In this document: piece by piece, positions 1 through 39,504 of the stretch
How the letters are laid out: every line of letters begins with the position of its first letter
How positions within the stretch are numbered: the stretch's first letter is position 1
NCBI GenBank assembly: GCA_945829225.1
Contig: CALZTY010000020.1
Span: 1-39,504, forward strand
Direction of reading: 5' to 3'
Length of the DNA stretch: 39,504 bases
Source of the DNA: an uncultured Bacteroidales bacterium
GTDB lineage: Bacteria > Bacteroidota > Bacteroidia > Bacteroidales > Muribaculaceae
Translations under genes and position numbers: made by a program
The notes under the pieces: generated by a model
Databases searched by the model: none
Seen by the model: the letters and a program-made list of their open reading frames with translations, nothing else
What the model was told of the DNA's origin: nothing

Positions 1-99
1 AGACTGAGTTCTTCAAACAAATCGCTAATTTTGCACTTGCCAGTTGAACCTGCACTCTACTATATGACTATTATATTGGACTAATTTTTGATAGTATTG

Positions 100-130
100 T
101 TGCGGGAGCCGAAATATCTTACTATCTTTG
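100..130 (+). promoter_or_regulatory. Putative promoter of the secreted metallopeptidase gene
   Basis: TATCTTTG at 123-130 fits the Bacteroidetes -7 element TAnnTTTG, and a TTG at 100-102 lies 20 bases upstream as a partial -33 element. Transcription would start near 137, leaving a leader of about 60 A-rich bases before the ATG at 197. A second TAATTTTG sits at 26-33 but is further from any gene. The call rests on motif match and position only. Confidence 0.45.
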
Positions 131-196
131 CAAGTAGAACTAATTTTTCCATTACAATAAGAAACAACATATCAAACAAACATAATCACAAACGCC

Positions 197-3100
197 ATGA
201 AAAGGACATCATTTCTTACTTTCTTGTTAGCGGTGATGATACAGTCGGTCTTTGCGGCTGACGTTACTGTTAAGTTCTCCGGGTTGCAAGACGGAGACAA
301 AGCGACCTTAACAATCGCATCGGACACTTATCTCGCCTCACTCCCGGTGACTTCCGATGGAACTTATGTATTTGAAAATGTTCCACAGGGCAAACACAGT
401 GTCAAGGCTGAGGCAACCGGATACAATGTCATCGAAGCCTTGACTGTAATTGTAAATCCGGACGGAAGTGTCGCCCCTTCCGAGCCGCTGAAAGTTCCCG
501 TCACAAAAATGTCTGAGGACCCTTCCAAATGGGTATTTGAATGGAAGGAGGATGGGAGCGTTTCGGGTTACACCACAACGGCGCACGTCAACAAACCGGC
601 GGAGATTGAATTTCTTGGCAAGATGATTGTTCCCGCCGATGTGCCTTCATTCGGCATACTTGAGAACAACTATCACATCGTCCTCGCCAATGACGAGAAG
701 ATCTGGACTCAGGAATATGCCTACCGTATGGTCGAAACCCTCAAAACTCTACCCATAGGTTACGATGGTCTGAAAAAGACAAAATTCACTCTCACAGACG
801 AGCACCTGACCGACGACATCACCGTAACGGATATGGGTGAAGGTTATGAAGTGCGTATCTCCGAAGATGTTTTCTATTACGCCAATCCGTTTTTGGTGAC
901 TCTTGACGGTGTCAGGGGACGTTTCTACTCCAAGCGTCTCCATCATGCCCTCACAAATTTCGTGACAGACTTCGGCAAAGACGAAATGCGAGTGGATGAG
1001 ATACTCAGAAACCGTTTCGGCTGTAGTGTCACAGGCGTCGACTATGAAGCGCTCACCCGCGGAATAACCGACGAAGATGCGAGCCGTTTCCGTCCGTTCA
1101 AGCCATCGGAGCTCGTGAGCATAATCAATATGTTCGAGGAACTTCCCGAAGGCTTTCACGTCACCCCTCACCTCAATTACCTGATCCGCCGGCTTGACGG
1201 ACATGACCATCCTCTTTACCCGGGCGCCGCCGCCGTGTCCTGGCCCGTGGAGAACGGCTATATAGAATTCATGGAGAAGGCCTTCGACGGAGGCAACAAC
1301 CTCAGCTTCGACACACTTCGCCTTATCCTCCACGAGAAGACCCATTTCCTCTGGGCTTTCGTATTCTCCGAAGAAATCAAGAACGACTGGATAAAGATCG
1401 GCGGCTGGTACGAGGACCCCAACGCGAAAGACGGATGGGCAACGACCAAGGACGTGGAATTTGTCAGCCAGTATGCACATGGACATAATCCTAACGAGGA
1501 CATGGCGGAATCCGTAGCTTTTTATCTCAAGGATCCCGAGAAACTCATGTCGAGATGTCTCGAGAAATACGAATTCATCCGCGACCGCATAATGCATGGC
1601 GTCCGTTATATCTCGACCGTGCCGGACCATCTTTCCTTCGAGGTGCTCAATCTGTGGCCCGACTACGATTATCCCGGCAAAATCAAGCGTGTGAACGTAA
1701 CGGTCGACGGCGAGGCAGAAGCTGACAAAACCGTAACGATAGAAATAGAGCTTAACCACATTGACGGTTATGAAGACGGAGCTTCACATGCCATCACAAG
1801 ATTGTCTTCTCCCGTTTTCTTCGATGACGGCGGCAATCCTCATTCCCAGATTCTGGACATTCATTTCGAACCGGTTGACGGCAATCCTTATATTCTCAGA
1901 GGAAGCAATATTATCCCGAAATATGGTAAGATGGGGCACTGGACGGTCGGCGACATAACAATTTCCGATTTACAGGGCAATCAAAGATATGGAGGGCGCA
2001 ACGACTGCGTGGTCGACGTGTTCTTAAACAATCCCCTTGAGGACATCATTCCTCCCAAATATGTTCCTGGAAGCCTGAATTACGAGCTCTCAGAGAAGGA
2101 AATGGAAGGACACCACTGCCAGAATCTCAAGGTTACCTTCAAGGTAACGGACAATGTGGGCATAGAACACTCCTACGGACGCCTCTATGCCGAGGCCGAC
2201 GGATACCCCGGCAAGACCAACGCTCTCGCCGAAATGTACGGGACTTATGACCCGGATACCCAAACCGCCGAGCTCAACTTCACAATATACGACTATTCCC
2301 CGACCGGATTTTATTACCTGCCGTTTGTCGAATACGCCGACTTCGCGAGAACTGACGGGGCTACCACATTCTCGGACTCGCCGCTCGACGAGCCTGTGAA
2401 AAAGATTTACATAAAGACACCTAACCCTGATTACACTCATCCTGAAGTCGATCTCAACCGTATCTCGGTATATGCAGAACCTACACATCCCGAAGCTCCT
2501 GACGGCGAGACAAAAGTCACCGTCAACTTTTATGCGAGAGATAATTTTTCAGGCTTAGGTGATGTACTATATCACTTCATCAGCCCGCAGGGAGATATGC
2601 CGGGGGGCTGGTTCTATCACCGCAATTTCTATACAACTTTCTTTGAAGGAGATCCCACGGTCTGGGAACATTATACAATCACACACATTCTCCCACAAGG
2701 TTCGGCTCCGGGTCGCTGGGGATTGGCACGGCTAACAGTTAACGACAAAGCTGCAAACGCATACACTTATGATTTCGTCGAGACTCTGATATTCGAACCC
2801 GACGATGATATGTCTAAATATATTCTCTTTGCAGACATGAATGATTCAAATATGCTATACCTTACTCTCACTTCAGAGAGCGGCAGCCATTTTGGATACA
2901 ACTACCGTGTCATTCATGAGGAATCAGGTCAGGAAATTTCAGGAACTTACGCAGGACATAAATCTGAAATCACCGCAATGTCAAATAATCCCGCCGACGT
3001 ATCTATTGACGTTTCAAGCCTCCCGGACGGAGAACTCATTGTCATTGCAAATGTACTTGACGAAAACGGGAAGATAGAGACTTCAAAGTCGACCCGAGTA

Positions 3101-3325
3101 AATAAGAAGGGTCAGTCTTCCGTTTCAGAAATTCGTACATATAACAGCAAGGTATTACTGAAGGGCAGGACGGTAATAGTTTTCAGTGACACCGAACGTA
3201 ATATTACAGTTACGACAATTGATGGACGCCAAAACATCCATCCGGTCGTAAACGGCAAGACCACCTTTGAGTTACCTGATGCAGGATTCTATATAATAGA
3301 TGGTCAAAAGTTTGTAGTTAAGTAA
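197..3325 (+). CDS. Large secreted zinc metallopeptidase (HExxH) with beta-sandwich regions
   Basis: The protein has 1042 residues. A signal peptide covers about residues 1-20 (hydrophobic core, cleavage after VFA), so it is exported. Residues 21-105 look like a beta-sandwich of the carboxypeptidase-regulatory type (a YVFENVPQGKHSV stretch). The catalytic zinc motif HEKTH is at 379-383, and NEDMAES at 433-439 supplies an acidic third ligand (E434 or E438), a gluzincin-like layout. After about residue 500 the chain is beta-rich, with repeated VTV-type strands suggesting Ig-like modules. The last 60 residues end in GFYIIDGQKFVVK, resembling a type IX sorting-type C-terminal domain, so surface delivery is possible. 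I do not recognise a named family; mucin or host-protein cleavage would be a guess. It is a single-gene unit. Confidence 0.75.
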   Translation: MKRTSFLTFLLAVMIQSVFAADVTVKFSGLQDGDKATLTIASDTYLASLPVTSDGTYVFENVPQGKHSVKAEATGYNVIEALTVIVNPDGSVAPSEPLKVPVTKMSEDPSKWVFEWKEDGSVSGYTTTAHVNKPAEIEFLGKMIVPADVPSFGILENNYHIVLANDEKIWTQEYAYRMVETLKTLPIGYDGLKKTKFTLTDEHLTDDITVTDMGEGYEVRISEDVFYYANPFLVTLDGVRGRFYSKRLHHALTNFVTDFGKDEMRVDEILRNRFGCSVTGVDYEALTRGITDEDASRFRPFKPSELVSIINMFEELPEGFHVTPHLNYLIRRLDGHDHPLYPGAAAVSWPVENGYIEFMEKAFDGGNNLSFDTLRLILHEKTHFLWAFVFSEEIKNDWIKIGGWYEDPNAKDGWATTKDVEFVSQYAHGHNPNEDMAESVAFYLKDPEKLMSRCLEKYEFIRDRIMHGVRYISTVPDHLSFEVLNLWPDYDYPGKIKRVNVTVDGEAEADKTVTIEIELNHIDGYEDGASHAITRLSSPVFFDDGGNPHSQILDIHFEPVDGNPYILRGSNIIPKYGKMGHWTVGDITISDLQGNQRYGGRNDCVVDVFLNNPLEDIIPPKYVPGSLNYELSEKEMEGHHCQNLKVTFKVTDNVGIEHSYGRLYAEADGYPGKTNALAEMYGTYDPDTQTAELNFTIYDYSPTGFYYLPFVEYADFARTDGATTFSDSPLDEPVKKIYIKTPNPDYTHPEVDLNRISVYAEPTHPEAPDGETKVTVNFYARDNFSGLGDVLYHFISPQGDMPGGWFYHRNFYTTFFEGDPTVWEHYTITHILPQGSAPGRWGLARLTVNDKAANAYTYDFVETLIFEPDDDMSKYILFADMNDSNMLYLTLTSESGSHFGYNYRVIHEESGQEISGTYAGHKSEITAMSNNPADVSIDVSSLPDGELIVIANVLDENGKIETSKSTRVNKKGQSSVSEIRTYNSKVLLKGRTVIVFSDTERNITVTTIDGRQNIHPVVNGKTTFELPDAGFYIIDGQKFVVK

Positions 3326-3347
3326 AATCCAACATTTGTACGTACAA

Positions 3348-3393
3348 AAATGGCATGTGTTTGGGTCATACCGACACATGTCATTTCCTTTTT
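3348..3393 (+). terminator. Probable intrinsic terminator after the metallopeptidase
   Basis: Arms at 3348-3360 and 3374-3386 pair over 13 positions with one G-U wobble, around a 13-base loop. They are followed by CC and a five-T run. It starts 22 bases after the stop codon. A 14-base perfect palindrome centred on TGTACGTACA (3335-3348) abuts it. Confidence 0.55.
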
Positions 3394-3803
3394 ACGAAAT
3401 TACGACAAGGGGGCTATGGGGGAAACTACATGAGACAGTAGTGTTATTTCCCATAGTTCTATGCGAAACTGCGAAAACAAAATAAAGAAACCCTATACAG
3501 TCTATCTTACCAAAGGGGCGTTGGTATTCTTGGTATGGGTGATCTTAATATGGTTTTGTTGGTTAAAATGAGCGATGTTTCAATATGTAAAGCTGGACAA
3601 GGATGAACTCGCGGAGATGGTTGTAAAATCAAGCGAAAGTGGTATGTTCTAATAAAAAATATATATTGTATTGCTTATTTTCTGATAATAGGAGACTTAC
3701 ATATTGTATCAACCCCAAATTAAACTACCCGCCGACCACCGTTCAACGAACATATCTAAATTAAAAGTGCGACCAAAACGTGACCAAATTTGTGGGTATG
3801 GAT
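3394..3803. other. Gene-poor stretch between the metallopeptidase and tRNA-Phe
   Basis: I see no supported gene here. The sequence is AT-rich, with short stop-interrupted frames on both strands. The only tidy ORF is a 25-codon one at 3575-3652, which I do not recognise. The stretch lies downstream of the 3' end of a tRNA gene, a common landing site for integrative elements, so it may be decayed element DNA. No integrase or repeated tRNA 3' end is visible. Confidence 0.5.
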
Positions 3804-3848
3804 AAAAATAAAATTTCCAACTTATTGATATTCAATAAGTTGGAAATT
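3804..3848 (-). terminator. Intrinsic terminator of tRNA-Phe
   Basis: A perfect 17-bp inverted repeat (arms 3812-3828 and 3832-3848) has a 3-base spacer. Read on the minus strand it is followed by TTTTATTTTTAT. It lies 8 bases past the tRNA 3' end, so it should end the tRNA transcript. Confidence 0.8.
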
Positions 3849-3856
3849 CATTTCAG

Positions 3857-3929
3857 TGGTGCCACCAGGAATCGAACCGGGGACACAAGGATTTTCAGTC
3901 CTTTGCTCTACCAACTGAGCTATGGCACC
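3857..3929 (-). tRNA. tRNA-Phe (GAA)
   Basis: Read on the minus strand, the 73 bases fold as a full cloverleaf. The acceptor stem is GGTGCCA/TGGCACC, the D-arm contains AGCTCAGTTGGTAGAGC, and the anticodon stem is AAGGA/TCCTT with loop CTGAAAA (anticodon GAA). The T-arm contains GGTTCGATTCC and the discriminator is A. The CCA end is not encoded. The gene has its own promoter and terminator, although it also lies downstream of the eight-gene signalling operon on the same strand. Confidence 0.96.
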
Positions 3930-3946
3930 ATCGCGATTTTGCGATG

Positions 3947-3978
3947 CAAAGGTAGGACAAAAAAATGAACTGTGCAAA
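3947..3978 (-). promoter_or_regulatory. Promoter of tRNA-Phe
   Basis: On the minus strand TTTG (3975-3978) and TACCTTTG (3947-3954) are separated by 20 bases, a canonical Bacteroidetes -33/-7 pair. The -7 element ends 17 bases before the first tRNA base. A 16-base palindrome GTTTTTTGCAAAAAAC lies just upstream at 3990-4005. Confidence 0.75.
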
Positions 3979-4008
3979 TATTTTGCGTAGTTTTTTGCAA
4001 AAAACAGG

Positions 4009-4668
4009 TTAGAAAATGCCTAAGAAGCGTTTTTTTGCTTTTTGTTTGACATTAATAACGTATTGGTGACCGGGTTCTTCGATGACGATGCTACTGCTAC
4101 GTTCGTTGTCAGCGGTGTTTTCGGCTACTTGGATGAGGACTTTGCCGTCGCGAGTGAAGATTACGTCGGCAATCCATTCGGGTTTGTCGGAGACTTGAGC
4201 GAGGGTGGTAGTGACGCAGAGACCGTCGACGAGTGTGGTGCCGGTATCGTCGTATTCAAATTCAATGGTGAAGCTTTGTGAAATGATTTCGGTAGGCTCT
4301 TCTGTGGGTTGCGGCCCTTGGTCGGCGGTGGTGGTGTCGTCTACCGATTCGGGATCGATAGCGTTTTCTTCCTCGGGAGCGGCGTAGAGGAGTTGGTCGA
4401 TGTGTTCCGGGTCAAAGGTGCCACCGAGTCGAGTGATGGTGTTTTGGCAGATTGTGATTTGCCGGAGGCAGCGGTCCTTGTCGGCTTCGTCGGAGAAGCA
4501 TCGGAAAGCCTCGGCGAAGTGGATAATAGCCTGGTTCTGCGCCTCGATAGTAGCGGTTTGACGCAGGGTGAAGCCTCGACGGTATGCGTCGTTGCAGTCT
4601 TGAGCCTTGAGGAGCAGAGGGAGGAGCAGGAGTAGAAGTGAAATAAATATTTTAACGTACTTTTCCAT
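4009..4668 (-). CDS. Secreted protein with BACON-like C-terminal domain
   Basis: This 219-residue protein is the last gene of the signalling operon, 14 bases after the long kinase gene. Residues 1-22 are a signal peptide ending KAQ. Residues 23-80 are helical and cysteine-containing (C25, with others around C57, C67 and C74), possibly TPR-like. An acidic Thr/Pro-rich linker follows. The C-terminal part from about residue 130 carries the BACON fold signature: KPEWI, a KVLIQVAEN strand, an ERSSSIVIE strand and a terminal VINVKQ. BACON domains are Bacteroidetes-associated extracellular beta-sandwiches. Its role is unknown; it could be a periplasmic partner or ligand of the membrane kinase. Confidence 0.7.
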   Translation of the reverse strand: MEKYVKIFISLLLLLLPLLLKAQDCNDAYRRGFTLRQTATIEAQNQAIIHFAEAFRCFSDEADKDRCLRQITICQNTITRLGGTFDPEHIDQLLYAAPEEENAIDPESVDDTTTADQGPQPTEEPTEIISQSFTIEFEYDDTGTTLVDGLCVTTTLAQVSDKPEWIADVIFTRDGKVLIQVAENTADNERSSSIVIEEPGHQYVINVKQKAKKRFLGIF

Positions 4669-4682
4669 TGTGAGATAAGAAT

Positions 4683-7157
4683 TTAGAGGTCATCGTATGG
4701 ATTGTAGGCGGGGGTTGAGGGTCGTCGGGGAGATTGAGTCGGAGTCACCGCCGGGGAGATTGAGCGCTGAGCGGGTCGGTATACGGGGGAGTAGTCGATA
4801 GGCGAAGCCGGAGCGCCAGCCTTGGGATGCCAGAAGCCTCTGCCATCGTTGAGGGGTGACCCATTGGGCGCATATCTTAGTTCGAGGTAACCGCGTGCAG
4901 TTTCCAATTTGGTTGGTTGACCGCGGTGGTTGTAAGATATGGTTATGGTCTCGGAGGCGCTACCGTATGGTGACAGCAAATTGTACCAATCAGGGTCGCC
5001 TTTGACGGTACGGAGTTGACAAGAGTTGTCGTCATATGTGTAAGTGGCTTCGGAGATCGTGATATCTGATTTAGAGATTTCTTTTTTCATAATGCGCCCA
5101 TTGTCATCGTGCTCGATGGTGACTGTTTGATATTCTCGGTCGCCTTTTTTACGGATAAATTTGTTGACGTTGAGGTAACGTTGGCGAGTTTCTTCGTCAA
5201 AGACGAGATTATCGCCATGGTAAGTGAGAACCGACCCTATATTATTGTAAGTGATGTCGATAGAGGATACTGTGCCCAAACCGTCAATTTGACGAGGAGT
5301 GTCGAATTCGATGTGAGTGGGGCGATTCAGGTTATCGCAGTCATATGAAATACGAGGCTTTGTATCCTTGTAAACATATTCGTGCTTGTCGAAGAGGGAG
5401 TCGAGGCGTTCGGTAGTTATATCACCATCGCTGTGGTAAGTGTAGTGGTAACCGTAGTTGCCCGATTTGAGACCGCTGATGGGATTGTCGTTTTCGTCGT
5501 AGTAACGTTCCTCGATGAGGTTTCCGACTTCGTCATATTCATATTCGGCATGATAGATATTTGCATTGCCCCACGAGGGGTTGTGGTCGGCGGTTTCAAA
5601 TTTGATGAAAGTGCGGTTGTAGTTTTCATCGTAATCGCAGGTAGTGAAAGCCATACCGAGGGTATTATTGGCAGGATCACCATTGCGGTCGATGTTGGCG
5701 ATGCAGGTGATTTGGTTGTCGTTGTTGTAGGAGAAACTAATGCCGCATGTGCCGTGGGTATCGGGCGTCATTTGGGAGTCGGAGTTGTAATAAACGACCT
5801 GAGAGAGTCGCTCTTCATCATCGAATGAGAGTTTCAGCTTGGTGATGCTGGCGATGCTCGTTATGCCCGAATAATAATCGAGTGAAATGAAGTTGTCGTC
5901 AGTACCGGTGAAGCACTTGCTCTTACTGCCTTCAGCCCATTTGATTTCGACAATAGAGTCGTTGATGTAGTCGAAGGTGTATAATATTTCGTCATCGGCA
6001 TTACGGGCGATCATGTAGTCGAGCTCGCCCTTGTCATTGTACTTGTATTCTTGGTCGGGGAATCGGATGCCCATAATGTCGTATGCGCCGTAACCGCGGA
6101 TATCGCCGTTGCGGTCGACGACCGATAGGCGAGTGACATGACCGCCGCGCGAGGTGATGCGGTAGGATATGTCGCGTTGTTGTTGCTCCTTGGCAGAGAG
6201 TCGACCGATGCCTTTGGGACCATCGATGGTGTCGTAGTAGTCGCGGTAGTAGTAAGTTTTCTCGCGGGAGTATCCCCATAAGATGAAACCGGCGATGATA
6301 GCGGCGGCGATGCACACATATAGAGAGATGTGAGCGACTTTCTTGGCGTTGGGAGATGTGCGCCAAGAGCCGGAGTCGAGGCGATGCTCGGTGACACGAC
6401 GGATGAAGTCGGCAGAGGGGCGCTTGTCGGGGTTAGGGTCGAGCATCGCATAGATGAGTTTGAGGAGCGAAGAAGACCATTTTTTATCCTCGATGGGAGG
6501 AATGGGTGCAGAGGGAGATTGTACCAAACCGCCGTGGTCGCCGTAGGGAGGGTATCCGGTGATCATCTCGTAAGCAGAAGCGCCGAGCGCCCAGATGTCG
6601 CCCTTAGCATTGGATACGCCGCGGAAGCGCTCGGGCGCCATGTAAGCACGAGTGCCACCGACAGCCTCGTTGGCGACTTCGCGAGAGCCGGCGATGCCGA
6701 AGTCAGTGACCAGGAAGTTGAGGTCGTCGTCGATGAGGATGTTGTCGGGCTTGATATCTTGGTGGATGACGTTGTGGAGGTGTAGGTAGTCGAGACCGGC
6801 GGCGACATCGTGAAGAATCTTGATAACATCCTCTTCCTCGCAGCGCCCGGTCATTGCGGTGATAGAGCCGTTCTCACAGAAGGGGAGCACGAGGTATGGT
6901 GTGCCGTCACATACCGAATAGTTGGTGGGCGTGAGGAGGTTCTGGTGGTTGATGTTGTAGACGGTAACGAATTCGTTGCGGAAGTCGCGTTGCCCGTATG
7001 AGTCGAGTTCGTCCTGGGATACGAAGATCTTGACGGCGACCTGAAGGTTACCTGAAAGCGTGTCGGCAGCGAGCCATACCTGAGCGGAGGCACCCTGACC
7101 GAGCAATCTTAGTAGTTTATAGCGGTTGTCGAATAAAGTATTTTCTTCGAGAAACAT
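4683..7157 (-). CDS. Transmembrane Ser/Thr protein kinase with extracytoplasmic YD-like repeats
   Basis: The protein has 824 residues. The N-terminal kinase domain (about 12-260) is complete: glycine loop GQGASAQV at 20-27, catalytic K43, helix-C E62, HQDIKPDN with D134, DFG at 152-154 and APE near 174-176. The base before the catalytic Asp is Gln, not Arg, so it is a non-RD kinase that may not need activation-loop phosphorylation. One membrane helix spans about 275-295. The remaining 500 or so residues repeat short Y-D/N-G strands (YKYNDKGELDYM, YEYDEVGNLIEERYYDENDN), like YD/RHS repeats, and should face the periplasm. The tail is Ser/Pro-rich. It follows the tail-anchored FHA gene by 21 bases. 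A sensor kinase reading an envelope cue is the likely role; the cue is unknown. Confidence 0.85.
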   Translation of the reverse strand: MFLEENTLFDNRYKLLRLLGQGASAQVWLAADTLSGNLQVAVKIFVSQDELDSYGQRDFRNEFVTVYNINHQNLLTPTNYSVCDGTPYLVLPFCENGSITAMTGRCEEEDVIKILHDVAAGLDYLHLHNVIHQDIKPDNILIDDDLNFLVTDFGIAGSREVANEAVGGTRAYMAPERFRGVSNAKGDIWALGASAYEMITGYPPYGDHGGLVQSPSAPIPPIEDKKWSSSLLKLIYAMLDPNPDKRPSADFIRRVTEHRLDSGSWRTSPNAKKVAHISLYVCIAAAIIAGFILWGYSREKTYYYRDYYDTIDGPKGIGRLSAKEQQQRDISYRITSRGGHVTRLSVVDRNGDIRGYGAYDIMGIRFPDQEYKYNDKGELDYMIARNADDEILYTFDYINDSIVEIKWAEGSKSKCFTGTDDNFISLDYYSGITSIASITKLKLSFDDEERLSQVVYYNSDSQMTPDTHGTCGISFSYNNDNQITCIANIDRNGDPANNTLGMAFTTCDYDENYNRTFIKFETADHNPSWGNANIYHAEYEYDEVGNLIEERYYDENDNPISGLKSGNYGYHYTYHSDGDITTERLDSLFDKHEYVYKDTKPRISYDCDNLNRPTHIEFDTPRQIDGLGTVSSIDITYNNIGSVLTYHGDNLVFDEETRQRYLNVNKFIRKKGDREYQTVTIEHDDNGRIMKKEISKSDITISEATYTYDDNSCQLRTVKGDPDWYNLLSPYGSASETITISYNHRGQPTKLETARGYLELRYAPNGSPLNDGRGFWHPKAGAPASPIDYSPVYRPAQRSISPAVTPTQSPRRPSTPAYNPYDDL

Positions 7158-7178
7158 CAGTGAGTGGGAAAGAAGTTA

Positions 7179-7736
7179 TTAGAAAGGCCAGTATTGGAGG
7201 ATGAGGTCGTCGAAGACATAAAGAGCGAGGAAAGCGACAAGTGCGGTGGCAATGGTGACTATGGCGAGGATGAGAGGGAGGTTGGACTTGCCACCGGATT
7301 TTTTGCGCTTGTTGTTCTTTGAGTCGGGGACTGGCTCAGCCACAGAGATGTAAGGAGAGGATACTTGGCGCTCGATTTTTTTGGAAGTATCGTTGTTGTG
7401 CTCTGAGGGGATGTAAGGCTGGATAGGTTGGTCGCCGCGGCGCTGAGTGCGCTTGGTGTCGGCGTGAGCGAGCTCGGGGATGAGATTGATGACCGCCTTC
7501 CAGTCAAGAGTATATGATGAGGCGAGCACGATGACATCGTCGGTGCTGACGTAGACATACTTGTTGTGGACCGGCGTGTCGTTGATAATCGAGCCGTTGC
7601 GCGAGAAATCGGTGAATCGCAGTCGTCCATCGTCAAGAAGAGTCAACTCGGCATGGGAGCCGCTGACAGTGTCAAAGGACTTGTCTACGACGATAGAGGA
7701 GTCGGGCGAGCGACCGATTGTAATAGTTTTAGCCAT
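7179..7736 (-). CDS. Tail-anchored FHA-domain protein
   Basis: The protein has 185 residues. Residues 1-80 form an FHA phosphothreonine-binding domain with the key residues present: G8-R9, S25/S27-H28 in SGSHAEL, and N47-G48. A charged linker ends in RKKSGGKS. A single membrane helix (about 152-174) and a short outside tail follow. The FHA domain should be cytoplasmic and could dock phosphorylated kinase at the membrane. It lies 6 bases after the PP2C gene, whose pre-membrane linker has the same SGGK motif. Confidence 0.85.
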   Translation of the reverse strand: MAKTITIGRSPDSSIVVDKSFDTVSGSHAELTLLDDGRLRFTDFSRNGSIINDTPVHNKYVYVSTDDVIVLASSYTLDWKAVINLIPELAHADTKRTQRRGDQPIQPYIPSEHNNDTSKKIERQVSSPYISVAEPVPDSKNNKRKKSGGKSNLPLILAIVTIATALVAFLALYVFDDLILQYWPF

Positions 7737-7742
7737 AAGGGG

Positions 7743-9122
7743 TTATGGTTTTACGGGTACTAAAGTGCGACGAGTAGGCTGCTCGGGTTCTTCTTCATCG
7801 GGAGTAGGCGTAGGCTCAGGCTCGGTATCTTGTTCGGGAGTTTCAACCTTGCCTTCTTCGGGATTCTGAGGTGTAGCAGCATTTACCGCTCCATTGGTGA
7901 AATTGCCGGTGGGAGTAGCCTGCGCTTGTTGTTGACGACGGGGAGCTGGCGCGGGGGTTGAGATGTCGTCGGCAGATACCTCGGGAGTCTCGGTGATATC
8001 ATCATCGTCTATGTCTTCAATGATGATTTCTTCTTCATTGACATTGTTGTCGGCAGGATTGTGGTTCTGCACCAAGAATACATAAGCGGCTGCAGCACAA
8101 GCCAAAGCGATGATGACGAGAATAACGAGCCAAAGTTTTGAGGATTTTTTGCCACCGGACTTAGTGGTTTTGTTGTCCTCGGGAGCGATGCTCTGAGTTT
8201 CGGCGCCGTCGGGCTTGGAAGGCGGGATGGTGCGAGCATTGAATTCGACATGCGGCTTGGCGACTTCCTTGGCAGGGATGCGGTCGGCTGTAGACTCGGC
8301 GCCCCCTTCATCTATAGCGGCGATAGCGACAGTGACGTTGTCGTTGCCACCGGCACTGAGTGCGGCATCGATGAGTTGGTCGGTGAGGGTGTCAACGTTG
8401 CCGTTGGATTCTTGAATGATTTGAGCCATTTGGTTGTCACGAATCATACCGTTGAGACCATCGGAGCAGAGGATGATTAAGTCGTTGTTGCACAGCGGTT
8501 GAGGAGTAACGAGGCAGTCGGGAACCGCCTTGGTCGTGGCATCGCAGAGGCAACGAGTGATGACGTTGTTGTTGGGGAAGTCAAAAGCCTCTTCATCAGT
8601 GATTTTGCCGGCGTCGACGAGGGTTTGGACATAAGAGTGGTCCTTGGTGAGGCGGACGAGCCCACACTGAGGATTATATACATAAGCGCGTGAGTCGCCG
8701 CACCAGCAGATGTGACATTCGCCGTTAATGAGCCAAGCGATGACAATGGTGGTGCCCATGCCACGAGTCTCGGTGGTCGAGGTGCGTTTGATGCGCGAGT
8801 CAGCCTCGACGACAACGTCCTTCATGAACTTCTCGATAGAGAAGCGATTTTTGAGCACCTCGGGAGTGATACGCTCGGGAGTGAAGAACTCGCGGACAGT
8901 TTGGATAGCGATTTCAGAAGCGACTTCGCCGGCATTCATTCCACCCATGCCGTCAGCGACGACGAGCAGAGCACCCTTGTCGCCGAGGGAGTAAGCCTTG
9001 TTGTTAACCCAAGACATTTGCGCCTGAGAGAGGTCGGCGGCGGCTTGGAAATTGTCTTCGTTATTAGTGCGAACACAGCCGGGGTCGGTTTTGGCTGCGA
9101 TGCGGAACTTGATTTCGGACAT
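7743..9122 (-). CDS. Membrane-anchored PP2C-family protein phosphatase
   Basis: The protein has 459 residues. Residues 1-272 form a complete PPM/PP2C Ser/Thr phosphatase domain that hydrolyses phosphoproteins using two metal ions: RTNNEDN with D23 near the start, ADGMGG (56-61), GMGTT, CGDSR, SDG with D221 and GGNDN with D261. A linker with KSGGKK leads to one membrane helix (330-351). The C-terminal tail of about 105 residues is acidic and Thr/Pro-rich and should lie outside the membrane. It is the presumed off-switch for the two kinases of the same operon, as PstP is for PknB in actinobacteria. Confidence 0.92.
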   Translation of the reverse strand: MSEIKFRIAAKTDPGCVRTNNEDNFQAAADLSQAQMSWVNNKAYSLGDKGALLVVADGMGGMNAGEVASEIAIQTVREFFTPERITPEVLKNRFSIEKFMKDVVVEADSRIKRTSTTETRGMGTTIVIAWLINGECHICWCGDSRAYVYNPQCGLVRLTKDHSYVQTLVDAGKITDEEAFDFPNNNVITRCLCDATTKAVPDCLVTPQPLCNNDLIILCSDGLNGMIRDNQMAQIIQESNGNVDTLTDQLIDAALSAGGNDNVTVAIAAIDEGGAESTADRIPAKEVAKPHVEFNARTIPPSKPDGAETQSIAPEDNKTTKSGGKKSSKLWLVILVIIALACAAAAYVFLVQNHNPADNNVNEEEIIIEDIDDDDITETPEVSADDISTPAPAPRRQQQAQATPTGNFTNGAVNAATPQNPEEGKVETPEQDTEPEPTPTPDEEEPEQPTRRTLVPVKP

Positions 9123-9150
9123 ATGAATGAAAAATTATAGAGGGACGGAA

Positions 9151-9939
9151 TTATAGTTGAGGGGTCTTGACGACGCACCATTGGCTGGGGCGCGAAGCAG
9201 GCACGATGAGCCCGGCGACTTGGAATTGAATGACACCCGGGGAGAGTGTGACGGGTACGAGGTAAACACCGCCAATGATTGTACCCTGAGTCTTGACAGG
9301 GTTGATAGTCGCATCAATAGCGGAGTCGGAGAAAGTGATGGGTGTAGGCGCCACTTTGATGAGGAGGTCGGCATTTTGCGTTATATTATTGTTGGCTGGG
9401 TGGTTTACGACCCATACAGCGAAGCCGTCGATTTTGCCTTGGAAATCGCCACAGAGGAGGGCTTTGTTGCTCAAATCGGTCTCGGTGGAGGCAGTGTAAA
9501 GTAATGAATTTTCGTTGTTGTATGCGGGAAGGACGACGGAGAATTCATCGAGGGGAGCCTTGGAGAATTGTGCGGGATTTGAGAGGAGCGAGAAATAGTA
9601 CCCACGAATGAGTGGGGTGTATTGTGGGTCGTTGCTTAAGTCGGCAAAGTATTTGTCGGAGTCCCAAGGTCTTCCGGCAGTGTGGGAGAGTAGGATGCCG
9701 CGGTCGGATATTACGGCGAGGGAGAAAGAGTGTCCGTATACAGAGTCGCCTTCGGCACAAAAACGATTGGAGAGGTCGGCGGTGGCGACATCGTAGGCAG
9801 AGTGTACGATGCGGAGCGAGGGCGCGATTGCAATGCGAATGAAATCATAGTTGGAGTCACCAAGGAGGGGGTTGGCGAATGCAGCCACCGGAGAGACGGC
9901 GAGGGCGGCGAAAATTATGTTACGAAAGAACTTGTTCAT
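9151..9939 (-). CDS. Secreted protein of unknown function
   Basis: The 262 residues begin with a signal peptide (about 1-22, cleavage near AFA). The rest has no membrane helix and looks like an alpha/beta then all-beta protein. I do not recognise a family. It sits inside the signalling operon, 20 bases after the FHA-protease gene and 28 bases before the phosphatase. A periplasmic partner or substrate of the membrane-tethered trypsin-like protease is a reasonable but untested idea. Confidence 0.6.
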   Translation of the reverse strand: MNKFFRNIIFAALAVSPVAAFANPLLGDSNYDFIRIAIAPSLRIVHSAYDVATADLSNRFCAEGDSVYGHSFSLAVISDRGILLSHTAGRPWDSDKYFADLSNDPQYTPLIRGYYFSLLSNPAQFSKAPLDEFSVVLPAYNNENSLLYTASTETDLSNKALLCGDFQGKIDGFAVWVVNHPANNNITQNADLLIKVAPTPITFSDSAIDATINPVKTQGTIIGGVYLVPVTLSPGVIQFQVAGLIVPASRPSQWCVVKTPQL

Positions 9940-9959
9940 AAATATAATAATGAGTAAAG

Positions 9960-11528
9960 TTATAAATCACAGAAATCGGCAAGAGCGGATATTGGGACGA
10001 CGCGCGAGCGCCACTGAGCGTCGTAGTTGGCATTGCCGTTGCGGAAACCGAGGCGTTCCTTGCCGGAGATGATGCCGACGACATAAAGTTTGCCGTTGCG
10101 TTGAGCGAAAACGGGACCGCCGGAGTTGCCGTGGTCGACGGGGTCTGAGGCAAGCATGATGATGCCGTTATAGAGCCCGTTTTGGCTGACTTTGGAGCTA
10201 ACATAGTTGGGTGATACGCGGTTTGTGGTCATGAGTTCCTCGGTGCCGACGTTGCGCGGGAAGCCGAGGATGTGGAGCTCGGTGCCGATGCTGAGATTGG
10301 AACTCCACTCGGCGTCGTAAGCGAGCCCACCACTGCGACCGAGGATGATGTAAGCCCAATCGTCGTCACCGACAGTAGACTCGGAGTATTTGATGGGGAA
10401 GGAGATAACTTCGCCCGACTCGTCGGTGATATCAACAGTCCCGACGGTGTACTCGGTGTTTCCGGTAACCCAAGGCCATTGTTGGGGAGTGTAAGAGTAC
10501 TCGATGTAGTCGCCATTGCCCGAGATGCCTTGGAGTTTGTACTCGACATCATTGCTTTGGTAGTTGTGAGCAGAATTGATGAGAACGGCTAAGTTGTCAT
10601 CGAGGTCTTGCTCATGAATGTAACTGAAGTCGATGCAGTGCTTGGCGGTGACGAAGCGACCATCGTCGAGGAGGAAGCCGGTGCCGGAGCAACTGAGGAC
10701 CTTAGTGCCTTGGTAGTAGAAGGTAACAACGATGTAATAAACGTCCTTTGAGAGAGCTGCAAAGGCGGAGGGAGCGGGCGTTCCGTTGTCGGCGGCACGG
10801 TGGGCAGTGCGGAGGGCACGCTGGGCGACATCGTTGATGTTGACGAGTGAGGCATTCATCGTGGCGAGTTGGCGAGCCAGGGAGTCGACCACTTCGGCAT
10901 TGTTTTGGTTGTCTTCGATAGCCTCAGCGAGCATTTGTTGCTGGTCCTTGACGTCATTGGCAACGTTGTTGACAAAGAGTGTGAGGTAAACGATGGCAGC
11001 GATGGCAAGGACGAGGCAAGCGCCGACAGCGATAAGCCCGTACTTGTAGGGTTTGAGGGCTTGCTGCGCGAAGAGGTTAAAGCGCTGGGTGAAGTTGATG
11101 GTGCCCATGCGCGAATTGTTGCCATCGGGGATGATGAAGCGAAGTTTGGGACCATTGACCGAAATTTGGATTTCATCGCCGTTCTGCAGGTACCACTCTG
11201 TGTCGATGCGTCGACCATTGAGGAGTGTAGAGTTGGTCTTGGATATTTGGACCAACTTCCAATTGTCGCCATCGCGGACGATGGCGGCGTGGCGGCGCGA
11301 GACGGTCTTGAAATCCTCGTCGAAGCGCACTTGGCAGCGAGGGTCGCGTCCGATCTCGATATTGTCGAGGATGATGCGTTGCGCCTCGCCCATTTGGTGA
11401 AATTTGGAGGTGACGCAGTGCTCGAGGATGTAGTAAGTCTTGTCGGACGGGTTGATGAGCGAGCTCATGCCATTGCCGATAGCACTGGAGAAACTTCCTG
11501 ATATTGATTTGGTTGCATTAGAAGCCAT
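9960..11528 (-). CDS. FHA - transmembrane - trypsin-like serine protease fusion
   Basis: The protein has 522 residues. An FHA domain (about 48-133) has G60-R61, SRRH at 77-80 and N99 of TNST, so phosphothreonine binding looks intact. One membrane helix lies at about 163-186. Residues 187-245 look like a helical stalk (Gln/Asn/Ala-rich coiled coil). Residues 260-520 are a chymotrypsin-fold protease with a full triad: H297 in TAKHC, D390 in DDDWAY and S469 in GNSGGPVF. The FHA domain should be cytoplasmic and the protease periplasmic, so the protein could carry a phosphorylation state across the membrane into proteolysis. The gene lies 20 bases after the kinase-FHA gene. Confidence 0.88.
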   Translation of the reverse strand: MASNATKSISGSFSSAIGNGMSSLINPSDKTYYILEHCVTSKFHQMGEAQRIILDNIEIGRDPRCQVRFDEDFKTVSRRHAAIVRDGDNWKLVQISKTNSTLLNGRRIDTEWYLQNGDEIQISVNGPKLRFIIPDGNNSRMGTINFTQRFNLFAQQALKPYKYGLIAVGACLVLAIAAIVYLTLFVNNVANDVKDQQQMLAEAIEDNQNNAEVVDSLARQLATMNASLVNINDVAQRALRTAHRAADNGTPAPSAFAALSKDVYYIVVTFYYQGTKVLSCSGTGFLLDDGRFVTAKHCIDFSYIHEQDLDDNLAVLINSAHNYQSNDVEYKLQGISGNGDYIEYSYTPQQWPWVTGNTEYTVGTVDITDESGEVISFPIKYSESTVGDDDWAYIILGRSGGLAYDAEWSSNLSIGTELHILGFPRNVGTEELMTTNRVSPNYVSSKVSQNGLYNGIIMLASDPVDHGNSGGPVFAQRNGKLYVVGIISGKERLGFRNGNANYDAQWRSRVVPISALADFCDL

Positions 11529-11548
11529 AGTGAAAAGAATAAGGTGGG

Positions 11549-12850
11549 TTAATAGCCTTCGGCGCGCAACTTGACGTCACCTACCGAGATGATATCTCCG
11601 GGCTTGATAGCCATGCCGTTAACGGATACTTCGGATGAGTTGACATATGTGCCATTGGTTGAGCGCTTCCACTGGTTGAGCGTATCGGATTTGATCCACT
11701 GACCGTCGCGGACGACCCACTCACCGATGACGTAGTCGAGTTCAAAAGTGCAGTGACGGCGCGAGAGATACACCGATTGGGTTTCTTTGATGTCGATATC
11801 GTTGTGAATAGAAACATCGCGGCGGCCGAGGGTGAGGATTGCGCAATCGCCCTTGAGCATGTCGTCGAGGCGGTAAACGCGACCATATTCCTCGCCTTGC
11901 ATGACGCGGAGGAGCAGACCGTTGACCACCTTAGTTGAGAAGTCTCTTTTGTCAATATTGTTGTCGACAGGGATGATACCGGGGACAAAGGTCAGGGCGT
12001 CCTTGGCGCTCTGAATGCGTTTGTGAAAGTTGGGGTTGAGGCAACCTTGAAGCAAGATAGCCCACTCGCGACCGTTGGAAATTTTCTTGAGGGGAGATGT
12101 GTCCCAATCGCCATTGCGTCCGCGCTCGATGTAGGGCATGAGGTCGCGCTCGCTATCGAGTTTGCCGAACGGTAGGCGACCATTGCTGAGGAGTTGATAC
12201 ATCATTACACCGAAGGAGAAGATGTCGGTGGTGGGTAGGACAGTGGCATCGCCCACGGGCTTGACTTGCTCGGGCGGCATGTATGCGTATGTGCCGAAAA
12301 TTTGCTTGGGACGCCCCATGATGTTGCGCTCGGTCATGCGCTTGTTGCGGTCGCCGGCGATGCCGAAGTCGGTGAGGGCAAAGGTGCCGTCGCTCTTGCG
12401 GAGTACATTTTCGGGCTTGAGGTCGCGATGGACCTTGCCGGCGGCGTGGAGAGCGATGAGACCGTTGAGGACATCGTGAGCAATCTTGGGTAGGTCAAGT
12501 TTGTCCCGGGAGGACAAGTGAATGAGGTCTCCGCCGGGGCAGAATTCCATAACGATGTAAGGGTTGCCACAGAGGAAACCATGGTCGACCGAGTGCACCA
12601 AATATGGCGACGAAATACGCCCGGTCTCGTATTCCATATCGAAGCGCTGGCTCAGTTGGTGTCGGATCTCGGGGTGTACTTCCCAGAGGCGGAGGAGTTT
12701 AAGCGCGTATTGTTCGCCCTCGGGAGTCTTCACCAAGTACACGACACCGAAGGAGCCTTCGCCCAGAGAGCGCTCGACGGTGTATCGGTCGGCGATGACG
12801 TCTCCGATTTTGATGCGGACTTTTTCGATGACAGGGATTGGTTGAGCCAT
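11549..12850 (-). CDS. Cytoplasmic Ser/Thr protein kinase with C-terminal FHA domain
   Basis: The protein has 433 residues and no membrane helix. The kinase domain (about 22-290) has glycine loop GEGSFGVV (30-37), K51, HRDLKPEN with D143, DFG at 161-163 and a PPE variant of APE at 192-194. It is a classical RD kinase, so activation-loop phosphorylation (TERN/FGTYAY region) is likely. The FHA domain (about 315-433) retains LGRR (341-344), SRRH (363-366) and STNGTYVN (397-404). Kinase and phosphothreonine reader on one chain suggests docking to its own or its partners' phosphosites. It lies 12 bases after the zinc-ribbon gene. Confidence 0.93.
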   Translation of the reverse strand: MAQPIPVIEKVRIKIGDVIADRYTVERSLGEGSFGVVYLVKTPEGEQYALKLLRLWEVHPEIRHQLSQRFDMEYETGRISSPYLVHSVDHGFLCGNPYIVMEFCPGGDLIHLSSRDKLDLPKIAHDVLNGLIALHAAGKVHRDLKPENVLRKSDGTFALTDFGIAGDRNKRMTERNIMGRPKQIFGTYAYMPPEQVKPVGDATVLPTTDIFSFGVMMYQLLSNGRLPFGKLDSERDLMPYIERGRNGDWDTSPLKKISNGREWAILLQGCLNPNFHKRIQSAKDALTFVPGIIPVDNNIDKRDFSTKVVNGLLLRVMQGEEYGRVYRLDDMLKGDCAILTLGRRDVSIHNDIDIKETQSVYLSRRHCTFELDYVIGEWVVRDGQWIKSDTLNQWKRSTNGTYVNSSEVSVNGMAIKPGDIISVGDVKLRAEGY

Positions 12851-12862
12851 AATGATATGGTG

Positions 12863-13783
12863 TTAATCTTCGTCGCAGTTGAATTCAATCATACGAGTAC
12901 CCATGAGGATGATGTCGCCGTTTTTGATTTCGAATTTGCGACCGGCTTGAACGAATGTGGTGTGGAAGGCGGATTTGTCTTCGATAAACCACTTGCCGTC
13001 CTCAAATGTGATGCGGGCTTGTTCTTTGGAAGTGATTGAATTGTTTCCGGGTTCGACGTTGCTGCGGTTGAGTGAAACCGATTCGCCCTCGAAGGGGAGC
13101 TTGGCTTTGGCGAGGTGTTCGCCTTCGCGGGGGCACAAAGTGAGGGTGAACTCGGGGATGATGCGTTGCACCAAGGGGTTGATAGTGCCACCGAAGTTGT
13201 TGGCGGGTTTGAAGAATTCCTCGGGGGAGTTAACGGTGGGCTGGCGCTTGATTGCCGGGGCTACAGGCTCGGGTTCGGGTTGAGGTTCGGGTTGAGGCTC
13301 GGGAGCAGGAGCAGAAGCGGGAGTAGGCTCAGGAGCAGGAGTAGGAGCAGGAGCGGGAGCGGGCTCGGGGGCGGGCTTACCGATAATCGAACGACAGTTG
13401 GGGCACTTGTCGGCGTCGGCTCTCAGAGGATATCCACACTTGGGGCAGAGGTGCGGCTCGTCGAAGTCGGTATGTTGCTCAGGCTCAGGCTCGGGCTCGG
13501 GAGCCGGTGCGCTATGTTGGGGCTTGGCAGCGGGAGTCTCCGGGAACACATCGCCCTCGTATACAGTGCCGTTGAGGTTGACGGCAGGGGCTTGAGGCTC
13601 GGCAGGTTGGGGTACGGTAGTCGCCTGCTGGCTCATCGGATTCTCAGAGGGGTCCAATAGACGGGTGTGGCTCTCGGCGTCGGCTTGAGGAGCCGGTACA
13701 TTCACGTCGCTCAGAGGCGAATTACATTTGCTACAGTGGGTGGCGCCGGGTTTGTTGGGCCAACCGCAATTTTTACAACGCAT
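12863..13783 (-). CDS. Zinc-ribbon protein with Pro/Glu/Ala linker and degenerate FHA domain
   Basis: This is the first gene of the eight-gene operon, with 306 residues. Two CxxC...CxxC zinc ribbons sit at C3/C6/C17/C20 and C113/C116/C127/C130. They are separated by a Pro/Ala-rich linker, and a second linker of alternating Pro-Glu/Ala (about 137-178) follows. Residues 215-303 have FHA-like strands and spacing, but the phosphopeptide-binding residues look lost: the usual GR is NR, SxxH reads SKEQ, and the Asn-Gly loop reads AFHTTFV. It may be a scaffold rather than a phosphothreonine reader. No catalytic motif is seen. Confidence 0.75.
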   Translation of the reverse strand: MRCKNCGWPNKPGATHCSKCNSPLSDVNVPAPQADAESHTRLLDPSENPMSQQATTVPQPAEPQAPAVNLNGTVYEGDVFPETPAAKPQHSAPAPEPEPEPEQHTDFDEPHLCPKCGYPLRADADKCPNCRSIIGKPAPEPAPAPAPTPAPEPTPASAPAPEPQPEPQPEPEPVAPAIKRQPTVNSPEEFFKPANNFGGTINPLVQRIIPEFTLTLCPREGEHLAKAKLPFEGESVSLNRSNVEPGNNSITSKEQARITFEDGKWFIEDKSAFHTTFVQAGRKFEIKNGDIILMGTRMIEFNCDED

Positions 13784-13817
13784 AGTATTGTCGGTTTTTA
13801 TTTGTTTTTTCTAAGTG

Positions 13818-13825
13818 CAAATTTA
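13818..13825 (-). promoter_or_regulatory. Promoter of the eight-gene signalling operon
   Basis: On the minus strand TAAATTTG at 13818-13825 fits the -7 consensus and lies about 35 bases before the first start codon (13783). No good TTTG -33 element is seen 19-20 bases further up. It is the only candidate I see for the whole operon, because the internal gaps are 6-28 bases. Confidence 0.5.
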
Positions 13826-13910
13826 CAAAAAATATAATGATATGCTAATTTTTCAGATAAATAAATGATGAAGTTTGGGGTTTTAATGACGAACAGTCAA
13901 GAATTTTGCG

Positions 13911-13918
13911 TAAATTTG
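13911..13918 (+). promoter_or_regulatory. Promoter of the pepC-metallophosphoesterase-SPOR operon
   Basis: TAAATTTG at 13911-13918 fits the -7 consensus and is followed by GC, as is common in these promoters. Transcription would begin near 13924, leaving a leader of about 20 bases before the ATG at 13946. The -33 region is weak. Confidence 0.5.
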
Positions 13919-13945
13919 CAACGGAAATCATAAAAAAAGACTTCT

Positions 13946-15166
13946 ATGAGGAACATAATGGCAATAGGCGCTGTAGCCGTGAGTATATTGGCGGCATCGG
14001 CGCAGACACCTGCAGATAGTGTTGCGTGTGATTCAGTTAAGGGTTTCGGCTTTGTCGATCAAGTGGTGGTGCCGTGTACTCCGGTCAAGGATCAGAATAA
14101 GTCGGGTACATGCTGGTGCTTCACGGGCATCTCGTTCTTGGAGCATGAAATACTGCGACAGACGGGCGACACGCTCGACCTATCGGAGATGTTTGTGGTG
14201 CGCCACTGCTATCAAGATAAAGCCGATCGCTATGTGCGCATGTATGGAGAGTCAAACTTTGCCCCCGGCGGGTCGGCTCTCGATGTGACATATGTGCTGA
14301 CGCGCTATGGATTGGTGCCCGAGGAGGCATATCCCGGCATCGAGTATGGCGAGGCAAAGCATGTACATGGCGAGATGGACGGCATATTGCGCCACTTGGT
14401 TGATGTGGTGGTGAGCAAGCCAGCCAAGAAGGTGTTCCCGGTGTGGCGCAAGGCATTCGACGGAGTGTTGGATGCATATCTCGGAGTGCCGCCGACCGAA
14501 TTTGTGTACAAAGGCAAGACCTACACGCCACAATCGTTTGCAGCCACGTTGGGTGTCAAAGCAGATGACTATGTGGCGGTGACATCATATACACATCATC
14601 CGTTCTATGAGCCATTTGTGCTCGAAATAGCCGATAACTGGCTGTGGGAGCGATACATAAATGTGCCGATGGAGCAGATGGAGGCGATTGTTGACAATGC
14701 CCTCGCCAACGGCTACTCGGTGGCGTGGGCGGCAGATGTGAGCGAACCCGGCTTCAAGTGGACCCAAGGCTATGCGCTGATGCCTGCCGAGGTGAACCAA
14801 TCGAGCCTCGAAGGCACCGAGTTGGCTCGTTGGGTGAAACTTAGCGACAAAGATCGCGATGCTGAACGCTACAACTTTGATGGTCCCGTTGATGAGATTG
14901 ATGTTACACAAGAATTGCGCCAGCAGATGTTTGACTCGCAGGAGACTACCGATGACCATGCAATGATGATAGTCGGCATTGCTGTCGACCGTCTTGGTAA
15001 TAAATATTATAAGGTGAAAAATTCGTGGGATACCAATAATGAGTATGGTGGTTACTTCTATGCTTCGCGTGCATATTTTCTGGCAAAGACACTCAATGTA
15101 TATGTTAATAAGCAAGCCGTGCCTCAAGATATAGCGCGCCAAATGGGTTTAATGCAGAAAAAATGA
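13946..15166 (+). CDS. pepC: Exported C1-family aminopeptidase (aminopeptidase C / bleomycin hydrolase type)
   Basis: The 406-residue papain-like cysteine peptidase has Q50, catalytic C56 in the GTCWCF motif, H338 in DDHAMM and N359 in KNSWDT. This is the order and spacing of the bleomycin hydrolase/PepC family (about 440-470 residues in cytosolic members). Residues 1-20 are a signal peptide, so this version is periplasmic or lipid-side, probably trimming peptides from the N-terminus. The C-terminus extends a little past the active-site Asn, as in PepC. It opens a three-gene operon, its stop overlapping the next start in ATGA. Confidence 0.88.
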   Translation: MRNIMAIGAVAVSILAASAQTPADSVACDSVKGFGFVDQVVVPCTPVKDQNKSGTCWCFTGISFLEHEILRQTGDTLDLSEMFVVRHCYQDKADRYVRMYGESNFAPGGSALDVTYVLTRYGLVPEEAYPGIEYGEAKHVHGEMDGILRHLVDVVVSKPAKKVFPVWRKAFDGVLDAYLGVPPTEFVYKGKTYTPQSFAATLGVKADDYVAVTSYTHHPFYEPFVLEIADNWLWERYINVPMEQMEAIVDNALANGYSVAWAADVSEPGFKWTQGYALMPAEVNQSSLEGTELARWVKLSDKDRDAERYNFDGPVDEIDVTQELRQQMFDSQETTDDHAMMIVGIAVDRLGNKYYKVKNSWDTNNEYGGYFYASRAYFLAKTLNVYVNKQAVPQDIARQMGLMQKK

Positions 15167-15669
15167 AACGAATAGGTATCCTATCGGATACGCACTCGTG
15201 CTGGGATGACCGCTTTGTGACGCATTTCAGGGGTTGCGACGAGATATGGCACGCGGGCGATATCGGGTGTGCCGATGTGCTCGACCGCTTGGCTACAATA
15301 GCGCCGGTGCGTGCGGTTCGTGGTAATATCGACCACGGGCCCTATATCATGCGCTGCCCCGAGGTGCTGGAATCTTCGGTCGAAGGAGTGAAGGTGTGGA
15401 TGAGCCACATTGGTGGCTATCCCGGGCATTATGCTCCCGGGGTGCGCCGCATGCTTATAGAGTCCAAGCCACGCTTGATGATTGCTGGGCATAGCCACAT
15501 ACTTAAGGTGATGTATGACAAGGAATTAAACTTGTTGCATGTCAACCCCGGGGCTGCCGGCTATCAAGGTTGGCAGAAACAACGCACAATGCTGCGCCTC
15601 ACTGTAGACGGAGATGAGATTGTCGACCTTGAAGTCATAGAATTGGGCAAAATGCGAATGATAAAATGA
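15163..15669 (+). CDS. YfcE/MJ0936-type metallophosphoesterase
   Basis: The 168 residues form a compact calcineurin-like phosphoesterase. The dinuclear metal ligands are all visible: D9 and H11 in SDTH, D33 in HAGDI, N55 in RGNID, H82, and H110/H112 in GHSH. Members act on phosphodiesters such as cyclic nucleotides or artificial substrates; the natural substrate is not shown here. The start overlaps the peptidase stop (ATGA) and its own stop overlaps the next start the same way, so the three genes are translationally coupled. Confidence 0.9.
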   Translation: MKRIGILSDTHSCWDDRFVTHFRGCDEIWHAGDIGCADVLDRLATIAPVRAVRGNIDHGPYIMRCPEVLESSVEGVKVWMSHIGGYPGHYAPGVRRMLIESKPRLMIAGHSHILKVMYDKELNLLHVNPGAAGYQGWQKQRTMLRLTVDGDEIVDLEVIELGKMRMIK

Positions 15670-16154
15670 AACGAGCAGGATTAATCATTATAGCTCTAAT
15701 CGCTTTGTTTATAAGTGGTTGCAAAACTACTGAGGCAAATTATCGCCAAGCATACGAGCGTGCAATAGCGGCTCGCGACTCTGTGGAAACTTATGGCGAA
15801 GCTGCTCATCGCATGGATATGCGCGTGGTGGTCATTGGCAACGACTCGGTGTGTGTCAAGAACGAGCGAGTGCGTCCGATCGATGGTGGCGGCGCGCCGG
15901 TGGATATCCTTGCCTATAATGTGGTGGTGGGTCAATTCAAGCAGCGCTTCAATGCTATGTCGCTGCGCACGCGCTTGGTTGATGCCGGGTATGCCGACGC
16001 TTTTGTGGTTGAGACAGCCGAGCCCTACTACTATATAATATTGTCGACACACGGCGATATGGCTGCGGCTGCGCGTGCGTTGCGAGCAATCCCTGCGGGA
16101 TTTCCGGTGGCAATGCGCTCGCCGTTGCCGTTTATTCTGCAAACGTCGCGGTGA
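15666..16154 (+). CDS. SPOR-domain lipoprotein
   Basis: The protein has 162 residues. A lipoprotein signal (hydrophobic core, ISGC with C19) is followed by a short helical linker and, from about residue 83, a SPOR-like domain (YNVVVGQF, LRTRLVDAGY, YYYIILS). SPOR domains bind glycan strands stripped of stem peptides at division sites. Coupled by ATGA to the phosphoesterase. The last 23 bases overlap, tail to tail, with gluQ on the other strand. Confidence 0.82.
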   Translation: MKRAGLIIIALIALFISGCKTTEANYRQAYERAIAARDSVETYGEAAHRMDMRVVVIGNDSVCVKNERVRPIDGGGAPVDILAYNVVVGQFKQRFNAMSLRTRLVDAGYADAFVVETAEPYYYIILSTHGDMAAAARALRAIPAGFPVAMRSPLPFILQTSR

Positions 16155-17082
16155 TTTTCTCCATGGCGGGTATTCGCTTTAGATCATATAATTCAATCAA
16201 CTCGTGGGCGCTGCAGGGCGCGCCATCCGGGTTGATGCCCATCAGTCGACTGAGATGCCCAAGAAGTTCTCGGGCTGTGAATCGTTGTCTCAGCGTCTCC
16301 ATCGACATGGCGCTGTCGCGCTTGGCGAGGCGTTGCCCGGCTGTGTTGCAGAGTAGGGGAAGGTGGGTGTAATTTACCGGCTTCATACCTAATAAGTCGC
16401 GTAGATAATTCTGCTGTCCCACTGATAGCAACAGGTCGTTGCCACGCATCACCTCGTTGACTCCCATGGCATCATCGTCGACTACCACGGCGAGTTGGTA
16501 AGCCCAAGCACCGTCGGCACGTCGCAGGATGAAATCGCCACACTCGTGGGCGAGGTTGACTTGCTGCGGACCATAAAGACCATCTGTGAAGTGTATATCT
16601 TTGTCGGGGACGTAAATGCGCTCGGCGGCGGGGCTCGTCTGTGCGTGCCATGGCTGAGGTAGATGAGCCGGGCGGCAGGTCCCGGCATACACCACGCGCC
16701 CATCGCTGCGGTGAGGCGCCTGTGTGGCCATGATATCGGCGCGAGTGCATCGGCATGGATACACCAATCCGGTATCGTGCAGGCGCTCCAAGGCGCTGAG
16801 GTATATGTCGTGGCGATGACTTTGGGAGTAAGGACCGTGGTCGCCGCGGTCTTCGAGCCCGCCTTCATCAAAGTCAAGCCCGAGCCATTGCAGGTCGTCC
16901 TCGATAAGCTGAGCCCATTGACGGCGCGAGCGTTGCGGGTCGAGGTCCTCGATGCGAAGTATCCAGCGCCCGCCGCGCGCCCGCACCGATAGCCACGACG
17001 CCAATGCCGTGAAGACATTGCCGGCGTGCATACGCCCGGTAGGGGATGGCGCAAATCGTCCGATGACTGTGTTGCTGTCCAT
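16132..17082 (-). CDS. gluQ: Glutamyl-Q tRNA(Asp) synthetase
   Basis: The protein has 316 residues from the chosen start. It activates glutamate and attaches it to queuosine in the wobble position of tRNA-Asp. It has the class I signature RMHAGN (17-22) in place of HIGH, the IEDLDPQR stretch, the zinc ligands C110, C112, Y132 and C136 in the GluQ spacing, and a KRD (254-256) KMSKS-like loop. It lacks the anticodon-binding domain of full GluRS, as expected. An in-frame ATG 33 codons upstream exists, but the extra residues are hydrophobic and non-homologous and would lie across the promoter, so I start at 17082. Confidence 0.92.
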   Translation of the reverse strand: MDSNTVIGRFAPSPTGRMHAGNVFTALASWLSVRARGGRWILRIEDLDPQRSRRQWAQLIEDDLQWLGLDFDEGGLEDRGDHGPYSQSHRHDIYLSALERLHDTGLVYPCRCTRADIMATQAPHRSDGRVVYAGTCRPAHLPQPWHAQTSPAAERIYVPDKDIHFTDGLYGPQQVNLAHECGDFILRRADGAWAYQLAVVVDDDAMGVNEVMRGNDLLLSVGQQNYLRDLLGMKPVNYTHLPLLCNTAGQRLAKRDSAMSMETLRQRFTARELLGHLSRLMGINPDGAPCSAHELIELYDLKRIPAMEKITATFAE

Positions 17083-17090
17083 TTCGCCGA

Positions 17091-17098
17091 CAAAGTTA
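17091..17098 (-). promoter_or_regulatory. Promoter of gluQ
   Basis: On the minus strand TAACTTTG at 17091-17098 is a perfect -7 element, only 8 bases before the chosen gluQ ATG (17082). The transcript would have almost no leader. The -33 region is weak. The left end of the 38-bp repeat overlaps this element. Confidence 0.6.
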
Positions 17099-17132
17099 CA
17101 AATAAAAAATGTGTGAAAAAAGATGTGCAAAT
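17095..17132 (+). repeat. 38-bp direct repeat, copy 1 (upstream of the DUF1016 gene)
   Basis: This copy is identical over all 38 bases to 18307-18344, at a spacing of 1212 bases. It starts inside the gluQ -7 element and ends at the first base of the DUF1016 gene's -33 TTTG. The pair brackets the DUF1016 gene exactly. Confidence 0.95.
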
Positions 17133-17162
17133 TTGATACATGACAAATTAGTTGTAACTTTG
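17132..17162 (+). promoter_or_regulatory. Promoter of the DUF1016 nuclease gene
   Basis: TTTG at 17132-17135 and TAACTTTG at 17155-17162 are 19 bases apart. The start codon is 24 bases past the -7 element. Confidence 0.75.
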
Positions 17163-17186
17163 CAATAATTACAAACGACAATTATT

Positions 17187-18287
17187 ATGGTAGAAAACTC
17201 GGCACTATTAGACAATTCAGAATTTAAAAGATGGGTAAAAGGGCTGAAACAAAATATTCGTTCAGCCCAATTAAAAGCTGCCCAGAAAGTGAATTCGGAA
17301 TTGCTCCACTTGTATTGGACAATGGGATCTGAGATTTGTGCAAAGCAGAGGTTGTCTCATTGGGGCGATGGCTGGCTCAATGCATTAAGCAAGGAATTGA
17401 TGCGTGAATTTCCTGATATGAAAGGATTCTCATATAGAAATCTTCGATATATTAGGCAGGGGTATGAGTTTTATAATCAGAGGCTTTCATTTTGGCAACA
17501 GCCTGTTGCCAAATTATCGGATAATACCTCGCCGCAGGTAGTCTCACAATGTAGCGAAGATGTTTTCTTTTCTGTCCCTTGGGGGCACCACCTATACATA
17601 ATGTCTAAGTGTCCTGATGTTGATAAGGCTGTTTTTTATATTAACAAGACGGTTGAGAATGGTTGGAGTAGAGCTGTTTTGCTGAACTATCTTGATACCA
17701 ATCTCTATGAACGTCAAGGTAAATCTATAAACAATTTCAATAGATTGTTGTCAGATCCACAAAGTGATTTGGCACAACAAACATTGAAGGATCCATATAA
17801 TTTTGATTTTTTGACTCTTGACTCCGAGTATCGCGAGTGTGAGCTCGAGAAGGCCCTCACCAAGAATATTACTCAGTTCCTATTGGAATTAGGTACCGGA
17901 TTTGCCTTCGTTGGAAGTCAAGTTCCCTTAAATGTAGGTGAAGAGACGATATATCCTGATTTGTTGTTTTATCATATAGAGCTTCGTTGTTATGTCGTTG
18001 TGGAGCTTAAAGTGACCAAGTTTAAGGGAGAGCATTTGGGGCAATTGGGCGTCTATGTGAGCGCCGTTAATCATTTGAAGAAAAAACCGACTGATAATCC
18101 TACTGTCGGGCTACTTATTTGTAAGACCAAGGATAATGTGATGGCGCAATATGCACTTGAATCTACAAATCAACCTATCGGAATTTCTGAGTATCAATTG
18201 GCACATTTTATGCCTAATAATATGCAGAGCCAACTTCCATCTGTTCAGGAAATAGAAAGTGTGTTATCGGATACTGTTGAAGAATGA
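17187..18287 (+). CDS. DUF1016 (YhcG-type) PD-(D/E)XK nuclease-domain protein
   Basis: The protein has 366 residues. The N-terminal DUF1016_N region (about 10-170) has the typical LYWTMGSEI, GWLNALSKEL, GFSYRNLRYIRQ and VPWGHH segments. The C-terminal DUF1016 domain (about 200-355) carries the restriction-like nuclease core: E219, D258 in YPDLLFY, E273 and K275 in VVVELK, and Q286. The family is common in defence islands and near restriction-modification loci; a DNA-cleaving or defence role is inferred, not shown. Codon use is clearly more AT-rich than the ribosomal genes beside it, and the gene lies between two copies of a 38-bp repeat, so it looks acquired. No partner methylase or specificity gene is present. 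Confidence 0.9.
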   Translation: MVENSALLDNSEFKRWVKGLKQNIRSAQLKAAQKVNSELLHLYWTMGSEICAKQRLSHWGDGWLNALSKELMREFPDMKGFSYRNLRYIRQGYEFYNQRLSFWQQPVAKLSDNTSPQVVSQCSEDVFFSVPWGHHLYIMSKCPDVDKAVFYINKTVENGWSRAVLLNYLDTNLYERQGKSINNFNRLLSDPQSDLAQQTLKDPYNFDFLTLDSEYRECELEKALTKNITQFLLELGTGFAFVGSQVPLNVGEETIYPDLLFYHIELRCYVVVELKVTKFKGEHLGQLGVYVSAVNHLKKKPTDNPTVGLLICKTKDNVMAQYALESTNQPIGISEYQLAHFMPNNMQSQLPSVQEIESVLSDTVEE

Positions 18288-18306
18288 GGTAATAAGAGTG
18301 GGGGGG

Positions 18307-18344
18307 GTTACAAATAAAAAATGTGTGAAAAAAGATGTGCAAAT
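18307..18344 (+). repeat. 38-bp direct repeat, copy 2 (between the DUF1016 gene and rpsL)
   Basis: Perfect copy of 17095-17132. It is preceded by a run of eight G (18300-18307) and followed directly by the rpsL -33 element at 18346. Confidence 0.95.
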
Positions 18345-18345
18345 G

Positions 18346-18377
18346 TTTGGTTGTGAACAAAATAATTGCTAACTTTG
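18346..18377 (+). promoter_or_regulatory. Promoter of the str-S10-spc-alpha array
   Basis: TTTG (18346-18349) and TAACTTTG (18370-18377) are separated by 20 bases, a canonical pair followed by CACC. Transcription starting near 18384 leaves a leader of about 137 bases before rpsL. That leader opens with a small hairpin (GGGCG-CTTA-CGCTC region) and ends A-rich, and could be a regulatory target. Confidence 0.82.
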
Positions 18378-18521
18378 CACCGAAATAGAGGGCGCTTACG
18401 CTCCGTAGAGTTGTTAATCTGTTGAGGGTTAGCGACTTGAGTGGTGTGCGGTGCTCGATATTGAAGTGTAAATAAGATTAAGAGAGAAATATAAAAATTA
18501 AGTACAAAACAAAAAACTAAG

Positions 18522-18911
18522 ATGCCTACAATTCAGCAATTAGTAAGAAAAGGTCGCGTGGCATTGGTAGACAAATCGAAGTCGCCCGCGCTTGACTCAT
18601 GCCCGCAGCGTCGCGGTGTGTGTGTTCGCGTGTACACCACGACCCCCAAGAAGCCTAATTCGGCTATGCGTAAAGTCGCCCGTGTGCGCCTCACTAATGG
18701 TAAGGAGGTTAACTCCTATATTCCCGGTGAAGGTCACAACCTGCAGGAGCACAGCATCGTGCTGGTGCGCGGCGGCCGTGTAAAGGACCTCCCCGGTGTT
18801 CGTTACCACATCGTTCGTGGTACCCTCGATACATCAGGTGTTAAGGACCGCACACAACGTCGTAGCAAATACGGTGCCAAGCGACCCAAGGCCGGTGCAG
18901 CCAAGAAGTAA
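18522..18911 (+). CDS. rpsL: 30S ribosomal protein S12
   Basis: The 129 residues are full length. S12 lines the decoding centre of the small subunit. The streptomycin-relevant loop TPKKPNS (41-47) is the sensitive wild type (Lys at 43 and 44), and the second conserved stretch [14 protein letters not shown] is intact. It is the first gene of the array. It is followed by a 227-base spacer, starting with a 7-bp hairpin at 18913-18929, before rpsG. Confidence 0.98.
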
Positions 18912-19138
18912 TCTATTATTGTATAATAGGTGAAGTAATCTGAAAGCACCACGAGATTTAATTATTTATTTTAAACTCGTTTTTGAATTCTTGAAAAGCT
19001 GCAACCACGGTTGAGTAAGCCCCGGCACACGACGACAGAGGTCGCCGTAACAACTCAAAGAAGTGCCGCCAAGACACAGGGCCGAAGAACGACGCAAGCA
19101 ACCAAGCAATCAAAAACACAAACAGGTAAAAACCAACA
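18912..19138 (+). promoter_or_regulatory. Long rpsL-rpsG spacer, putative S7 regulatory region
   Basis: These 227 bases hold no supported gene and no TAnnTTTG promoter. A perfect 7-bp hairpin with a 3-base loop sits at 18913-18929, right after the rpsL stop. A GC-richer half (about 19015-19100) could fold further. In E. coli S7 binds the rpsL-rpsG spacer to repress the str operon. The position matches; the structure has not been compared. Confidence 0.35.
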
Positions 19139-19615
19139 ATGAGAAAGGCAAAACCTAAGAAACGTGTGATCCTCCCCGATCCCGTATTCGGTGATGTGCG
19201 TGTGACCAAGTTTGTCAACCACCTCATGTATGATGGTAAGAAGAACACCGCATTCACCATCTTCTATGGAGCACTCGAAATTGTGAAATCCAAGCTCCCC
19301 AACGAGGAACAAACAGCCCTCGAAATCTGGAAGAAAGCCCTCGAAAACGTTACCCCGCAAGTAGAGGTTAAGTCGCGCCGTGTGGGTGGTGCTACATTCC
19401 AAGTCCCCACCGAAATTCGCGCAGACCGCAAAGAGTCTATATCTATGAAAAATCTGATCATCTACGCACGCAAGCGTGGCGGCAAGACTATGGCAGACAA
19501 GCTCGCAGCCGAGATCGTTGACGCATTCAACAACCAAGGCGGCGCCTTCAAGCGCAAAGAAGATATGCACAAGATGGCAGAGGCTAACCGCGCTTTCGCT
19601 CATTTCCGCTTCTAA
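19139..19615 (+). CDS. rpsG: 30S ribosomal protein S7
   Basis: The 158 residues match the short bacterial form ending AFAHFRF. S7 nucleates assembly of the 16S 3' domain and touches the E-site tRNA. The conserved [10 protein letters not shown] and GGATFQVP segments are present. It is the translational repressor of the str operon in E. coli, and here follows the longest spacer of the array. fusA begins 22 bases later. Confidence 0.98.
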
Positions 19616-19637
19616 TTTTTCAAAGATATAAGCAACA

Positions 19638-21764
19638 ATGGCAAAATCAGACGAACTTCTTAAATACACTCGTAACATCGGCATCATGGCTCACATCGAT
19701 GCCGGCAAAACGACTACTTCAGAGCGTATCCTCTTCTACACCGGCTTGACTCACAAAATCGGTGAGGTACACGACGGTGCAGCCACTATGGACTGGATGG
19801 AGCAGGAGCAAGAACGTGGTATCACTATTACCTCGGCTGCTACTACCGCATTCTGGAAATATAACAACGAGAAATACAAAATCAACCTCATTGACACTCC
19901 GGGACACGTCGATTTCACTGTCGAGGTAGAGCGCTCTTTGCGCGTGCTCGACGGCGCTGTCGCTACTTTCTGTGCCGTAGGTGGCGTTGAACCTCAGTCC
20001 GAGACTGTATGGCGTCAAGCCGACAAGTACAATGTACCCCGTATCGGCTATGTCAACAAGATGGACCGCTCGGGTGCCAACTTCTTCGAGGTTGTTCGCC
20101 AGGTAAAGGAAGTGCTCGGCGCTAACCCTTGCCCCATTCAAATTCCTATCGGCGCTGAAGAAACCTTCAAGGGCGTCGTTGACCTCATCCGCATGAAGGC
20201 TATCTTCTGGCACGATGAGACTATGGGTGCTGACTATGAGGTTGAGGATATCCCCGCAAACCTCCTCGGCGAAGCCGAAGAATGGCGCGAAAAGATGCTC
20301 GAGAAAATCGCCGAATTCGACGACGAGCTCATGGAGAAATTCTTCGACGATCCCTCCTCAATCACCGAGGATGAGATCAAGCGCGCTGTCCGCACCGCTA
20401 CCTTGTCGATGAACATCGTGCCCATGATTCTCGGCTCTTCGTTCAAGAACAAAGGCGTACAGTGCTTGCTCGACGCAGTCTGCGCTTATCTGCCTTCTCC
20501 TACCGACGCAGGTGCCGTACACGGTCACGCTGTAGGCGACCCCGACGAGGAACTCACCCGCGAGCCCTCAAGCGACGCTCCTATGTGTGCCCTCGCATTC
20601 AAGATTGCTACCGACCCCTATGTAGGTCGTCTGTGCTTCTTCCGCGTTTACTCGGGTGATATCGAAGCCGGCTCTTACGTCCTCAACACCCGCTCGGGCA
20701 AGAAGGAACGTATCTCGCGCCTCTTCCAAATGCACTCCAACAAGCAGAACCCCAAGGAAGTCATCGGCTGCGGTGATATCGGCGCCGGCGTAGGCTTCAA
20801 GGATATCCGCACAGGTGATACCCTCTGCGCTGAAAATGCTCCTATCGTCCTCGAAGCTATGGACTTCCCCGATCCCGTTATCGGTATCGCTGTAGAGCCC
20901 AAGACCCAGAAGGACCTCGATAAGCTCGGCGTCGGCTTGCAGAAACTCGCCGAAGAGGACCCCACATTCCGCGTAGCTACCAACGAAGAGACCGGTCAAA
21001 CCGTTATCTCCGGTATGGGCGAGCTCCACTTGGATATCATTATCGACCGTCTCCGTCGCGAGTTCAAGGTTGAATGTAACCAAGGTCGTCCCCAAGTTAC
21101 CTACAAGGAAGCAATCACCAAGCCCGTTCAATTGCGCGAAGTATTCAAGAAGCAGACCGGTGGTCGCGGTAAGTTTGCCGATATCATCGTGCGCGTTGAA
21201 CCCATCGACGAAGGCTTCGAAGGCAACTTGCAATTCGTTGACGAGGTTAAGGGTGGTAACATTCCTAAGGAATTCATCCCCTCGATCCAGAAGGGCTTCC
21301 AGACCGCTATGAAGAATGGCGTGCTCGCCGGCTATCCCGTTGAGCAACTCAAGGTTACCGTAATCGATGGTTCTTTCCACCCCGTCGACTCCGACCAGCT
21401 CTCGTTCGAGCTCTGTGCCATCCAGGCATTCAAGAAAGCCTGCGAGCAAGCCGGCCCCGTGCTCCTCGAGCCTATCATGAAGATCGAAGTCGTTACCCCC
21501 GAGGAATCGATGGGCGACGTTATCTCCGACCTCAACAAGCGTCGTGGTCAAGTCGAAGGTATGGAAACCAGCCGCTCGGGTGCCCGTGTCGTTAAGGCTA
21601 AAGCTCCGCTCGCCGAGATGTTCGGCTATGTGACCGCCTTGCGTACCATCACCTCGGGTCGCGCTACCTCTACAATGTCGTTCTCGCACTACAGCGAGGT
21701 ATCCACTTCCATCGCTCGCAACGTCCTGACCGAGTGCCAGGGCCGTGTAGACCTGCTTAAGTAA
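19638..21764 (+). CDS. fusA: Elongation factor G
   Basis: The protein has 708 residues and is full length. This GTPase drives ribosomal translocation. G1 is AHIDAGKTT (18-26), the switch I region has [12 protein letters not shown]3 is DTPGH (86-90) and G4 is NKMD (140-143). Domains II-V follow, with the domain IV stretch [13 protein letters not shown]. No tuf gene follows; rpsJ starts 19 bases downstream, the usual Bacteroidetes arrangement. Confidence 0.98.
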
Positions 21765-21783
21765 ACAAAAAAAGAATCACAAT

Positions 21784-22089
21784 ATGAGCCAAAAAATTCG
21801 CATCAAACTGAAATCTTACGATCACAACTTGGTCGACAAGTCGGCTGAAAAGATCGTAAAGACCGTGAAGGCTACCGGCGCTATCATCTCGGGCCCCATT
21901 CCTCTGCCCACTCACAAGCGCATCTTCACTGTCAACCGCTCGACCTTCGTTAACAAGAAGGCTCGCGAGCAATTCCAACTCTCGTCGTTCAAGCGCCTCA
22001 TCGAGATCCACAACTCGACTGCCAAGACAATCGACTCCCTCATGAAGCTCGAATTGCCCAGCGGCGTGGAAGTAGAAATCAAGGTGTAA
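21784..22089 (+). CDS. rpsJ: 30S ribosomal protein S10 (NusE)
   Basis: The 101 residues are full length, with the conserved [14 protein letters not shown] start and [14 protein letters not shown] loop. It is a head protein of the 30S subunit and also, as NusE, links ribosomes or Nus factors to RNA polymerase. The gene follows fusA by only 19 bases, so the S10 operon has no leader of its own here and the E. coli L4-type leader control is absent at this place. Confidence 0.98.
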
Positions 22090-22136
22090 TAACACGTCAC
22101 ATCAGTTAACATCAACCCAAATTAAATAATAAAGAA

Positions 22137-22754
22137 ATGCCAGGATTAATTGGAAAGAAAATCGGAATGACATCCGTGTTCAGTGCCGACGGCAAGAACG
22201 TGCCGTGCACTGTTATCGAAGTAGGTCCTTGCGTCGTAACACAGGTAAAAACCGTCGCTACCGACGGCTATGAAGCACTCCAGCTGGGCTTCCAGGATGC
22301 TAAGGAAAAGCATACCACCAAGCCCCTCCAGGGTCACTTCGCCAAAGCAGGTGTTACCCCCAAGCGCCACTTGGCCGAGTTCAAAGGGTTTGGCGACAGC
22401 TACAAATTAGGCGACACTATCACAGTGGACCTGTTCTCTGAAGCCGACTTCGTCGACATCGTCGGCACCTCTAAGGGTAAAGGCTTCCAGGGCGTCGTTA
22501 AGCGCCACGGCTTCGGCGGTGTAGGTCAGACTACTCACGGCCAGCACAACCGCCTCCGCGCTCCCGGTTCGATCGGTGCCTGCTCCTATCCCGCTAAGGT
22601 GTTCAAGGGCATGCGCATGGCCGGTCAACTCGGCAACAAGCGTGTCACCGTGCAGAACCTCCAGGTAGTGAAGGTTATTGCCGAGCACAATGTGTTAATG
22701 ATCAAGGGTTCTATCCCCGGTAGTAAAGGTTCAATCGTCTTAATTGAGAAGTAA
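22137..22754 (+). CDS. rplC: 50S ribosomal protein L3
   Basis: The 205 residues start with the conserved [11 protein letters not shown]. The loop [18 protein letters not shown] reaches towards the peptidyl transferase centre, and its Gln (TTHGQHN) is the residue methylated by PrmB in other bacteria. L3 initiates 50S assembly. It is 47 bases after rpsJ and 1 base before rplD. Confidence 0.98.
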
Positions 22755-22755
22755 A

Positions 22756-23376
22756 ATGGAAGTCGCAATTTTAACTAAAGAAGGTAAGGACACCGGCCGC
22801 AAGGCTGTCCTCAACGACGAGGTGTTCGGCATCGAAGCCAACGAGCACGCCATCTATCTCGACGTTAAGCAATATCTCGCCAACCACCGTCAAGGTACCC
22901 ACAAGAGCAAAGAACGTAGCGAAGTCAGCGGCTCTACCCGCAAGCTCCACAAGCAAAAAGGCGGCGGCGGTAGCCGTATCGGCGACATCAACTCACCGGT
23001 CCTCATCGGTGGCGGTCGCGTCTTCGGTCCCCGTCCTCGCGACTATCGCTTCAAGCTCAACCGCAAGCTCAAGGAGCTGGCTCGTCGCTCGGCTCTCTCT
23101 GCTAAGGCTGCTGCCGGCGAGATTATCGTAGTGGAGAACTTTACTTTTGAGACACACAAGACTAAAGAATATATAAAATTTGCTAAAGATCTTAAAATCG
23201 ACGGCAAAAAGGTTCTCTTGGTTTTGTCATCTAAAGAAAACTCCGTATATTTGTCAGTCCGTAATGTGCCGAACGCAAAGCTCGCCTCTGCGTCCGACCT
23301 CAATACGTATGTAATTCTTAACAACAATGCTCTGGTGCTCACCGAGGGCAGTGTTGAACTTATTAATAAACTTTAA
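22756..23376 (+). CDS. rplD: 50S ribosomal protein L4
   Basis: The protein has 206 residues from the ATG at 22756. An in-frame ATG at 22744 would add MRSK inside rplC and is less likely. The extended loop with [12 protein letters not shown] and [13 protein letters not shown] lines the exit tunnel. From about 23130 to the end, codon use turns more AT-rich than in the first two thirds. L4 is the S10 operon repressor in E. coli. Confidence 0.97.
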
Positions 23377-23390
23377 TCACCACAGCGAAG

Positions 23391-23681
23391 ATGGAAATTT
23401 CAATCAAACCCATTCTCACCGAGAAGGCGACTAAGCTCACCGAGAAGCTTAATCGCTACACCTTTGCCGTTTCCCCCAAGGCCGACAAAGGTCAGATTAA
23501 GGCACTGGTTGAAGCGCTCTACGGCGTGAAGGTGCTTAAGGTGAACACCGCCGTCATGCGCGCTAAGAACAAGTCACGCTGGACCAAGAGCGGACTCCTC
23601 CGCGGTAAAACAGCCCAGTGGAAGAAAGCTTACGTCACTGTCGGCGAAGGTGAAACTATCGACTTTTATAGCAACATTTAA
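23391..23681 (+). CDS. rplW: 50S ribosomal protein L23
   Basis: The 96 residues are normal length. L23 sits at the tunnel exit and is the docking site for trigger factor and SRP. The start [12 protein letters not shown] and the positively charged [15 protein letters not shown] loop are typical. It lies 14 bases after rplD and 5 bases before rplB. Confidence 0.97.
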
Positions 23682-23686
23682 TAACA

Positions 23687-24553
23687 ATGGCAGTAAAGAA
23701 ATTTAAGCCCACTACCCCAGGGCAACGTCACAAGATTATTGGTGTATTCAAGCGCACCGAAGCCGTGAAAGTCGACGGCAAGACCCAAGTGCGCACCTCC
23801 ACTGCTAATGCACCAGAAAAGACTCTTACCTGCGGAAAACGCACCAGCGGCGGTCGCAACGCCGAGGGTCACCTCACCACTCGCTACCTTGGCGGTGGTC
23901 ACAAGCGCAAATTCCGCTTCATCGACTTTAAGAGAACCAAGGATGGCATTCCCGCCACTGTCAAGACCATCGAGTACGACCCCAACCGCTCGGCTCGCAT
24001 TGCCTTGCTCTACTATGTAGACGGCGAGAAAGCTTACATCATTGCACCCAACGGTCTCGAAGTAGGTCAAACTGTCCTCAGTGGACCCGATGCCGCTCCC
24101 GAAGTCGGCAACGCTCTCCCCCTGAGCAAGATCCCCGTCGGTACCGTAATCCACAACATCGAGCTCCGTCCCGGTCAAGGCGCCTTCATGGCTCGCGCTG
24201 CCGGTACTTTCGCTCAACTCATCTCCCGTGAGGGCGATTACGCGATTATCAAATTACCTTCAGGCGAAACTCGCAAAGTGCTCGCCGCTTGCAAGGCAAC
24301 CGTCGGCGTTGTCGGCAATAGCGAACACTCCTTGGAAAGCTCCGGCAAGGCTGGCCGCTCTCGTTGGCTCAACCGTCGCCCCCGCAACCGCGGTGTCGTT
24401 ATGAACCCTGTCGATCACCCCATGGGTGGTGGCGAAGGTCGCGCTTCAGGTGGTCATCCCCGCTCGCGCAAGGGCCTTTATGCTAAGGGCTTGAAGACTC
24501 GCGCTCCCAAGAAGCTCTCGTCGAAGTATATCATCGAAAGACGTAAAAAGTAA
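23687..24553 (+). CDS. rplB: 50S ribosomal protein L2, with N-terminal insertion
   Basis: The protein has 288 residues. L2 binds 23S rRNA domain IV and is needed for subunit joining and peptidyl transfer. The core (SGGRN, the YLGGGHKRK stretch, [36 protein letters not shown]) is intact, including the conserved His of NPVDHPMGG. Most L2 proteins have about 274 residues; the extra 14 or so fall around residues 25-45 ([19 protein letters not shown]), where Bacteroides relatives, from memory, run straight to the PEK stretch. rpsS is 19 bases downstream. Confidence 0.97.
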
Positions 24554-24572
24554 TCTGATAAATTAAGTAATT

Positions 24573-24842
24573 ATGAGTCGTTCATTAAAAAAAGGACCCT
24601 TTATCAGCGTCAAACTCGAGAAGAAGGTCGAGGCGATGAATGAATCCGGCAAGAGCAGCGTTATCAAAACCTGGAGCCGCGCTTCTATGATCGCCCCCGA
24701 ATTTGTCGGCCACACTTTCGCAGTTCACAACGGTAACAAGTTTATTCCCGTATACGTCACCGAAAATATGGTGGGACACAAGCTGGGTGAATTCGCACCC
24801 ACTCGCACCTTCCGTGGCCATGCCGGCAATAAGAAAAAATAA
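24573..24842 (+). CDS. rpsS: 30S ribosomal protein S19
   Basis: The 89 residues are standard ([49 protein letters not shown]). S19 is in the 30S head and contacts the A-site tRNA and the 50S bridge B1a. rplV follows after 41 bases of A-rich spacer. Confidence 0.98.
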
Positions 24843-24883
24843 TTAGGGCCCGTTATTACAAATTCGATTAAAAAGAAAAAACA

Positions 24884-25291
24884 ATGGGTGTAAGAAAAAG
24901 AAAATCAGCCGAAGAGCGCCACGAGGCTCTCAAGAACGTTGCTTTCGCTAAGCTTAACAACGTCCCCACCTCGCCCCGCAAAATGCGCTTGGTTGCCGAT
25001 ATGGTGCGTGGCAAGGAAGTGTTCCGTGCCCTCGGCATCCTCAAATTCTCTAATAAAGAGGCAGCCGCTCGCGTGCGTAAGCTCCTGCTGAGCGCTGTCG
25101 CCAACTGGGAAGCTAAGAACGAAACCAAAGCAGAGAACGACACTCTCTACATCAAGACTATCTATGTAGGTTGTGCCACCACTCTCAAGCGTCTCCGCCC
25201 CGCTCCCCAGGGCCGTGGCTACCGCATCCGCAAGCGCAGCAACCACGTCACCATTATTCTTGATACAATTGATAACGCTAAAGAGGCATAA
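24884..25291 (+). CDS. rplV: 50S ribosomal protein L22
   Basis: The protein has 135 residues. The globular start holds [18 protein letters not shown]. The beta-hairpin near the C-terminus ([19 protein letters not shown]) lines the exit tunnel near the macrolide site, and no insertion or duplication of the kind linked to resistance is seen. A short charged extension ([16 protein letters not shown]) precedes the core. rpsC starts 3 bases later. Confidence 0.97.
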
Positions 25292-25294
25292 AAC

Positions 25295-26029
25295 ATGGGT
25301 CAGAAAGTCAATCCTATCAGCAATCGCTTAGGCGTAATCCGTGGCTGGGACTCCAACTGGTCTGAAAAAGGCAAATACCCCGCCAATATCCTCGAAGATT
25401 ACAAACTCCGCGAATATCTCAACGTCCGCCTCGCCAAGTGTAGCGTCTCGCGCGTTGTCATCGAGCGTACCCTCAAGTTGATCACTATCACCGTCTGCAC
25501 CTCGCGCCCCGGTCTCATCATCGGCAAGGGCGGTCAAGACGTCGAAGCCCTCAAGAAGGAGCTCGCCAAGATCACCGACAAGGACGTTCAAATTAATGTA
25601 TATGAAATCAAGCGCCCCGAGCTCGACGCCGAAATCGTTGCCGCTACCATCGCTCGCCAGATCGAGGGCAAAGTAGCTTATCGTCGCGCTGTCAAGATGG
25701 CTGTCGCTTCGACTATGCGCGCCGGTGCCGAGGGCATCAAAGTGCAAGTCGCAGGCCGCCTCAACGGCGCCGAAATGGCTCGCAGCGAGATGTTCAAGGA
25801 AGGTCGTACTCCCCTCCACACTCTCCGCGCCGACATCGACTACTCCCTCGTTGAAGCTCACACCAAGGTGGGCGTCATCGGCGTGAAAGTCTGGATCTGC
25901 CGCGGCGAAGTGTATGGCAAGCGCGACCTCGCTCCCCAATTCACTTCAGCACAAAAAGAAGGCCGCCCCGCTGCTGCCAACGGCAACTCTCGTCGCGGTG
26001 GCTTCCGTCGTGCCAAAAACAATCGTTAA
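25295..26029 (+). CDS. rpsC: 30S ribosomal protein S3
   Basis: The protein has 244 residues. S3 forms part of the mRNA entry channel and helicase. The KH domain motif [14 protein letters not shown] is present, followed by the C-terminal domain with [19 protein letters not shown]. The tail is short and basic ([14 protein letters not shown]). rplP follows after 23 bases. Confidence 0.98.
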
Positions 26030-26052
26030 ACCAAAAAGCCGATTAAAGGACT

Positions 26053-26484
26053 ATGTTAGCACCTAAGAAAACAAAATTCCGCCGCCAGCAGAAAGGCCGC
26101 ATGAAGGGCGAAGCCCAGCGCGGTAATCAGCTCGCTTTCGGCTCCTTTGGCATCAAGACCTTGGAATCCAAGTGGATCACCGGTCGCCAAATCGAAGCCG
26201 CTCGTATCGCGGTGACTCGTTATATGCAACGTCAGGGTCAAATCTGGATCCGCATCTTCCCCGATAAGCCTATCACCAAGAAGCCTGCCGAAGTCCGCAT
26301 GGGTAAAGGTAAAGGTTCTCCCGAAGGTTTCGTGGCTCCCGTCACTCCCGGTCGCATCATCATCGAAGTAGAAGGCGTGCCCTTCGACGTAGCCAAGGAG
26401 GCTCTCCGTCTCGCCGCCCAGAAACTCCCCGTTGTCACCAAGTTTGTCGTTCGTCGCGACTATGACCCATCTCAAAATGTGTAA
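26053..26484 (+). CDS. rplP: 50S ribosomal protein L16
   Basis: The 143 residues are full length: [12 protein letters not shown] at the start, [35 protein letters not shown]16 helps place the A-site tRNA on the 50S subunit. rpmC begins 6 bases later. Confidence 0.98.
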
Positions 26485-26490
26485 GCAGTC

Positions 26491-26688
26491 ATGAAGAAAG
26501 AAGAAATTAAAGAACTCAGCACGGCCGACCTCCAGGAACGCCTGGAAGTAATGGAAAAGGATTACCTGCAGTTGAAAGTCAACCACGCAGTCTCTCCCCT
26601 GGACAATCCCGCCAAGATTACTGCCGACCGTCGTATGATCGCTCGCGTGAAAACAGAGCTGCGTCTCCGCGAACTCAACAACAAATAA
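26491..26688 (+). CDS. rpmC: 50S ribosomal protein L29
   Basis: The 65 residues form the expected two-helix hairpin ([15 protein letters not shown]..., then [24 protein letters not shown]). L29 is near the tunnel exit beside L23. It sits in the conserved rplP-rpmC-rpsQ order. Confidence 0.96.
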
Positions 26689-26702
26689 TCCCCAGCACGA
26701 AT

Positions 26703-26960
26703 ATGGAAAAACGTAATTTAAGAAAAGAGCGCATCGGGGTTGTTTCCAGCAACAAGGGCGACAAGACTATCACTGTCACCATTAAGTGGAAGGAAAAACA
26801 TCCTATCTATGGTAAATTTGTCAACAAAAGCAAAAAATACCATGCCCACGATGAAAATAACGAGTGCAGTGTAGGCGATACCGTTCGTTTGATGGAGACT
26901 CGTCCCTTGTCAAAGACCAAGAGATGGCGCTTAGTTGAAATAATTGAAAAAGTTAAGTAA
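26703..26960 (+). CDS. rpsQ: 30S ribosomal protein S17
   Basis: The 85 residues form an OB-fold primary binder of 16S rRNA. The conserved [19 protein letters not shown] start and [32 protein letters not shown] stretch (two segments joined) identify it. The rplN start codon is 2 bases past the stop. Confidence 0.97.
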
Positions 26961-26962
26961 CA

Positions 26963-27328
26963 ATGATACAGACAGAATCTCGTTTAACCGTAGCCGATAA
27001 TAGCGGCGCAAAGGAAGCCCTCTGCATCCACGTGCTCGGTGGCACCGGTCGTCGTTACGCATCGGTAGGCGACATCATCGTCGTCTCGATCAAGAGCGTC
27101 ATCCCCAGCTCCGACGTCAAGAAGGGTACTGTATCCAAGGCAATCGTCGTCCGCACCAAGAAGGAAATCCGTCGCCCCGACGGCTCTTACATCCGCTTCG
27201 ACGACAACGCCTGCGTCCTCCTCAACAACGCCGGCGAGTTGCGTGGCACTCGTATCTTCGGCCCGGTTGCCCGTGAGCTCCGCGCCACAAACATGAAGAT
27301 TGTTTCCCTTGCACCCGAGGTACTCTAA
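26963..27328 (+). CDS. rplN: 50S ribosomal protein L14
   Basis: The 121 residues are standard: [51 protein letters not shown]14 lies at the subunit interface and is the docking site of the silencing factor RsfS. rplX follows after 28 bases. Confidence 0.98.
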
Positions 27329-27356
27329 ATCAATAACCTGACAAAATTATTCAATC

Positions 27357-27671
27357 ATGAAATTGCATATCAAGAAAGGTGACATGGTTTACGTCCTCGC
27401 CGGGGACGACAAAGGCGCCAAAGGCCGCGTCCTTGAGGTTCAACCCTCCAAGTACCGCGCTATCGTCGAAGGCGTCAACATGGTCACCAAGGCTACTAAA
27501 CCCTCGGCTCAGCACCCCCAAGGTGGCTTAGTCAAGAAGGAGGCTCCCATTCACATCTCGAATCTCAGCCTCATCGACCCCAAGACCGACAAGCCCACTC
27601 GCATCGCTCTCAAGCGCGAGGACGGCAAGTGTGTTCGTATCGCTAAAAAATCAGGACAGGAGATCAAATAA
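27357..27671 (+). CDS. rplX: 50S ribosomal protein L24
   Basis: The 104 residues contain a KOW motif ([24 protein letters not shown]). L24 is an assembly initiator at the tunnel exit. The [17 protein letters not shown] segment is conserved. The last A of its stop codon is the first base of the rplE start (TAATG), so the two are coupled. Confidence 0.97.
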
Positions 27672-28219
27672 TGGAAACTACACTTAGCAAAGATTACAAA
27701 GAACGCATCGTGCCCGCCCTCACCAAGGAGTTCGGCTACACCACCGTGATGCGTGTCCCCCGCCTGGAGAAGATCGTTATCAACCAAGGTATCGGCGAGG
27801 CTACCCAAGACAAGAAACTCATCGACATCGCTATCAATGAGCTCACCGCTATCACCGGTCAAAAGGCTGTCGCTACACTCTCGCGCAAAGATATCTCTAA
27901 CTTCAAGGTTCGTAAGAAAATGCCCATCGGCGTACGTGTGACACTCCGCCGCGAGCGCATGTACGAGTTCCTCGAGCGTCTCGTCCGCATCGCTCTCCCC
28001 CGTATCCGCGACTTCAAGGGCATCGAAGGTAAGCTCGACGGCCGTGGCAACTACACCCTCGGCATCACCGAGCAGATCATCTTCCCCGAGATTAACATCG
28101 ACAATATTAACAAGCTCATGGGTATGAACATCACCTTCGTTACCTCCGCTCCCACCGACGAGGAAGGTTACGCTCTGCTCAAAGCTTTTGGTCTTCCCTT
28201 CAAAAACGAAAAGAAGTAA
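27671..28219 (+). CDS. rplE: 50S ribosomal protein L5
   Basis: The 182 residues are full length: [72 protein letters not shown]-type stretch and a C-terminal [17 protein letters not shown]5 binds 5S rRNA and contacts the P-site tRNA. It overlaps rplX by one base and is 3 bases before rpsN. Confidence 0.98.
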
Positions 28220-28222
28220 GCT

Positions 28223-28501
28223 ATGGCAAAAGAATCAATGAAAGCCCGCGAGGTTAAGCGCGCTCGCCTGGTCGCTAAGTACGCCGAGAAAAAAGCAGCC
28301 CTCAAGGCTGTCGGCGACTACGAGGCTTATCAGGAACTCCAGAAGTTGCCCAAAAACGCTTCTCGCGTTCGCCTCCACAACCGCTGCTCTATCACCGGTC
28401 GCCCCAAAGGATACATGCGCCAGTTCGGACTCTCCCGTATCCAATTCCGCGAGATGGCTTCCGCAGGCCTCATCCCCGGCGTGAAAAAAGCCAGCTGGTA
28501 A
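28223..28501 (+). CDS. rpsN: 30S ribosomal protein S14, zinc-free form
   Basis: The protein has 92 residues. This form has the [21 protein letters not shown] signature with a single Cys and lacks the CxxC pairs of the short zinc form, so it does not need zinc. S14 is in the 30S head. It is followed by an unusually long spacer of 200 bases before rpsH. Confidence 0.97.
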
Positions 28502-28701
28502 CCAGTCGTTAAGGTTATACCTCCGGCACACGCCATTCTATTCCCTCGGGAGACGGCTCTGAGCCACGACTCTTCCTTCCCCGCCCTTCTGCGGATTCTC
28601 AGCATCCGCTCCGGGTCGGCTCCCACCTCTTTTTTAACAATTAACAGTGAATTAAATATTGTTGGGATGCTCTAATCCCGATCAATTTAAACATCAAAAC
28701 A
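28502..28701 (+). promoter_or_regulatory. Long structured rpsN-rpsH spacer, putative S8-linked regulatory region
   Basis: These 200 bases have no supported gene and no TAnnTTTG. A hairpin GCGGAT/ATCCGC (28591-28596 and 28604-28609) is enclosed by GAGCC..GAC (28561-28570) pairing with GTCGGCTC (28615-28622). A second GGC at 28555-28557 could pair with the same GCC, so two folds compete. A six-T run follows at 28630-28635. This looks like an attenuator or protein-binding site before S8, the spc operon repressor of E. coli. Confidence 0.4.
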
Positions 28702-29100
28702 ATGACAGATCCTATAGCAGATTATCTCACAAGATTGAGGAACGCTATCAAGGCCAACCACCGCGTGGTCGAGATTCCCGCCTCAAACTTGAAAAAAGAA
28801 ATCACTAAGATTCTTTTTGAACAGGGCTATATCCTCAACTACAAGTTTGTCGACGGCGAAAACCCCGCCGGCACTATCAAGATAGCCCTCAAGTACGACC
28901 CCGTCGACCGCGTCAACGCCATCAAGGGCCTCCGTCGCGTCTCTCGCCCGGGTCTCCGCCAGTATGCCGGTTACAAGGATATGCCCCGCGTCCTCAACGG
29001 TCTCGGTATCGCTATCCTCTCGACATCTCGAGGCGTTATGACTAACAAGCGCGCTGCCGAAGAAAAAGTCGGCGGCGAAGTCCTTTGCTATGTTTATTAA
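28702..29100 (+). CDS. rpsH: 30S ribosomal protein S8
   Basis: The 132 residues are full length: TDPIADYLTRLRNA at the start, RVSRPGLRQYAGY and the terminal GILILSTSRGVMT-type loop (ILSTSRGVMTNKRA). S8 is a primary binder of helix 21 of 16S rRNA and the spc operon repressor in E. coli. The long spacer before it may be its target. Confidence 0.98.
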   Translation: MTDPIADYLTRLRNAIKANHRVVEIPASNLKKEITKILFEQGYILNYKFVDGENPAGTIKIALKYDPVDRVNAIKGLRRVSRPGLRQYAGYKDMPRVLNGLGIAILSTSRGVMTNKRAAEEKVGGEVLCYVY

Positions 29101-29119
29101 TCTTTAATCCCCAATTATC

Positions 29120-29677
29120 ATGTCACGTATAGGTAAAGCTCCCATCGCAATCCCTGCCGGTGTCTCTGTTGAGGTTAAAGACAACGTAGTCACCGTAAAG
29201 GGCAAGAACTCGAGCCTTCAGCAAGCCATCAACCCCGACATCACCGTCGAGGTAGAGGATGGTCACATCATCGTTAAACGCCCCTCCGACGACCGCGAGC
29301 ACCGCGCCCTCCACGGCCTCTATCGCGCTCTCATCCACAATATGGTGGTCGGCGTTTCTGAAGGTTATCGCAAAGAACTGGAATTAGTAGGCGTAGGTTA
29401 CCGCGCAACTACCAACGACCCCCACATCCTGGAGTTGTCTCTCGGTTTCTCTCACGCAATATATATCAAGCTCCCCCCCGAGGTTACCGTCGAGGCTAAG
29501 AACGAGCGTAACAAAAACCCGCTCATCATCCTCACATCCAACGACAAGCAACTCCTCGGTCAGGTTTGTGCCAAGATCCGCTCGCTCCGTAAGCCCGAAC
29601 CCTACAAGGGCAAAGGTATCAAGTTTGTTGGCGAAGTTATTCGTCGTAAGTCCGGCAAGACTGCCGGTGCCAAATAA
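29120..29677 (+). CDS. rplF: 50S ribosomal protein L6
   Basis: The 185 residues comprise two related alpha/beta halves. SRIGKAPIAIPAGVSVEV opens the first, and the C-terminal KPEPYKGKGIKFVGEVIRRKSGKTAG is diagnostic. L6 sits near the factor-binding site by the sarcin-ricin loop. The gene is 19 bases after rpsH. Confidence 0.98.
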   Translation: MSRIGKAPIAIPAGVSVEVKDNVVTVKGKNSSLQQAINPDITVEVEDGHIIVKRPSDDREHRALHGLYRALIHNMVVGVSEGYRKELELVGVGYRATTNDPHILELSLGFSHAIYIKLPPEVTVEAKNERNKNPLIILTSNDKQLLGQVCAKIRSLRKPEPYKGKGIKFVGEVIRRKSGKTAGAK

Positions 29678-29693
29678 TTAAAACGACACCATC

Positions 29694-30035
29694 ATGATAT
29701 CTAAGATTGACAGAAGAAATAAAATCAAGGCTCGCATCCGCGGCCGCATCTCCGGCACTGCTACTCGTCCCCGCATGACAGTATTCCGCTCCAACAAGCA
29801 GATCTACGTGCAACTCATCGACGACCTCGCAGGCAAAACCATCGTATCAACTTCCTCTAAGGGTATCGAAGAAGGTACCAAGATCGAGATCGCTGCTAAG
29901 GTGGGCGAGGCTATCGCTAAGAAAGCCCTCGAAGCCGGCATCAACGAAGTAGTTTTTGACCGCAACGGTTATCTGTTCCACGGTCGTGTTAAATCTCTTG
30001 CCGATGCTGCCCGCAAAGGCGGACTTAAATTCTAA
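29694..30035 (+). CDS. rplR: 50S ribosomal protein L18
   Basis: The 113 residues are typical: basic N-terminus ([18 protein letters not shown]), [20 protein letters not shown], and a [22 protein letters not shown] ending. L18 attaches 5S rRNA to the 50S subunit with L5. rpsE is 6 bases downstream. Confidence 0.98.
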
Positions 30036-30041
30036 ACGATT

Positions 30042-30560
30042 ATGGCAATCAAGAACAATAGAGTTAAAACAACCAGCGACCTCGACCTCAAGGATCGTTT
30101 GGTCGCCATCAACCGCGTTACCAAGGTAACCAAGGGTGGTCGCACATTCACCTTCGCTGCCATCGTCGTTGTCGGCAATGAAAACGGCATCATCGGATGG
30201 GGCTTGGGCAAGGCAAACGAAGTGCAGGCTGCTATCGCCAAGGGCGTTGAATCAGCCAAGAAAAACCTTATCAAAGTCCCCGTTCACAAGGGTACTATCC
30301 CCCACGAACAAGTTGCCAAGTTCGGCGGCTCCCGCATAATCCTCAAACCCGCCTCCCACGGTACCGGTGTTAAAGCCGGTGGCGCTATGCGTGCCGTCCT
30401 CGAGAGCGTCGGCATCACCGACGTCCTCGCCAAGAGCAAAGGCTCTTCCAACCCCCACAACTTGGTTAAGGCTACCATCGCCGCTCTCGGCGAAATGCGC
30501 TCACCCGCTCAGGTTGCCCACAATCGTGGTATCTCGGTAGAAAAAGTATTCAAAGGCTAA
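30042..30560 (+). CDS. rpsE: 30S ribosomal protein S5
   Basis: The 172 residues contain the double-stranded RNA-binding S5 domain ([34 protein letters not shown]) and the C-terminal [18 protein letters not shown]5 forms part of the mRNA entry channel and affects fidelity. No change in the Lys/Gly-rich loop linked to spectinomycin resistance stands out (TKGGRTF). Confidence 0.98.
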
Positions 30561-30574
30561 TCATTCTCGAAATT

Positions 30575-30754
30575 ATGGCAAAGATCAAAATCACCCAGAT
30601 AAAGAGCCGCATCAAGTGCCCCGCTGTGCAGAAACGCACTCTCGACGCGCTTGGCATCAAGAAAATGCATCACACCGTTGTCAAGGAAGACACACCCGAT
30701 GTGATGGGTATGGTTAACAAAGTTCGTCACCTCGTCGAAGTGACCAACGCATAA
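30575..30754 (+). CDS. rpmD: 50S ribosomal protein L30
   Basis: The product is a 59-residue protein with the L30 fold: AKIKITQIKSRI, QKRTLDALGIKKMHHTVV, and a terminal GMVNKVRHLVEV. It lies in the conserved place between rpsE and rplO, with 14-base gaps on both sides. Confidence 0.95.
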   Translation: MAKIKITQIKSRIKCPAVQKRTLDALGIKKMHHTVVKEDTPDVMGMVNKVRHLVEVTNA

Positions 30755-30768
30755 TTCAGTTCACTACT

Positions 30769-31221
30769 ATGGATTTAAGCAATATTCAACCCGCCGTCGG
30801 TTCTGTTAAACACAACACTCGCATAGGTCGTGGTCCCGGTTCGGGCAAGGGCGGCACTTCTACTCGTGGTCACAAAGGCGCCAAGTCGCGCTCGGGCTAC
30901 TCTCGCAAGATCGGCTTCGAAGGCGGTCAAATGCCTCTCCAACGTCGCCTTCCCAAGTGGGGCTTCAAGAACATCAACCGCAAGGAGTACAAGGCTATCA
31001 ACCTCGCTCTTATCGCTGAGTTGGCTCAAGCCAAGAACCTCACCAACATCGGTCTCGAAGAGTTGCGCGCTGCCGGCTTCGTCCGTCGCAACCAGCTCGT
31101 TAAAATTCTTGCTAACGGCGCCCTCAACACTGCATTAACCATCGAGGCACACGCCTTCTCGGCTGCCGCCCAGGCTGCCATCGAAGCCGCTGGTGGCTCG
31201 GTATCAAAAATTGAACAATAA
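30769..31221 (+). CDS. rplO: 50S ribosomal protein L15
   Basis: The 150 residues start with a Gly-rich extended arm (KHNTRIGRGPGSGKGGTSTRG then FEGGQMPLQRRLPKWGF), followed by a globular C-terminal half. L15 is a late assembly organiser of the 50S subunit. Its stop overlaps the secY start by one base (TAATG), coupling the two. Confidence 0.98.
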   Translation: MDLSNIQPAVGSVKHNTRIGRGPGSGKGGTSTRGHKGAKSRSGYSRKIGFEGGQMPLQRRLPKWGFKNINRKEYKAINLALIAELAQAKNLTNIGLEELRAAGFVRRNQLVKILANGALNTALTIEAHAFSAAAQAAIEAAGGSVSKIEQ

Positions 31222-32561
31222 TGAGATTCGTCGACACCCTCAAGAATATTTGGACTATTGAAGAGCTGCGCAAGCGCATCCTCGTCACTCTGCTCTTAGT
31301 CTTGGTTTATCGTCTCGGTTGCTACGTTGTCCTCCCCGGCATCTCCCCCTCCGATATCGACGCCTTGGCTTCTTTCACCAACAAGAGCGGTCTGATGCAG
31401 CTCCTCGATATGTTCTCGGGTGGCGCTTTCTCCCAAGCTTCTATCTTCGCCCTGGGTATCATGCCCTACATCACGGCTTCGATCGTTATCCAACTCTGCG
31501 GTATGATCCTGCCGTCATTCCAGAAGATGCAGCGCGAGGGTGAAAGCGGTCGCCAGAAACTCAATCAGTACACTCGTTACCTCACTGTGCTGATCCTCTG
31601 CCTCCAAGCCCCTGCTTACCTCATCAACCTCGAGGTTCAAGTAGCCGGCGCTGGCGGTCACCTCGCCCTCGGTTTCTGGACTATCCTATACCTCACCATC
31701 ATCATGGCTGCAGGTGCTATGTTCATCCTCTGGCTCGGTGAACGCATCACCGACCGCGGTATCGGCAATGGTATCTCTTTCATCATCTTGGTAGGTATTA
31801 TCGCTCGCCTCCCGGGAGCTCTCTTCTTTGAATTCACCTCACGCCTCCCCGGTACAACCGGTAGCCAAGGCGGTCTCGTGATGTTCATTGTTGAGATCGT
31901 TCTCCTCTTCGCTGTTACCGTTTGCGCCGTAATGCTCGTGCAAGGTACCCGCAAGGTGCCCGTACAATATGCCAAGCGCATCGTCGGCAACCGTCAGTAC
32001 GGAGGTCAACGTCAGTACATCCCTCTGAAAGTCAATGCCGCAGGTGTGATGCCTATCATCTTCGCCCAGGCTATCATGTTCATCCCCATGACTCTTGCCG
32101 GTTTCCGTGGCGAGTCAAGCTTTGTTCAGGCTTTCACCGACATCAACAGCTTCTGGTACAACGCCCTGTTCTTCATCCTCATCGTTGCATTCACATACTT
32201 CTACACAGCCATCACAGTGCGCCCCACTCAGATGGCTGAAGATATGAAGCGCAACAATGGCTTCATCCCCGGCGTTAAGCCCGGCAAGAAGACCGCTGAG
32301 TATCTCGACACCATCATGTCCCGCATCACTCTCCCCGGCTCTATCTTCCTCGGCATCGTGGCTATCTTGCCCGCTTTCGCTCGCTTCTTCGGTATCTCAC
32401 AGAACTTCGCCCAATTCTTCGGTGGCACTTCGTTGCTCATCATGGTCGGCGTTGTCCTCGATACCCTCCAGCAAGTCGAAGCTCACCTCAAGATGCACCA
32501 CTACGACGGCCTCATGAAGGACGGCAAAATCAAGGGTCGCACCACCGGCTCTGCCTATTGA
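31221..32561 (+). CDS. secY: Protein translocase subunit SecY
   Basis: The 446 residues have ten predicted membrane helices. SecY is the channel of the Sec translocon in the inner membrane. Plug and helix 2 region PGISPSDIDALASF, the GGAFSQASIFALGIMPYITASI stretch (split here as GGAFSQASIF and ALGIMPYITASI), the cytosolic loop with QRQYIPLKVNAAGVMPIIFA and the terminal KIKGRTTG are characteristic. Translation is coupled to rplO. map follows after 36 bases. Confidence 0.98.
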   Translation: MRFVDTLKNIWTIEELRKRILVTLLLVLVYRLGCYVVLPGISPSDIDALASFTNKSGLMQLLDMFSGGAFSQASIFALGIMPYITASIVIQLCGMILPSFQKMQREGESGRQKLNQYTRYLTVLILCLQAPAYLINLEVQVAGAGGHLALGFWTILYLTIIMAAGAMFILWLGERITDRGIGNGISFIILVGIIARLPGALFFEFTSRLPGTTGSQGGLVMFIVEIVLLFAVTVCAVMLVQGTRKVPVQYAKRIVGNRQYGGQRQYIPLKVNAAGVMPIIFAQAIMFIPMTLAGFRGESSFVQAFTDINSFWYNALFFILIVAFTYFYTAITVRPTQMAEDMKRNNGFIPGVKPGKKTAEYLDTIMSRITLPGSIFLGIVAILPAFARFFGISQNFAQFFGGTSLLIMVGVVLDTLQQVEAHLKMHHYDGLMKDGKIKGRTTGSAY

Positions 32562-32597
32562 TTAAGTAACAGTTAACTGCACGATAAGCACAATAAG

Positions 32598-33380
32598 ATG
32601 ATTTATCTGAAAACTCCGGAAGAAATGCAACGCATGCGCATCGCCGCCGACCTCGTGTCGCGCACTATGGGCGAGGTGGCGCGTTGGATTGCCCCGGGTG
32701 TCACTACACGCAAGCTCGACACCATTGCCCGTGAATTCATTCACGACAATGGTGGCAAGCCTGCCTGTCTTGGATACGAGGGCTTCCCCGGAACCTTGTG
32801 CATCGAAGTAAATGAGACAGTCGTCCACGGCTTCCCATCCAACTACACCCTGCGCGATGGCGACATCATCGGCATCGACACAGTCGTCGAGAAGGATGGA
32901 TACAACGGCGACATGTGCTACACATACGCCGTCGGCGACGTAGCTCCCGAGGTGTTGGCTCTGTGCCGCACCACACGCGAGAGCCTCTACGTAGGCATCG
33001 AAGCCTGTGTCCCCGGTCGTCGCATCGGAGATATAGCCCACGCAGTTCAGACCTACTGCGAGCGTCGCGGTTACTCCGTCGTCCGCGAAATGTGTGGTCA
33101 CGGCATCGGTCGTAGCATGCACGAAAGCCCCGAGGTCCCCAACTATGGTCGCCCCGGCACCGGCGCCGTTATACGCAACGGTATGTGCATCTGCATCGAG
33201 CCTATGATCAACCTCGGCTCCCGCAACATCGTCATCGAGAACGATGGCTGGACCTGTCGCACTCGCGACCGCAAGCCCTCGGCTCACTTCGAGCACACCA
33301 TCGCTATCATCGACGGTGTCACCGAGGTCCTCACCACCTTCGACTACATCCATCAAGCAGTACCCGACCGATACATTTAA
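32598..33380 (+). CDS. map: Methionine aminopeptidase, type I
   Basis: The 260 residues are the usual size for type Ia. The enzyme removes the N-terminal Met from nascent proteins. The active site is complete: H77 in VVHGFP, D94, D105, H168 in CGHGIG, E201 in IEPM and E232 in FEHT. Its place after secY and 4 bases before infA is the common Bacteroidetes order. Confidence 0.97.
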
Positions 33381-33384
33381 TTAT

Positions 33385-33603
33385 ATGGCAAAACAGACAG
33401 CAATTGAGCAAGACGGCACTATCGTTGAAGCACTCTCCAACGCTATGTTCCGCGTGGTCCTCGAGAACGGACACGAAATCACCGCACACATCTCCGGCAA
33501 GATGCGTATGCACTACATCAAAATCCTCCCCGGTGACAAAGTGCGTGTCGAAATGTCCCCCTATGACCTCTCCAAAGGCCGCATCGCTCTTCGTTATAAG
33601 TAA
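33385..33603 (+). CDS. infA: Translation initiation factor IF-1
   Basis: The 72 residues form a single OB-fold S1-like domain ([50 protein letters not shown]). IF-1 covers the A site during initiation. The frame is open upstream to 33244, inside map, but homology starts at MAKQTAIEQ, so I use the ATG at 33385. Confidence 0.97.
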
Positions 33604-33633
33604 TTTCTCAAACTATATAACTAAAAGAATAAA

Positions 33634-33750
33634 ATGAAAGTAAGAGCTTCTATCAAAAAGCGCACCCCGGACAGCAAGATCGTTCGCCGCAAGGGTCGCC
33701 TTTATGTGATCAACAAGAAAAACCCCAAGTACAAACAACGTCAAGGATAA
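33634..33750 (+). CDS. rpmJ: 50S ribosomal protein L36, cysteine-free form
   Basis: The protein has only 38 residues. It keeps the MKVRAS start, [10 protein letters not shown] and NPKYKQRQG end. The Cys/His zinc ligands of the classical form (CxxC...C...H) are missing: [10 protein letters not shown] stands where PICEKCKVI is usual. It is thus the zinc-independent version. It lies 30 bases after infA and 36 bases before rpsM. Confidence 0.95.
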
Positions 33751-33786
33751 TTTTTGTTATTTTTGCAGAAAAAAGACAACTAATTT

Positions 33787-34167
33787 ATGGCAATACGTAT
33801 AGTGGGAGTTGACCTCCCCCAGAATAAAAGAGGTGAAATCGCCCTGACCTACATCTTCGGCATCGGCCGTAGCTCGGCGAAGACAATCCTTGAAAAAGCC
33901 GGCGTGGACGTAAATATCAAGGTTCAAGACTGGACCGATACCCAAGCCGCCAAAGTCCGCGAAGTAATTGCCGCCGACTACAAAGTCGAAGGCGACCTCC
34001 GCTCAGAAATCCAGCTTAACATCAAGCGTCTGATGGATATCGGCTGCTATCGCGGCATCCGTCACCGCAACGGTCTCCCCGTCCGCGGTCAGTCTACCAA
34101 GAATAATGCTCGTACCCGCAAGGGCCGCAAGAAAACCGTTGCTAACAAGAAGAAAGCTACTAAATAA
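33787..34167 (+). CDS. rpsM: 30S ribosomal protein S13
   Basis: The 126 residues are full length: [25 protein letters not shown] start, H2TH-like central helices, and the [25 protein letters not shown] tail (two adjoining segments) that reaches the P-site tRNA. S13 forms the B1 bridge to the 50S head. In E. coli this gene opens the alpha operon; here I see no separate promoter that meets the consensus. Confidence 0.98.
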
Positions 34168-34176
34168 TAATCTACT

Positions 34177-34566
34177 ATGGCAAAAAAGACAGTTGCAGCA
34201 AAGAAGAGAAACGTCAAGGTTGGCGCTGAAGGTCAACTCCACGTTCATTCGTCTTTCAACAATATCATCGTGTGCCTCGCCAACAGCGAGGGTCAGGTTA
34301 TCTCCTGGTCATCTGCCGGCAAAATGGGCTTCCGCGGTTCTAAGAAGAACACTCCCTACGCCGCTCAAATGGCTGCCCAGGACTGCGCCAAGATTGCATA
34401 CGACCTCGGTCTCCGCAAAGTTAAAGCCTACGTTAAGGGTCCCGGTAATGGCCGCGAAAGCGCCATCCGCACCGTCCATGGTGCCGGCATCGAAGTAGTC
34501 GAAATCATCGACGTTACTCCTCTGCCTCACAATGGCTGCCGCCCTCCCAAGCGTAGAAGAGTTTAA
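34177..34566 (+). CDS. rpsK: 30S ribosomal protein S11
   Basis: The 129 residues are typical: [39 protein letters not shown], and a terminal [19 protein letters not shown]11 is on the 30S platform by the mRNA exit. It lies 9 bases after rpsM and is followed by a 209-base spacer. Confidence 0.98.
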
Positions 34567-34775
34567 TAATCAGTTCCTCGTCACTATTTCATGCGACTAC
34601 TGCCGCTGACTCTCGTGACTTACCTCTACTTTCACTTTTAGTTTTTATTAAACAAAACAGATTCTTTAATCCCCGTCACGCAGCGCCATCTCACCATATC
34701 AACACCTTGACACCGATACGGTGCTCGGAATGGTTCCCTGCAATTCGGACTTTTTTAAACTGATTTTTAAATAAT
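34567..34775 (+). promoter_or_regulatory. Long rpsK-rpsD spacer, putative S4-linked regulatory region
   Basis: These 209 bases hold no supported gene and no TAnnTTTG. A perfect hairpin CACCG-ATA-CGGTG is at 34711-34723, and a six-T run at 34751-34756 precedes the A/T-rich approach to rpsD. S4 represses the alpha operon in E. coli. From memory, an S4 leader RNA class has been proposed for Bacteroidia; I cannot confirm the match here. Confidence 0.45.
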
Positions 34776-35381
34776 ATGGCAAGATATACAGGTCCCAAGA
34801 CCAAAATAGCCCGCAAGTTCGGCGAGCCCATCTTTGGCGAAGACAAGGTTCTTCAACGTCGTAACTTCCCCCCCGGCCAGCATGGTCAGAACAAGCGCCG
34901 CAAAACTTCTGAATACGGCGTACAGCTCCGCGAAAAGCAAAAAGCTAAATACACCTACGGCGTATTGGAAAAACAATTCCGCAACCTCTTCGCCAAGGCT
35001 TCTCGTCTCAAAGGTATCACCGGTGAAATCCTTCTCCAACTCCTCGAGTCACGCCTTGACAACGTTGTTTACCGCCTCGGTATCGCTCCCACTCGCGCCG
35101 CTGCACGTCAGCTCGTTCTTCACCGCCACATCGTCGTTAACGGCGCTGTCGTTAACATCCCCTCCTACCAGGTTACACCCGGCGAAGTTGTAGGTGTTCG
35201 CGAGAAGAGCAAGTCCCTCGAAGTCATTGGCGACGCACTCGCCGGCTTCAACCACAGCAAGTACCCCTGGCTCGAATGGGATGAACCCACCAAGGCTGGC
35301 AAGTTCCTCCATCTCCCCGAGCGCTCGGATATCCCCGAGAATATCAAGGAACAGCTCATCGTCGAGTTGTATTCGAAGTAA
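34776..35381 (+). CDS. rpsD: 30S ribosomal protein S4
   Basis: The 201 residues have the basic N-terminal domain ([39 protein letters not shown]) and a C-terminal S4 RNA-binding domain ([34 protein letters not shown], two segments). The N-terminus has no zinc-finger cysteines. S4 nucleates 30S body assembly. rpoA follows after 24 bases. Confidence 0.98.
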
Positions 35382-35405
35382 TAATCATCTTAATACATCA
35401 GATCC

Positions 35406-36398
35406 ATGGCTATCTTAGCATTCCAGAAACCCGAGAAAGTAATCATGCTCGAAGCTGATAACTTCTACGGCAAGTTCGAGTTCAAACCCCTGGAACCCGG
35501 CTATGGTATCACTGTCGGTAACGCTTTGCGTCGTGTCCTCCTCTCTTCACTGGAAGGCTTCGCGATTTCTTCTATCAAAATCGACGGCGTAAAGCACGAA
35601 TTCGATACCATTCCCGGCGTCAAGGAAGATGTCACTAACATCATCCTCAACCTCAAGCAGGTCGACCTCAAACAAACTGTCGAAGATCACGACGACGAGA
35701 AGGTTACTATCAATGTCTCGGGCACTGATGTGTTCAAAGCCGGTGACATCGGCAAGGTCCTCTCGGGTTTCGAAGTTATGAACCCCGACCTCGTCATCTG
35801 TCATTTGGATCCCAAGGCAAGCTTCAACATCACTCTTACAATCAATAAGGGCCGTAGCTGGATTCCCGCCGAGGAGAATATCACCCCCAACGATGATATC
35901 GACACCATCGCTATCGACTCCACCTACACCCCTATCAAGAATGTTAAGTACACCGTTGAAAACTTCCGTGTAGACCAAAAAACCGACTACGACAAGCTGA
36001 TTATTGAAATCAAAACCAACGGCTCAATCCACCCTAAAGACGCCCTCAAAGAGGCTGCCAAAATCCTCATCTACCACTTCATGCTATTCTCCGACGAGAA
36101 GATTACTCTCGAAACTCAAGAGTCCGAGAGCGGCGAAGTATTCGATGAAGAAGTGCTCCACATGCGCCAACTCCTCAAGTCAAAGCTCGTTGACATGGAC
36201 CTCAGCGTGCGCGCACTCAACTGCCTCAAGAGCGCCGAAGTAGAGACCCTCGCCGAGCTCGTCGTCTTCAACAAAACCGACCTGCTCAAATTCCGCAACT
36301 TTGGTAAGAAGTCACTCACCGAGCTCGAAGAGCTCCTTACAAGCCTCAACCTCTCGTTCGGAATGGATATTTCACGATACAAATTAGATAAAGAGTAA
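35406..36398 (+). CDS. rpoA: RNA polymerase alpha subunit
   Basis: The 330 residues contain the assembly domain (about 1-235; [20 protein letters not shown]) and a complete C-terminal domain after a linker (about 255-320; [31 protein letters not shown]). The CTD binds UP elements and activators, so AT-rich upstream DNA such as that at the right end of this window can matter. rplQ starts 6 bases later. Confidence 0.98.
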
Positions 36399-36404
36399 AC
36401 CACG

Positions 36405-36881
36405 ATGAGACATAATAAAAAATTCAATCACCTTAGCCGCACCAAGGCTCACCGCGACGCCTTGCTCGCTAACATGACTATCTCGCTCATCCTCCACAAG
36501 CGCATCTTCACAACTCTCGCTAAGGCTAAAGCTCTCCGCGTTTATGCCGAGCCAATCATCAACCGCGCTAAGGTCGACAACATGAGCAACCGCCGACTCG
36601 TCTTCAAATATCTCCAGAGCAAGGAAGCTGTCAAGGAACTCTTCCAAAGCATCGCCGAGAAAATCGCTGACCGTCCCGGTGGTTACACCCGCATCCTCAA
36701 AACCGGCAACCGTCTCGGTGATAACGCCCAGACTTGCTTCATCGAGCTCGTTGACTACAACGAAGCTATGTTGAAAGACAAGAAGGACGCCAAGACCAAG
36801 ACCACTCGTCGTAGCCGCCGCAAAGCTGCCGCTCCCGCTGCTGCCGAAGCTACCGCTACCGAGGCTCCCGCTGCCGAATAA
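36405..36881 (+). CDS. rplQ: 50S ribosomal protein L17 with Ala/Glu-rich tail
   Basis: The 158 residues are longer than the roughly 127 of E. coli. The core ([42 protein letters not shown]) is normal. The last 30 or so residues are basic and then Ala/Glu/Thr-rich ([18 protein letters not shown]), a common Bacteroidales extension of unknown use. It is the last gene of the array and is followed by a strong terminator. Confidence 0.97.
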
Positions 36882-36901
36882 TCTATATCTACAGCGATAT
36901 C

Positions 36902-36941
36902 AACAAAGCCACCCCCTCCGGGTGGCTTTGTTTTGTTATTT
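36902..36941 (+). terminator. Intrinsic terminator of the ribosomal protein array
   Basis: A perfect 13-bp stem (36902-36914 with 36920-36932) around a 5-base loop CCTCC is followed by a T-rich tail. It begins 20 bases after the rplQ stop. Confidence 0.92.
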
Positions 36942-36956
36942 TTTATTACTTTCAGC

Positions 36957-36987
36957 TTTGTTATTCAACCGAAATTTCGTAACTTTG
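36957..36987 (+). promoter_or_regulatory. Promoter of eno
   Basis: TTTG (36957-36960) and TAACTTTG (36980-36987) are 19 bases apart. The -7 element and following GCACCG match those of the rpsL promoter. The leader would be about 67 bases. Confidence 0.85.
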
Positions 36988-37042
36988 CACCGCTAAAGCC
37001 AACAAGGCTCATAATCCGAAATTTCTACACTAACATACTTAA

Positions 37043-38350
<1,308 letters not shown>

Positions 38351-38365
38351 TTTGATTTCCCATCA

Positions 38366-38410
38366 ATAATAATAACGCCGACCGCACATTGCGGTCGGCG
38401 TTATTATTAT
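38366..38410. terminator. Bidirectional terminator between eno and the DUF1460 gene
   Basis: A perfect 20-bp stem (38366-38385 with 38391-38410) has a GC-rich top, an A/T-rich base and a 5-base loop ACATT. It lies between two convergent stop codons (38350 and 38422), so it can serve both strands. Confidence 0.85.
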
Positions 38411-38421
38411 ATGTATATGTG

Positions 38422-39282
38422 TTATTGTTTCAACCGATACACCCTGACGCCTATCCAGTGACGGTTGCGCTTCACAAACTCTTGCAGAGGCACATTGCTC
38501 ACCTCCACCTTGCCGTCGGTGCTTGAGGCATGGAGCACATGCAACTTCCCGTTCTCCTTGACCAAGAAGCCTAGGTGGGTAACATCGAGGTCCTTACGCG
38601 CACTCACAAATGCTACCACATCGCCCTCGCGCAGCACCGATAGCACCTCCTTCGAGCCCAAATCATTCACCTTTATATATGGGAAGCGGTGATTGCGATA
38701 GCCGTTTTCGATGCTCAGAACACGCTCAAACGTCAACGAGTCGGCGAGGGCAGGGTAGTCCTCGCGGTGAGCCGACATATAATCTATTGTGCGCACCTGG
38801 TAGAAGCACTTGCTCGTCAGTGTCGTCACATCTATAATATTACCACGGTGGATATTGTCCATCGCCCAATCGCAATTGTAATGCAAGCGCGAGGCATAGC
38901 CGTTGATTTCGCCCGAGCGGTAGCGCATCCTCCTCAGGTTGTACTCAAAGTCCTGCCAGCCCATGCGCCGCTCGCCCACAGTATATGACAATGCCAGCAC
39001 CACATCGACAAAGGTCGTGCAATCCAATTCATCAAGATTGACAACCAATGCCTCCGGCTCCACCTCCAAGGTGTGAGCCACATATGGCGTGCCGATAAAT
39101 TGCTTGGCGATGGCAATAGTGCGCGCGCTCACCGACGGGTAGCGCATAGCATAGGTCTCGGTCAGAATATTAGCAATGCGAGTCGTGTCCTCCGCCTCAT
39201 TATGCCACACAGTCGATGATTGGGCATTCGCAGCCGCGCTCCCCAGTAGAGTCGACATTAATAATATTAACAGTTTCTTCAT
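38422..39282 (-). CDS. DUF1460 family secreted amidase-like protein
   Basis: The protein has 286 residues. A signal peptide (about 1-20, ending ANA) targets it to the envelope. The DUF1460 signature is clear: FIGTPYVAHTLE, LDELDCTTFVD with C88 as the likely nucleophile, RLHYNCDWAMDNI, DVTHLGF with H236 and LLHAS-type VLHASS. This family has an NlpC/P60-like fold and is annotated as N-acetylmuramoyl-L-alanine amidase-like, so it probably cuts peptidoglycan peptides. It is a single gene with its own promoter. Confidence 0.88.
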   Translation of the reverse strand: MKKLLILLMSTLLGSAAANAQSSTVWHNEAEDTTRIANILTETYAMRYPSVSARTIAIAKQFIGTPYVAHTLEVEPEALVVNLDELDCTTFVDVVLALSYTVGERRMGWQDFEYNLRRMRYRSGEINGYASRLHYNCDWAMDNIHRGNIIDVTTLTSKCFYQVRTIDYMSAHREDYPALADSLTFERVLSIENGYRNHRFPYIKVNDLGSKEVLSVLREGDVVAFVSARKDLDVTHLGFLVKENGKLHVLHASSTDGKVEVSNVPLQEFVKRNRHWIGVRVYRLKQ

Positions 39283-39301
39283 GACGATTTAATTAACATC
39301 A

Positions 39302-39309
39302 CAAAATTA
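39302..39309 (-). promoter_or_regulatory. Promoter of the DUF1460 gene
   Basis: On the minus strand TAATTTTG at 39302-39309 fits the -7 consensus, 19 bases before the start codon. The -33 element is not clear. Confidence 0.5.
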
Positions 39310-39413
39310 CGCAAAAAATACTATCCACACAACAAAATACCCATTTCAATCTAAGACTCTGAAATTCAGATATATTAACATGTAGCAACTACGGCGCTAT
39401 AGATTTTTTAAGA

Positions 39414-39441
39414 AAAAAATATGTTGTAAAGCATATTTTTT
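39414..39441. repeat. Inverted repeat in the AT-rich region before the last promoter
   Basis: Perfect 10-bp arms (39414-39423 and 39432-39441) surround an 8-base spacer. It is not followed by a T-run on the plus strand. It could be an operator or just an A/T-tract upstream element of the promoter at 39452-39483. Confidence 0.5.
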
Positions 39442-39451
39442 CGTAAAAATA

Positions 39452-39483
39452 TTTGCACGGTAAGAAAAAAGGTTGTACCTTTG
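39452..39483 (+). promoter_or_regulatory. Strong promoter at the right edge; gene lies outside the window
   Basis: TTTG (39452-39455) and TACCTTTG (39476-39483) are 20 bases apart, preceded by about 50 bases of A/T tracts like an UP element. The following GCACTCGC and the strength of the upstream region suggest a stable RNA or rRNA operon, but no gene is visible before the window ends. Confidence 0.7.
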
Positions 39484-39504
39484 CACTCGCTTTCGGGCAG
39501 GAGC

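Follow-up and report, generated by a model that had tools for sequence, protein, structure and literature searches.

An operon of eight genes on the minus strand of a Bacteroidales bacterium (positions 13783 to 4009 of the window, that is, of the whole 39,504-nucleotide stretch of DNA analyzed) encodes a signaling module that is real and conserved, and that appears to work most like the PpkA/PppA/Fha pathway of the type VI secretion system (T6SS), mostly without a T6SS. We believe that the protease arm of the module is its distinctive output. Our preferred reading, held tentatively and with slightly less than even confidence, is that of a two-kinase phosphothreonine module that acts across the inner membrane and ends in an FHA-gated periplasmic protease. 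Ser/Thr kinases are common in bacteria, and their outputs are often unknown; if this reading is true, the transmission of a phosphothreonine signal to a protease on the far side of the membrane would be an unusual kinase output.

Gene content and predicted topology of the operon

The eight open reading frames (ORFs) proposed by a first-pass annotation of this DNA were all recovered at their coordinates on the minus strand. In transcription order they are separated by 12, 20, 20, 28, 6, 21 and 14 bases, in agreement with the proposed operon with gaps of 6–28 bases. The features of the operon and its flanks, all on the minus strand, are as follows:

13818..13825, minus strand: TAnnTTTG promoter-like motif just upstream of gene 1 (motif scan)
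12863..13783, minus strand: gene 1 (306 aa), two zinc ribbons, Pro-rich linker and degenerate FHA domain (Pfam)
11549..12850, minus strand: gene 2 (433 aa), soluble RD (HRD) Ser/Thr kinase with a C-terminal FHA domain, intact in the window
9960..11528, minus strand: gene 3 (522 aa), cytoplasmic FHA domain, QQAL(K/R)PYK-type motif, one helix and periplasmic S1 protease
9151..9939, minus strand: gene 4 (262 aa), secreted, probable S1-fold pseudoprotease
7743..9122, minus strand: gene 5 (459 aa), PP2C phosphatase, one helix and Pro-rich tail
7179..7736, minus strand: gene 6 (185 aa), intact FHA domain and one helix
4683..7157, minus strand: gene 7 (824 aa), non-RD (HQD) kinase, one helix and YD/RHS-like periplasmic part
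4009..4668, minus strand: gene 8 (219 aa), signal-peptide-like start and C-terminal BACON-like domain
3947-3954, minus strand: TACCTTTG motif (TAnnTTTG type) just upstream of tRNA-Phe
3856..3929, minus strand: tRNA-Phe(gaa), downstream of the operon
3811..3849, minus strand: 18-pair terminator-like hairpin after tRNA-Phe

On the minus strand, the TAnnTTTG motif, which we take to be the Bacteroides -7 box, was not found inside the operon, and the first occurrence after that of gene 1 is the one at 3947-3954. Sigma-70-type sites were uninformative because they showed no excess (8, compared with 7.6 in shuffled sequences). Terminator-like sites numbered 16 against 9.5 expected, and the minus-strand ones within the operon were short (5–6 pairs).

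The domain inventory of the first-pass annotation was borne out by Pfam, which recognized two Pkinase domains (1.7e-41 and 1.8e-36), one PP2C domain in gene 5 (PP2C_2, 1.6e-14), FHA domains in gene 2 (1.8e-10), gene 3 (5.9e-16) and gene 6 (2.9e-11), a trypsin-like domain in gene 3 (Trypsin_2, 2e-8) and the zinc ribbons of gene 1. Gene 5 also scored 203.9 bits against NF033484 (cut-off 230), and the BACON-like domain of gene 8 was below the Pfam cut-off (1.3e-4). In the window, genes 2, 3 and 6 have FHA domains with all of the GR, SxxH and NG residues. The FHA domain of gene 1 is indeed degenerate, as had been proposed: its Pfam score was marginal (4.2e-4, 21.1 bits with a cut-off of 20.7), and it keeps the Arg, with the SxxH His and the NG Asn both lost. 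In three relatives (G188, G711 and G670), the gene 1 domain retains His and NG, and the Arg of the gene 2 FHA domain is replaced by Trp; phosphothreonine binding by gene 2 is therefore doubtful in these genomes.

Hydropathy predicted a single helix in genes 3 (residues 168-186), 5 (333-351), 6 (156-174) and 7 (274-292), the four products expected to carry one, with the N-terminal side being the more positive. This charge bias is clear for genes 5 and 6 (5 K/R versus 0) and weak for gene 3 (2 versus 1) and gene 7 (4 versus 3). The helix is at the same place in all 20 copies of gene 3 (as two overlapping windows in G188, and with a second window near its end in G083) and in all 20 copies of gene 5 (as two overlapping windows in G424). 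The two products thought to have signal peptides, those of genes 4 and 8, show signal-peptide-like N-termini, as judged by hydropathy only.

We compared this gene content with that of known systems. The PknB/PstP/FHA system of actinobacteria consists of a transmembrane kinase, a transmembrane PP2C and FHA partners, and the operon is alike in all three. It differs in having a protease and secreted genes and in lacking a PASTA domain, for which Pfam gave no match among the products; the kinases reached 132 and 119 bits against NF033483, with a cut-off of 450. The names MADS6, PD-T4-6 and PknB were rejected for the kinases, since the NCBIfam matches were far under the cut-offs and the PADLOC matches were confined to the kinase domain. 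Zinc-ribbon kinase, PP2C and vWA sets, which are presumably those called TerY-P, offer a further comparison. As described in part of PMC7159879, these sets likewise bring a zinc ribbon, a kinase and a PP2C together, whereas the operon has no vWA domain (no Pfam match among the eight products) and carries its zinc ribbons on a separate FHA protein. Searches of the open-access literature turned up no publication listed as describing the operon, which is no proof of absence.

Conservation and spread of the module

We searched for gene 3 in 99 relatives (9 with a match), in 393 genomes of the order (12 with a match), in 395 genomes of the phylum using a 16-row profile (3 matches, including the window's own) and in genome contigs (3 loci, two of them on contigs equal in length to those of G034 and G169). 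There were 20 distinct gene 3 loci in total, of which G393 has the FHA-TM half only. The genes were expected to occur together in related genomes, and they do: genes 1, 2 and 5 are co-located with gene 3 in 20 of the 20 loci, gene 4 in 16 (it is absent from G304, G711, G670 and G393) and a gene-7-type kinase in 16 (as a 125-aa fragment at a contig edge in L060). The loci without this kinase are L058, L072, L057 (which is cut short) and L069, where the opposite strand carries a kinase from a different group. Gene 6 is a free gene in 4 of the 20 loci; in G015, both gene-7-type kinases carry a gene-6-like FHA domain as an N-terminal fusion. The neighborhood is conserved despite its reshuffled order (1-2-3-4-5, 3-4-5-1-2, 5-1-2-3-4 and 3-5-1-2 were seen). 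The eight genes had been proposed as a unit, and this holds for genes 1, 2, 3, 5 and mostly 4, which form the core, but not for the outer part of the sensor kinase and the partners, which vary. As a separate observation, gene 1 of L057 is a fragment at a contig edge and gene 2 of L059 is split into two ORFs.

Profile searches agreed with this core. The gene 4 profile matched 10 of the 393 genomes, all of them among the 12 gene 3 carriers and none among the 381 non-carriers, and the gene 1 profile matched 14, namely the 12 carriers and 2 more. Hypergeometric probabilities, which ignore relatedness, were 3e-18 (gene 4 within gene 3 carriers) and 4e-21; as the profiles were built largely from carriers, it is the 381 non-carriers that give the test its weight. 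At E 1e-60, the gene 2 profile matched 7 of 49 genomes of the genus, corresponding to the six carriers and G015.

The kinases are two families on the basis of their sequences, one RD and one almost wholly non-RD. In a tree of 74 kinases (midpoint root for drawing), the gene-2 clade contained 23 rows with support of 100/99 (the 20 loci and G015, plus the copies from the T6SS loci of G315 and G330), and the gene-7 clade contained 25 rows with support of 100/100. HRD was present in 21 of the 21 gene-2 kinases read, a count that excludes these two T6SS copies, and 21 of the 22 gene-7-clade kinases read (25 rows minus three copies in L081-L083) were non-RD (HQD, HHD or HSD), with G074 as the exception. 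A diverged version of the module, with an FHA-FHA-TM-protease, was found in G050 and G051, and its sensor kinases fall outside the gene-7 clade and have HRD.

The periplasmic part of gene 7 had been called YD-like, and this holds by homology: RHS_repeat (PF05593) was found in the G034 orthologue (6.2e-13, 49 bits, over the cut-off) and not in the window copy, and the G014 orthologue scored 20.8 bits with a cut-off of 22. By alignment, window-like ectodomains are present in G034, G014, G047, G015 and G197, and others contain TPR (G074), Sel1 (G188) or CarboxypepD_reg (G670). The gene 7 ectodomain gave no match to solved structures. Several loci encode secreted BACON proteins, three of them (L067, L012 and L078; L012 is a relative of L067, 86% identical) together with an outer-membrane barrel. 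A second set in the window's own genome, on contig C6, consists of a PP2C, a gene-7-type kinase and a BACON protein.

The spread of gene 3 is patchy (6 of 49 genomes of the genus and 12 of 393 of the order). Gene 2 of the window is 75% and 71% identical to that of G034 and G014, respectively, and 51–54% identical to those of G047, G003, G016 and G015, compared with 54% for G424 and G393, which belong to other families; the upstream papain-like gene is 55–71% identical within the genus. Because these gene 2 copies of the genus are no closer than those of other families, the sequences suggest that the module may have been transferred between lineages. A genomic island at tRNA-Phe was considered but could not be shown; the upstream papain-like gene is a gene of the genus, present in 45 of 49 genomes. 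The operon adjoins this gene in three of the six carriers of the genus, and at the same gene in eleven operon-free genomes (two of which end at a contig edge) neither the window's other flank nor an operon gene was adjacent and no clean empty site was seen. A tRNA scan of 20 relative loci yielded one tRNA (tRNA-Pro, L055) and no tRNA-Phe. A mobile origin was rejected, because viral contigs (pattern scan), 50,697 phage records and 72,556 plasmid records yielded no gene 3 relative.

Patchiness and the transfer suggested by gene 2 are also points in favor of a defense or conflict module similar to KKP, in which unchecked kinase or protease activity would arrest the cell, as are the matches of the kinases to PADLOC models. 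According to the accessible part of PMC11341870, the KKP kinase-kinase-phosphatase module resembles the operon in having two kinases, one with an FHA domain, and a PP2C, whereas the operon has another gene order, membrane-bound parts, a protease and no phage link found. We consider a defense role very improbable: the PADLOC matches do not extend beyond the kinase domains, gene 3 has no relative in the viral, phage and plasmid sequences searched, the parts of the module point to the envelope, and a cold-shock-domain kinase was not found (no Pfam match to this domain in either kinase).

Relationship to type VI secretion

The first-pass annotation mentioned T6SS signaling as a mere likeness and noted that no secretion genes were present. 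The latter remains valid for the operon, as Pfam found no secretion genes among its eight products, and TssC (PF17541), sought in 24 genomes, was not found in the window's genome and 19 others. TssC was present, however, in G304, G387, G315 and G330 (in the last as a fragment at a contig edge). In G304, a T6SS cluster lies tail to tail with the core genes; TssC, Hcp, VgrG and TssE were over the Pfam cut-offs, and TssB-, TssG-, TssK- and ClpV-like genes were below them. The G387 cluster is homologous to that of G304 gene by gene and has the same tail-to-tail arrangement. The only gene-1 matches outside the gene 3 carriers, those in G330 and G315, are both inside T6SS loci, as are the gene-2 homologues of these two genomes. 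The G330 locus contains VgrG domains, DUF4280, an M23 peptidase, a TssK-like gene and a weak TssF-like gene, and most of the corresponding G315 genes are 66–93% identical to those of G330. TssC (1.9e-130), a ClpB/ClpV-like ATPase and two Hcp are additionally present in G315. The same stretch codes for further kinases, a helix-bearing PP2C, an FHA-TM protein and an FHA-FHA-TM-trypsin protein, and has no gene 4. Since the core stands beside, or in part within, T6SS clusters of relatives, the T6SS comparison is an evolutionary link too. The pairs G304/G387 and G315/G330 belong to separate supported groups of the gene-2 tree, indicating that the link was gained or retained on at least two occasions.

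We compared the frequency of TssC between carriers and other genomes. TssC was present in 4 of 14 gene-1 carriers versus 2 of 95 other genomes (sample of 99; Fisher test, p 0.002), and gene 3 carriers alone showed a weak excess (2 of 12 versus 2 of 95, p 0.06). The 2 of the 99 sampled genomes of the order with TssC had neither a gene 3 nor a gene 1 match. This distribution indicates that most such T6SSs need not have the module and that most modules occur without a T6SS.

In the parts of two papers on the T6SS threonine-phosphorylation pathway PpkA/PppA/Fha (PMC12607579, PMC10433429), the points of likeness are a kinase with a transmembrane segment and a periplasmic part, a phosphatase, an FHA protein and an envelope input. 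Gene 7 is a predicted transmembrane Hanks kinase with a periplasmic C-terminus, and PP2C and FHA proteins occur in one cluster (gene 5; genes 1, 2, 3 and 6), as in that pathway. The operon differs from this pathway in having no T6SS genes, with TssC not found in its genome, and in three additional parts: a soluble second kinase, an FHA-TM-protease and what is probably a pseudoprotease. The module thus offers a kinase/phosphatase/FHA pathway to some Bacteroidales T6SSs; in the available part of the text of a paper on gut Bacteroidales T6SSs (PMC4714493), the terms kinase, FHA and phosphatase were not found.

These observations raise the possibility that a pathway of the PpkA/PppA/Fha type has been reused without a T6SS, in which case the FHA domains would scaffold another envelope complex and the protease would only trim or mature its parts. 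The tail-to-tail cores of G304 and G387, the gene-1 and gene-2 homologues inside the T6SS loci of G315 and G330 and the excess of TssC in gene-1 carriers are consistent with it. So is a MotA/ExbB-like protein that, with a one-helix coiled-coil protein, lies near gene 3 in four loci (G084, G074, G711 and G670; the former was called by Pfam in G084 only and by 37–52% identity in the other three). Nevertheless, we regard this reuse as rather unlikely, because TssC was not found in 17 of the 19 gene 3 carrier genomes searched (the window's included, that of L012 left out), the gene 3 carriers alone reach only the p value of 0.06, and the window's operon contains no machine genes. In the preferred reading, proteolysis would be the end of the pathway, and we entertain, with reservations, a wider form of it: inside-out, phosphothreonine-gated proteolysis with a dedicated secreted pseudoprotease cofactor, in a cassette that would be a portable envelope-signaling module, used with T6SSs, the MotA/ExbB-like pair or BACON/outer-membrane proteins depending on the member of the Bacteroidota.

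The protease arm and gene 4

We aligned 16 of the 20 gene 3 copies (G197, G711, G670 and G393 were left out). The catalytic triad (H297, D390 and S469) was invariant in all 16, as were the FHA residues G60, R61, S77, H80, N99 and N104. Within the QQAL(K/R)PYK-type stretch that precedes the helix, Q156, A157, P160 and Y161 were also invariant in these copies, and this stretch is a candidate for relaying the signal across the membrane. A comparison of the protease with solved structures gave six weak matches to trypsin-like chains (0.008–0.02). Members of the MarP family (NF033740) are membrane-tethered periplasmic trypsin-like serine proteases. Gene 3 appears similar in its tethering, location and trypsin-like domain, but its N-terminus consists of an FHA domain and one helix, and it scored 17.7 bits against a MarP cut-off of 250, with no whole-protein match.

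Periplasmic proteolysis had been suggested as the output of the operon. The intact triad in the 16 copies supports this suggestion, but signaling genes are also kept without the protease. G393 has no gene 4 and a gene 3 that ends past the helix, with genes 1, 2 and 5 and the kinases kept; a second FHA domain of the gene 3 kind occurs in another protein of this genome (L079). The G015 locus contains genes 1, 2 and 5 and the two FHA-fused kinases but neither gene 3 nor gene 4. Gene 3 also had no match elsewhere in this genome, a draft of 78% completeness in which the contig breaks off within gene 1. As G393 and apparently G015 do without the protease and gene 4, proteolysis is maybe not the sole output. 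A full-length protease without gene 4 at the locus was observed in G304, G711 and G670, indicating that gene 4 is not strictly needed.

At the level of sequence, the gene content, the predicted topology, the intact catalytic residues, the co-conservation, the two kinase families and the probable lack of the catalytic His and Ser in gene 4 can be taken as shown. From these, we infer the direction of phosphorylation, FHA binding, protease gating, the protease substrate and the fold of gene 4, and with them a complete circuit, as the first-pass annotation had it. In this circuit, the periplasmic part of kinase 7, aided by secreted or outer-membrane BACON proteins, would sense the state of the envelope, and kinases 7 and 2 would phosphorylate each other and their FHA partners on threonines. 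Phosphothreonine at the inner face of the membrane would then draw genes 2, 3 and 6 together through their FHA domains, and this gathering might crowd gene 3 and switch on its periplasmic S1 domain. Gene 4 could serve the protease as a cofactor, inhibitor or substrate guide, and the PP2C of gene 5 would reset the system. The parts are defined and the scheme is testable, as the active sites, the FHA arginines and each kinase are separately removable.

The same parts could also be read with the protease as an off-switch, which would dock on phosphothreonine and clip the periplasmic parts of the sensor kinase and the PP2C, thereby ending the signal. The sensor ectodomain and the PP2C tail are predicted to be in one compartment, and the loci that lack the protease keep their kinases, both of which would fit; the ectodomains are, however, so variable that one conserved cleavage site is not expected, and we find an off-switch improbable.

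Gene 4 is probably a secreted S1-fold pseudoprotease and a partner of the gene 3 protease, to judge from profile comparisons. Gene 4 had no Pfam or NCBIfam match and none in PADLOC at 1e-5, and its profile matched nothing in the PDB at E 10. A first profile comparison with the whole of gene 3 aligned its conserved region to the His motif of the protease (probability 1%, E 0.055). Restricting the comparison to the protease domain gave a local score of 22.1, compared with 12.9 +/- 2.3 (maximum 19.8) for 60 shuffles, with a probability of 2%; the global mode gave no signal (4.2 versus 3.7). With a deeper protease profile, the score increased to 29.3, compared with 13.0 +/- 2.0 (maximum 19.5) for 200 shuffles, and the match ran end to end over 201 columns with E 0.0019 and a probability of only 14%. 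Control profiles of PP2C, kinase and BACON scored 10–14 against gene 4. Judged by eye, and provided that the alignment is correct, the gene 4 columns that align with the motifs contain neither the catalytic His nor the Ser. Unplaced proteins that neighbor the core in G304 and G387 were considered as a hidden gene 4 and rejected, as they gave no significant match. In G276, genes 3 and 4 are separated by a secreted S1 protease with a GNSGGP motif, which has 66% of its first 29 residues in common with gene 4.

Other genes of the window

Outside the operon, the window contains the following plus-strand features:

13946-15166, plus strand: gene for a papain-like C1 peptidase, transcribed divergently from the operon
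197-3325, plus strand: secreted-looking protein of 1042 aa with weak matches to Peptidase_Mx-type metallopeptidases
17187-18287, plus strand: ORF for a putative DUF1016/YhcG nuclease

The papain-like peptidase gene was present in 45 of the 49 genomes of the genus, and the operon adjoins it in three of the genomes carrying the FHA-protease gene (gene 3).

Additional genes near the FHA-protease gene

In G276, a secreted S1 protease without FHA (locus L071:8203-9141) lies between genes 3 and 4, and its N-terminal 29 residues share 66% identity with those of gene 4, the probable pseudoprotease. Near the FHA-protease gene, four genomes encode a MotA/TolQ/ExbB-like protein together with a one-helix coiled-coil protein:

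L058:8793-10420
L059:15651-17332
L076:10564-12134
L077:10178-11811

Fusions, splits and further loci

Genes 6 and 7 are fused in both members of a tandem pair of FHA-kinase-TM-YD-like proteins in G015 (L061:4619-8548 and 8593-12192), a locus in which the protease gene and gene 4 are absent. The window genome also encodes a PP2C, a gene-7-type kinase and a BACON protein at a second locus on contig C6 (L065:6943-11582), which lacks a protease. Gene 2 of G074 consists of two adjacent ORFs (L059:17346-18631), a kinase N-lobe part and a C-lobe-FHA part; either the reading frame is broken or the assembly is at fault here. A 581-aa protein of G393 (L079:5584-7329) ends in a gene-3-like FHA domain.

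Homologues of genes 1 and 2 are built into Bacteroidales T6SS loci (L147 and L148 in G315, L146 in G330), which also contain more kinases and WG-repeat proteins; those of G315 additionally hold PP2C and FHA-FHA-TM-protease.
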